A program made the translations under genes and the position numbers. DNA of 64,000 nucleotides from Gambelia wislizenii. Lineage: Eukaryota; Chordata; Lepidosauria; Squamata; Crotaphytidae. The stretch is from positions 74,989,001 through 75,053,000 of the forward strand of contig JAUMIR010000004.1 of NCBI GenBank assembly GCA_030847615.1. The letters run 5' to 3'. Shown in pieces: positions 1 to 64,000 of the stretch (positions are counted from its first letter, which is position 1; the number at the start of each line of letters is the position of its first letter). The notes under the pieces were generated by a model. The model ran no database searches and was not told where the DNA came from. It saw nothing but the letters and a program-made list of their open reading frames with translations.

Positions 1-54
1 TGGCTGCTATGAGGGGAGGGGGAAAGTAGGCCAGGAACCAAATGCAGGGTTTCT

Positions 55-241
55 TGTTGTGTGCCTTCAAGTAGTTTCCAACATATAGCGACCCTAAGAT
101 AAGCCTATGATGGGGTTTTCTGAGGCTGAGGGTGTGTGACTTGCCCAAGGTCATCCAATGGGTTTCCATGGCTGAGTGTGGATTTGAACCCTGGTCTCCA
201 GAGTCATAGTCCAACATTCAAATCACTACACCATGCTGGCT
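55..241 (-). mobile_element. tRNA-headed CORE-SINE
   Basis: On the minus strand a tRNA-like head (AGCCAGCATGGTGTAGTG; B box GGTTCAAATCC) is followed by a MIR-like core (GACCTTGGGCAAGTCACAC) and a tail with CTTGAAGGCACACAACAA. The same family recurs seven times in the window. Confidence 0.75.
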
Positions 242-684
242 TCTTGGAGCTAGAGTTACCAGAATGAAAATTGGACAGGTCTAGTTGGATGGAAGACGGA
301 ATTTCAACAGGTGTTGCTTGTTGCTACCTGGTTTTGTCACAAGCAAATACCTGCTGAAATTCCTTCTTCTATACAGCCATTGAAGGTACAGGAGTCCTCT
401 CTCATTTTCATTTTGACAACCCTACATGAAGGGGTTATGCTTCACATGTCCCATGTGGGATCTCAGTCAGCATTTAGTATTGAAATACAATTGTACTGAC
501 AAAACATATTAGTGAACTTATTTATTCATTATTCACTTATGTATTTCAGCACTTCCATACTTCCCTGCCAAAATAGACTTCTTGAAAATTTACAAAATCA
601 GGGGCTCTTAACCTTCTCCTTACCAGGGACCTCCTTTAAATATCTTTTGTTGCCGCAGACCCCCAAGACTTAACTCAAGATTTA

Positions 685-687
<3 letters not shown>

Positions 688-718
<31 letters not shown>
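688..718 (+). repeat. (CAA)n microsatellite
   Basis: About ten CAA/ACA units. Confidence 0.9.
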
Positions 719-1018
719 ACCTGATAATAATAATACAATTAGACCATCCATTACACCTTCCCCCAGAGGGAAGAGAGAGGGAAGACTTTTCTCCTGTTTC
801 CCTCTGCTAGTTTGTGGTTGGATTGAATTGAATGGCAATGTGCAGGCCAAGCCAGCCAGTCTTTGCCTTGGCTCCTGTCATATGTCTCCTCCATTGCAGG
901 GAGGAGGTGGGCTGAGCAGCCTTCAAGCCTTCATAGATTCCCTGCGAGGCCATCACAGCTCCCTGGGGGCCCATCAACCCCAGGTTAAGAACTATTGTTC
1001 TATGCAGTAGTACTAGTT

Positions 1019-1098
1019 ATGTGCCTTCAAGCTGACTCCAATGCAACTTTTTCCTAGGGGTTTCTTAGCAAGATTTCTTCAGAGGAGGTTTGCCATTG
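1019..1098 (-). mobile_element. CORE-SINE tail fragment
   Basis: GTGCCTTCAAGCTGACTCC and AGAGGAGGTTTGCCATTGTG match the tail and inner body of the SINE at 55-241; the head is missing. Confidence 0.6.
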
Positions 1099-2644
1099 TG
1101 ATGACATTGCAGACATCTGGGGGTCCCTGGACCACAGGTTAAGAACCACTGAACTAAATAAATACAGAACATACAAAATAAAACTAGCAACCATAACAAA
1201 ACAAAACAAAAATACCCACAGAAGGAACTCTCACATTCATGCTCTTATAAGATCTTAAAAGTAATCTTTAAATGATCTTTAGAAAATCATTTAAATGACT
1301 GAGAGAACAAAAAGGTGGACTCAAAGGGCCATAGTAGGTGTGAGGCAAGCCTCCATGGGAAGGACACTCCACAACTGAAACAACACCACTGAGCAAGCTC
1401 TTTCTCTTGCTGCCACCTGCCAAATGCCATTTCACAGGGGCACCTTGAGAAGATCTTCAGAAGGTGACTGCAGCATACAGATAGATCACTGTGGGCATGC
1501 TGCAGGAGTCAGAGCCATTTTCTACTCTGCCAATCCCCTGGCAGGCTGAAGTGATTCACAAGTGGCATTCAGGCAAACCAAAGTCACTTTCAGGTCCCAG
1601 GATAGTGCTGGGGGATTCCCCCAAACAATTTTTAGGGGACAAAATGGGCCCCTTGAAGTCAATTTTTCGAACATTTTTTTAAAACCCTTTTGGGCTTTAG
1701 GGGCTCTACAGCAGTCTGATGGACACTTGGGTGATACAGGATTCTTCAGAAGGTCACATGAGACCCATAACTCATATTCAGGAAGTCCCCATTCCTGAAT
1801 ATGAAAAAAGACAATCCTTCAGAAAATCTGGTTCCAAATTATTTAGGCCTTTATTGGTTAAAAACATCATACTGAACTAGACCTAGAAATGGACTTGCAG
1901 ATGAAAAAGCATCGATGTAAACTGACTGAAACACCTCATCCCAGTCAGCAATCTTGCTGCCCTATTTTGGATCAGCCGAGGTTTCTGGATTAATGTCACA
2001 GACAATGCACTACAATACACAGAACAGGAAGTGCCAAAGCATGAATAACTGTGGCAAGCTATTTCTGTCCAGACAGTACTGTGGTTTGTTTATCATGCTA
2101 AAGCCACTTGTTATTTTTGTAGTAGTGATAAAAGCACATTTAAGCGGTGACCCTTGTCCTTCCAAGGGAGTACAGCCCTTCCAGAATGAGATGAGACCTA
2201 CTGAAATGGATAGAAGAACCACCTGCCAAAAATATTCCATTCTTCAATTTATTGGCCTGCATTACTACCCCTGGGCACTGATTCAGAACACTGACTACCT
2301 CACCTGGATAAGATGAAAAAGAGAGGTAGAGATGGGTGCTATTAACATAACTCTGATAGCACAGTCCAAATCTACGCATAGCCTTAACCAGCCATTTAAT
2401 ATTGCCCCTCATCTAAATGTTAAAACAGCACAGTGAATAATACAGAACCCTGAGCATAACTGGCAAGGGCCCAGTGGCGGCACTAGGGGGCTGCGAAGAG
2501 GCTGAACCACATCAGGTGACACCAGCCTTAGTGACGCCGCGGCAGAGGCCTGAGCAATAAGCCCCCGTTACCATCTTCTGCAACCAGCTATCTAGGTAGG
2601 TGGCAAGGCTGCTTGCGCTGCATTTTACTTGTCCGAAAAAGTCC

Positions 2645-2780
2645 TTCAAGTCATTTCTGACTTATGGTGACCCTATAGTGAACCTATTACAGGGTTTTCT
2701 TTTGCCTTCTGAGTCTGAGAGAGTGTGACTAGCCCAAGGTCACCCAATGGGTTTTCATGTCTGAGCAGGGATATGAAAGG
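2645..2780 (-). mobile_element. CORE-SINE, partial
   Basis: CCTTCAAGTCATTTCTGACT, GAGAGTGTGACTAGCCCAAG and GGTCACCCAATGGGTTTTCA match the body. The tRNA head is truncated. Confidence 0.65.
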
Positions 2781-2824
2781 AGAAATGATAACAGATGGAG
2801 GAGGGGGAAAAGGAGGAAGAAGTA

Positions 2825-3890
2825 CAGTCGTCCCTTCACATTCGCGGGGGTTCCGTTCCGCGGACCCCCACGAATGTGAAAAATCCGCGAAAAAGACTCC
2901 CCTCCCCCCTCCCTCCCCAGGCCTTCGCGGGGCCTCCGGAGGGCCTCCGGGGGTCCCGCGAAGGCCTCTCCACCCCTCCCCAGACCTTCGCGGGGCCTCC
3001 GGAGGGCCTCCGGGGGTCCCGTGAAGGCCTCTCCACCCCTCCCCAGACCTTCGCGGGGCCTCCGGAGGGCCTCCGGGGGTCCCATGAAGGCCTCTCCACC
3101 ACTCCCCAGACCTTCGCGGGGCCTCCGGGGGTCCCGCGAAGGCCTCTCCACCCCTCCCCAGGCCTTTGCGGGGCCTCCGAAGGGCCTCCGGGGGTCCCGC
3201 AAAGGCCTCTCCACCCCTCCCCAGACCTTCACGGGGCCTCCGGGGGTCCCGCGAAGGCCTCCCCACCCCTCCCCAGGCCTTCGTGGGGCCTCCGGGGGTC
3301 CCGCGAAGGCCTCTCCACCCCTCCCCAGACCTTCGCGGGGCCTCTGGAGGGCCTCTGGGGGTCCCGTGAAGGCCTCTCCACCCCTCCCCAGACCTTCGCG
3401 GGGCCTCCGGAGGGCCTCCGGGGGTCCCGCGAAGGCCTCTCCACCCCTCCCCAGACCTTCGCGAGGCCTCCGGAGGGCCTCCGGGGGTCCCGCGAAGGCC
3501 TCCCCACCCCTCCCCAGGCCTTCGCGGGGCCTCCAGAGGGCCTCCGGGGGTCCCGCGAAGGCCTCTCCACCCCTCCCCAGACCTTCGCGGGGGCTCCGGA
3601 GGGCCTCCGGGGGTCCCGCGAAGGCCTCCCCACCCCTCCCCAGGCCTTCGTGGGGGCTCCGGAGGGCCTCCGGGGGTCCCGTGAAGGCCTCCCCACCCCC
3701 TCCCCAGGCCTTCCATGGGGCCTCCGGAGCACCTCCGGGGCCCCCGTGGAGGCCTCCCCTCTCCCTCCAGGTCTTTCACGGGGCCTCTGGAGGCCCCGTG
3801 TTGCGGTTTTGGGGGGGGCGGGGGGCCCTCCCAAAACCACGAATAACCAAAACCGCGAATGTCAAGTTCGCGAATGTGGAGGGGCAACTG
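2825..3890 (+). mobile_element. Tigger-like MITE containing an expanded GC-rich minisatellite
   Basis: The ends are inverted repeats: CAGTCGTCCCTTCACATTCG on the left, and CGAATGTGGAGGGGCAACTG on the right. Both are flanked by TA, the target duplication of Tc1/mariner-type elements. The interior is a minisatellite (2925-3780). Strand is arbitrary. Confidence 0.75.
2925..3780. repeat. GC-rich minisatellite, units of about 63 bp
   Basis: About 13 tandem units each contain CCTCCGGAGG, GGGTCCCGCGAAGGCCT and CCACCCCTCCCCAGACCTTC. Full units are 63 bp; several lack an 11-bp CCTCCGGAGGG block. Units differ mainly at CpG sites. Because the array lacks stops in several frames it yields long spurious reading frames on both strands. 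Confidence 0.9.
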
Positions 3891-4136
3891 TATAAAAAAA
3901 AAACCTTTAAAAGCCTTGAAAATACAACATAAAAACATTGTTTTCAAGCAAATTAACACCTTTCTTGTGGAAACTGCTAATTAAAATGCTTATCTGAACA
4001 AATATGAACACATTTGTCTGAATCTTTTAATTATTTTATTTATTAATTTTAAAATTAAACAACCTACAATTTATACATACAACTTAACAAACATATATAA
4101 CAGTGATTCCCTCCACTGAGGGACTTCCCTTTACTT

Positions 4137-7100
4137 TCATCCCTCTTTCCAGAAAATCATTGTTTCCAACTCAGGTTTGCTTCCTCTCCCCTTTATTAAT
4201 ACAAATTCTAAAAATTTACTCCATTTTTCACCAAAAACATTCTTATTTAGCCCTCCTTTTTTTTCTTTAATCATATTTGTTAATTTCTCTTTTATAGCTA
4301 TATTCCATACTTCATTATGCCATTCTTTTATTTGGTATTCACCTTGTATTTTCCATTTCTTTGCTATTATTAACCTTGCTGCTGTCAGCAGATTTGTTAA
4401 TAAATCCTTAACAATTTGAGATTCTTGTATTTTTTCACAATATGATAATAATGCTATTTCAGGGCATAAAGGTATATTTATCTCCAGTATCTCACTTATT
4501 TCCTTCATTACTATTTTCCAAAATTTCTGCACATATTTGCAATTCCACCACATATAAATATACATTCCCAATTCTTGGCATCCCCTCCAACACTGTGCTG
4601 AATACTTTTTATCTATTTGACTCAATCTTACTGGGGTTAAATACCATCTCCATATAATCTTATAGTAATTTTCTTTTATTCTTACTGATAATGTTTTCAA
4701 ATGCTGCGTTTTCCATATTTTTTCCCACTTGGATTTGTCTATTACAGTTGCTACATCTGTTTCCCAAACATCTTTTAGATAATCTTGTACTTCTTCATTA
4801 TCCGTTAACATTTTATATATTTTACTTGTATTACCTTTTATATTAATTTTCTCTTGAGTAGCTTTTATAATCAATTCCTCAAATTTTGTATTTTTTCTAC
4901 AACTTCCCTCCTTTTTAACCATTTTTTTGTCCATCATTCTAACTGTATCAATTTAAACCATGTGAATCCTTGCTCTTTTAATATTTTTTCCATATACAGG
5001 TAATTCTTATTTTTCATTTTCCCCATCCATTCCTTCAACCTTATTATTTCTTGTCCTCCTAATTTTGCTTCCACTTCATTTCTTAAATTTGCTGGGAAAC
5101 CCTCTAACAATATTATTGGCGTTAATGGAGATATTCCTGGAACTGATACTTTTTTGTATTTAATCCATATATCTAGTATATTTTTTAAGGAGACAGACTG
5201 TATTATTTCCCTAAATTTCTTTTTTGGTTTACAAAAAATTATATTTCTTAATTTTAACTCTATCTCTTGTTTATTTATTTCCATCCATTCCATTTCTTTT
5301 ACTTCCGCAACACTATCAATAATATATCTCAATTGATTCGCTACATAATATAGCTTCAAATTAGGTAGGCCTAGACCTCCTTTTTGGGGGGATTTATACC
5401 ATCTATTTTTATTAATTCTTGATCTTTTGCCTCCATTACAATTATTATTTATCATATTTTGCCACTTTTTAAATTCCATCTCTGATACTTTAATAGGCAG
5501 CATTCTAAATAAAAAAATTATTTTTGGTAATATTTTCACTTTAACAAGCGCTATTCTCCCAAACCATGAAAATTTAATTTTTGCATATTTCTCTATTTTT
5601 TTCTCCATATCTTTCCTTAATATAGTAAAAAAAAAAAAATCCTCTAGTTTTTCCAATTCTGCCACAATATTTATTCCTAAATATTTTATTTGCTCCTTTA
5701 TTTTAATATATTTCTTTTTACTCTTCATATTTTTTGCTCTGCCTCTGTATAATTAAATATCATCATTTCTGATTTATAATTTACTTGTAAACCTGTCATC
5801 TTCCCAAACATTTCCAAATGTTTCTCTATCTCTTGCATTTTTTTCAATGGGTCTTTTATTGTTATTAAAGTATCATCTGTGAACATATTCAGCTTAATCT
5901 CTCAATATTTCCTATCCCTTTAATACCTTCATCTTTTCTAATTACATTAGCTAATATTTCTATTACCGTAGCAAATATTATTGGGGAAAGTGAGCAACCT
6001 TGTCTTGTTCCCCTAGTTAAATTTATTTGTTCTGTCTTACCATCATTTACTATTACTGTAGCTTTATTTTTTTATATACAGTTGGTCAATCACACCCCTA
6101 AATTTTTCTCCAAATCCAAAAGTTTTTATTATATTTTTTAATGCCGGCCATTCCACACAATCAAAGGCTTTAAATATATCCCTGCTTTAATTTTCTTTCT
6201 TCTAATTATATCTATTATATTTATTACTTTTCCTGCTATAAATCCACATGGGTCTTTTTGTATATATTTGTGCATAAATTTATTCATCCTTTTCGCCAAT
6301 ATTGCTGTTAATATTTTTTGCATCTTGATTTATTAATGATATTGGTCTATATGATTCTGGATCCGTCAGATCTTTATCTGGTTTTGGAATTAATATAATC
6401 AAAGATTGTTTCCACGATGGTGGGATCTCATCTCCTTTTAAAATGTTATTATATAATTCCTTCATTCTAGATATTAATATACTTTTAAATGTTTTGTAAT
6501 ATTCAGCTCCCAAACCATCTTCTCCTGGGACCTTCCCTAGTTTCAATTTGTTTATAATATCTTCTGTTTCCTCTTCTGTTATAGGTTGTTCCATTAATTC
6601 CTTCTCCTCCTCACTAATTATATCCTTACAATTTTCCTGTATATATTTCTCTAAATCTTTCGGTGGATCACCTGCTGAATATAATTTTTGATAATATTCT
6701 TGAAATATCTTTAATTTATCTTTCATCAAATTACTTTTTTCCCCTTTTTCATTTTTCATAATTCCAATCAAACTTTTAGATTTCTTTGCTTGTGTGGCCC
6801 TTGCTAGCATTCTAGAATTTTTATTACTATATTCAAAAAAATCTCTTTTCATAAATAGCAGATTTCTTTTTACTATTTCTATATCTTCCTTTTCTAACTC
6901 TTTTCTCTTTGCTTGTATTAATGCGTGGATCTGTTTATCTCTGTTTCTAAAATATTCTTTTTCTAAACCTTTAATTTCCTCTTCTAGTTTCCTCTTACTT
7001 TTTTCCTGTTTTTTCCATAATGTATGTGCTTCCCTAATAAATATTCCCCTTGCTACAGCTTTCATTGAATCCCACAATAATGCTTGACTGCTTTGTCCTA

Positions 7101-7955
7101 CTCTATTTATTTCCCATATTTCTTTTAATTCTACCTGTATTTTTTCCACTATGTTTTTATAACCTAAGATTTTTGTATCCAATCTCCATCTTTTTGCTTG
7201 TTTATAATCTTTTGTAATCTTTATATCTGCTGTAACTGCTGCATGATCTGTAATTTTTATGATTCCTATATCTGTGTTTACAATTTGTGGGACCAGATTT
7301 TTTGATATAAAAATGTAATCTATTCTAGAATAGATTTTATGTGTTACTAGAATAGATTTTATGTGTTAGTGAATAATAAGTGTATATCTTTTCTTCTCCT
7401 TTCCATTCTCTCCACACATCTCACAATCCATTTCTATTTATAATTTTGTTCAAACCAGTTTCATACATTTTCTTGTCCTCTTTAGTAGGATTAGATTTAT
7501 CTTTCTGCTTATCCATTACCATATTAAAATCTCCCACCATTATTATAGATCCCTCACTTATTTCATTTGTTGCTTTAATAACGTCTTCATAAAATTCTAT
7601 TTGACCTTCATTTGGTGCATACAGATTAACCAAAGTGAATTGTTCCTTACCCATAATTCCTTGTATAATTATATATCTTCCTTTTACATCTTTTTTAAAT
7701 TTTCTTAACAATAAAACCACATCCTTTTGACAAAATAATTGCTACTCCTCTTGATTTTGATGTTCCGAAAGCTTTTTCATATGTAGTTGCCCATTTCAAC
7801 TTCAATTCATTCACTCCATCTTTATTTTGGTGTGTTTCTTGGAGGAATATTATATCTGCTTTAGATTTATTTAATAAAGATTCTATTCTTTTTCTTTTGA
7901 TTACGTTTCCTAACCCTTTGACATTTAAGGTCAACATTCTCATTCTGCCTTCCAT
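4137..7955 (-). pseudogene. L1 ORF2 (APE endonuclease and reverse transcriptase), frameshifted
   Basis: The span is 3819 bp, matching the usual L1 ORF2 length of about 1275 codons. The endonuclease shows LNVKGLGN, LQETH, GDFNMVMD and TDHAAV (about 7225-7260), so its catalytic residues remain. RT blocks include LGKVPGEDGLGAEYYK, SYRPISLIN, and FTDD at 5872-5883 in place of FADD. The Cys-rich C-terminus includes CWRGCQELGMY. The pieces fall in all three minus-strand frames, implying at least five frameshifts. A 21-bp tandem duplication lies at 7326-7367. Confidence 0.9.
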
Positions 7956-8226
7956 ATTATGTATAATAAATTTCTACTTCTATTAGTCCCCCATAGTGCA
8001 CAAATATTACAATACTCAAATAAACAACAACAATCCCCCCTGCACCACCCTCCACCTTCCCCTCTCCTTTCTACCCCTCCCACATACACATTTCCTCACC
8101 CCCTCCTAATCCCAGGGATTACTATCCCTGCCATAGCTACAAACTTTGAGGGGGTGTCACCCATCACTGATGTCACCTTTCATCTCATCTCTCTCAGTTT
8201 TTTTTCAGTCCCTTTTCTTTATATCT

Positions 8227-9348
8227 TCAGTTCTCCTTTCCTCCTGTTGCTCCTTTCAGCTCCGCTTGATCTTTTGCTGCTTCTTGCTCTTTCTCTCTCA
8301 ATCCCAGCATTATCAGCAGGTGTAATCCTTCTTCCAGTGTTTTTATTTTGTAGAATTTTCCAGCATACTTGAACTTCAAAAATATTGGGTATCCCCAATT
8401 GTAATTAATATTGTTTATTTTTTTTCCAGTATAGCTATAATGGGTTTGATACCTCTCCTCCATTCCAATGTTTTCACACAGAAATCATTGAAGATCATCA
8501 CTGGTGTTGATTCCAAGAGTATTTAGTCACCCAGTTTCCTGATTTCTTTCATAAATGTCTCTTTTTTGTAATAATTGGCCACTTTCACCAATACATCACT
8601 GGGAGTTGTTTTCCTGAATCCAGTTCTATGAATTCTCTCAAAATCTTCTTGCACCCACTGTAACTGGGATGTCAGTTGCTGGAACCAGTTTATCATTTTA
8701 ATTCTCAGCTGGGATGCAGTTTCTCTTTCAAAGTGTGGAACACTTCGAATTCTTATATTTGTTCTTCTATCCCTGTCCTCCTGGGCAATAATCTGTGTTT
8801 GCATCTCAAAAATTGCTGCTTCATGCCTCTGAAGCCCATCTTTGTTCTTATTTGCAAGTTTTCTCACTTTTTTAATTTCTTTACACATTCCTGCCATTTC
8901 CTGATTAATTTGCTGCAAGGCACTTTGTACTTGTTTAGAAACTTCCTGTATTGTTTCTTGTTTCAAAGTCTGAATTTCATTTCATAGCTCAAGTGTATGA
9001 GCTTTAAAACTTTGAAGTAATTTTTCATTATTCTGTGCCAGCAAAGATTGTAAATCCTCTTGCCCTGACAGGTTTTCTTTACTTTTTGTAACATCTCTTG
9101 GAGCTTTCTGCCCATTCTTTCCTCCCCCTGCTCCAGTCGCCATTTTTTAAAAAAAATGCTTCGGTCTGTTCTTCTCCCTTCACCTCTTTTAAGCTTTTAA
9201 TCTTTTCAGTTGCTGTTAAACTCTCAGCTGAAACAGCTCTTTCAAGTCTTGAGATTGTTTTATCAGAGGGTTTATTTTTAGACCTTGTCCCTAAGGGAGT
9301 TTTCAAGAATTTTTTCTTTTCTTTATCTCCCCTTCCTCCTTTCGACAT
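8227..9348 (-). pseudogene. L1 ORF1 (RNA-binding coiled-coil protein), broken
   Basis: The start MSKGGRGDKEKKKF lies in a basic N-terminus. A central heptad-rich coiled coil (QVQSALQQINQEMAGM, KKVRKLANKN) is followed by an RRM-like block with RTNIRIRSVPHF and EDFERIHRTG, then a C-terminal domain ending near 8227 (YAGKFYKIKTLEEGLHLL). Stops near 9078 and 8522 split it into three pieces. In L1 elements this protein coats the RNA and acts as a nucleic-acid chaperone. Confidence 0.8.
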
Positions 9349-9567
9349 CGGCTTCCCTCATAAATTCCCAAACTCTGGGCTATCAGTTTTTAGATAAGGC
9401 AGAATTTACTCACAGCATTCTGACACAGGAGAACGGTTTCTTTTACTTTAATTAACTGCTTCAACAAGGTATTTTCTTTGTTTCAAAGATATCACATCGG
9501 AGAGAGCTGGATTCTACGGCCACATCCGGTGGTGCGTGACTCCACCCCCCCCATTTTTCTGAATCTT

Positions 9568-11530
9568 GTTGGTGAGTCCCAACTAAAGTAGACTCATTCA
9601 ATTGTTGAATGGTGAATTCATGACACATAGGTAAATCCCATTGATTAAATGGATTTACTCTAGTCAGGACTAATGGTAGGATTCAGGCAACTGGAAGGAA
9701 TGCTGCTATGCTTAGTATCATTTTTGATTATCATCCTTTCCACCTGTGTTTTTAGATGAGGAAGAGCAAGTGGGAAAAGTACCCATTCACCATGGTAACA
9801 GTAGGTGTCACCCACCCACATGACTCTGGATTGTAAGAGGTATGTTCCACTATCTTATCCAACCTCACTGTCCCTCTTGCTCCAGCTGGCACAACAACGG
9901 CTATACAAAAACACATATTTGAGAACTGATAGAAAGGTAGTTGGCACTTGCAAGCTACCAGCTTATGAGATTTCAAAGTTGATACCTAAGACATTTGAAT
10001 TTCAGCAGCTGAGGCAAAATTGAATGGGGATTTCAATGGGAAGTAAAATGTATATATAGGTTATAATTTAGAAATTTTGAATTGTCGGCACATTTCAGAT
10101 TGATGCAAATATCATTACTGTACAGGTATGGCATTTCTTCTCCCTTAAGTCATGTAAGTCACCTGGGCTAAGTAACAATGACCACTACCTTCCATTTGTG
10201 TGCTTGATGGCTGGGCCACACTGTTGCTTTTTCCATGATCTTAATGGATGAATCAGGGATAGGAATCGGAGACAAAACAGCAGCCAACTTGGATGTCCTG
10301 AAGAACTGGCTAACAGCCAGTCAATGTGTTTCACTACTGCTCTCCTGCACTGCTGAAAGTGATCAAGTTCCAGAAAGGTGAGCTTTACATGTTCCAGTTT
10401 CAGAGAACAAACCAGTCTGGCATAAACACACCCTTATCCAATCCAAAATATTTTATTGTCGGAAAGAACAGCAAATGCCCCACCACCACCACCCTCAATT
10501 CAAAGAACAGTGGCCCCTTGGAATCAGCTGGGGTTTAGTTCCAGGACCCCTTGTGGATACCAAAATCTATGGATGCTCACGTCCCATTATATACAATGGT
10601 ATAGTAAAAAATGGTGCCCCTTACATAAAATGACAAAATCAAGGTTTGCTTTTGGGCTTTTTAAAAAAATGTTTTCAAGCTGTGGATGGTGGAATCCATT
10701 GATGCACAACCTATGGATACAAAAGGCTAACTGTACATACACTCAAGGCCATGCTAGCTAAAGTTATTTTGGCATGTGACACAGAAAATCTCGCAGGTGC
10801 CTCACCCTGGCAACAAAAGTAAAATAAGAATACACATTTCCTCACCCCCTCCTAATAGTTTGCTATCCTGTCTTCACACTGACAATTTTCTACCAGAAGT
10901 GGTAGCTTAATTGCCTTATTGTTACATCTGGCCCCAGGTAATTCTGCCAACTGGAAATTTGACTTGATTCCTTGATATGACTGTTTGGTATATCCACTGT
11001 GAAACACATGGATGGATAATATGCAATGAGTCCTCTTTTAAGAAAAAAAAGAAAAAAGGAGTGGGTCTTAATCCTTTCTTCAGGCTTGGAGAACCTTAAT
11101 CTCAACCATTTTCAATCAGCAGTCAGTACATTTTGTCATGCCAAATAAGTGTTCTAAATAGAACAGTTATTGGGGCAAATTACTGACCCCCTAGGTAAAT
11201 AGGTTATATAACAAATTATTTATTCTCCATCTATAAGCATGATAAAAAATATCAGTTGATATGGCAAATATACTGCCATGGTTTCTATATATAATCATTG
11301 AATTAAAAGAACGATAGCATTATAATCTGTACTCACAATCTATCCTGCCAGGAGTCTAACTGCACTGGTAAAACAAAAGTATTGATAACCATGTTTTCTT
11401 AAGTTCACGTTTTCTATGGTCCTGTACCTGTACTGGAATTTATTGTGTGCTGCTAATTTTAGATGAATGTCACAACTATCAGATGTCTTTGGTCACAAAG
11501 CAGCAAAGCAGCAAAAGGGCAAATGTGGGG
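9568..11530. other. 5' flank of CHIA copy 1; one Tigger remnant, otherwise nothing recognised
   Basis: Between the L1 and the CHIA TATA box. Apart from 10508-10733 I see no gene or repeat I can name. Proximal regulatory sites must lie here but no specific site can be supported by eye. Confidence 0.5.
10508..10733 (+). mobile_element. Tigger/MER2-like DNA transposon remnant
   Basis: Contains the family signature TTCCAGGACCCCTTGTGGAT, ACCAAAATCTATGGATGCTC, and an inverted end GGATACAAAAGGCTAACTG followed by TA. It lies about 0.8 kb upstream of the CHIA copy 1 TATA box. Confidence 0.65.
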
Positions 11531-11538
11531 TATAAAAG
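11531..11538 (+). promoter_or_regulatory. TATA box of CHIA copy 1
   Basis: TATAAAAG begins 46 bp upstream of the ATG, which implies a 5' UTR of about 15-20 nt. The equivalent box in copy 2 is at nearly the same distance (47 bp). Confidence 0.75.
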
Positions 11539-11576
11539 GATGTGAGAAACAGTGTAAAATCAGTACAGAGACAAAG

Positions 11577-11601
11577 ATGGCCAAGTTGATCTTGCTTACT
11601 G
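11577..11601 (+). CDS. CHIA: CHIA copy 1 coding exon 1 (start codon, signal peptide)
   Basis: The exon encodes MAKLILLT plus the first base of a glycine codon, followed by the donor GTAAGT. This start is chosen because it matches the usual AMCase N-terminus and lies 46 bp from a TATA box. The signal peptide is completed by the 30-bp exon 2 (13277-13306). Confidence 0.92.
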
Positions 11602-14600
11602 GTAAGTACAATATGTCTCTCATATAATTGACTATATTTCTTCTGTTGGTTCATTCTGCAATGTAGAGTTACTACTATTTCATTAATACTTTAGTATTTA
11701 AAAGACAATTCATCTTAATTAACTCAATGGAGTAACTCCCACTCCTGTCCTCCTCAAAAAAGAATGTGAAATCTGGTTGACCATACAATCAACCACATTT
11801 GCTGGCATTTTACTGAAAAGTATTACAATGAAATTTATCCTTGCTCTTTTATAGAAAGGATCTTTCCCACTGTCTAATCTTACAAAACTAATAACCTTGC
11901 TTCTTTCCTCTTGTTTTGTGTTGTGTTAAGAAAATGTTTGTTCTTTGAGTACTTTCAAAGGAAATATTACTTCCATTATTTGAAAACTTTACATCTTGGA
12001 CCTCATTGTACTAAACCTTTTCTGTCCAGCCCTTCCCCACAAGGAATTTCAGGGTTTTATTTTTTAATCCATTAATCATTCTTAGCAAAATAGCAATGTC
12101 TATCGCTATCCTTGGCCATAGTCTTCCCCCCCCCCCCTCTGGCTTTTCTTTGCAAACGAAGATTCAGGAAGGACTCATCCCGCGCTTTCTGCAAGTGTGC
12201 TGATGACTAAAAAGGCCAATCCAAGATAAACAAATCCAGTTACAGAAAGCACAGCAGAGGGTCTCCTTGGGTGATGTTTCCGGGTTGTGATTCTTTCTGC
12301 ATTGTCATTTCTCTTCAAGACTTGTTCGGCGTGAGTTCTCAAATAAGGCTGCAGCATTGTGGATAGTGCGTCTCCATACCTCCCAGTGTGAAGCCAGAGC
12401 AGACCATTGTTGGTGATCAATTCGGCCAAGCCTGAGATGTTGTTTCAGGGAATCCTTGTATCGCTTGTTTGGAGCGCCCCTCTTACGCTGACGTAGAATC
12501 AAATAATTACTCCTATTGCAAGTAGAATCCAATGAGTAACTACTTCCCATTTTTTTAAAAAAAAATCCTATTGAAACTGTTCATACGCTTTCATTCAAAA
12601 TTATGGTCAGTACACCATTGTACTCTTTTGCCAGTGGCAGTGGCAGGGGGCAACACCTGTTCCTCCTGCAGCCACTGAAAAACCTGCTCCAGCAGACTGG
12701 GAAATCCTCCAGAGCAGGTTGTCAGTACCATGGAGAACCACAGGGGAAATGCTACTGTTAGTAGTGTCATATTGAATTTAGACTCATATCTGAAATGAAC
12801 TGCATAATTTAATAGGCCATTTTAGGTGTACTTTTTTATACTGTCATTCCATTCTAACTTAGAGAGCCTAAAATCATAGACTGTGGCAGGCAATCCTGCT
12901 GGCTAGTTCCCAAGTAAAGTAGACCTTTTTAATCAATTGTTGGATGGTGAATAAACACAGGTAAATTCCATTGGTTGAATAGGTCTACTCTAGTCAGAAC
13001 TAACAACCAGATATAGGTCTGTGTTATTATTAACGTGCATACATAGATTAACGTATACATATAAACTACAGATTACATTCAGTTGGCCTTCTTTCAGCAA
13101 GAGTGGACACACTGACTCAATTGCTGAATGTTTAAAATCAGCACTTACATAAACTCTGTTAAGGAAATGGAACTACTTTAGTTGGGACTAGCAATTGGAT
13201 TTAGACCTATGTCATGCTGTCAGGGGAGAGGGATGTTGTCAGCCCAATATACTAATGATATCCTTTTTCTTTATAGGTCTGGTGCTCCTGCTGAATGCAC
13301 AAATAGGTATGATGTGATAAGAATATGTGTCTCTTGGCCATGCTTTTGAGGGGGGGGGGAGATACCAAACAGATATACTTCATGTTATTGCCTTCCCTTT
13401 GTAAGATGCGGTTGAAGTCAAGTTCAGTGGTAGAGCAGATATTTTATATGTAGAAGGTCTCCATCTAGCTTAATCCCTAGCTTTAAAGGTTTAGATAGCA
13501 GCCACTGATGGAATGGTGCCTGCTTGAAGCCTGTCTGCACTGCAGAAATACAGAAATTTGACACCGCTTTATTCACCATAGTTCTATCCTATGGAATCCT
13601 GGTATTTGTAGGTTGGTGAGACACAAGAGTTCTCTCATAGAAAGAACTAAATACCCCACAAAACTACAAATACCAGGATTCCATAGGATAGAACTAGGGT
13701 GTATAAAGTGGTGCCAAACTGCTGTATTTCTGCAGTGTAGGCAGGCCGATAGAGAGTCACTGCCAGTCAGTAGAGTAGATAATAGTGGGCTAAAAAGTTA
13801 ACAATAACTTTCTGTGGACCCAATAATAAACTGTAAAGTTGTGATTATAATAGCCATGACTATGGTTGCTTTTCCTCTCTGTGCAATTCAGAATGTCTGA
13901 ATATCCTGGATAAAAGACAATCCATAAATTTATTTCTAATGTTAACAGGAGGCTGTTACAGAAAACCAACAAAATAATTAAATTGGTATAAATATATTGG
14001 GAATATTAGCAAACAATTTTATTATTATTATTATTATTATTATTGTTGATTAAAATAAGTAAAATAAAATACATATTACATCCATAGCTATCCTTTCATT
14101 AAATTTCAAAAATATTGTAACCAATACAGCAATATCTCCTTGTATTTACAAAAATGAAATAAATAAAAATTGACTTCCCAAAAAATTATCCAAAATAGAT
14201 TAAAAATATCACCAAAAAGATTGAGACTTCTGTTATAACTAGCTCTTCATAAATGTTCACTCCAGTTAGTACATGTATTGTCTGAATCTGATTTTTAAAG
14301 TGGCTATCTCTTCATATATTTATAGCAAAATTCCCTGTATGTCCTGAATATCCCCTGTTGTTTTCAAAAAAAATTATCACAGGTAACCAATCTGTCATAA
14401 TTTGGTTTTGAGGTTTGTTATGCAATCTAGAAGTTGAATTGTCTAATTCAATCATGTCTATTAGTTTAAGTAACCAGTCATTTATAGAGGGAGCCAACAT
14501 ATTCATAAAATGAAGTGTGGTCATTGTTTCAGTATTGTTGCACAGCCTCACTCAAAACAGAAAGAATTATGTGTATAGAAATGGCAGCTACAATCCATGG

Positions 14601-15646
14601 TGCTTCTTTCCCCAAACACAATAAGCAGAACTGGCCCAAAGTACATTGCTGCCTGAGATAAAGCAACAAAGATCTTTTTATTCAGGCAGGCCTTTTATAA
14701 CGTTTGTTATTGTTGTGTGCCTTCAAATCATTTCTGACTTGTGATGATCTTAAAGAAAACCTATCATGGGATTTTTCTTGGCCAGATTTATTCAGAGGGG
14801 GTTTGCCATTGCCTTCCTCTTAGTGTGACTTGCCCAAGGTCACCCAGTGGGTTTCTATGGTTTAAATGGACATACTAAACTTTTAATGTGTCAATTATAC
14901 ATCAATTAATACTTGTTATAAAAGCATTTAAAACATCTCCTTAATAAATAACTTTATATTTTTTGTATTCTTCTACATATTTTAATACACTATCAGGCAC
15001 CTTACATCCCAGCCATGGAAGAAAGACAGGATACAAATAAAATAATATAGTAAAATAAAGGTTTACCTCACCCCAAATTATTCAGGTAGCTAAGGCAGAA
15101 AATCCTGCAAGCAAATTTTTTTTTCTCTCTGGAAGTCAAAAACACAATCTCATTATCTAAAACTTTGCTGACTTTTCTTTATACGCCAAATCAATTGCCT
15201 GAGGGAGGCACTTCCATCCCTCTGTCTGATGACAGGGCTGGACCAATCAGTAAGCATTTCTAAAGAGCACAGAAGGATATATAAACAGTGATATCTTAAA
15301 GCATTACGTTGCCCATGGGCCAGAGCTACCACCAACATCATTTTTGCAGCCTCTGCCCCCACCCTACCAAATGTGCCCCAATTTTATTTTAAAAAAATAC
15401 CAGAAACACTTTTTTCCTGCTTCTTGGCAGCTTCCAGGAATGGTGCTTTTGTAATGCAAAGTACCATCTCTAGCTTCCCAAACCTTTTTTAAAACCGGGA
15501 CTAAATTTCCAAATGTTTCAAGATTTTATTTTTAATCATTTTGGTACATTTCAGGGGCTAGTGCCATTCACAGTGGTCCTGTAGGCAAAAAAAAAAAAGG
15601 AAAAAAGGAAAAAAAAGGAAGAAAAAGAAAGAAAAGAAAGAAAGAA

Positions 15647-15690
<44 letters not shown>

Positions 15691-18600
15691 GCCCCCTGGA
15701 CCTTCTGAAGTTATCTCCCCCTGATCTGAAATGGTTGCTTTTCCTTCCAAACATCTCAGAGATAGTTTTGCTTCTCTACCTACTGTAATGACTTGCAAAA
15801 TCCGCAGTGTATATTAAGACTTGGTGCATTCACACTGTTAATATAGCTGAATAAAATACATGTCAAGCTTTCATCTATGTACCATCCATCCTGGCCCAAT
15901 TCATTATCAGGTGTCCCTTTTCTTTTCTTTTTCTTTCCTTTTCTTTTTTAAAAATAGGTTCTGCCTATGTGCTATCATGCTATTTCACCAACTGGGGCCA
16001 ATACAGACCAGGCCTTGGACGCTACAAGCCTGACAATATTGACCCTTGCCTGTGTACTCACCTGATCTACGCCTTTGCTGGAATGCGCAACAATGAGATT
16101 GCAACCATTGAATGGAATGATGTCACCCTTTACAAATCTTTCAATGGCTTGAAAAACCAGTAAGTGTCCATGAATAATGTATACGCCTTTCCCCTTTCTC
16201 TTTTTTCTAACATGCTGCTAAGTCACTTATCAAAGCAAACATTCAACCAAAACTATGCTCAGCTAAGTTAATGGGAACAATTTTATTCCTTGGACAAAAA
16301 TTCAAGATTGATTCCCATGATGACTATTCCAGTGGTTTATAGCATGGGCTCTTGTGTTACTTTAATCCATAGTTTTGATTAGCAAAATCATAATCATGAG
16401 ATTGTTTTGCTAGGAAAACAGATTTCTGGCCAGAACTGGTATATGATCATGATGGTGATGAAGATGATAATTTTTTGCACATCACTGGTTCACTGGTAAT
16501 CTGTCTGGTAGTGAGGCATTCACACAACCATTTCACTGTGTTCTTGCTACTCCTTACCCTGTCCAGCATGAACCATGCATTTTCCTGGACTTTAATACTA
16601 ATCAGAACTTGAAAGTTTGGGACTGGAAGTGCTCCTACAAAGTGAAGAGTAAGCAAACAGTCAGAAATGAGCTATGGGTAGCCATCTGTGGTGAGCCAGA
16701 AGTTGTTAATAAAGCCTGTAGTCAGAACTGAAGACTAAGTCAGGACTGAAGGACAATCCAGGGGCAGAACTGAGGAGCAAGCCAGAAGTCAGGATACAAG
16801 TAGATGAAGTCAGCACAAGATGCCTCAAAGCATGTCTCTTGAATCAGGACATTTGCCAGCTTAGGTTCCAGGCATTATCCACAAGATATATAGCACCATC
16901 CTGTTTTTTCTCTGTTCCTTTTTCTGCAAGATGGGTACCTTACTTTCTAAACATAATACAATGCAAGCCAGGGTTATCCACTATGGACTATCTGCTCCAC
17001 AGAAGTGAAAAAATAAATAAAACAATTGATTATCTTTTTACTGTACCAGCCAGTCTTTAAAGTACTAGAAGCAAACTCTGAAACCACATGTGTGAGGTGT
17101 TCTCAGAATATATGTCATTTTAAAAAAGAAAATCACAAAGGCATATTACAAGCTCATATCTGTCTGTTGAAACCTAGCCAAATCTGATGGTATTTTGACC
17201 AATGGAACAAGAAACTTTTTAGTACCCGTATATTCCAGCGTACAAGACGACTGGGTGTATAAGACGACCCCCCAATTTTTAAGTTAAAATATAGAGTTTG
17301 CCCCCCACCCCAGCCAGCCAGCCACCTGGCTGGAAAGCCTGTCCCCCACCAGCCAGCCAGCTCAGTGGCTGTAGATGATGGAATAGTCTGTGAAATTAAA
17401 GGACTGAGAACAGCTAAAAAAGCATGGGATACTTTGAAAAATCTCTGTGGTGTTCAATCTTTGGAAAGTAAGGTTGCATTAATACTGTAAGTTGGTTAAT
17501 ATGAAGCTATCAAATCCCAAATTTTTGAATGAGCACATTAATGAATGAGCACATTAATGATTTTAGAGCCACATTGGCAGACAAGAGAATTTCACCATAG
17601 ACAAAACTTGATGCAAAATGATAAGTTTAAATCCAGAAATTCTAATTTTAGGCTAACTTGTCCTGAAACGAAACATCATTTTGACTCTCCTGAGCTAAAT
17701 GGAGGGCCATTTAACACTTCAAAGGCAAAGCAGTCATTCTCACAGCAGGAGGAAGGATCTGCTGGGGAAACTGCCCAGGCCATTTAACACTTCAATCATT
17801 CTCACAGCAGGGGAAAAGATCTACTGGGGTATAAGACCCCCCACACACTTTTGAGGAGATTTTCAAGTGTTAAAAAGTAGTCTTGTATGCAGGAATATAC
17901 GGTATCTGTGCAACTAGAACACTAGTTACACAAGGTGTGTTATCAGTTGGCCTTGAAAACCAAGAAGAAGCAGCAATTCATTCTTGAATACTTAATAAAT
18001 TGCGATAGGAATATGGTTCAAGATTATGAAAGCAGCCATAATCTGTGGAGAGCCAGATGTCCATAGTCACTTTTTTGATTCCTTGTGCCACAGAATCTAG
18101 AATTCATCTCTGTAATCTTTCCCATTACAGGAATGGAGACCTGAAAACTCTCCTGGCAATTGGAGGCTGGAACTTCGGAACAGCACCGTAAGTTTGAAGC
18201 ATTCCCCTAGTCCTCCATCCAATCAGTACTAGCAAGAACACATGCAAGAAGTAGACAGCTCTCTTAAATCAGCCCTTTATAACCACCTTTCAGGTTCACC
18301 GCAATGGTTTCCACTCCTGAGAACCGCCAGACCTTCATCAATTCTGTCATCACATTCTTGCGCCAATATGGTTTTGATGGGCTGGACTTTGACTGGGAGT
18401 ACCCTGGCTCTAGAGGCAGCACTCCTCAAGATAAGTCCCTCTTTACCGTCCTGGTTAAGGTAAAGTCACTGTCTATGTATTTCTTATTTCCCTCAGGGCT
18501 TGGGCTCCAGGGCCCCTGAGAGTGGGATCACAAACCAGTAATGCCCCGCCACCTACAACCAGCAGCCTCCCCCAGACTCCTACCTGATGTCATTCTTTGA

Positions 18601-21600
18601 CCCACAAACAGAGGCTGCCCCTTCCCACGCCATGTGCCCCTCAGCAGACTGATTTGGGCCAGGCAGAAGATGTTCAGGAATTTCTCTCAGAGGCACAGGA
18701 GTTAGCAAAGAACTGGGAGAGCTGCTTACACAGGCTGTGGAGATAGAGAAGCTGCATACATCTACATTTGTATATTTACTCTTTGTACAGCCCCTTGAGC
18801 AAGGCCTTAAAATATCCATAAGCTGAATCTCATCAGGGTTTTAATCATTAAACCTGATTCTTCAGTATCTTCAGATATGTCCCTCCCCTACACACCCACC
18901 AAGGTTTGAATGGGATGCACTCCAGTTTTTGTTTTTTCCAAGATTTCTATGAACAGGTAACAGCCTAAACATTATTTTGGAACCTCTAGTTTAGGTTAGA
19001 GTTCTGCTCTTACAAGAACCATGCTTGTTTCCTTGTTCTTTGAAAGCCAGGAAAACAAAAGCCAGGATCCAATAGGGTGGTGCCACTGAGAGAACTACTT
19101 CCAGCAATGGAACTGTGGAAGTAATAATCCCCCTTTCCCTGCAGTCCTTAATGCACTCTCAAACCTTGCTCTTCAGGCGGCACTATCTTAACTTTAAATT
19201 TGGGGCAATGAAAACAGCACATGAGTAAAACCTTTGTGCATAATCAGTACAGAACCACAGAAATAATAGAAAATAGGTTTTATTGTTTTACCATACAGTA
19301 ATCCAAAGATGCTTCTAAGAAAAATGTGAAAGTTTTTCAAACAAGCAGGAATATTCTGAGCATGACGGCACTTTTCTTTTGGCTACAACTGATAGGGAGA
19401 TCATCAATAAAGGATGCTGGGCCAGTGGAACCAGCTTGCTCAGAATGTCAACCATAACAAGAGCTCTGAGTTCTGCCTTATTATCTTGTAGGAAATGTTG
19501 GAAGCTTTTGAGCAGGAGGCCCAGAAAACAAACAGGCCCAGGCTGATGGTCACTGCTGCTGTTGCTGCTGGACTTTCCAATATTGAGTCAGGCTACCAGA
19601 TTCCTGAGCTTGGCCAGTAAGTACAGCAATTTCACAACTTCAGATTTTAACTGCTCTCTCTTTTTAAATGTCTACCTTTTGTTATCTGCATGGATGAAGA
19701 TCCCATGACACTGGGGATTAATATACTACCACATAATGTATATCATAATGGTTGTCAGTTGTATAGTGTCTGAGCAGCAGTGTGAAAAACATTTCTCATT
19801 GATGAAATACTAAATCAGCATTTGCATGGAGCCAGAAACAGTATTAGCACTGAGCTGTTCTAAAGATAATTATTAAGGTTACAGTGGGCTTTGCAACCCA
19901 TGCTAGTGGTCAGAGACGCTGGAGGAGAGGATACTGGCACAAATGCTATTTCCCATAATCACTAGCTTTAAAACACAGAGAAATGTCTATAGTGTTATGG
20001 ACCATCACTCTAAAAAAGATGACCTGAATATGTAGAGTAAAAAACTGCAGTGATCCAGTGTTCAATCCCTAACCAAACATATTCACAATGATCATGTCTA
20101 TTTTGATGAGCAATTTGAGCCTGTGAAAGGCTTGCAGCATGCAGCTTGAATTTATAGGTCTAACTGCAGAGTAAAACCAGAATCCAAGCCATGCCAGCAT
20201 ATGTTTTGGGGGGACCCAGCAGAAGAGGGAATTCTGTACCTGCACATGCAATGTCCTCACCTTGACTCCACAACAGCAGCCAGAGAGTTGAAAGGATGCC
20301 TCTCTACCCCCATAGCCACTGATTGGTTGAAGGGTGTACCAAGGCATATCCCGGTTGCTATTCTGCACATGGAGAAGAAGGAACAGCTTTATACTTGCGG
20401 CAAAGGTTATTCCTCCCTCATCAGTGTGCAAGAGCAGCCAGAAAATGCCCACACACACTCCACTCTTGCACCTATCAGCCTGGGAGACAGTGCTTCACGC
20501 TTTCAGCCCATCAGCTGCTATTGCACACTTGGGGAGGACTTGGAGAAAAGGGAGGCGCTTCCTTACCCCAGACAACAGCATAAATACATTGGCAGAGACT
20601 TATGCTTCGCCAACATGCTTAGTGAATATCACCCTAATTAATAACATGTATTGCCAGAATCAAAAGGTATTGTACAGTGATTCTGTTTTAACAGATTTGG
20701 GGGGGGGGTAGGAAATAATGGGAAAACCCAGGAGAACTACCCACTGAAGTTTGCTTGTTTGCTTGCTTGTTTGTTTGTGATACCTGGACCCCCTATACAA
20801 TTCCGTGGCTGAAACAGCACGATTACAAAATATTTATTGTATAATCAGGCCTCATCAGGAACCACCTTTAGTAATATGGGGCCTAAGTAACTAAGTCCTC
20901 TTACTAGCTATCAAATGGTATGTTGGACACTGATGTAATTATCCCACAGGTATCTGGACTATTTCCATGTGATGACTTATGACTTCCATGGATCCTGGGA
21001 AGGTTACACTGGAGAGAACAGCCCTCTGTACAGAGGTCCTGCTGATACTGGCAGCAACATCTATTTCAACATTGTAAGTATAAGGTGAAAGCACGCACCA
21101 AGATTCCTCAAGCCTGCAATGAAGTAATGCTTAAAAAACTGCAGGCATGCAAAACTCACTATTCCATATAGGAAACAGCATATAACACAAGTATTGCTTT
21201 TATAGGACTATGCCATGAACTACTGGAAAAGCCATGGTGCCCCAGCTGAGAAACTCATTGTTGGATTCCCAACTTATGGACATACCTTTATCCTCAGCGA
21301 TCCATCCAATACTGCCATTGGTGCCCCCACATCTGGACCTGGGCCTGCTGGACCTTACACAAGACAATCTGGCTTCTGGGCTTACTATGAGGTTTGTACA
21401 TTTTTATTGATAATACAGAACCAAATTAAATCTATTCAGACACATAGCAGTCAAATTATTTTATTGACAATCTTTCAGAAACATTGTGTTTATTTTTTCT
21501 AAACATAAATCATTAATGAACTCCTCTGTACTGCCATTCTGTCATGAAACAAAACAAATAAAGCTGTGTTGCCACAGAAGATACGACTTTGGTGGCAAAG

Positions 21601-23677
21601 AATCTTCTAATGAAAATGGACCATCCGCGTCATCTGAGCATCATACATGCATTGATGGAAATAACATCCATCAGTTTGTTGTACATATAAAAACAGGAAG
21701 GCAGTCTTTTGTTGGGTTCAGAAAAGATTCTGTACAAATGAACACATTTCTAATCTGTGACTCCTTATTCAGAAAAGTCTTTTCCCACTAGAATAATCTG
21801 AAACTTGTATTGATGTTATTTAACCTGAAATAAAAAGGTTACAAATAGGATTCCAGACATCATCAAATCATTTGTGAAATCATGCAGAGAGAAAATCAAC
21901 ACAATCAAATTGAGGCATATGGGTTGGATGAGGTCATCAATATTCAGGTTTTTTAGGAATGCTGTTTAGTCAAGTGGTGCAAAAATGTTTGTGAAATACA
22001 GCAGCTAGTGAGATTTTTCTTGGAGTCAGATGAAGAGTGGAGAAGTCTTCTTCTTGACTGCCATAGACAAACAGCTGCTACTCTACATCCCTGTTTCAAA
22101 TTATATTACCATAGAGTAATATGGCTAATGCATGGTGGTTTGTAGCAATGAAGAATTGTAGATAACTGAAGATCTCTACACAATTAGCAAGGACTTGTTT
22201 GATTATAAAGCCCAACAGTTTAGCCACAAGCCATATAGATCTGTGCACTGATATTTTCAATTCACTCCCCTGTGTTATGCAAATTGCATTCTGAGATACT
22301 AACCATGACAGAAGACCTTAGATGACTTACAAGATGGCTTTTTGTTTTGTTTTTCCTCTTTCAGATCTGCACCTTCCTGAAAAATGGAGCTACTCAAGCC
22401 TGGGATGCTCCTCAGGATGTGCCCTATGCCTACAAAGGGAATGAGTGGCTTGGATTTGACAACATCAAGAGTTTCAACATCAAGGTATGAAAGAAATGGT
22501 TGATAATCCAACAACTTAAAGCATTATTCCCATTCTTCAGTGCAACAGGGACTGATGTTAGTTTCCTTCTTTGCCTCTAACAGGCTGAGTGGCTGAAGAA
22601 GAACAACTTTGCAGGTGCCATGGTTTGGTCCCTTGACTTGGATGACTTCACTGGCACTTTCTGCAACCAGGGCAAATATCCCTTGATCACCACCTTGAAG
22701 AATGCTCTTGGGCTGCAGAGTGCAAGTAAGTAGTAGCAGCAGCAGTAAGAGGAGGAGGAGCCCACAAAATGAGTGTGAACCAACATTTTAGGGAAAAGTT
22801 TGTGGCTGGATAGACCTCAACATCAGCTTGAGCCACCTCTGTGGCTTATTTTAGAATACATCTTTCAAATCAAGTTACCAAGATCAGTTAATGTTTAACC
22901 TATTTAGAATATATACATGCCAATGTAAGACGTAGAATGGACAGTAAGATGTAGGGTGGACAGGATACTATCAACACATGTTGATAGAGTAGTAGCATCA
23001 AGTGGGCAAAAATCAGGGAATGGCAGAAGCTAGTTCTGGATGCTTCTCAACCATCAAAATCTTTTAAGGGCCAAAAAAATATATTTTGATGTGCATTATG
23101 AAAGTGGAGTGAGCACCAAAGAACCAACCAGGTTTCACCACTGCTATAGAGACAATAACACAGAACCTGAAAAGAAAGAGTTACTACAGGTCAGAATTAA
23201 GTTCATGAATGACTATAAGCTTCACAATCAGAGAGTCCTTAAATTCTTGAAGGATTAATGCAGATCTAGAGAATGTGCGACCCATCAATTTAAATGAATC
23301 CATCAATCATGTATGGCAGGTCACCAGAGGCTGAATTAAATTTCTGTTCATGCTACCTGTGTGAAAATTTAAGAGGTGCATTCTCAAGTAACAGTGGCAG
23401 CTGGTGGCTCCCATGTCAGTATGTTTTGGTCTGAACTTTAAAATAACTATTGCCGGTGTTGAACCTATTTTAGAGGTAGGGTTCAGCACCTTGGACAGGT
23501 CCTTTAATGTTCAAATTTAAAGTTTACCACCCCCCTGATACAGTGACCACTAGCCAACACTGAATTGTTATGGCTGTTGATGAGATATGTTTGGCTTGAT
23601 GGGTCAAGACAGTGCAAAGATGGACTAGAATGACAGATTATGAGCCTTTGCAGTGTACAAAGTTAGAAATTGTCTAT

Positions 23678-23710
<33 letters not shown>

Positions 23711-24279
23711 ATGTCGTCAAACTGATTAGCAGCTGAGACCTTTCTCTTCTGACATGGAGGTGGATTAAGGTGCATTAGACTTTATGAAAAAGAGGAAAGC
23801 AAAGTTAAGAGAATAGTGGTTGACCTCTATAGCATGGACTAAACACAAGCACTCATAATTGTCTGTGTCAAGTCCAAAATGGTGTAAAATCCACATTTAG
23901 AAAAAAAAAAGTCAAATACAGCAGTGATTATCTGAGAGAGGAATAATAATTTTCTGCTTCTCCTTCAGGTTGCAAAGCTCCTTCCAAGCCTTTTTCTCCA
24001 CCATCCTCTGGTAGTGGCAGCGGAAGCTCAGGTGGCAGCCCCAGCAGTAGCTCTGGAGGCAGCCCCAGCAGTAGCTCTGGAGGCAGCCCCAGCAGCTCCG
24101 GTGGCAGCCCCAGTAGCTCTGGTGGTAGCGGGTTCTGTGCTGGGAGAGCTGGAGGCCTTTATCCAGACCCAACCAACAAGAACAGCTTCTACCACTGTGT
24201 GAACGGAAGAACCTTCCTGCAGCATTGCCAGACTGGTCTTGTCTTTGACTCCAGCTGTGACTGTTGTAACTGGGCATGA
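11577..24279 (+). CDS. CHIA: Acidic mammalian chitinase (GH18), tandem copy 1, 11 coding exons
   Basis: This is a spliced gene for a secreted endochitinase of the AMCase family, which hydrolyses beta-1,4-linked N-acetylglucosamine polymers. Coding exons are 11577-11601, 13277-13306, 15958-16159, 18131-18187, 18294-18459, 19492-19616, 20950-21073, 21206-21391, 22365-22484, 22584-22725 and 23969-24279. All junctions are GT-AG, the phases join without a stop, and the product is 495 residues. Residues 1-21 form a signal peptide ending in GSA. The GH18 barrel spans about 22-390, with [11 protein letters not shown] (D136, D138, E140), R145, H208, MTYD (Y212, D213), H269 and W360 all present. A Ser/Gly/Pro linker leads to a six-cysteine chitin-binding domain at 448-495 ending in CCNWA. 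Mammalian AMCase has about 476 residues; the extra length is all in the linker. No disabling change is seen. Gene assignment is by recalled family sequence; orthology to a particular vertebrate paralogue is inferred. Confidence 0.95.
12170..12555 (-). pseudogene. Non-LTR retrotransposon ORF C-terminal remnant (CHIA copy 1 intron 1)
   Basis: Two overlapping minus-strand frames encode [37 protein letters not shown] and FENSRR. These match the C-terminal tail widely seen in RTE/CR1-like LINE polyproteins (GxPxKRYKDxLK...WRxxIH...FExxR). Only about 130 codons remain. Confidence 0.6.
13526..13745. mobile_element. Palindromic hAT-like MITE in CHIA copy 1 intron 2
   Basis: Two arms pair around 13635, with CTATCCTATGGAATCCTGGT mirrored by ACCAGGATTCCATAGGATAG. 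The ends contain TGCACTGCAGAAATACAG and its inverse. Confidence 0.7.
14018..14560 (-). mobile_element. Possible LINE 3' end remnant (CHIA copy 1 intron 2)
   Basis: A (TTA)n run at 14018-14045 would be a (TAA)n tail on the minus strand. A 79-codon minus-strand frame (14312-14551) ends [12 protein letters not shown], which resembles L1-type ORF2 C-termini. The assignment is weak. Confidence 0.35.
14705..14863 (-). mobile_element. CORE-SINE, partial, in CHIA copy 1 intron 2
   Basis: GTTGTTGTGTGCCTTCAAAT through GCCCAAGGTCACCCAGTGGG; the head is missing. Confidence 0.7.
15590..15692 (+). repeat. (GAAA)n/purine microsatellite in CHIA copy 1 intron 2
   Basis: About 100 bp of purine-only sequence ending in about eleven perfect GAAA/AAAG units, 265 bp upstream of exon 3. 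Confidence 0.9.
17225..17902 (+). mobile_element. Non-autonomous DNA transposon carrying a gag-like fragment
   Basis: The left end CCCGTATATTCCAGCGTACA and the right end TATGCAGGAATATACGG are inverted repeats, with TA on both sides. It lies in CHIA copy 1 intron 3. The interior has a copia-gag-like stretch (17374-17690) and a duplicated block around GGGCCATTTAACACTTC and GGCCATTTAACACTTCAA. Confidence 0.65.
17374..17690 (+). pseudogene. Ty1/copia gag-like (UBN2-type) fragment
   Basis: Translation from 17374 gives [20 protein letters not shown] followed by [18 protein letters not shown], then a stop. Farther on, [11 protein letters not shown] appears in another frame. The spacing AKKAWDTLK...SLESK...EHINDF resembles copia gag polyproteins. 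It is degraded, and a 16-bp duplication (AATGAGCACATTAATG) lies within it. Confidence 0.5.
18294..18459 (+). CDS. CHIA: CHIA copy 1 exon 5, catalytic GH18 motif
   Basis: The exon encodes residues 105-160, including the DxxDxDxE signature [11 protein letters not shown] with the proton donor E140, and R145 five residues later. The ends are phase 2 upstream and phase 0 downstream. Confidence 0.95.
23682..23711 (+). repeat. (CT)n(GT)n microsatellite in CHIA copy 1 intron 10
   Basis: A CT run changes directly into a GT run. Confidence 0.9.
23969..24279 (+). CDS. CHIA: CHIA copy 1 exon 11, linker and chitin-binding domain
   Basis: The terminal exon carries the Ser/Gly/Pro linker and the CBM14-type chitin-binding domain. 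Six cysteines are visible (FC, HC, HC, SC, CC), and the aromatic residues expected in the sugar-binding face are present. The stop codon TGA is at 24277-24279. The linker begins SCKAPSKP, unlike the SCTAPAQP of copy 2 and mammalian AMCase. Confidence 0.93.
24031..24120 (+). repeat. In-frame 24/21-bp tandem repeat in the CHIA copy 1 linker
   Basis: Four consecutive units encode [23 protein letters not shown] and GGSPSSS. All lengths are multiples of three, so the frame is kept. This array accounts for most of the 17 extra residues of copy 1. Such a linker is likely flexible and O-glycosylated, by analogy with mucin-like linkers. Confidence 0.9.
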
Positions 24280-24312
24280 AGAGATCAGGGTTAAATTCAC
24301 TAAATTAGATTA

Positions 24313-24318
24313 AATAAA
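24313..24318 (+). terminator. Polyadenylation signal of CHIA copy 1
   Basis: AATAAA lies 34 bp after the stop codon and is followed within 10 bp by a run of 14 adenines in the genome. The 3' UTR would therefore be very short. Confidence 0.7.
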
Positions 24319-25087
24319 ATCCAGCAAAAAAAAAAAAAAACCACATTTGTCTCCTCCATGTCAATTTATTTGCACAGACTGCAGGCTTTCCTTCTGCCTT
24401 CCTCACCTATTGCTCCTACAAGTTTATGATGTGGCTCAACTTACATCTGATGCTAAGGAGGCTGTCCTACAGTATTGGCCTACATCTATACCATTGGCCT
24501 ACACTTACACCAGAGCTTCCAGAAGCAGTATGCAAAAGAGAATTACACTATCCTGTGCAGGGTTTTAGTTAGGGTTTATTTGCTTTTATGGTCATTTACT
24601 TGTTTGCTTGGCAACAGTGCCCTGTGTGAGTTGTGGTGCCACCTACATTGCCACCATGTTTCTCCATGTCTGCCAGGTCTCTGGTTATGTGGCTTACAGA
24701 AACTGGATACCACCAATCCCTGACGTAGCCCCAGTGTGGCCAGGCCCATGGACAGTGACCCTACAGGAATACAAAGCAACAAAGACTCTGATTGGATTGT
24801 TAAAAAAATAACAAATTTATTGTGGCACAAGCTTTTATGACAAGAGTCCAATTGATATGATACATTAAATCAGTCCAGTAGTAATTTTAATTTTTCTAAA
24901 GAACCAGAAACATAATGTGCTCTTGACCTTTAGGACCTCAATGCAATCTGCATTATACTTTATATCAGCTAGATTTAATGTGACACCATATAATTATTGC
25001 CATCTTGATTCCAGTACTGCCACATCTTTATTCACACACTTATATAAACTCAAATATACACAGATGTAGGCCTAAATATCCAAAAGG

Positions 25088-25290
25088 CACCAGATCCCAT
25101 CTGATCTTGGAAGCTAATCAAGGTCAACACTGGTCAGTAATTGGATGGGACACCACCAATGTATACCAGGTGCTGTAGGCTATATTTCAGAGGAAGGAAG
25201 TGGCAAAACCATCTCTGTGTATTCCTTGCCTAAGAAAACCCTATGAAATTCATGGAGTCACCATAAGTAACAGATGACTTGAAGGCACAG
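25088..25290 (+). mobile_element. 5S rRNA-headed SINE chimera
   Basis: The first part (25093-25182) matches the 3' two-thirds of 5S rRNA, including GATCTTGGAAGCTAATCAAG, TGGATGGGACACCACC and CAGGTGCTGTAGGC. It then joins the same body and tail as the tRNA-headed SINEs (GAGGAAGGAAGTGGCAAAAC, GACTTGAAGGCACA). 5S-headed SINE chimeras have been described in Anolis. Confidence 0.8.
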
Positions 25291-25315
25291 ACATACACAC
25301 ACAAATGTAACACAT

Positions 25316-25680
25316 ACCCTCCAACTGTCCCAATTTGGCATGGACAGTCCCCATTTAATTCTCTGCCATCCTATTTTTTAGCTGATTTTAAAATTCCCCC
25401 ATTTCTCTCTTCTCCTCCAACTTTCCCCCTGTGGCCTCAGCTTACTTCAGTTGCAGCAAACTGAATTCAAAAGTAGTTTGAAATCAATTAACTCAGCAGG
25501 AGGGACAGGAGAGGAGGAAGCAGACTTGATCTTCTCAGTAGGGTCAGACAGAAGCAAACTGCTACAGCCTCTCCTAGCTTGTGAGTTCTTCCTCATAAAT
25601 AATATTTGCTATCTTAACCACACTCTGATGTTGCTTGGCCACACATATGCTGGTTTTCATCTGTGAAATGTTGGAGGATA
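25316..25680 (+). mobile_element. MITE with CCCTCCAAC terminal inverted repeats
   Basis: ACCCTCCAACTGTCCCAATT at the left is mirrored by GTGAAATGTTGGAGGATAT at the right. The interior contains TTGCTTGGCCACACATATGC. Related copies are at 31720-31915 (right half), 37586-37930 (minus strand) and 38876-38956 (left half). Confidence 0.6.
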
Positions 25681-26066
25681 TGGTAACATGCAGGACAAAA
25701 GGACTTTTATCAAATGTGCTATTACTGTACTTCAAGTAGGGAAACTACTTTAAACACTCATCAAAAACTATAGGCTTTATTTTTACTGACTTTGTTCCTG
25801 ACACACAGAGAAACACACACATGCACAGGTATTACATAAGAGAAAAACAATTTGGCTAGTATGTCAGACTGCTGCTGCTGCTATTATTGTTATTGTTATT
25901 GTTATTGTTATCATTTATTTATATAGCTCCATTGATGTAAATAGCACTTTACAAAAGGTTACAGAATAAAACTATTATCACTATTCCAATAATATAAGAT
26001 ACTAAAATACAATAAGAAAAGAAAAAAGACATACAGATAATTCAGAATACAACAAAATAATTAGTA

Positions 26067-26497
26067 CAGTTGCCCCTCCACATTTGTGGCTTTAAGATTT
26101 GCGGTTTTGACTATTCGCGGTTTTGGGAGCGGCTCTCCCACCATCCAAAAAACTGGAATGGGTTCGCTGCTCCTGGGGGGGGCGGGAGAGGGTGGTAGGA
26201 AGCAGCAACGAGGCTTGGGTAGCCCCATCGCTGCTTCGGGGGGGGGCGGGAGGGGTGGGAGGAAGCAGCGACGAGGCTTGGGTAGCCCCGTCGCTGCTCC
26301 GGGGGGGTGGGAGAGAGTGGGAGGAAGTAGCGATGAGGCTTGGGTAGCTCTGTCGCTGCTCCTGGGGGGGTGGGAAGGGGGGGAGAAACAGCGGGGGTTG
26401 CAGGAGGGTGGAGGCGTGACCTAGTTTTTATTTGCTTTTTTTTCACATTCACAGGGGTTTCACACCACTAACCCCCACAAATGTGGAGGGACAACTG
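26067..26497 (+). mobile_element. Tigger-like MITE with internal GC-rich tandem repeats
   Basis: Ends are CAGTTGCCCCTCCACATTTG and its near inverse CAAATGTGGAGGGACAACTG, flanked by TA. The interior (about 26150-26390) has three to four imperfect units of about 60 bp built on GACGAGGCTTGGGTAGCCCC. The element splits an older interspersed repeat (25905-26066 and 26500-26660). Confidence 0.75.
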
Positions 26498-26950
26498 TAC
26501 AGGTAATCAAATACAATAAAAATATAATATATTTTATTGTCCAAATTAATCCAAAATTCCAAAAGTTTGAGAGAACAAAAAGTTTTAAATTTGGATTTAA
26601 AAACAGTAAGGGAAGAAATAGTCTGCAAAAAAGTGGCAGAGGGATCTATTGACAGCTTAAGCCATCAGTTTAAAATGATGGGATTTGGTCTGTTTTTAAC
26701 CGCGAAAGGGTGACATCGTCTGCGCACCCTTTTCACGTTTATGTGGCTTCGTGACGACACTGTATTTTCCATGTCTGATAAAGTCCTAACTCAAGTAACA
26801 TATAATCTGCAGAAACAGAAAATGACTGGAAAGAAGAGAAAGCAAGCTACACCTTTTCCCTCCAACAACTAGCAAGTGAGCAACCTGGAGCAATTGCATC
26901 CACTGAGCCATTGATAATGTGCTCCTGGTTGGCCCTTGTATCTCCGCTTA

Positions 26951-27475
26951 GGGCTCATCTACACAGGCCAGAATACGCTGGCTCCCCACTAGCATATTCT
27001 GGCAACGGATCTGGCCTGTTCCTTTCCATTACCTGAACGAAAAAGGATGGAGTCCATACCAGCATGCCGACACATCTCTGCAGTTACCGCCACTGTCGTC
27101 CATGTCACTCTCTCCAAAGCCAGGAAGCCGGCCCACAGCATATGATCAAGTCTTCCTACATGTGAACAGTCTTAGTCACATGCTGCAGGACTCCTTCCTG
27201 GCTTTGGAGAGAGTGACACAGATGGAAGCTGCAGCGACAAGCTGGCATTCCAGTACGGCTCCTGCAGTCACAAAGGGCCCGGTCTGGTTTTTTTCTATGA
27301 GGCAGTTTTTCATGGGTATTTTCATATAACAATTTACCTCACATTCCCCTTGTCTTTGCCCTGGGGGTTGTGAGGACTGCCTTAGGGCAAAATGGAGCAA
27401 CAGCCCTGTCTTCTTAGGACTTCAGGGCTCTAAGACGAGGGCAAGATGAGGTAAATAGCCTGTCTAGACAAGCCC
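26951..27475. mobile_element. hAT-like MITE with GGGCTYRTCTA termini
   Basis: The left end GGGCTCATCTACACAGGC is inverted at the right as GCCTGTCTAGACAAGCCC. The interior contains a palindrome (27104-27222) with CTCTCTCCAAAGCCAGGAAG and its inverse. Confidence 0.65.
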
Positions 27476-28672
27476 TCACTAAAATTTCCATTTTTTTTAT
27501 TCTGCATATATAAATGTATAAGACACTGTGATTAAAAGAACTGCTATGAACTGTCTGTGCAGGTCATGTTATACGTAGCTGAGGCAGTAACGGAACCATA
27601 TTCTTGCATTTAGCATAGGTTTTGAAAATAGGGACCAGGCCATGCTGAACTTTTTACCTCACTCCCCATCCCCAAGACAAGAGAACTCACAGGTGTCTAC
27701 CTAGGAAAATAAGTGGGTTTTTTCCCCATCTCTGCCACCAATCCAACTGCTGGACAACTCCCCAGCCCCAATTTTCTGGCACTTTCTAAAAGTATTAAGG
27801 GAAACACATAAAGTATACCGCTAGGCAGCCCTTCATTGGCATTCACTCCAAGACCAAGAGCACACACGTCAGGGGGACTATTGTCCCATTGGAGTACATT
27901 TGTCATAGCTTGGGAGCCCCTACAAAAGAAGAGATGTTGTAAGCTTGCGGTCACTAATTCTTTTTGTTTATTCAGTGCACCATAATCTGTCATCGTATTG
28001 AATGAATGGTGTGTTATTCTTGCACACAAATGGCTTAGTTATGTCTTCTTGAACCCAAATTTGGGTGGCAAGGCTCTGAGCAGACCAAGCCACGGATTTA
28101 AAAAACATATTACTCTTGTAATTTTAATTTTTGAGCAAAAGCTTGCTGGATTCCTATACACTGGAAAAGCCCTTAGACAAAATTTGTATTTCTTCCAGCC
28201 CTTACAACCCTAAATGTTGTTTGGTGAAAGAAAGAGGAAAAGGATAAATTATATATTTTTAACTATTCCTTCAGTGTCACTGAAAAAAACATTCAGCACT
28301 CAAACAATCAGTAGCTACTCAGTTCACAGGAAACTACTGCAGCTCATTGCTGAACTCTGTCAATGTTTGACAGGTTGCACAGCATCAATGGTTGTAGCAG
28401 GTTTTGCTTTTATTACCCAGGGCAAGCCCTGCCTTTAGAGCAAGTGAGGTAACTATCTCAGGCTAGAGGATAACAATGGAAGCTGCACAGTCTCCCCTTA
28501 TCCCCTCAACCAGTAGTAACTCATGCAGCAAGTCAAGGCAAGGATTCACCATGAAATGGTGGGAGGGAGGTGAGTTCCATTACTTAGTACACAATAAGGT
28601 AGGCGATAAATCCAGTTGCCAGTGTGGAATTAAGCAACCTAAATATTAAATGGTTTTATGTGTTTAGTTATA

Positions 28673-28770
28673 CAGTCAGTCTTCCACATTTGCAGGTTTA
28701 ACTTTTGCAGATCTGATTATTCACTGATTATTTGCTACTGCCTCTGCTGCTGCCTTATGCCATTTTTAAC
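28673..28770 (+). mobile_element. Truncated Tigger-like MITE, left end
   Basis: CAGTCAGTCTTCCACATTTG after a TA matches the left terminus of the elements above. No matching right terminus is seen, so it is truncated or too diverged. Confidence 0.45.
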
Positions 28771-29459
28771 AGAGACTGCAAGCCTTGTGAGACTGAGAGA
28801 GACTCCAAATATGTAGTGAGGCTTATAAGTCCCTCTGACATTGGCCTCACCTCACCCTCTGAAGTTGGCCTCACTGCAGTTCACAATTCTGGCTGGCTGT
28901 CACTGCCTACTCTAGGTCACCCTCTAGTATCCTTTTTTGGATTCGGGCCTGAGTCTCCAGGTGATTCTCTCAGTGGCTAATAATGTGTGTTCTTTTGGTT
29001 AGCGTGACCTCCCCTTTATTATAAGGGAGATAATTCAAGATGAGTCGGTGAAAAAACTAACAAAATAAATTATTTGGTTTATTATATCAAGGTAGTAACA
29101 AATCCCAAAACTGTATAATACCGAATAACAACACTAGTTCTTTCATTTAGTGACAGACATGTTACTCTCAGACATCTACTTTGTCTCTAGTTTCTCTCAA
29201 CTGATTCACACCTTTCTCTCATAACAGTTCACTCCCAATTCTCTTACACACCTAACTCATCCAACTGCTTTCTCTCAACTGACATTCTCTCAGGCTCACT
29301 CTCACAGAGGCCCCTCCCATCACAGCTTCCTGTGCCAGGCAGAGTCCAGAAGTTGCCACTGTGCACGGACAAAAATACCAGTGCTATCCAGAAGTAAAAG
29401 GCCAATAGCTGGATACAAAGAGGAAAAGGACCGAGGACCAATATCTGTTTGAATTAACA

Positions 29460-29565
29460 CACTATTAAAATGTTGGCATTTCACCCTTACCTTATCTTAA
29501 TGGGTGTTTATACAGGTCCTGATCTTGAAAACTGCAAGCACAGCAGAAGTTCATGTGCGAGGGTG
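29460..29565 (+). repeat. Duplicated segment, copy A
   Basis: Matches 31446-31552 at high identity, sharing ATGTTGGCATTTCAC, CTTATCTTAATGGGTGT and GATCTTGAAAACTGCAAGCA. Flanking sequence (29570-30240) looks like LTR-type debris but no boundaries could be set. Confidence 0.6.
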
Positions 29566-30270
29566 TGATACATCCCCACTCCAGGCTGGCCAGTCCTTGG
29601 AATCCTGTCACACACCTTGCATCTTTTTCTCTCTTAAGCCTTTCCTGGATTGGGTACTTGGGCCTCAAGGTGTGGACCTGTGGCTGTATTGTTTTATGGG
29701 CTCCTTGTGGTAAGTGTGATCTGGCTGTTTATCAGGCTTCATAGAGGCAGCCAGAGACAGTTTAAACAAAGAATAACAAGTGGACATTTATTAGACACAG
29801 AAAGTTAACACATGAACTCTTGAATTTCTCAGTCATTCAAAGCTCCCCAAACCACAGTCAGTTCTCCCCTCTTACTGACTTTCCTGTCTCTATTACAGCT
29901 CTTCCCTGTCTCTCTGCAATCTGTTCCCTATCTCTCTGAAATCAAAGTCCTATCTCTGTGTCAGCTTTCCCCTATCTGCCTTCTGACAGAGACAAGCCTC
30001 AGTTTTGTAACATTTCTTCCCCGCAGGCCACCTTCACAGTATTCCCTGAGCTGTGGTTGGCTGCTTTCAGTCAGGCTTGCCCCTCTTCTTGCTTCACAGA
30101 CCCTCATTTCCAGCAGAGAAGAGATTAACATCCTTATGCAGGTTGCTCCTCCCAATTCACTCCAATAGGCAGGAACGCATGAGCCTTATCTGACAGTGCC
30201 CACTAGGAGGAGCAGACTTCTGTACAAGCCAGTCAATGTTTCAGCTTCTGATGCTTCTAGGTAAGACTTT

Positions 30271-30611
30271 GGACTTTATCAGATGCTCTAACAAAAACAA
30301 CCGTGGAGGTCAGGAGGAGGACGCCACTGTCCCACTTCCGTCCATCGATACTACACGCCCTGTCCTCCTCCCATCCTTCCTCCATGCTTCCTCTGTGCTG
30401 GAAGACTGAAAAAGGCACCACTTTTCATCAACGGAAGTTTCCATCAATAAAACGTGACACGTTTTCCATCACTCCAGCATGGAGGGAAAACGAATGAAGG
30501 ACGGGAGGAGGACGGGGCATGTGGTATCAACCGCCAGAACAGCGGTTGATAGCGGCACCCTCCTCCCAACCTCCGCAGGGTTGTTGTTTTTTAAAGCATC
30601 TAATAAAGTCC
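30271..30611. mobile_element. MITE with GGACTTTAT terminal inverted repeats
   Basis: The left terminus GGACTTTATCAGATGCTCTA mirrors the right terminus AAAGCATCTAATAAAGTCC. Inner inverted segments include GGAGGAGGACG against CGTCCTCC. The termini resemble those of 38963-39279. No clear target duplication is seen. Confidence 0.65.
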
Positions 30612-30830
30612 TATATCACACTACACTGTTATAGTGCTATTATTCCACTTTAACTGCTATGGCTGCCTCCTGCAGAATTCTGGGGGTTTGTAGTTTAGTG
30701 AGGCCTAAGAGCTCTCTGGCTGAAAATGCTAAATGCCCCTCGCTAAACTACAAATCCCAGGATTCCACAGGAGGCAGCCATAGCAGTTAAAGTGGAATAA
30801 CAACGCTGTAACAATGTAGTGTGATATTCT
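30610..30830. mobile_element. Palindromic hAT-like MITE
   Basis: The arms TTCCACTTTAACTGCTATGG and CCATAGCAGTTAAAGTGGAA are exact inverses, with ACTACAAATCCCAGGATTCC in the right arm. Confidence 0.7.
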
Positions 30831-30837
30831 GCTTATA

Positions 30838-31040
30838 GGCTGCTGACACACTGCAGAAATAATGCAATTTGACACCGCTTTAACTATCATGGCTCCATCC
30901 TATGGAATCCTGGGATTTGTAGTTTGTTGTGGCACCAGAGCTCTCTGACAGAGAAGGCTAAATATCTCACAAAACTACAAAGCCCAGAATTCCATAGCAT
31001 TGAGCCATGGCAGTTGAAGCAGTGTCAAACTGCATTATTT
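30838..31040. mobile_element. Palindromic hAT-like MITE, adjacent copy
   Basis: Same family as the preceding element: GAAATAATGCAATTTGACAC on the left, and GTGTCAAACTGCATTATTTC on the right. Confidence 0.7.
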
Positions 31041-31445
31041 CTATACAGTTGATTGGAGTGTATGTTACACGAGACTACCCTTTCCTGGCTAACTAAGTAC
31101 AGGAGACTACCCGGTACACCAACCACACGTGAAGGGGGTGGGGTGCAGCCGGGGAGAGAGTTAGAGGACCAAATAGCAAGACAGAGAAGGTTTGGGACAG
31201 GGAACAAAGGTAAGGAAGGAATAGCATTTTTTAAGGTGAAAAGAAGGTGAAGGAAGGGAGAGACAAAGCGGAGCAAAGCTGAGTTGCATCCTTTCTGAGC
31301 TGAAGGCAGGAACTAGACTAGGTTGTATGGAGAGCTGCTTCCCCTAGTGGGCACACTCAGAAAAGACTTAAACATTCCTGCCTATCTGAATGAATGGGAG
31401 GAACAACTCACATAAGTACGTTCCTCCCTTCACTGCTGCAAAAGT

Positions 31446-31552
31446 AACACACTGTGGTAATGTTGGCATTTCACTCTTCCCTTATCTTAATGGGTGTACA
31501 TAAATAAAGGTCCTGATCTTGAAAACTGCAAGCACAGCAGAAGTCCACACAT
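31446..31552 (+). repeat. Duplicated segment, copy B
   Basis: Counterpart of 29460-29565, with a small insertion (CATAAATAAA) before GGTCCTGATCTTG. Confidence 0.6.
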
Positions 31553-31719
31553 CTGTGCTTGAAAAATATTGAGCTTTGCAAAGCAGAAGCTTCTTGTTCA
31601 CAAATAATTACTTGATAAGGAGAGATAGGGAAAGATAGCATCAGCATAGTGCCCATACTTTTCACCAGCTTTCCAGTAGAAATCAACATTCATAGGCAGG
31701 GGAGTCCAGAAATCCCCTG

Positions 31720-31915
31720 TCCCTGCACCATCTCTAAACTGATCAAAAGGAGGCCTTCACGTCAAAGAACTTTACAGTTGATTGAAGTGTGCAGAAAGAT
31801 AAGAACATATAGCAGTGTCTTTTTGGACTTTAAGATTTTTTGTCATCTTGACCAATTTCTGATTTTGCTTGGCCACATGTGCCCTGGTTTTCACCTGTGA
31901 AATGTTAAAGGGTAT
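31720..31915 (+). mobile_element. Right half of the CCCTCCAAC-type MITE
   Basis: TTGCTTGGCCACATGTGCCC and TTTTCACCTGTGAAATGTTA match the right part of 25316-25680. Confidence 0.5.
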
Positions 31916-32281
31916 TGAAAAAATGCTTGCTTTCTGTGTGTGAAGAGTCTCTTTAACAAGTAAAAGTTCCCTAGGCTATGCTGGACCTCCCTCCTACTCC
32001 ATGAGTTTGAGATACATAACTCTCATAGCTGCCTCACATAGAAGTTTCCCCATCACATGTAATCATAGTAAAATAGGTGACTGCCCTGTATACAAAGTTC
32101 TACACAATTTTGTACAGGTTTCATCTTCCTACACAATAATGACAAGAAAAAATTTAGGGGGAACTATTTGAAAGTTAATCAGTCCAGTGGAGACAGGGAG
32201 ACCTTAATATAAGTCTGTCTTCCTCCTCTTAATTGTATTGGCATTCTGAAAGTAGTTTCAATAAGTAGCAGCACAATTAAG

Positions 32282-32503
32282 AGTGCATCTACACTGTAAA
32301 ATTATGCAGTTTGACACCACTTTAAGTGCTGTAGCTCCATCCTATGAAACCCTGGGTTTTGCAGTTTCACAAGATCTTTAGCTTTCTCTGTCAAAGAGTG
32401 CTGGTGCCTCAAAAAACTACAAATCCCAGGATTCTGTAGGCTGGAGCCATAGCAGTTAAAGTGGTGTCAAACTGCATTAATTCTACAGTGCAGATGTACC
32501 CTA
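32282..32503. mobile_element. Palindromic hAT-like MITE
   Basis: GTGCATCTACACTGTA and TACAGTGCAGATGTACCC are inverted ends. The inner AAATCCCAGGATTCTGTAGG and CTATGAAACCCTGGGTTTTG pair across the centre. Confidence 0.7.
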
Positions 32504-35500
32504 ATAGCTTTATTCTGCAGCAGTAGCACCTCATGACATTAAAAGAAAACAGAACAAAAGGTTCTCTCTTTTTAAAAAACTTTTAAAATATGAAGTTGCT
32601 TGATTGATTTTGGTAACCCAAAAGTTTAATACAGAGGTTAATGTATCTGCTTTAAATTAGTCCACTTGGTTTAATAAATCTGAATTACAAAAAGAGACAA
32701 AATTGTATTACCAGGTTAAGAAATCATTATAACAACTTGGGGTACATACAGATCTGGTTCAGATATTTCCCTTCTCTGCTCTTTTGCTAGGAATATATTT
32801 TTATTTGATTAATTTCCTTGGTAGATTTCAAAGCCAAAAAGAACAGCTGTTATGTAAAGGAGACAGGAAAAGGATTTCAGAGGAATCTCATCATTTCAAT
32901 ACTGTATGTTTATATGCCCAAGAGTGTGGCACAGAGCTTAATCAGCAAACTTAATAAGACACTAAGGTTTATATTGCCATATACCTGAAAATAAGATTTT
33001 GCCCAGATATCTCATATGCCTCCAGGCTTGGGGAACTGTCTTCTTTACTCTCCAGTTAAAACTCACATTTTTGCAGAGTACCCATTGATGTCTGATTATC
33101 CCAAATTATAACATATAAAGAACAATGAGTTGTGCATCACACAAGCTTCATACACATACATAAACAAACATGCACACACACCCAATTATCCACCTGCACA
33201 TCCATAAGAGTATCTCTTATGAAATGGCATCAGTGGTGGATGATGGTTTTCATGTCAGTGCAGCAGGGAATTTGCTATGGAATTCAGTCTGTGTTACCAG
33301 ATGAATAAAGTCATACATGTTCTGAACACGCATGCCCACAAGGGACCTTGTGACCTTGGCCAATGGTGAGTCTTGGGCAAATTGGAATCAATACCCACAT
33401 TCACTCAGAACTCAGGGGGGAATTGGATTGAACACACAGCAATCAAGATATATACAGCAATTGCACTGGGGAAACAGCAAATACAGTACTATGATACAGC
33501 TTCATAAATGGCAAACCATACATGCGAAATACAGACAGGTACCTAACAGAGCACCCTTGCTTTAGGATGGGGAAATGCTAACTCAAAATAAGCAAACTTG
33601 CAAGGCTGCAAGGGTGTGGAATTAAGCAATGTGAAGCTGTAGGGGTTGCTAAGATGAGAGAGAAATGGGGAAAAGAAAGAGGTTCAGAAACAAGGACAAT
33701 ATGATACTTTCCCTAACACACACACACCAGACAAAGAGGGAGCTGTTTTGGGAAGCTGCAATGTGTAGGAAAAGTACTCTCCAAAAGATAGATTTTAGAG
33801 ATAACAAAAATTACCTCTCCTTGGTCCCATTGGGCCTTCCTTGGGGAAAAGTGAGGAAGTGTTGGCACTTCAGGATGGAAAAGTATAAAGAAAAGAAAGA
33901 CAGGCTATCCAAGGTCCTCTAAGCCAGAGCCAGGACTTGGAAAAAGAGAATAAGCTGATGAGATTCTTTGGCCAAAATCATAGATTCTGGGGATCTGAAA
34001 GAGGGATTTCAGCTTAAAGGGAGTGAGGCCTATGCCAGGCAGTGATTTCAGTAAGAGGTCTCCAGAAGGAGGTAGACAGAGGAGGTTATCAGATGGGTAA
34101 AATGTCCCAGGACAGGGACGAGATTGCTATCTGTCTCCCTTTTCAGATGACGTCGTCCCTGTCCTGGGACGCTCCCGTCCTGCTCCTGTTCCCCCTCTCG
34201 CTTGTTCTTATTCATGACTTAAGCCATGATTAAGAAGCCCGTTCCGTTATCATAATGGAATCACGGGTGATTGAAAAGGTGCCCTGTTGTGCTGGCGCAA
34301 TGCCAGAGGCACGTGACATCATCAGGAGGTCCGTGCCGAAGACTTCCTGGTTTGATCGGACAGCCAGGTAAGTGTCACCCTTTCTCCCCGTTCCCAGGTT
34401 ACTTGGGGTTTATACTGTGTGTTTGGGGGCTTGCTTTTCTGTTTTGACATTTTGTTTTGTTTTTATTTTCAAATTTCCCACGCAATCGTTCTCTCACAAG
34501 AATGAGCAGGATTTGGCTTCACTGCAGTAAAAGCAGCTTTACAGCAGCTGCCTTTACTGTAGTGAAGCGGGGAGGAGGGGGAGCAGTTCCTATAATGGAA
34601 TAAGGTAAGTGTCTGGGGGAAAAAATCATTATGTTACAGGGACGGGAGTGGGGTGGGAGTGGGGGGGAGTAGCGGGACAGAAACAGTTTCCAGGGACATG
34701 TGTGATAATCTCCAGAGTCCTCATTGATACTTCAAGTAGACCTCATCCCCAGAAACCACTACTTTTGAATTTAGAATAATTTTAAAAGCATTTCAGATGA
34801 GAAGCTAAGCATTACATTCTCTAAAACAGAGGAATGTTTTACAAACCAAGGGTGTCTGTCTGGACTTCCTGAGAGTGTTACCTGGTTAAGAAATGGCAAT
34901 GTCTCAGACAAGCACCCACTTAAGGAAGGTATCACAGAAGCCTTAAACTGACCATCCTTGCCTCAAAGGTGATATTTCTCATCAATTGCATTTCCTGTCT
35001 TTAATGAATTGTGTACCACCTGCAGGGCTTCATTATGGGAGAGACAGAACCTTGTTTGGTGGGGTATTGCATTGTTTAATCAGGAATGTGGTGATGGTAG
35101 ATAGTAGAGTTCAGCAGACTGTAGCTTATTTAATTATGCTCTTATGGTCTGTGAAATCCCAAACGCCTGAGAATGGTAAGCAACTGCTTTGTTATGAACC
35201 CATCAGCACGAGGTGTGTCCATTTATAGTACTGTATATTTCTTGTTCCATATATGATTTCAACATTAGGCAAAACACTCCCAAATGACATGTAATTAGTT
35301 TGTACCATTGGTCCAATGACTTCTATTTCCACATGTTAAATATGGTGAAGGAAAACATTTATGGGAGTGGATTACCATCACCTGATACTTATTGGCATAC
35401 AGGAGATGTGTATGCTTATTGGCATACAGGAGTAACAGCAGCCATCCCTGAATCTAATTCACAACTTTTAACACAGCCTCTGCAGAGTAACACTGCAGAC

Positions 35501-36450
35501 TAATGCCCTCACAGGATTGTACAGATGTGTACTGCAAGTTTATTTATCTGTTTGTTTATCTCTTTGTTTATTTTAATAAATTTATATACTGCTTAAGTAA
35601 GGAATTTACCACAGCAGTGTACAATCAGAAAAACTAAAGAAAATATAAACATAAAACTAAAATGCAGTATAAAGATATTAAAAATAGGATTTCCTCTGAA
35701 GACTAACCAGCAGAATATTTGATCAATAGAAGCAAACCTGGAAAAGCCTAAATAAAAAAGGAAATTTTAAAACATGTACTCCAAACCCAGATTCATTGGT
35801 ATATGCCTTAATTCAAGGAGCAGGATGTTCCATGAGGCAGGGGCAACAACATTGCTATAGGGACCTTCACTAAAGATGAAACAGATCAAACAAGAGTGTA
35901 AGGGATGAGGAGGTGTCTGCATAACCTGAGTCTAAGTTGTATAGTGTGTTGTATAGTAGTATCACTACCTTAAATGTGGCCTAGTATTATATAGGCAGCG
36001 AGTACTCCCTCCCCCACTGATTATATGTATTGGCAACAGGCATTTTATACTAGCTACAGCTTCTACACCAACTCAACGGCAGTTCCACATAGATATACAT
36101 TGCAATAAGCCAACCTTAAGTTTACCAGTACATCGGCCACCGTGGCAAGGTTATCTCTAATTAGGAATGGTTGCAGCTGGCACTCAAAGTCATCAAGGTT
36201 ACCTGGACCTCAACTGAGCTGTACCTTCAAAGGGAGTGCAGCTCTGTCCAGAAGAGGCTGCTGATCAATTTCCTGGACCTCAGAACTACTGACCAGCAAG
36301 ACCTGGGATTCTGAACTCAGTATGGCAGACCCATGGCACAGTGAAGATCCTTCCAGATGATGAGAGAGGCTTCTGGCTAGCACTATACATTACTCATACA
36401 CTATGGTATCCAGCCTTTCTATGCAGAATACATGTGCAGGCATTTACAGT

Positions 36451-36481
<31 letters not shown>

Positions 36482-37585
36482 AAGTTGAGCTTGAATTGGG
36501 TTAGGCAACAATGCAATGACTGCTTTGCTTAGTTCAGACTTGGAGAATGCAAGCAATAGTGCTCGAGATAACACTAAATAAGAACCACCAGAGGCCATGA
36601 TTTTGATCCTAGCAATTAACATTTTGGTATGATCTTGATCTGGTTTTGTCATGTGAACACTGGCATTAGTGTCAATAGTATTTTCTTGCCTGTTCTTGGG
36701 TTCATGGTAGTTGGATCAATGCACAAAACTTTTTTTTAAAAAAAATCACAATATATTTCTGATTTTCATTAAAAATTTTAAAAGGGCAAAACTGTTACAG
36801 GGAGCACCAGTTAGCAACAGTGTCTGCTCAGTTTTAATTCTAAAGTATAACTCACCCAGCTAGTTAGAAATGGGCTGGGCAATCCAATCTTTCCCATTCA
36901 GCTAATAGGCATGTTTTTGTAGAGACACCCATAGGAGTTATGGTTGGCCACAATTGTGGTAATTCCATCAGATGTTTCCTGCTTGCTACTTCCCCAAAGT
37001 AGTAGGAACTCTCAGGACTTCATGACAGGCTCAGTCAGTTTCCTTGAGAACAGCACTTTGAGAGCTTTGCAACATTTCAGAAACACATTTGTTTATAAAT
37101 AGAAAGTTAAACCAGGTAGAAAGTAAAGAGACAGATAAGCAGGCAGTGCTAGTCCTAAAACAGTACAGTCATCTGAACAGCACAAACTTCCCTGTTCCCA
37201 AGGCTGCTTTGCATCAGTCAGTGCCAACATTTCTGTGGTTAGTCTTTCTGGCTACCTTTCTTTACTTCAAAGTCCAAACTGGTTTTCAGTGCCATCCGTT
37301 GTTAGTGGCCAAACCTTGGCAAAACAAAAAGCAGGGGGACCAGCATAACCTGATGCCATATGTCTTTAAAAGTAGATTGAACAAATTAATAAAGGAGATA
37401 GTTATCAATAGCTAGTAGTCTTGAAGGTTATATATCACATTCTAGTATCAAAGGCAATTAGCCTGCCTCACCATACCAGTTGCTAGGAAACATGGACCAG
37501 ATGGTGCTATTATCCTTGTATCAGGCTTGTGGGCTTCCCATAGATATGTGGTTGGCCACTACGGGTATGGAAATGATGAGTACAG

Positions 37586-37930
37586 ACCCTCCAGTGTTTC
37601 ACATTGGACTGGGACAATGTTTCACATTGGACTGAAAACTGGGACATATTTGACCAAGCAACATCAGACTATGGTCAAGATGGTGTGGGGAAGGACACGC
37701 AAGGCTGGAGAGGCTGTGGCACTTTGCTTTTGCCTCCCTGCCCCACAAATTAATTGAGTGCAAACTACTTTTGCATCTTGAACTCAGCTTGCAGCAGTTG
37801 AAGTAAGCCAAGGATGAAGGGGGAAGGTGAAAGGAGGAGAGAGACACTGGGACATTTTGAAAGCAACTGAAAAAGTGCAGGAATGACTAATCAGGAGTGT
37901 CCCTCCCACATTGGGAGAGTTGGGGGTATG
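37586..37930 (-). mobile_element. CCCTCCAAC-type MITE, inverted copy
   Basis: Begins ACCCTCCAGTGTTTCACATT and ends CCACATTGGGAGAGTTGGGG on the plus strand, the inverse of 25316-25680. A short internal duplication of TTTCACATTGGACTG is present. Confidence 0.5.
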
Positions 37931-38399
37931 CAAGTAGGATAGGCTTTTGATCTTATCCAGATTGGCTCTTATGTTGTTAATAGATTTTTGGAATATGGGA
38001 CACAGCACTAAACAGAGATGTCTTCAGCTGACACTATTTATTAAAACTCCCTGGAATACAGAACAACATCTGGCTTTAAAGAAACATAAAGCTTTAAAGA
38101 AACACAAAACATAAAATAGGCCTAGAATTTTCCTGGCTGAAGAAATGACACCTTCCTTGCTATTCCTCTCACAAAGTCTGTTTTTCCCCCTGCAAAAAAA
38201 ATCATTTTTCTGGAAGAGAATACAGGGAAGGTTGCACCCCTACCCCATTTTAGGACTTGTTGGCAAAAATTTCATTTGCAGAAATATGGGTTTTGTGCAA
38301 AATATTGTGTGTGAGTGGGGGGAGCCTGAAAGTCCCAGCTGTCTGGCACACGAGACACCTGTAAATTTGTGTTTTTGAATGGTTAGTTTCTGGGTATAG

Positions 38400-38660
38400 A
38401 AATGCAAGGAGGGTTAGTGTCTGTTTGGCTAATGGTTGAACCATTCAAATACACCAATTTACATATACTCCCCAACAGGGGTTCACAGCATATAAAATCC
38501 ACACACACTCCTACCCAACCATTCTCTGACGATGCCAACCACAGATGCAGGCGAAACGTCCGAAGTAAACTCTTCCAGAACACGGCTCCACAGCCTGGAA
38601 AAAAACCAAGGAATATCTGTGGATGCTGGCCATGAAAGCCTTCGACTTCACATGCCATAT
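38400..38660 (+). mobile_element. Dispersed squamate repeat with GATGCCAACCACAGATGC hairpin
   Basis: Contains GTGTCTGTTTGGCTAATGG, ACCATTCTCTGACGATGCC, CAGGCGAAACGTCCG and CATGAAAGCCTTCGACTTCA. A diverged copy lies inverted at 63655-64000. Class not identified; Penelope-like or LTR origin is possible. Confidence 0.6.
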
Positions 38661-38875
38661 TTTCCATATCAGAATGGTGATGAACAGAGGGATGCATTGT
38701 AAACTCTATTTTGATTATGGAGGAGCGCTTGCTGCTGCCAGACACTGGATAGGACATGAATCCTAAACTACATGCTCTTAAATATGCAGCATATAGCCAA
38801 GCCTCACTTTCTTTGTTACTAACAATTCATGCCGGAACCAATGCATGCAGGTAGAAGAGGAATAACCATATGCCA

Positions 38876-38956
38876 CATTCCCAAATGTCCCGATTTGTAA
38901 GGGACAGTCCCAGTTAATCATCTGTCATCCCACTTTTTCAGCTGCTTTTAAAATGT
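38876..38956 (+). mobile_element. Left half of the CCCTCCAAC-type MITE
   Basis: CCCAAATGTCCCGATTTGTA and GGGACAGTCCCAGTTAATC match the left part of 25316-25680. The match stops where the palindromic MITE (38963) begins. Confidence 0.5.
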
Positions 38957-38962
38957 CTCTAT

Positions 38963-39279
38963 GGATTTTTTCGGACACTGAAAAATAACGCAAGCAGCCT
39001 CATCACATTGTGAGGCTGCTGCGCTGCAAAGTGTCAGTTTTGGATGACACTCTCCCCTTCCGGTACTGTTGCGGTACCACGGGGAGAGTTGAGCGTCATA
39101 TTTCGTTGATTTTTAATCACGATCAACTTTCGTGAGTAAAAGTCAACGAAATATGATGCTCAACTCTCCCCACGGTACCGCAACAGTACCGGCAGGGGCG
39201 AGCATCATCTGAAACTGACGCTTTGCAGCGCAGCAGCCTTGCAATGTGACGAGGCTGCTTGCATTATTTTTCAGCATCC
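38963..39279. mobile_element. Long palindromic MITE (foldback element)
   Basis: The left arm (38963-39115) and right arm (about 39130-39279) are near-perfect inverted copies, for example CAACTCTCCCCACGGTACCG against CGGTACCACGGGGAGAGTTG. The outer ends are of GGACTTTTTCGGATGCTG type. As RNA or single strand it would form a hairpin of about 150 bp. Confidence 0.8.
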
Positions 39280-40858
39280 GAAAAAGTCCTGAGTGCTAGC
39301 TACAGGATCTGACCAGAGGACTGGTCAGCTAATACTTGCTCTCTTAAACCAGAGAGTCAAAAAGGTTCCATTTCAGAACGTACACGTGTACTTCTTGTCT
39401 GGGGCATTGTAAAAAATATGTCTATCTCAGAATATCTGAATTTAAAGGAACTTTCCAAAGTGCTGAAATCTATTCCTAAAAATGGTTCAGAGCCCTAACA
39501 ACTAAAAATTGGATTAAAAACCAGAGCAGATTCACTGTCCCACTGGTAAGAAAACCACCAGCCACCACTGGATGGCACTGGATCACACTTTATGTGGGCA
39601 CAGGACGCTTTATAGTATACCATAGTGCCAATATGCCAATGGTAACCAAAGTACCATTGCCTTAAGCTTTCCACCACCTAAAATCATGTGACTATACCTT
39701 CAGAAGAATGTCCTCTAGCGGATGAGAGTGAGCCATGGGGTTATATTGTTTACAGTCCAAGCTGTGGTTAACACAGAGACAATAACCAGGTAATAAAATG
39801 TTATTCCTTAAACATCTGGCTTCTGTGTCTCTCTTGGAAGGTTCCTCAGATTTACAAACGCAGAAATCTCATAATTGATCATGTATGCTCCATTGTTTAT
39901 GCTTCTCTCCTTCCTTTCTCATTACTATTCAAATACCAGCATCCTTGACTATGTTTTGATTTTGTTAAGTACCTGAGACCCCCCACACACACACACAAAC
40001 ACACATAATTCAGCTATTGATTGTTTCTCTCAAGTTCCTCTACAGCCAACAAACAAAAATAGGATGCCTCAGTTCAAGTACCACCTCAGACACATATCTG
40101 CTGGGCATTTGGCTGAGACATGAACTTAGAAACAGTGATTCTTAGTTTCAGCATAATCAGATTAGTCAAGACAACTGGATTTCCCCAAATTAACCCCCCA
40201 AAAAGTCTCTTGCGTCATTTTCAAGAACATTCCTAGGAAACATTATTGTATTTAAAATTCACATTAATTTTATGCATTTCATTTATTTGCAATAGGAAGT
40301 GGGCAAAAGTGGGGAGGGGACACCTGCAGGAACACTGTCAGCTTAGTGTGCTTGCAAAATCCTTTGCAGATCTTCATGCTAAAGCTATGAAGTTTTCTAG
40401 GACACCTGGGGACACAGGGGAGACAAAGATGGGGCTTGCATTACATACCCATGACTAGTCCCAATACACCAGACTTGTACTATTTAGGATTGTTTAAATA
40501 GCTTTATCTAAAGCACTTTTCTCCACTAACATATTATATTTATATTCTTTGAAAAACTATTTATATAGCAATACAAATACTGTTAAAATAATTAGAAGCA
40601 CAATAACCACTATCAGCTCCATAGAAAACATGCCCATTCCTGAATCAGGTCTTATCTTTCTGAAGATATCACTTGAGCTCTGGCATTTCCATCGTGGCAG
40701 ACTTATATGGAATGAGAAAGAAAGAAAATGGTACATTACAAAAGCAAGGTGGAAATATCTACCTATTAATCCATTAACTACATTTGCTTTTCTTTTAATG
40801 GTTTATCTGCTTATCTTTTGTGATATGGAATCATGTTATAAAAGAAGGACACCTACGC

Positions 40859-40866
40859 TATAAAAG
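40859..40866 (+). promoter_or_regulatory. TATA box of CHIA copy 2
   Basis: TATAAAAG begins 47 bp upstream of the ATG, as in copy 1. A second TATAAAAG at 40837-40844 is 22 bp farther upstream and could serve as an alternative, but its spacing is not conserved between the copies. Confidence 0.72.
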
Positions 40867-40905
40867 GCAGTAGAAGACTGGGGGACAACGGTACACAGAT
40901 TAACC

Positions 40906-40930
40906 ATGGCCAAATTGATTCTCCTTGCAG
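40906..40930 (+). CDS. CHIA: CHIA copy 2 coding exon 1 (start codon, signal peptide)
   Basis: The exon encodes MAKLILLA plus one base, with donor GTAAGT. It differs from copy 1 exon 1 by one residue (A for T at position 8). Confidence 0.92.
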
Positions 40931-43673
40931 GTAAGTCTGTAGTAGTTATTATTATTTGTTAATAATATTTTTAGGTTCTAAACCATATGGCTTCATTCCT
41001 AAGTACTGCACTGAATTTGCAAGTCTGAATAGTGTCTGAGTCTGAGGCCATTAATACATAACCTTTGAATAAGTCCCATTTAAATGTGCACAGGATTGTT
41101 CTGTAAGCACAAAAGGCTATCCTAGAATCCCAAGAAATAGATGATTGGTATAGTCTTCCCCAGTCTGGTGACCTCTAAAGGTGGCAGAATACAACTCCAT
41201 TCACTTCCAGTTAGCACTGACATTGATCATGCTAGCTGGAGATGTTCTGATCTTTTGTACAACATATCTGAAAGGCACCACCGGGTCTCAGAAGACTGGT
41301 TTACAGAATGCAACTTGGCAGAAGGACTATCAGCATATGGTCTAGAACTGGATTATAGACGGTTTGTCATGGAAAGTAGAAGTCATATTGCTAGATCAAA
41401 ATTCCAGAAGTAGGGGGATGAGGTCTGCTATCTAAAATAGGAAAAGTCCACTGTGTACTATTATGTTCCCAGGTAACAATCAGTAAGTTTAAAATATGGA
41501 GCACCAGCAACCACAGTAGAGACTTACTGCTGAGTAAATATACAGATTGGGCTGGGAACAAGTACTAACCTAATCTAATTAATTAATATGACACCTTTCT
41601 CCCAGAGTGGGACCCAAGGTGGCTCACAAAAGACAATCTAATCTAGGGACCCCCAGTACATCAGAAACATGCATCATCCAGATCTGCAGGCTCTAGATCC
41701 ACAAATTCAACCGACTCCAGATCATCATGTTCTATATTATTAAACTGTGGTGATTTGAAGCAGACATGCTGAAGCAACCACATTCACATTGCTGCCATTA
41801 AATAATATGGGATGTGATCATCTGTATTTTTTTTGTATCCCTACGGGGTCCCAGAACCAAACCTCAGCAGATCCAAAGGGCCTGCTGTACTTGCTAAAGG
41901 GGATGTAAATTAGACTTTTCAACATGGGAAGAAACTTCAAATACCAGAAACTTTTATACCTGCATTCAAAACAAAGGAATCTTTCCTAAATTCTAATACA
42001 TTAGATCCAATATATGAGGTTTATGAATAGTAGCGCATAAGGACTGTCTCTTACCATACACACCTGTCCTATACGAGATGGTCTTAAAAGATCAATTAAA
42101 TTGCACTGTGTTTACAGGAAGGAGTTTAATGAATGACTAATTATATTTTATTTAATATTTTAGATTTATACATTTTCAATATATTTTATGCACCTATATT
42201 TTATTCCCAGTTGGCTCATTTTCTTATGTATAATATTGTACAATCCTGGTGTTTGATATGTCGGGTCTATGGACCGTAAAATAAAGTATGATTTGATTTG
42301 ATAGTCTAACAGTCTGAATTCCCCCTCCACATGAGATTAAGGAGGTGGCTACTAAGGGGGAAATCTTTTCAGGGTGGCATCCCAACAGAGGAATGCTTTC
42401 CCCAGTGATGCTTGCCTTGTGCCTCTATTGTGGTTATATGCTGCCAAATGAAGACCTTTTTCCACTGATGTTTTTAAAAAGTGTGTGTGTTTCAATATGT
42501 GCTTATTAATGCTTCTTAGATACTGTGCTTCTGCTGGTTTACTTTGTTTATTTTGATTTTATTTTCTTGCTCTTTGTAACTTTTAAAGTGTTTATATTAT
42601 GTTTTATTAAATTTATATAATAATGCATTATTTTGTTTTGTGAGCAACCCAGAGAGCTTCAGCTTTTGGGTGGCCAAAAAAGCAATAAAGCAAACAAACA
42701 AAATGAATATAAAATTAAGAAGCTTCTGCTACAAGTAATACTTAAAAGTTGCTCCTTCTGAAATCTGCTTACATATTTTTACTTAGCTCAGGTCCAAAAA
42801 ATATCTGACATGAAACTCCAACAATATTTTTGGTATGTATTTGGAATGTATCATTTTTCTTGTCTAAAAATCTCAGAAAGGCATTATTACATAGGTGATG
42901 CATTTGAGCATCATGATAATTCAAGAGGATGCTGGCTTATTAAGGGCAAGCATTGTGCATGTGGGCCAGTTCCTATCAGTTACACCACTAGTCGCATAGA
43001 AACAATCTACAGTTTCTTCTATGGTAGAGGTAAGCAAAGTGTAGCCTTCCAGATGCTATTGGACTGCAACTCCTAGCGGCTCGAGCCCATGGTGAAGAAT
43101 GCTGAGAGTTGCAGTCTAATCATATCTAGAGAGCTGTAATTTGCAAATTCTTGTTCTCGGGTTATTTCTCTGAGATGTCACAGACAAGCAAGCCAAAGAG
43201 CTTGCTCTTCCCAGATTTTCATGTCATAATAGGTCAAATACCAAAGATCCATAGTTTCCTTAGCCATTCCCATTGCAGATGGGAGCGATCAGGTAGCATG
43301 TACCAGCACACTGCTTGCATTCATGGTGGAGCCATGGCTTTCTGTGGTGTCTGGAGTTCTCTGAACTGTGTTAGCATAAATCATTCTTGGTTTTCAAATG
43401 TGCTTGTATGCCTTTACCTCTTAAGCCAATGGAACATATACACTCATTTCCATTTTTTCCCCAAAGGGTTGTATCTTTAATTTTTTTTCCCCTTCATTTC
43501 ATAGGTCTGGTGCTTTTGCTGAATGCTCAGCTGGGTAAGTAAAGATTAGATAGATTATAAACAAAGCTATTAACTGATAGGGGAGAGCTGGGCAACTTCT
43601 ATACAACTTTAATGCTGCTTCAGGAGCTTTGTTGCTGGGAAGTAGGGCAGAGCCCTCTCCCAGACAGACAGAC

Positions 43674-43704
<31 letters not shown>

Positions 43705-46700
43705 CAGACAGATAGGTGATTTGTAAAATAGCTTTATACTGATCACTAGGAAGATACTACATAGTATTATCTTAGCATTGTTAACATCCTGGAATTATCT
43801 TCTACCTTATGAGACTGCAGACTAATTCTCAAGCAGCAATATTTATATTGTCAACTTGATTCATTTAGCTCTTTCTGTCTGAAGAACAGCTTCATAAAAA
43901 TGTTTTGTTTCATTAACAGAGCTTGGTCTTCTATATCTAGATTATATTCTTAGAGAATTCAGTCATCTAATCATGAGATCACTAGTCTGAGGATAATTCA
44001 TGACAACTTGGTGATTTCATAGATAATGCTAAAGTAGTCATCATGCAGCCATGATGTACCCAAATTACTGGGCATGGCCATGTGCATTTTATTTGAAGAC
44101 ATTTTGCTCTTTCATGAATCGCTCTGGTTCATTATGGAAACTAGGATCTACTACCATTTCCTCTTTTTTGTTGATCATAGGCTCTGCCTATCAGCTGACA
44201 TGCTACTTTACCAACTGGGCCCAGTACAGACCAGGTCTTGGACGCTTCAAGCCTGACAATATTGACCCATGCCTGTGTACCCAACTAATCTATGCATTTG
44301 CTGGCATGAAGAACAATGAGATTGCCACCATTGAATGGAATGATGTGACCCTTTACAAATCTTTCAATGGACTGAAGAACCAGTAAGTAGTTTGATGACA
44401 AGTTATTTCTGGTTTAGCATTCTTATAGAGCCATCTGAAGGTCAGCTAACCAGGCTGCCTCTTTGAAAACCTCTGTATACTTAGTAACTAAGGCCTGTAG
44501 ATTATATATAGGACAGGCAAGTATAAAAGACTTTGTTCACATACAGCAAGACTGAGGAGGCTTTGGCCCTTGAAACATTTTGGAGTCCAACTCCTACAAT
44601 CCCTTAGCATTGGGCATGCTAGAGGGTTCATAAGAGCTGTTGGCCAAAAGATCAGGAGGAACAGCAGTTCCCCAACCCTTATGTACAATTTCCTAAAATG
44701 CATTAATGTACCAACATTCCAACAACAATAGTTGTATTCTTTTTTTTAAATGGATATGCAACATGAACATCTGATTTGCCCAAGTCATAGCAACTATGTT
44801 TAAAAACTTCTCCATGGCTTTGATCACAATGATTACTATTGCAATCCATCATCGCCTATAACAAGCAATGCTCAAGTCAGGTGTGTAATTCTGGGCTTTA
44901 TCTTTAGAAGCTTGGCCAGATGTCACTCTGCTGACCCACAGAAACCCAAGATCATTAAAATGGGCATTCTTGTCTGAAGTAGAGCCCTTCAACCTGTTCT
45001 GATGGCCAGTCAATCATGCATACACCATTAATGAAAATATTAGGCCATATTTTGGTTTGGCTATGCTTTGAAAACAAAACAGACTGGCCATAAAATATTC
45101 TGAGCTTAATATTGACTAACCTTGCTGTTTCACCTATGTTCAAACTGCCCCTGAAGGGGGGGAGGGGACAGAACACATTGTAAATTGCCACTGCTTGAAA
45201 TGGAAATGTTTTGAATTTCATACTAGGAAATTCTAGGAAAGGCAAGCAAAATGGCGATGGGGGCCATGTCACTGAAGTTAACCTCACTGAAGTTATCCAT
45301 GTGGAATTTATATGCTAGAATTCTCTTGGTGACTTAAGTGTGCATGATCAGTAGCAGTATAAGGGGTGACATATTCTTGTATCACCAGGGGTAACACACA
45401 TACTGGTAGATAATTTTTGTACCATTGCACAAGAAGGTACCCAGTACCTCCTTGCAATAGTGGGCTGTTTCCAGCTGCACAGATTGAAGCCTGACGGCTT
45501 TTGGGTGCAGCTCACCTTCCTGCCTCAAACAGGAACTGGTTGTCTATGGGGGCACTGGAAAAACTCCCTCCATGCTTGTCACTCTCCTAATAGCTTTTGC
45601 CCTCCCAGATCTTTTCTGTCCCCAAACAGACTATCAGCATAAGTATCTGCCAACATCAAAAAGACTCTTGGCCATTGTGTGAGAAATAGCATCACTGACA
45701 TTTAAGAACACAACTGCTTCCCATCCAACTCAGGAAGATAATCAGTATGAGGATGCTGAATCAAGAATCAAAACTGAACTTTATAATTCTCTCAATTATA
45801 TATTCACAGGAATGGACAACTAAGGACTCTTCTGGCTATTGGAGGATGGAATTTTGGAACAGCACCGTAAGCCCACAGCATTTTTCTTGGGAAGCCATCA
45901 TAGTGGGCTTCGACTAAAACACTGCATCTGAAAAATCATCACTTGATTTTGGGATTTGAAAGGAATGTTCTCAAAAGCCAAATCAGTCATGGCACAGGAT
46001 GATGTTCAGGTTCTGAACATATGGTTTGCCTCACTTCCTTGAGACTTGGAGAGCTGTTTGCTCTTTGACAAATGCATGCAGAAACCTGGATGTATGATTG
46101 CTGTGTACCATTTTTAAGATTGTGAGGCTTTACCTTGGGACAGGGGGTTGGATTTGATGGTCCTTTACAGATTATTATGAGTAATACATTATCTTTTCTT
46201 GCTATTATATTTTATTGTTGCAGAGCAGAGTGGAATGAATGCTGGTTATAGCTGTTTCTTCTGATGTACCAATTTCCTCTGTTGTTTTGCCTAGATTCAA
46301 TGCAATGGTTGCCACTTCTGCAACCCGCCAGACTTTTATCACCTCAGTCATCAAATTCCTTCGCGAGTATGAATTTGATGGTCTGGATTTTGACTGGGAG
46401 TATCCTGGTTCTCGAGGCAGCACTGCTCAGGATAAGGATCTCTTTACTGTTCTGGTTAAGGTAACAGTATTTCCATATTCTGTTCTGGTTCACCATAATT
46501 TTATACGGCATTGCCATAGATGCTAAACATACAAGCAGAAAAGTTTCAAAGTAACCAAGTGCAAATATATGTGTGTTACTTGCACCATATTAATTACTGC
46601 CAGCCACATTAAGTACAATGCAGGCAGATGATAAACAGCATCTATGGCTATTTAGATCAATGGATCCCTGGTTTTTCTCCAAGAACTCAGTTCTTCTCAG

Positions 46701-49700
46701 GCAGCATAGAAAGGATGAAGAACATGTGGCCCTCCAGAAGTTGTACTGCAATTCCTATGTCCCCAGTTTCAGGATATTCAAAATGTAAGATAATAAAATG
46801 TAAAGTCCATTCACTACAGAGTATGCATTCAGGTAATTCCCATTTTTCACCTGTTCTGCTGTTGAATACTGGGCATATATCATACATAAACAAGGGTTTC
46901 CTCTCTCTAAACTGAGAGCAGGAAGACAGTACCGGTATATGGTGGTATTGAAAGATTTTATCTGCACTACTTCTTTTTCATAGGAAATGCGGGAAGCCTT
47001 TGAACAGGAGGCCCAGCAAACTAACAAACCCAGACTGATGGTCACTGCTGCTGTGGCTGCTGGACTGTCTAACATTGAATCAGGCTATCAGATCCCACAG
47101 CTTGGCCAGTAAGTACTGTGATTTCAGATAGACTAAGCAGCTGATGTAGAGCAATGTGTCATAGGGGGAAGTGGTTTTGCTGCAACACAAATGGAGCGGG
47201 ACTTTCCTTGTTGTCTGTACTTCTGCTGGCCAGGAAAGAAACACAGCCCTTTGAAGGGGATATGAAAACCGTGTTTGCTGAGAGGGAGGAGGGGAAGGAG
47301 GGAGATGCTACAGTGTCAGACCCTATCTCTGCCCTTTCCCCCAAAAGCCTACATATATTTTTGTGGTTTCCTAACTTTGTAGGTCTCCATGATGATGATG
47401 ATGCTATTGCTAAAACACCCAGAAACCACAGCCAGCATGACTACTTGTGAAAGTTGTAATCCAAAAAAGTAATGTTCCAAGCTCTGTGTAGGAGAGATGA
47501 CTGTTATCAAGCTATTCTGACAACAGCTTCTGAGACAGCACTGAACAAAAGGCAGGGTGACAGCCCTAGAACAGCCATAGTCAACATATCCACAGAACTG
47601 AGATGAAAAGGAGGTCTAGGAGGTGCTATTATGCTCATCCTTCCTATTACAAAGCTTTCTCCTGATAAGCTATATTGCACAACACAGAATTTTACAATGG
47701 GCCCTGACATCACTTTTTTAAAAATATAATCTTCCTCTAATGTTCTCCCCTGCACTACTTTGTGTTGTTGTTTTTCTTGCTACAAAAATCCATTAAGGAA
47801 GGAAAGATGGGATATATGTATACAGTTGGCCCTCAACTTTCACAAGGGTTAGGTGCACAGTAGCCTCGCAAAAGTGAGAAAACCATGAATAACGGCCCTC
47901 TATTTTTATTTTTATTTTTTACCTGACCTGAGAGAACACTTCTCCAGGAGTTTGTAGGTCCTCCAGCATGATTCTATGATCAACTTCCACCAGAATGCTT
48001 AACTTGCAAATGTGGAGAGACAACTGTATATCGTATTCTGAATGGTAGTAGCTGTCCATCTTGAAATATTCCTCCAATCAGCTAGACCAGCCTTCTCGAG
48101 ACTGATGTTCTCTATATGAGTTGGACTGTAACAACCATCCAAACAGTGTGGTCATGGGACGATGTCAGCTGTCGTCCAACACATCTGAAGGTTGCTACAT
48201 TGGGGGAATGCTATACTCGACCCTCAATGTTGCAGGCATTTCAGGGAGAGCAAAGTGCTCAGATGTGTGAGCTGAGGGGAGAAGAGGCATCTTAAAATTA
48301 TTCCTGGTAGAAGCAGAAAAACTGCCAAGCAGCTGTGCTCAGGAGCACTGAAACGTTCTACATAATCTATGGCTAGGGGACATGGCACCAACAGAAGGCC
48401 AATATATCTGCCTTCTGATTTGCACAGATATACTAACAAAATAAAAAAGGAAGCTCCACCAGGGCTTGATAAGCTATTTTAAAAGTTCATCAGGGCAGCA
48501 AACATCAGCCATGCAATGGATCATCCCTTCTTTAAAGCTAGTACAGATGTCTTTATTGGACAATTCTTTATATATGGTTGGAACACACATGCCAATAACA
48601 GCACCATTTATAGTAGAGGCTGCACAGTTTCTTTACAGTGTAAAACTACTTTGAATACCTGGCTAAATATATTATTTCATTCTCAGCTATTTGTCAAAAA
48701 AAATGAAGAAAGCCTGTATTATATGTATATAACGAGTGAGCAAAGAACAGGGGGGAAATTGCTATTCCCCATTGTGTTTATAAGAACTGCTGCAGAGATT
48801 ACCACAACAGATACTCCTGTTCAAAACTCTGAGCTTGTCAGATTAGCAAACTGGACAGATATGAAGCAAACACTAAATCTGACTGTATCCTCACATCCCC
48901 TACAGGTATCTGGACTATTTCCATGTGATGACCTATGATTTCCATGGCTCCTGGGAAGGATACACAGGAGAGAACAGCCCTCTCTACAGCGGTCCTGCTG
49001 ACACTGGTAGCAACATCTACTTCAATGTTGTAAGTATATTATGGATACTTGGTAACTAATAGCTGGATGAACTTGCCTCAGCAAAGTGTAAGAATATAAC
49101 AGCCTTCTAGATTAGACCATAGATCTCTCCTCCATCCTGTTTCCTAGGTGGCCAACCAGATGTCTTCCATCCATAGGTCCTTAGAGAAGCTCTTGTCATA
49201 TTTGTTAATTTTCCTTATAGGACTATGCCATGAACTACTGGAAAAATCATGGTGCTCCAGCTGAAAAACTCATTGTTGGATTCCCAACATATGGACACAC
49301 CTTCATCCTCAGCAACCCATCCAATACGGCTGTTGGTGCTCCAACATCTGGCCCTGGGCCTGCTGGACCTTACACAAGACAGTCTGGGTTCTGGGCTTAT
49401 TATGAGGTATGTGTGCCATAGATGTTGTCATAACATGTACTAAATTACAAAAATTATCAATAATATATAACTGACATGATTGCAGCAAATGTCTGGTCTT
49501 ATTATTAGCTGTCTCTGGCTTATACTGTACATCATTATAAGTTATTAATGTAAACTGTGCCTGGTATATTATTAGGTGCAAGAACTGTGCACAGTATAAA
49601 TCTTTGGACAGTCCATAATTTTTCTATTTAGAGACAGCATATGAAATCAAAATTCATAGTGAAAGGCTTTAAATTCATCCCTATAAGATAAAGCCTGTCT

Positions 49701-50124
49701 AACTATATGCTTCTGGTGCACTCATTTCTATATAACAGATTACTGGTTCAAGCAATAAATCATAGAACATCACTGAATTCTTTTGATAAACATGAGCAGT
49801 TTAAGAATTACAATTAAAAGTTAAGCTCAATATATAAATTCCAAGGAATGCAATTTCCTCCTATGTTTGCTATTGAAAAACACTTTAAAATGTTTTTGTT
49901 TGTTTTTTTTGCCCTGTGTCTCTGCTGGCTCATCTAGCCACCGGATGCTAATTATAACTGCATGCCCTTCCCATTCTAGATCTGCACCTTCTTGAAGAAT
50001 GGAGCCACCCAGGCTTGGGATGCTCCTCAGGATGTCCCTTATGCTTACCAAGGGGATGAGTGGGTTGGTTATGACAACATCAAGAGCTTCAAGATCAAGG
50101 TATGCTGAACGTAGACCCAATCTC

Positions 50125-50156
<32 letters not shown>

Positions 50157-50923
50157 TGATTAATTTTGGTGCACCAGAATCTTTTTTCCTGTTGATTGAT
50201 ATTTTGTTTCCCCCTTCAAAGGCTGAATGGCTAAAACAGAACAACTTTGGAGGTGCCATGGTTTGGGCCCTTGACTTGGATGACTTCACTGGAACATTCT
50301 GTAACCAAGGAAAATACCCCTTGATTACCACCCTGAAGAACGCTCTTGGACTAGAAAGCGCCAGTAAGTAGCAACAGCAAAGAACCTTCATAAACGAACT
50401 GCCATCACCAGTTGTAGTTTAGCATGTGCAGATTCTATGACAATACAGTGTGAACCTTTAGAGACTTGACCATGTACCAAAGACTCAAGAATGCAAACAA
50501 TGTCACACACATTGTAGGCTGCATACTTCGCATGGCATTTTCTCATTTATCAGTACATTGCTGACACCCTCTGTACCACAGTAGCTTGAATGTTGAGACT
50601 GGATGTAGAGGCACAACATTTACTTTTTGGACTTAAACTCCTTAAATCCCACAGACCTGGGGGAGGGTGTGTTCTAGGACCTCTGATGCAAACAAGTAAC
50701 TTTTCCAAGCTCTGTACAGAAATTGTAGTTTGAATCTATGCTTAGTGATTCAAGTTACTGATTGACTTTGAAAAAGCAACTCTTTTTCTACATAACTTCT
50801 TATACCTAATTAATGCAGAGAGAAAAGTAACTAGAAGTATAAAATACTGTGGCTGGAAGCCTGCATCAGGAGATGTACTTGCATCACACAGTTATGTCTC
50901 CATAGCTACATCTCCTGATGCTA

Positions 50924-50957
<34 letters not shown>

Positions 50958-52036
50958 TGTAAGCAGTTCAGCTCCACCCACCCAATAGCCACTTGTGTTG
51001 TTGGAGGGTAGAGGGATCAATGTACAGGCTATTTTCCTGTAGCTGGACACACTGTAACAGGCATCCCACAGGGACTTCTGGGGGTCCTTGTGAGGTCCCT
51101 GCAAATCATGTCTTTGCAGTGCATCCAGCTACCAGAAAACAGCTGGATGCATCCTTGTTGATCCCCCTGCTCTTTGACAGCACAGAAAGGGCCAGGTTGA
51201 GGGAGGGTTATAGTTTCAAGGGGATTTTGATCACTGCAGTTAGAACAGAATTCTGACCTCCACAGCCACAACAAAAATGAGTTCAGACGGTATAAGTCTG
51301 ACTTAACACCTTTATACTTCCCCAACAGGATTTCAGCTTCTGTATTATTCCTTCAGCATACATACAGTTAGGCTACTGTTTCATACTCATGATTATTATT
51401 TAGTCATGATTGTGACACTATTGCTATGATTGTAACTCACCCCACCAACCTACATTACCGGGTATCTGCTGAATGGGGAGAAGGAGGGCCATTCTGCAAA
51501 CAATCAGAGCACAGTTGAACGAAGTTTGGGGTGGGGGGTCAGGCCAGGAGAAGTTACTTAGTTAAGTACTTAGTTAAGTATTCCAGCCTATAGTTTTTGG
51601 TTTTGAGAATTTTGTGAGAATTTTATATTTGAGCATTTAGTGATGGGCAGGTTTTTATGGTTTCACAAGGTTTGGGCCTAAATAAGGAACAGGTAATTGG
51701 GCACAAAGAATGAACACATACTGATCATGCTGGGACACATACTGATCTAAGTGTGTGATGCTCCTTTCTGTTTCAGGCTGCACTGCTCCTGCCCAGCCCA
51801 ACCCTCCAATCACAGCTGCTCCCAGTAGTGGAGGAAGTGGCAGTGGAAGTTCTGGCAGCGGTGGCAGTCCTGGCAGCGGTGGCAGTGGTTTCTGTGCTGG
51901 CAAAGCCAATGGTCTCTACCCTGTGGCCAACAACAAGAATGCTTTCTGGCACTGTCTGGATGGAACCACATATGAGCAGCATTGCCAGACCGGCCTAGTC
52001 TTTGACACAAGCTGCAGCTGTTGCAACTGGGCATAA
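40906..52036 (+). CDS. CHIA: Acidic mammalian chitinase (GH18), tandem copy 2, 11 coding exons
   Basis: This is the second AMCase gene, same orientation, starting about 16.6 kb after the stop of copy 1. Coding exons are 40906-40930, 43505-43534, 44181-44382, 45810-45866, 46295-46460, 46984-47108, 48906-49029, 49221-49406, 49980-50099, 50222-50363 and 51777-52036. Exons 1-10 match copy 1 base for base in length, and all junctions are GT-AG. The product is 478 residues: signal peptide 1-21, GH18 barrel with D136, D138, E140, R145, H208, Y212, D213, H269 and W360, a short Gly/Ser linker, and a chitin-binding domain at 431-478. Length and linker (TAPAQP, ITAAPS) agree closely with mammalian AMCase, so this copy looks like the more conserved paralogue. 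No frameshift or premature stop is seen. Confidence 0.95.
41690..41893 (-). mobile_element. MER2/Tigger-like remnant in CHIA copy 2 intron 1
   Basis: Contains TTGTATCCCTACGGGGTCCC and AGCAGATCCAAAGGGCCTGC, the inverse of the family end GGATACC...GGACCCC. Boundaries are approximate. Confidence 0.45.
43662..43713 (+). repeat. (GATA)n/(GACA)n microsatellite in CHIA copy 2 intron 2
   Basis: A compound run of CAGA/TAGA tetranucleotides about 130 bp downstream of exon 2. Confidence 0.9.
46295..46460 (+). CDS. CHIA: CHIA copy 2 exon 5, catalytic GH18 motif
   Basis: The exon encodes [16 protein letters not shown] with D136, D138, E140 and R145 intact. It is the same length as its copy 1 counterpart. 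Confidence 0.95.
47823..48026 (+). mobile_element. Tigger-like MITE in CHIA copy 2 intron 6
   Basis: 204 bp with termini CAGTTGGCCCTCAACTTTCA and TGTGGAGAGACAACTG, flanked by TA on both sides. It lacks the GC-rich tandem interior of its relatives. Confidence 0.75.
50130..50156 (+). repeat. (AT)n(GT)n microsatellite just after CHIA copy 2 exon 9
   Basis: Lies in the 122-bp intron 9, about 30 bp from the donor site. Confidence 0.9.
50924..50955 (+). repeat. (CA)n microsatellite in CHIA copy 2 intron 10
   Basis: About 16 CA units. Confidence 0.9.
51777..52036 (+). CDS. CHIA: CHIA copy 2 exon 11, linker and chitin-binding domain
   Basis: The terminal exon ends in CCNWA and a TAA at 52034-52036. 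The linker is irregular Gly/Ser with only a short [12 protein letters not shown] echo, unlike the clean repeat of copy 1. All six chitin-binding-domain cysteines are present. Confidence 0.93.
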
Positions 52037-52111
52037 AATCAGATTCTCTGGCTCTTACTTGTGTACAATCCCAATGGAAATTATTTTTTCAGCTTAAACT
52101 CATGACAACAA

Positions 52112-52117
52112 ATTAAA
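52112..52117 (+). terminator. Possible polyadenylation signal of CHIA copy 2
   Basis: ATTAAA, the common variant signal, lies 76 bp after the stop and is followed by a short adenine run. No AATAAA is closer. Confidence 0.4.
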
Positions 52118-52139
52118 AAAAAGTATTCAAAATAACTCC

Positions 52140-53380
52140 TAATGTGTTGGTCTACTTCATTACAATGGTTCATCATTACATAGGCTAAGACCCTGTTTTG
52201 GAGGGAAGCAATGATGACAACAGCAGTGAGTGGGGAGACAGTGTGGCCAGTTGCTTCCCACCCATTCTGGTGGATATTCCAGAGATGTTTTGTTAGATAT
52301 TCTATTTGTGGAGGGGTGGAGCTGTGCCCATACACTGCTACACTGCAGGTGAAGAGGGAATAACTTGCATAAGACAGTACTGGATATCACAAAGGTCTAA
52401 ACAGTATAACCATTGGTTGAACTAGGAGTTATGTCAATGTAACACATACTGCCAACTGGATTCTGGCCACTGTTATGTATTTCAATTCATTTTAAACAAA
52501 CCAATGTATTGTATATGTTACCTCAGGAACACTGGAGGTACACACAGATGTCATCTACTCACACTCTCAATTTGATGTGTACGTAGAATTCTAGGTAGTC
52601 AATAGCAGCATGGTAGGTATCATAGTATATCCCTTCCAAATGGTCATAAAGTTGTTATCTGTGGATGTTGTACTGTACATCCATCCCCCTTTAAATCCAC
52701 TCAGGCCCAGAACATTTCATTGTCTGAAGCAAAGGACATGATGGCACCTCTATCCCCTCCGTGTATATAGAGAATTAAAATGGCAGCTGAATTATATTTC
52801 AGCTCTGGTGACAGGTAAGCATACTAGTTGAAGGGGAACAACCTAATTGGCACACAAGACTCTATACTCCAACACTTTACCAGAGCTCTGCATTCCCTGG
52901 GCATCAGCCACCTGAGGCACCTAGCTGTAGGGCCAGCCTAAACGTGCCATCATGATCCTACAACAATGGCTCTCAAAGTGTGAGGTGAGCCCCATGGGTG
53001 GCACAGGGCATCTGGAGAGAGAGCTTGGAAGTGCCAGGGAAGGATAAGATTCTGGGGCTGGTAAACCTCACGACAAAAGGATCAAAGGGAACTCAGATGG
53101 AGCTGCTGCTTTGATTTTGCAATTATAATTTTGGTTCCAATGTTTTCTCTTATGAGGTGTCACACACACCTCCCCTCCTCATTTCATTCTCATAATAGTT
53201 CTTGAAAAAAATCTGGGAAATAGAAAAATGAGTGAGCCAAGGTTACCCAATGAATTTCTTTGCTCACTACACAGTTGACTCTAGAACTCCTAAATCACTG
53301 TGCAACATTGTACAAAAGGTTGTATCTAAGGAAAGCATCCACCAAAAAAGAAGATAGGAAGTTCATATCTCATACTAGTT
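52140..53380. other. 3' flank of CHIA copy 2, nothing recognised
   Basis: No conserved coding stretch, RNA gene or clear repeat boundary is visible between the CHIA copy 2 end and the U2 locus. Confidence 0.5.
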
Positions 53381-53383
53381 TTG

Positions 53384-53397
53384 TCTGTTTTTTGAAC
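53384..53397 (-). terminator. Candidate snRNA 3' box downstream of U2
   Basis: On the minus strand GTTCAAAAAACAGA begins about 23 nt after the U2 3' end. It resembles the GTTT-N-AAA-R-NN-AGA box that directs Integrator cleavage of pre-snRNA. Confidence 0.5.
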
Positions 53398-53420
53398 CAA
53401 AATTATTCTCCTCAGAAGGA

Positions 53421-53567
53421 GGTGCACCATTCCTGGAACACTGCAATACCAGGTTGATGCATGGAGTGGAGAGCAAGCTCCTGTTCCATCTCCTAGTCCC
53501 AAAAATCCATTTAATATATAGTTCTCAATTAGAGACTATATCAGATATTAAACTGATAAGAATAGAT
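53421..53567 (-). pseudogene. U2 snRNA gene, 3' part (about nt 38-187), interrupted
   Basis: Read on the minus strand this matches vertebrate U2 snRNA from nucleotide 38 to the 3' end. It shows TTATCAGTTTAATATCTGAT, the Sm-site context ATTAAATGGATTTTTGG, GAGCTTGCTC, and ACCTGGTATTGCAGT, ending in GGTGCACC. Differences are mostly C-to-T or G-to-A, as expected from CpG decay. The 5' 40 nt lie 3.7 kb away at 57284-57323 on the same strand. A 3'-box-like sequence follows at 53384-53397. U2 is the spliceosomal RNA that pairs with the intron branch site; this copy cannot be functional. Confidence 0.9.
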
Positions 53568-53889
53568 TAATCATTTTATTAGAGAATATTTATAAATACA
53601 ATTTAACATGACAATATAACATAATACATAATAAACCAAAGAATGCAATTGCAAAAAAAAGTACAGTAGAATAATAAACATAATAAATATATATAAAGCA
53701 AATCTCATTCCTAGGATAAGTTAAATTCTTAAAACATATTTTAAGAGAACAAAACATACTAAAGGAGACCAATAATATATTTTACCTTCAGATCACTATG
53801 TGATCACTAATATATCCAACAGATGCATACCGTACATAGACTATAAATAATTTCTAATATAGAAAAGCTATTCCAATTTTTTTCACCTC

Positions 53890-54725
53890 TTCTCTGCAAG
53901 TGCAAAAACTGACTCCTCATACTGACAGTGGCCTGAAATATGCTTGATATAAATGTTTCGGGACCATCTAATGGTATCTGATACTATTAGCCTGCACATG
54001 AGTTTAGTATAGCATCTTCCTACCCCACAAACTCTCATTACGGGCTCATTTGCTGGGTCCCAGCCACCCAGGGCTACTACAAATAATGCATGAACAGCGA
54101 CCTCATATCGCCTTCATCACAGTACATCAGCCAGAGGGGTATACTTCTGGTGTATATGTTCTCTAGCCTCCTTCATGGTCGGTTTCTTGTTTTCAAAGGG
54201 GATTGTGATGTCCATGATGATTATCTTTTTCTGGTATTTGTCCATAGTAACGATGTCCAGTCTCAAATGGCTACCTGCTTCAGGCACAGTTCGATTTAGG
54301 TAGATGGTGTTCATTGAGGCTGGGATGGCTTTAGCCAGTCGGTTCGTTATTGTGTCATGCCAATGTTTCCAGGCTGTTGAGTGTGGGAGATAGTTACAGA
54401 GCATGTGTGGTAGTATCTCATTCGTGTGACCACAGTGACAGCAATGTTTATCATGGTTGTGAGATTTCATGGCACCATTGAGAGGCACAATGTTCAGGAG
54501 AGCTCGGTGGATAAATCGCAATTTGGTAAAATGGGTATAATCACCACATGGTATAAAATGATTGCTTGAGTCCCATTGCAAGGTTATCTCAAAAATTTTG
54601 CCCTGATCAGGTTTGCTCAGAAGAGCAGTGGTATATTTCCCCCTTAAGAGTTCTTCCAGTGAACTTTCTAGCAGGTGCCTTGTTTTATGGGAGAAAACTA
54701 GTACCACTGGTAGGTTCCCTTTCAT
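53890..54725 (-). pseudogene. Utopia-like zinc finger and restriction-like endonuclease fragment
   Basis: An uninterrupted 202-residue stretch (54117-54725) includes CCHCGHTNEILPHMLC, a CCHC-type finger as in R2-group elements. It is followed by RLDIVTMDKYQKKIIIMDIT, which fits the R-PD...D endonuclease core but with proline replaced by leucine. Another frame continues with GGWDPANEPVMRVCG and IRWSRNIYIKHI, matching the C-terminal tail of R2-type proteins. The protein would end near 53890. Both frame breaks show it is dead. Confidence 0.8.
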
Positions 54726-54729
54726 GGTG

Positions 54730-55250
54730 GTGAGCTGCGGACCCTCTTCTGGAACCCAAACTCATTGGCACCCAATTAGTTTGCTAAGGCAGTGGGTTGT
54801 TTTCTGGGTACAAGTGAAGAGGGAAGAGAAGGCACCACCATCACATCCAAATTCATTTTCCAGTGACCCAAAGAGATTATGTGGCCAGGTCACCGTCAGC
54901 TGGAGTTCTATCTATATGCTTTTGGACAACTTCCTTAAGGGAGCCTAGAGCAACAGATTTCATAGTCTTCTCAGGGCAAGTGAGGAGGCAGAACACATGA
55001 ATGATGGTTGCAGCATCCCCTGAGTCCCCCAGCTTAGGAATCCCTGTTCCTCCATGTCGCTAAGCAACATGCAAGATGTCATTAGTGGCTCATTTGGGAA
55101 GACAGCCACTTTTTAAGTAAGCAATGATTGCTCGCTCAACTCTGCTAAGTGCTGTTTTCTGGACCAACGATCCCCGGAGAGCAAAGTCGATCCTTGGAAT
55201 GTCCTAAGCACGTCGATCTTTTGCCATGGGGCTAAGAGAGACTCATATAA
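54730..55250 (-). pseudogene. Utopia-like connection region between RT and endonuclease
   Basis: Minus-strand translation in one frame reads IDFALRGSLVQKTALSRVER, AIIAYLKSGCLPK and RHGGTGIPKLGDSGDAATI, separated by stops. These blocks are typical of the region after RT in restriction-like-endonuclease elements. The sequence continues beyond the solo LTR at 55764 with AWITDAKK. Confidence 0.7.
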
Positions 55251-55254
55251 TTTC

Positions 55255-55758
55255 TGTTATGTAAATACGAAGTCCACTCTGCCTAGCAAGGCAGTAAAAC
55301 TGTTGCAGAGTTTCAACAAAAGATGTGAGCTTTGAGCAAAGAATTGCATATCTCTGGTAAGAATTCAATAAAGTCTGAAAAGTCTTCCATAGCTTTATTG
55401 TAAGATTAACAAGTTAAACAAAAATACAGAGAGCATTCATTTATGCTTCTGTGTCTCGCCAAGGTTTCTTCAAAACTAGCAGGGAAAAGGAGCTTGCATT
55501 GCATGGCACCAAAAACTCCCTTGCTTTTATAATAAAATACTTACAATACATTCAGTCTGCTCTGAGAAAGGAAAGTAACTATTCCCATCTATGCTTTGTT
55601 TACCTAGCCTTGAAAAGAAAGGCTCAAAACACAAACCAGGGCACCAATCCTGACAGATTTGCAACCTCCAGCAAAACTAGCTGGCTGTTTCTGCCTGGTG
55701 ATTAAAATTATCCAAAGGAACTCATGAATTCCAATTACAATATCCATTTTCCCTGACA
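55255..55758 (-). mobile_element. Solo LTR (retroviral/LTR-retrotransposon) nested in the Utopia RT
   Basis: The 504-bp unit begins TGTCAGGG and ends CATAACA on the minus strand, so it has TG...CA termini. It is flanked by perfect 5-bp duplications ATTTC (55250-55254 and 55759-55763). A TATA-like TTATTATAAAAG and a downstream AATAAA are in the expected promoter and polyadenylation order. Removing it rejoins the interrupted retrotransposon protein frame (ITDAKKLYESLLAPWQKID). No gag, pol or env lies next to it. Family not identified. Confidence 0.85.
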
Positions 55759-55957
55759 ATTTCTTGGCATCCGTTATCCACGCAATGGCATGGAGAGTAG
55801 CCTCAGGGGTCTGGCAGCTTCAGAAACCTGTTGGAGTGCCTAGATGTTGGTAGATATCTCCTTCTTTAAGATGGATCATATGTTTCCTTTGGATGGTAAC
55901 GGGAATTGGTAAAACCTGATCTTTCAAGCTCCCATTAACATGAAGTGTTGCACACTT

Positions 55958-56401
55958 TTAAGCACTGAAGCTGAGGCCCATCTCATCTGCAGCATGTGCA
56001 GCTGCATTTAACATGTGTTGGAGCTCTCTGGGCTTCTCAGCTACCAGGACTAAATCATCGACATCGGCTAGGATGCTCACTTTATTTCCATATAGGTTAA
56101 AGCCTCCAAGGCCGTTGATGATATAATGAAGGAAGGGCTCCATAGCGAGGTTGAAAATAATTGGGCTAAGTGGGCAGCCCTGTTTTACCCCACAGCGGAC
56201 CCGAATTTCTGCAATCTCACCTTCCACAGCCCACACTATACTACTACAGTTGTTATAAAGTTCATGAAGAAGGTCAAGAAATGCTGAAGGCATGCCCAGT
56301 TCAGCCAAGGTGTCAAGGATGTGACAGTGAGGAACAGAACCAAAAGCATTGCTAATGTCAAGCCAAGTGTAGTATGTGGGGAAATCATTATTGTAATGCA
56401 A
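55958..56401 (-). pseudogene. Utopia-like reverse transcriptase fragment
   Basis: The 147-residue open stretch contains TWLDISNAFGSVPHCHI (RT motif with the first catalytic aspartate), RCGVKQGCPLSPIIFNLAMEP (the highly conserved GxxQGxPLSP block), and ADVDDLVLVAE at the usual YADD position, where the tyrosine is lost. It stops at a TAA after GLSFSA; the same frame continues with KCATLHV, typical of this RT group, so the stop is a decay mutation. About 100 residues of the N-terminal RT seem to be missing. Confidence 0.85.
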
Positions 56402-56423
56402 TACAATCTTGTGTATCCCATGT

Positions 56424-57120
56424 TATGTTCAGTTTAGGAATTTTCCCTGCATGCATCAGTTCTTCCACTCCCCCCTTCTCCTTTCACTAGGCAATTTCAG
56501 CCAACTGGAGCAATGGGTCATTCATCACATGAGATAATTTAAATATTATTACACTTTGTCTAAGTTCCTTTTAAGTTAAGGCTCCATGCGGCTGTCGCCA
56601 TGTTGGCAGTCTGTTAGCAGTCTTTGAGTCCTTTTTAATAGAGTCATCATGTAGCCCACACTGCTTAAGGCTGGGTGAGTCTTTTCCTACCCTAAATCCT
56701 CTTAGTTAGCTAGGGACCTTTTAAAGTTTGTTTTAATATGTAGATTAAGATTGATATACCTTCAGTAAACTTTTGATATGCTTTTTAAACTGACTTCTTT
56801 GTTGTTTTAATGAGTCTAATTGATTGGGTGATCGGACTACACATTTAAATGTTAATTGAGCTGTGTTTGCATTCCGATGCCTTTTACTCTGCTTGCTTTG
56901 AAAGAAAAGTGTTTTTACTTTTAAAGAGGATATTTTTATTTTTAACAGGGCTAGATCCCTGGAATTTTTAATACATTTTTAAATTTTAGACTCATACCTC
57001 CAACACCAAGCCACAGTGGGATCACAGGGGGCTGTTGTGTCAGTTGGTTTCCTTTGGTGGACTGGGGTTTCGATGCCCTCACTTCCAGTGGAGGCTTCCA
57101 AATCCATAGCGGTTGAGACA
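56424..57120. other. Unidentified sequence between the Utopia RT and the second 3' UTR copy
   Basis: No RT motif or known repeat recognised. It could be Utopia 5' sequence or an unrelated later insertion. It ends at a U2-like ATCAGTTTAAT (minus strand) at 57122-57132. Confidence 0.4.
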
Positions 57121-57132
57121 AATTAAACTGAT

Positions 57133-57283
57133 ATCCTTTTATTAGAGAATATTTAGAAATACAATTTAACATGACAATATAATATAATACATAATAAGAC
57201 CAAAGAATGCAATTGAAAAAAGTACAGTAGAAATATAAACAGTATAAACAATATACAGTATATAAAGCAAATCTCATTCCTAG
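57133..57283 (-). repeat. Second copy of the Utopia 3' UTR end
   Basis: This 151-bp segment closely matches 53568-53718, including TTTTATTAGAGAATATTT and GCAAATCTCATTCCTAGGAT on the plus strand. It abuts U2 nt 40 on one side and AATTAAACTGAT (U2 nt 47-57 on the minus strand) on the other. It is either a separate 5'-truncated insertion or one product of recombination between U2 copies. Confidence 0.8.
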
Positions 57284-57323
57284 GATACTACACTTGATCT
57301 TAGCCAAAAGGCTGAGAAGCAAT
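57284..57323 (-). pseudogene. U2 snRNA gene, 5' part (nt 1-40), interrupted
   Basis: On the minus strand this reads as the first 40 nt of U2, including CTTTTGGCTAAGATCAAGTG and the branch-site recognition element GTAGTA. There are about two substitutions near the 5' end. The match stops exactly at ...GTAGTATC, where retrotransposon 3' UTR sequence begins. With 53421-53567 it makes an almost complete U2, the ATC at nt 38-40 being present on both sides. Confidence 0.9.
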
Positions 57324-57356
57324 ACCAATGCACTTTGAAGACACAGTAGAAAGATT

Positions 57357-57380
57357 CTCCAGTGACATCTGAGGTGACCA
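57357..57380 (-). promoter_or_regulatory. Candidate proximal sequence element (PSE) of the U2 gene
   Basis: On the minus strand, TCACC begins 54 bp upstream of the U2 5' end and is followed by a TGTCACTGGAGAA context. Vertebrate snRNA PSEs sit near -55 and commonly start with a TCACC-like core. The match is partial; position is the stronger evidence. Confidence 0.5.
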
Positions 57381-57584
57381 AGAGTAAATGAATGCTTCAA
57401 AGAGCTCAGTGCTGTATCAGACTCAGTAGAGATTGTAATTCCACATGATGTACTCTGAGAAGTGTACATCATGTTTCCATCATGTGAGAAAACAGACTCT
57501 GACAGAAAATTTAATCTGAAAAAAATCTGTGAATTCCTTCAACCTCATCATCACTTTGGTTGCTCCGATGGCTATTAATGTGAT

Positions 57585-57592
57585 ATTTGCAT
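57585..57592 (-). promoter_or_regulatory. Octamer of a candidate distal sequence element (DSE) of the U2 gene
   Basis: A perfect ATGCAAAT octamer in the U2 transcription direction lies about 262 bp upstream of the U2 5' end. U2 enhancers carry an Oct-1 octamer at roughly -220 to -250. A chance match at a plausible position is unlikely but possible. Confidence 0.5.
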
Positions 57593-57599
57593 AAACTTA

Positions 57600-59655
57600 T
57601 GCCCCCATCATGTGCTATGTACTTGTTAATCCACTGCCCGCCAGCAGAGGTCTCTGAAATTTCATTTCAGCAGAGGTCATGAGGAAACACTTGCAAGAAA
57701 GCAATTGTCTAAAATAAAATGTAATGTCATATAGAAATTTTCTGTACATAATGAGTGCAGAAAACTTATCTATTGTTATCTTCCTTTCAGAACTATTTAC
57801 TAGCAAATCCTGAGTCTGAGAAGCTGCCTTCTCAGACTTCTCAGACTCCTGCCTTTCAGACTATTTGATCTGGGCATAAAACATACCCCTGCATATGACA
57901 GGCTACATCACTTTTCATTTCTATTGGTTTAAATACAGCCCTTCCTCAGATTAACTCTGTACAATTCCAATCCCGCACAATAAATCAGCAAAGTAATGTT
58001 TCTATGTTCATACTTTTAGTAGAAAGTCAGAGTCCAAGGTCTCTTTTGCATTTTTACATATTAAATACCCCCTGGTCCAAGTTTCTTTGTCAGATTTCAT
58101 CCCAAAACGTGGATCCAAAGCAAATCTCTCAGCTCCAACTAAGTCTTGGAGCTTAGTTGGACTTTAGCTAAACTTTAAAGCTACATGACATTCAACTTTC
58201 TAATAAAATCTTCATGATTAGGGAACTGTAGTGAAAAGGTCTGAAGCTACAGAAGGGAAAACTCTAGTTTTTTTTTCCAACAGTAGCACTGATATCTGGA
58301 ATGCCACATGGCAATGCAAATATTAATCAGGTCTACATCAGCACTGGTTCTCAACATGTAAGTAGCGCATGTACCACCAATGGGATGTAGAAGTAGTCTC
58401 GGTGGGATGCAAGATACTCATAATAATTACTGTACTAAGAATGTGCTCTCTTTCAATATCCACGTCCTCTTCCAGGTGTGATGTGCTATCTCCTATTAAC
58501 CCAGAGTGCCATAGATTACCCATTTGTGATCTTTTTGCATCCTAGTATTCAGTTTCATCATTTGTTGATTCTCCTGATTCCACCATCACCCCCGCTAAGC
58601 ATACTATTTGAGAATAAGCATTAATTAATTCAGTGGGATTTACCTCTGAGTAAACATATATAGGACTTCAGTACAAACTCATACTTTGGATAAATAGGAT
58701 TCTTCCTAGAAAACGAAATGTGTCCACCAACAAAAACAACTTTTTGAAAGCAAAAGTGCAAGGCCAGCCCAGACATTAGACATGGGCAGCCATGAGAGGA
58801 TGTTGATTTGGCTTGTCCTGGAAAGGTAGCAAAATGTTACTTCTTTACATCCTTATCACTGTATTTTTACTGACAGTGAGTGAGGAGACAAATTTCTGAG
58901 ATTTTTCTGCCTCAGGTGGCAAAAGAACTTGACTGGCTTTGGGTGCTCTGTGCCTTGACAAAGGAAGGGTTATTTGCTGCTCTACATCAAACAGCATAAA
59001 GTCTTTGGACAGCTCACCATAAGCATGATGTAAATTAGATAAGTGGGTTTTGAAAACTGGTAAGAGTTTATCCAAAGGCTGTGCTGTTTTATAAATATGA
59101 TGTCAATTGTGTGTCACAATCAGACCAAAGCAATCCCAGGATTACAGTTCTATGACCTCTATGATGTCAGGAGGCTGAAGATCATCTTGTTCTGGAGAAC
59201 CACTATTTGAGGGAGGGAGGTGATCAGAGGTTCACTATTCTGGGTCTGTCTTTAAATAGTGTCCAGCCACAAATACACTGAAATGCAGTTCAATGCTGCT
59301 CAACTGCAGATAATCTGAAACACATTTTGAACCATGACAAGTCAGTATAGTCCAGGTAAGCATGTAAACATTGTTAGGCTACTGCTTATCCAGCTGCAAG
59401 TCCCATTTAACACATTAGTTCTTATTTATGAATAGTCATACATAGGCTTGTACTGCTCATCAATAGTATCTGGTCAGTGTGAAGTCTCTCATTTGACTGA
59501 CTTCATGCCTCTCAATAATTCACAAGCCTCAACCAGACCTACCTACCAGGATATCCTATTCATGAGAAATTAAGTAGACTGAGGCAGTTGCCTCAGGCAG
59601 CAGATGCTGAAGCAACAGCAGCAACAGGTCCTTCTCCCACTTGTCCCCCTGAATC
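57600..59655. other. No gene or repeat recognised
   Basis: Ordinary AT-rich sequence upstream of the U2 locus. The longest frames have no recognisable motif. Confidence 0.5.
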
Positions 59656-59663
59656 CCCTAAGC

Positions 59664-60834
59664 CAGTGGTCCCCAAACTTTTTAGCTCCAGGGACCAATT
59701 TCATGGAAGACCATTTTTCCAGGGACCAGGGGGATCCAAAAATGTGGGCCCTTCAAAAGGATCCAAGAGCTCCTTTTTATGAAAAACCCTTCTATCCCAT
59801 TTTTTCTCTTGGACCCCATTTCAAGTTTAGCCACCATATACTGAATAGACTCTAGAACTATTTATTTATTTGTTTATTGCATTTATATGCCACCCTTCTC
59901 CTGGTGTGGGATCCAAGGTGGCTCACAAACAATAAAACATTTCTTTAAAGCATACCAATAAAATTAAAATGCAAGCAAAATGTTGCCATTTTTAGAAATA
60001 ATACATTAAACAATATAAAATAATTTAAAAACACAGAAAAGTTAAAGCTAGAATACCCACCGCCATAAGAAGGCTTCCTGCAAGGAAACCTCTTTCAGCC
60101 CAAAGGCAAAATTCAATTTCAAGGAATTTCACGTGGGCCACGCTTCACTGGTGGGCAAAGGGGGGGAATCTCACCTCCTCTCCCTTTTTGAAACAGCTTT
60201 CCATCTGCTTGCTTCTTAAAATCCATCGCTGGTGGCAAAGGGAAGGCAGTGACCATCAGGGGGCCACTTGGAAAAGGGGGGGGGGATCCTAGTCAGCTCC
60301 TGCCTTCCCTTTGCAGCTAGCATCCGAACCAGAGACCCCTGGCAGGAAGGATAAAGGTTTTTCACACCTAATATCCAAATGAGTCCTTCTCAGATAAAAA
60401 CAGTGTGGGTGTCTTTACACACAAAAAGATCACTGTGACTTACTGGAGGGAGGCTGGAGTGAACAGCTACTGCCTGGCATAGACGAGAAGGTTGATTTCT
60501 GTGTCTTCTCTTCTCTGCCCCTTCAAGCAGCAGCCAGACAGCCAGGCTGAGAGAGAGGCTGCTGTAGCTTCCCACCAAGACAGCCTCATGGTGCATGTGT
60601 GATAATCTTTTTGCAAGGTTTTTGCAAGCTCTGCAAGGCTTTTTGCAAACCTTTTGAAAGCTGTTAGCTCCCCTTCAAGCATTGCTGCTTGAAGGGGAAC
60701 GAACAGAGCTTGTGAAAAGCAGCAACCAGGCAGCTAGGCTCAGGCTGACTGCCAACTGGACACCTCACACGCGGCCCGGTCCCTAACAGACCATGGACCA
60801 CTACCGGTCCAGGGACTGGTGGTTGGGACCCCTG
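59664..60834. mobile_element. hAT DNA transposon (non-autonomous) with target duplication
   Basis: The ends CAGTGGTCCCCAAACTTTTT and GTGGTTGGGACCCCTG are inverted. The 8-bp flanks CCCTAAGC and TCCTAAGC agree at 7 of 8 bases, as expected for hAT. Inner GTCCAGGGACTGGTGG and CTCCAGGGACC blocks are familiar from vertebrate hAT elements. A LINE-like tail (59858-60060) is nested inside. No transposase is seen. Confidence 0.75.
59858..60060 (+). repeat. LINE-like 3' tail fragment nested in hAT element
   Basis: A TTTATTTATT run leads into TTTATATGCCACCCTTCTCC and CCAAGGTGGCTCACAA, a dispersed squamate repeat. The same motif recurs near 41581-41640. Parent family uncertain (CR1/L2 group possible). 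Confidence 0.45.
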
Positions 60835-61071
60835 TCCTAAGCAACTTTCCTCTGTCTCCATAGGCTAGTAGCTGGTTCCCTTAAGGTACAAGTAGGGGGC
60901 TGTGTTCCACCTCTAGTATTGTGATAAGATTCAACTATCAGTATGATTGGGTGTTGTATATGGAAGGGGGTTCCATCTTGTTCTTGGTCTAAGGTGTCAA
61001 AATGCCCTGGACTAGCCCTGCTACCTAACTCATCTTAATTTATCTACTGCCAGCATCAGTGCTGTACATGT

Positions 61072-61296
61072 TGTTGTTGTGTGCCTTCAAGTTGTTTCTG
61101 ACTTATGCCAATCGTAAGGCAAACCTATCACAGAGTTTCTTGGCAAGATTTGTTCAGAGGGGGGTTGTCTTTGCCTTCTTCTGAGGCTGAGAGAGTGTGA
61201 CTTGCTCAAGGTCACCCAGTGGGTTTCCATGGCTAAGTGGGGATTCGAACTCTGGCCTCAAGTCCAATGCGCAACCCACCACACCAGTCTGGCTCT
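61072..61296 (-). mobile_element. CORE-SINE, full-length
   Basis: This copy has the tail (GTTGTTGTGTGCCTTCAAGT), the core (CTTGCTCAAGGTCACCCAGT) and the tRNA-like head with B box inverse GGGGATTCGAAC. It is the most complete copy here. Confidence 0.8.
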
Positions 61297-61927
61297 CACT
61301 ATAACAAACAGGTTAATCAGTGCTACTCCCTGATCAAAGAGTTTGTGAGGCAACTAGAAGAAAAATCTGGGACTGAGCAATAAATAAATAAATAAATAAA
61401 TGTCACATACTAGTGGGACTGTAGAAAACCAAGAGGTCACTGAGTAAAGTTACCATACTTTAAAAATGCTAAGCTGACCTGATAGTCTGGTTCTTCCACT
61501 CTATGTTGGTTTCCAAAGAACTTTAGTGACAAGAACCTAAATCTAATTGCTAACCCTAGGAAGAACCACTGATTCAACTGCTGAATGGTAAGCCAGCATG
61601 TTGCAGAAGAGCCAGTATAGTTTGAATATTGGGCTAGGAGGCTTATCACACAAGGAAGTAAAACAACAGTGCAGCCAGTATGTTTTACCTTCCATTCTGC
61701 CTTACTGCATGGCATTGGTAGTCAGCTGTTCTTCCATTCTGATCCCATGGGAGACAGTGATAAATACAAATCTTTTTTCTAATAGATTTTTCCAGTTAGA
61801 AAAAAAGACTTGCTTTTACCACCATCTTCCACGGGACCAGAATGGGAGAACAGCTGGGGAATGCCAACATCGTATGATAAGGCAAAATGTTCCAGCTGCA
61901 CTGCTACTTTACTTGCTCATGTGATAA

Positions 61928-62110
61928 GATGCTAGGACACCAGACAGCCAGGGTTCAAATCCCATTTACCCTTGGAAACTCACTGGGTGATCTTTGGTAA
62001 GTTTTAGTCTCTGAGCCTCAGAAGAAAGCAGTAGCAAACCACTTCAAAATAAATCTTGCCAAGAAAACCCTAGGTTCCCATAAGTCATGTTGAAGGCACA
62101 TAAGAACAAG
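61928..62110 (+). mobile_element. CORE-SINE, plus strand
   Basis: The head with B box GGGTTCAAATCCC is followed by CACTGGGTGATCTTTGGTAA and CTTGCCAAGAAAACCCTAGG, ending in TTGAAGGCACATAAGAACA. Confidence 0.75.
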
Positions 62111-62436
62111 AAGTCCACACATCCTATTGACTCTCTAGGTCTGCTCTAGATAGGGCTTGTGATCAGATTGTAGCCAAAGTGCAGTTCTCCAGATTTCTTG
62201 GAATACAGCTCTTAACATTCCTCGCCATTTGGCTATACTGGCTGGGTAGGCTGGGAGTTGTAGTTTAGTAGCTTAACAACATCTGATCAGTACAAGCCTA
62301 ACAACAACACATGGTTTATCACTCCAATTTAAATGTGTGTTTGATTCTCAAGCACTAGGGCTGCAGAGATAGGGAAACAGCAAGCAATAGCAAAGTAGCT
62401 AAGTCATAGCAAAAGCCATTAAAAAGCACAATCCTA

Positions 62437-63040
62437 GGGCTTGTCTACACAAAATAGCAAGTCGCAGCAGCTGCAACCTGTCTTAATGGTTTTACGGCCC
62501 CCATAAACTTTGCGCCTGTAGCCGAGACAGCAGCCGCAAGTGGATTACTTGCATTTTTAAATCTGCCGCCAAACTTTTTTTAAAAACTACTTCTATGGTG
62601 CACATAAGCGATATTCCACCTTTCCAAAAAGAGAGAGAGAGAGAGAAAGATAACACAAATCCCCATTTTATCACCTTAGCAATCACTTAGCAATCACTTA
62701 GCAATCACTTGCTAAGGCAAAAATCCAACATGGTGGCAGCGGGTGCTTGTCCTGTAACCAAGGCCTGCCTCCTGTGTTCATCCAGCTGATCAGGTTTGTA
62801 CTTTGTCTTGTATGGGGAAGCGATTCATGTCAAATTGCTTATCTTAACCAGCGATAATGCACATATCACTGGAGCTTTTTTAAAAAGTCGGGGAAAGCTA
62901 CAAATGCTTTCCTTGTGTACTTTTTTGCTCTTTTTGGCACTCCTCCTTCACAATACAATGAGACAATGTGGGAGTCCATTAAGATAGCTCATTTTCTGAG
63001 CGAATTCTGTGAGGAGTATTTTCACCGTGTAGACAACCCC
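62437..63040. mobile_element. hAT-like MITE with GGGCTTGTCTACAC termini
   Basis: The left end GGGCTTGTCTACAC is inverted at the right end as CGTGTAGACAACCCC. It belongs to the same terminal-repeat family as 26951-27475 but has a different interior. Confidence 0.6.
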
Positions 63041-63654
63041 CTGTTCATCTCTACTTAGAAGTAAATTTCATTGAGGTCAAAGGTTCCAGGTAGCAATGCA
63101 TAGGATTGCAACTGTGTGTTTATATTATATGTTATGTTTATATGTTAATTTTGTTGTTCCCCATCTAGATTCACAGGGAGAGTCGGGTAAGTATTATTAT
63201 TATTATTATTATTACATAAACTCCTTAGGAGTAATGATCTACACATAGGAATGTTGCTGAAAAAATAAAATCACCATCAAGGTTCTTTTCCCCATTACAG
63301 TATTAACATTGCTAGACTAGAACTGCAGACCTCTGTTGCAGCACATCCTTAGTAATGGGTTGAAACCAGCACTGAGTGGTTACTTTTTGAACTACAGTAC
63401 AACTACAGACAGACCTTAGCAGTATAAAATAAGCAAAAATAAATCATGTTTTAAATGTATTTTAAACTGTTTTTAACTATCTGTCTTTAATAGTACAGTA
63501 CTGTACTGCTATTCAATTGTGGGTTGTTGTTTTTTTAAAAAAATTGCAATACTGTATAACATTTAACACAACATGTATTTTAAATTCTTGTAAGGCACTT
63601 TGGGTGGGGGCGAGGAGGAGGTTGGGTCTACATTAAAGAAATAAGCAAAACACA

Positions 63655-64000
63655 CCAGTGTGTGAAGTTGAAGGCTTTTACAGCCGGCATCCATAGGTTT
63701 TCCATGTTTTTTTTCTGGGCTGTGAGGCCGTGTTCTGGAAGAATTTATTCCTGACGTTTTGCCTGCATCTGTGACTGCCATCTTCAGAGAATGGTGGTGT
63801 GTGGGTGTGTGGGGTTTATATACTGTGAGTTCCTGTTGGAGAGGATATGCAAATGTGTGTATTTGAATGACTAATTCCTGGGGGGGAGATATATGAGGAG
63901 GATTAGTGTCTGTTTGGCTAATGGTCCATTGTCTGCTGGAAATCCCCCTGTCCCTGGGTGAAGTTCATTTGCATGTGTTAACTCACAGTATATAAACCCT
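63655..64000 (-). mobile_element. Dispersed squamate repeat, inverted copy reaching the window edge
   Basis: The inverse of 38400-38660: GTGAAGTTGAAGGCTTTTAC, CGTTTTGCCTGCATCTGTGA and TAGTGTCTGTTTGGCTAATG are present. CACAGTATATAAACCC-type sequence occurs twice (63808-63830 as its inverse context and 63983-63999), so the copy may have a duplicated terminus continuing beyond the window. Confidence 0.6.

Follow-up and report, generated by a model that had tools for sequence, protein, structure and literature searches.

Introduction

Utopia elements of reptiles, as described by Kojima and Jurka (2015; PMC4640811), are non-LTR retrotransposons with a restriction-like endonuclease (RLE) that insert into U2 snRNA genes, where they are accompanied by 20-bp target duplications and where U2 resumes at nt 39; copies outside U2 genes also occur. 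In that account, tandem insertion of Utopia is reported from Nasonia only, and it is left open how an element can survive when its target is a low-copy gene. Keno, an element of the Tx1 clade described in the same work, has the same 3' flanking U2 position and an apurinic-type endonuclease. R2 elements (9nl2, 9nl3, 9dou) target 28S rRNA genes. A further group of relevant sequences, the tailless retropseudogenes, are 3'-cut copies with target duplications; PMC5322556 reports them in mammals, where U2 is among the genes copied, and reports the class as such in the green anole.

Here we describe a U2 gene in a 64,000-nucleotide stretch of the Gambelia wislizenii genome (the window) that was interrupted, very probably, by two insertions of reptile-type Utopia at one site, the gene copy itself being genuine and now dead. 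The target, the resumption of U2 at nt 39, the 20-bp duplication, the RLE and the existence of copies outside U2 genes are all as in the reptile families of PMC4640811. The initial annotation treated Utopia next to U2 as little reported in reptiles, but reptile U2 genes bearing Utopia and its 20-bp duplication are already part of that publication. What differs from its description is that a genome of vertebrate type has Utopia stacked within its U2 genes, and that the element also lies beside the heads of U2 retropseudogenes. These heads resemble the tailless copies of PMC5322556 in being cut at the 3' end and flanked by target duplications; unlike those described there, they also appear as Utopia landing sites. 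The element shares its 3' flanking position with Keno but has a restriction-like rather than an apurinic-type endonuclease, and it matches R2 by sequence in both reverse transcriptase (RT) and RLE, although it sits in U2 and not in 28S rRNA genes.

Results and Discussion

All features of the window described below lie on the minus strand. U2 nt 1-40 occupy 57323-57284 and nt 39-187 occupy 53566-53421, the latter placed by Rfam and by alignment with intact genes and split copies. Two Rfam U2 matches (57222-57323, 49.2 bits, E 9.3e-07; 53417-53602, 102.1 bits, E 1.9e-19) bear out the two same-strand pieces reported at the outset, and the Rfam search found no U2 match in the window beyond them. 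The first piece differs from an intact gene at 2 of 40 positions, both CpG; the U2 copy as a whole has lost all six of its CpGs. Upstream, a perfect octamer, ATGCAAAT, stands at -269 to -262 (57585-57592), compared with -265 in two intact genes (L055, L058) and -264 in a third (L059), and the sequence ATTGGT at -6 to -1 (57324-57329) is identical in the C12 U2 genes. Downstream, a 3' box, GTTCAAAAAACAGA (53384-53397), begins 24 nt after U2 and aligns with intact genes; it fits GTTYN0-3AARRYAGA and is the sole match to this consensus on either strand of the window. The split copy thus has the DSE octamer and the 3' box of vertebrate U2 genes. The proposed promoter element at -54, TCACC (57373-57377), is present and near the -55 or so expected of a vertebrate PSE, but it is weak: of the 12 consensus positions it agrees with 6, which 15% of all 18-mers in the window also achieve, and TCACC is absent from this place in the intact U2 genes read.

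As judged from these flanks, the split U2 is a DNA copy of a genuine U2 gene, now dead, rather than a retropseudogene: intact U2 genes elsewhere in this genome can be aligned with its 3' flank and have their octamer at a similar distance. Over 45 nt of 3' flank there are 32 identities with L055 and 30 with L059, scores reached in none of 300 shuffles and none of 500 window stretches. Upstream homology is modest. An alignment of 62 nt with L055 has a score that no shuffle of 300 reached but that 4 of 500 window stretches did; against L059, the score was reached by 21 of 300 shuffles and 80 of 500 stretches.

The DNA between the U2 pieces contains fragments of an RT and an RLE in the same orientation as U2, as first described. 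The RT (55819-56367) was recognized by Pfam RVT_1 in the ORF 55958-56422 (69.1 bits, E 5.4e-19), scores higher against R2 than against L1 (60.9 versus 40.4 bits), and has homologous DNA in L037, L038, L044 and L050. The fragment with the CCHC knuckle and C-terminal RLE (54117-54761) matches three R2 sequences by profile (E 1.3e-7 to 1.1e-5); searched alone, the RLE ORF gave a single unrelated match (E 0.82). The R2-like RT, the RLE and junctions like those of published reptile Utopia together point to a Utopia-type element, in agreement with the initial annotation. The copy lacks the N-terminal zinc finger region. A 504-nt solo LTR (TG...CA; 55255-55758), with the duplication GAAAT, lies inside it and is absent from L037 and L050; comparison with other loci also shows that some of the 5' half has given way to DNA with no homology to Utopia, at about 56368-57047. 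A ribozyme was looked for at the Utopia 5' end, but the four matches that Rfam gave up to E 2 include no such family. No Pfam family was found at 1e-3 in any of nine other window ORFs (9/9), a tRNA scan found none, and the stretches of viral contigs that fitted a pattern (12 and 3) included no relative. For the RLE fragment by itself, AlphaFold gave a model with a mean pLDDT of 43.9, which was not used.

The locus had been read as one element splitting U2 at nt 40. A second Utopia tail (57287-57134) and a piece of U2, nt 47-58 (57133-57122), intervene between the halves and rule out such a single insertion. The order is U2 1-40, a truncated Utopia tail, U2 47-58, a longer Utopia starting from its 5' end, U2 39-187 and the 3' box. 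The truncated tail (tail A, 57134-57287) is a 5'-truncated insertion of 154 nt joined directly to U2 nt 40; compared with tail B (53567-53879), the 3' untranslated tail of the longer copy, itself delimited by comparison with tail A and other loci, it has 139 identities, 7 mismatches and 12 gap columns. The U2 47-58 piece (57122-57133) retains 12 of the 20 bases of the target duplication (nt 39-58), and it stops exactly at nt 58, directly before the Utopia 5' end (57048-57121), a coincidence with a chance of about 2e-6 within 12 positions. The same 5' end is found behind a Utopia tail in L009 and L037. Two tails of one element, and U2 47-58 ahead of a Utopia 5' end, speak for two insertions, as do the 20-bp duplication and the return of U2 at nt 39 known from published reptile Utopia. 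The target site was originally placed between GTAGTATC and TGTTCTT, but what lies at nt 40/41 is where the second, truncated copy begins, its first four nucleotides (TATC) being common to U2 37-40 as a microhomology. The site itself is placed at 38/39. Consistent with this, in each of the nine aligned split copies (the window and 8 others) the Utopia tail is followed by U2 from nt 39 onward.

A second stack is present at an unlinked locus on C4 (L084), read as far as the Utopia 5' end, the next U2 half being about 4.2 kb further on. Here a U2-gene promoter and U2 1-33 are followed by a truncated Utopia tail, the full TCTGTTCTTATCAGTTTAAT and a Utopia 5' end, so that exactly nt 39-58, the intact 20-bp duplication, separates the copies. 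The C4 stack involves another Utopia subfamily and a 5' joint at nt 33 instead of 40. The complete duplication places the upper-strand cut best at U2 58/59. With the evidence from the rest of the genome, the two cuts are located better than the window could show by itself.

These data suggest how a stack might form. The lower strand would be nicked at U2 38/39 and prime reverse transcription; a cut of the upper strand at 58/59 would then cause nt 39-58 to be copied, leaving nt 1-58, including the site, upstream. Apparently the first Utopia to arrive duplicates a portion of the target, so that the site stays available to another. In the window, the rebuilt site would have received a second Utopia, this one truncated, with its upstream junction formed at nt 36-40 by way of the shared TATC. 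The opposite order of insertions would produce an identical final structure, and the divergence of the tails from the majority of 15 tails (9 of 149 differences in tail A, 5 of 150 in tail B) does not decide between them. The loss of the six CpGs, the LTR insertion and the loss of part of the element's 5' half would be later events. Re-use of the rebuilt site would account for stacks at two unlinked U2 genes.

Could a stack arise in other ways? Two U2 genes might have been hit separately and then combined by gene conversion or unequal exchange. In favor of this, Utopia-bearing U2 genes are clustered and have multiplied, with long homologous flanks common to L029, L030 and L036. We consider this origin improbable: the same order recurs at an unlinked locus with another subfamily, another 5' joint and exactly nt 39-58 between the copies, and the window holds no further U2 match. 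Still less probable is that U2 nt 1-40 and tail A were inserted as a single unit, copied by template switch from a chimeric U2-Utopia RNA. U2 heads do directly precede truncated Utopia where no U2 gene is present, and the entire unit in L050 lies between 12-bp repeats; in the window, however, nt 1 is preceded by the octamer and the ATTGGT of a U2 gene, and the duplications in L045 and L034 show that the head preceded Utopia.

That same precedence would suit a target that was itself a U2 retropseudogene, and among 20 further loci there are 8 where Utopia adjoins a short U2 head. For the window we give this reading very little weight, in view of the 3' flank that no shuffle or window stretch matched in score, the 3' box, the octamer at the right distance and a U2 that is full length to nt 187. 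Moreover, the upstream 62 nt outscore all 19 retropseudogene heads and all 7 Utopia-bearing heads, if narrowly (8 versus 3). The original view of the locus as a genuine U2 gene and not a processed pseudogene therefore stands.

Elsewhere in the genome, U2 5' heads occur at 433 places, and 19 of 20 that were read look like tailless retropseudogenes. For Utopia-adjoining heads, origin from a chimeric RNA or a SINE with a U2 head is ruled out in L045 and L034 by the positions of the duplications and is unlikely in L035, which has U2 38-106 on the 3' side; it may apply to L038, L050, L033, L037 and L040. On balance we lean toward a model in which the 20-bp duplication rebuilds Utopia's own target, producing head-to-tail stacks at U2 sites, and in which the tailless retropseudogenes, which contain U2 from nt 1 to about 36, also serve as spare landing sites, the upstream half of U2 being what is recognized. 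If true, this would help to account for the persistence of an element whose target gene has only about five intact copies, and for the weak specificity that reptile Utopia seemed to have. The present genome allows the survival question to be tested, since it combines stacks and Utopia beside retropseudogene heads with 45 U2 matches that include 5 intact genes and at least 22 3' halves of genes split by Utopia. One such split half is identical to an intact gene, implying a recent insertion.

A U2 Gene Split by Two Stacked Utopia Copies

Rfam gave two U2 matches within the window, nt 1-40 at 57323-57284 and nt 39-187 at 53566-53421. Both lie on the minus strand, which carries all features of the U2/Utopia locus, and they bear out the initial annotation's view that U2 is split into two same-strand pieces. 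The single element that it had placed between these halves was not borne out. Two tails from one element separate them: tail B (53879-53567), the 3' tail of a longer Utopia copy, directly before U2 39, and tail A (57287-57134), 5' truncated, directly after nt 40. Tail A begins within the element at TATCCTAGG; because its initial TATC is also U2 37-40, this joint is a 4-nt microhomology. Tail A is followed by U2 nt 47-58 (57133-57122, minus strand), ending exactly at nt 58, and directly after this by TTGTCTCAACCGCTATGGATTTGGAAGCC. This last stretch is the Utopia 5' end, and a near-identical start stands directly behind a Utopia tail in L009/L037. The 12-base U2 47-58 string occurs twice in the window, between the Utopia copies and in the 3' U2 piece; a Markov estimate puts the chance of finding it within 12 positions at about 2e-6.

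Reptile Utopia is described in PMC4640811 as making 20-bp duplications, with U2 resuming at nt 39. U2 nt 39-58 spans 20 bp. The locus in the window thus reads U2 1-58, Utopia and U2 39-187, and the upstream copy of the target site carries another, truncated Utopia; 8 of the 20 duplicated bases have been lost there.

The reverse transcriptase (RT) fragment matches Pfam RVT_1 and is closer to R2 proteins (60.9 bits) than to L1 (40.4 bits). The restriction-like endonuclease (RLE) ORF alone had a sole, unrelated PDB match (E 0.82); a profile that added six pieces of other loci hit three R2 sequences in their RLE region (E 1.3e-7 to 1.1e-5) and, at 0.84, a single unrelated chain. The Utopia-type RT and RLE proposed initially are thus upheld as far as an R2-type RT and RLE go, though not as parts of a lone intervening element. 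Because Keno has an apurinic-type endonuclease, whereas the window element has an RLE, Keno is disfavored; the case for Utopia is made by the element's target, its junctions, the duplication and the RLE. A 504-nt solo LTR (55255-55758; TG...CA, duplication GAAAT) lies inside the Utopia copy and is absent from L037 and L050, two other Utopia loci. In L043, a Utopia tail is followed by a start similar to that of the LTR, TGTCAGGGAAAA.

Gene Copy or Retropseudogene

The genome holds four intact U2 genes on C12 (258151389, 258156653, 260213772 and 260218349; 196.7 bits each) and one at C4:16311561 (181.1 bits). We read the upstream side for all five, and whole U2 plus downstream sequence for four (L055, L056, L058, L059). 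PSE and 3' box consensus sequences were taken from PMC5493778; PMC3499247, PMC3544641 and PMC3464664 were consulted as well.

These flanks support the earlier proposal of a genuine U2 gene copy, through the 3' flank and the place of the octamer. The 45 nt 3' of the window U2 match L055 and L058 at 32 positions and L059 at 30, scores reached by 0/300 shuffles and 0/500 random window stretches. The octamer lies at -269 in the window, -265 in L055 and L058, and -264 in L059; ATTGGT at -6..-1 is the same in the C12 genes and differs from L059. Scores of the upstream 62 nt were reached by 0/300 shuffles and 4/500 window stretches (L055), 0/300 and 8/500 (L058), and 21/300 and 80/500 (L059); for 300 nt the values were 0/300 and 22/500, 0/300 and 35/500, and 5/300 and 108/500, respectively. 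The upstream evidence is therefore mainly the octamer and its place. The 62 nt also outscored 19/19 sampled U2 retropseudogene heads (U2 5' pieces) and 7/7 heads bearing Utopia, but the margin was small (8 vs 3).

Relative to intact L055, the 5' piece has two differences in 40 positions, both at CpG. Over 145 aligned positions the 3' piece has 11, four of them at CpG, plus five gap columns; all six CpGs of L055 are changed. By its sequence, the window U2 gene is dead and not young.

Other Stacks and a Possible Mechanism

A better-kept stack lies at C4:16260333-16259540 (L078, L084), in the order U2-gene promoter, U2 1-33, truncated Utopia tail bearing a later insertion, full TCTGTTCTTATCAGTTTAAT and Utopia 5' end. 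The 62 nt upstream score 108 against intact genes. About 4.2 kb beyond, in the same direction, L062, read separately, has a Utopia tail followed by a U2 39-187 half. Stacks occur at two unlinked U2 genes, here and in the window. At L037 (C22:177692000-177701500), U2 6-36 is followed by a truncated Utopia and directly by a second Utopia 5' end; this stack is at a U2 head outside the U2 gene loci, with no duplication between the copies.

These stacks, the junction positions and the duplication are observed directly. They would fit a lower-strand nick at U2 38/39 and an upper-strand cut at 58/59. PMC6895275 gives a model for duplication-forming RLE elements. The rebuilt target site could then be used again by another Utopia, with recognition through the upstream part of U2; in the window, either copy may have inserted first. 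A limited literature search found no paper on reptile Utopia stacks or on Utopia in U2 retropseudogenes.

U2 Heads and Utopia across the Genome

U2 nt 4-30 with at most three mismatches occurs at 433 places in the genome, intact and split genes counted; the reversed pattern occurs at none. We read 20 exact heads among the matches listed (L064-L083). In 19, U2 ends at nt 33-42 and unrelated DNA follows; the remaining one is the C4 split gene. Ten of the 19 have clear target duplications, with upstream-downstream repeats above the 99% level set by 342 mismatched pairings; in nine the repeats do not exceed it. The 19 fit tailless retropseudogenes, U2 copies cut on the 3' side; PMC5322556 describes U2 cases in mammals and such retropseudogenes as a class in green anole.

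Among 20 Utopia loci (the window, L031 and the C12 cluster set aside), a U2 head lay no more than 90 nt from the 5' edge of Utopia in eight (L033, L034, L035, L037, L038, L040, L045, L050) and 12 had none there. The tail-search query included U2 1-40 and may have favored L033 and L034; without them the count is 6/18, against about 9e-6 per insertion expected by chance. Throughout the 181 kb of the 20 loci, heads (at most four mismatches to the 27-mer) occurred only at Utopia edges (six) and the C4 intact gene (one). A chimeric RNA may have supplied head and Utopia together at L038, L050, L033, L037 and L040. At L045 and L034, the place of the duplications shows that the head preceded Utopia: L045 has the retropseudogene repeat outside and a 21-bp Utopia duplication inside (17/21 alike, by eye), and at L034 the head lies outside a 26-bp duplication (22/26 alike, by eye).

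The genome-wide tail search had 344 candidates, of which 40 were scored. Eighteen of 45 U2 matches adjoin a scored tail (coordinates compared by eye) and four more (L060-L063) do so on reading, so that at least 22/45 adjoin Utopia; five are intact. At L060, U2 39-187 behind a Utopia tail shows 0/149 differences from an intact gene, which implies recent Utopia activity. Seventeen of the 22 split copies lie at C12:265.4-270.8 Mb. Because the three read there (L029, L030, L036) have long homologous flanks in common, many C12 copies probably represent few insertions multiplied by duplication. Overall, the five intact genes lie in two U2 regions, C12:258-271 Mb and C4:16.25-16.31 Mb, together with many copies split by Utopia, the C12 ones partly from duplication of one block.

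Elsewhere in the window, long minus-strand ORFs at 4137-8981 look LINE-1-like by eye and matched no Pfam family at 1e-3. A GC-rich 63-bp tandem array (14.5 copies) occupies 2911-3793; similar GC-rich repeats stand behind a Utopia tail in L007/L040. Finally, 44157-52037 and 15934-24280 share eight colinear blocks (72-91% identity) offset by about 27.5-28.2 kb; these mark an old segmental duplication ending before the U2 locus.
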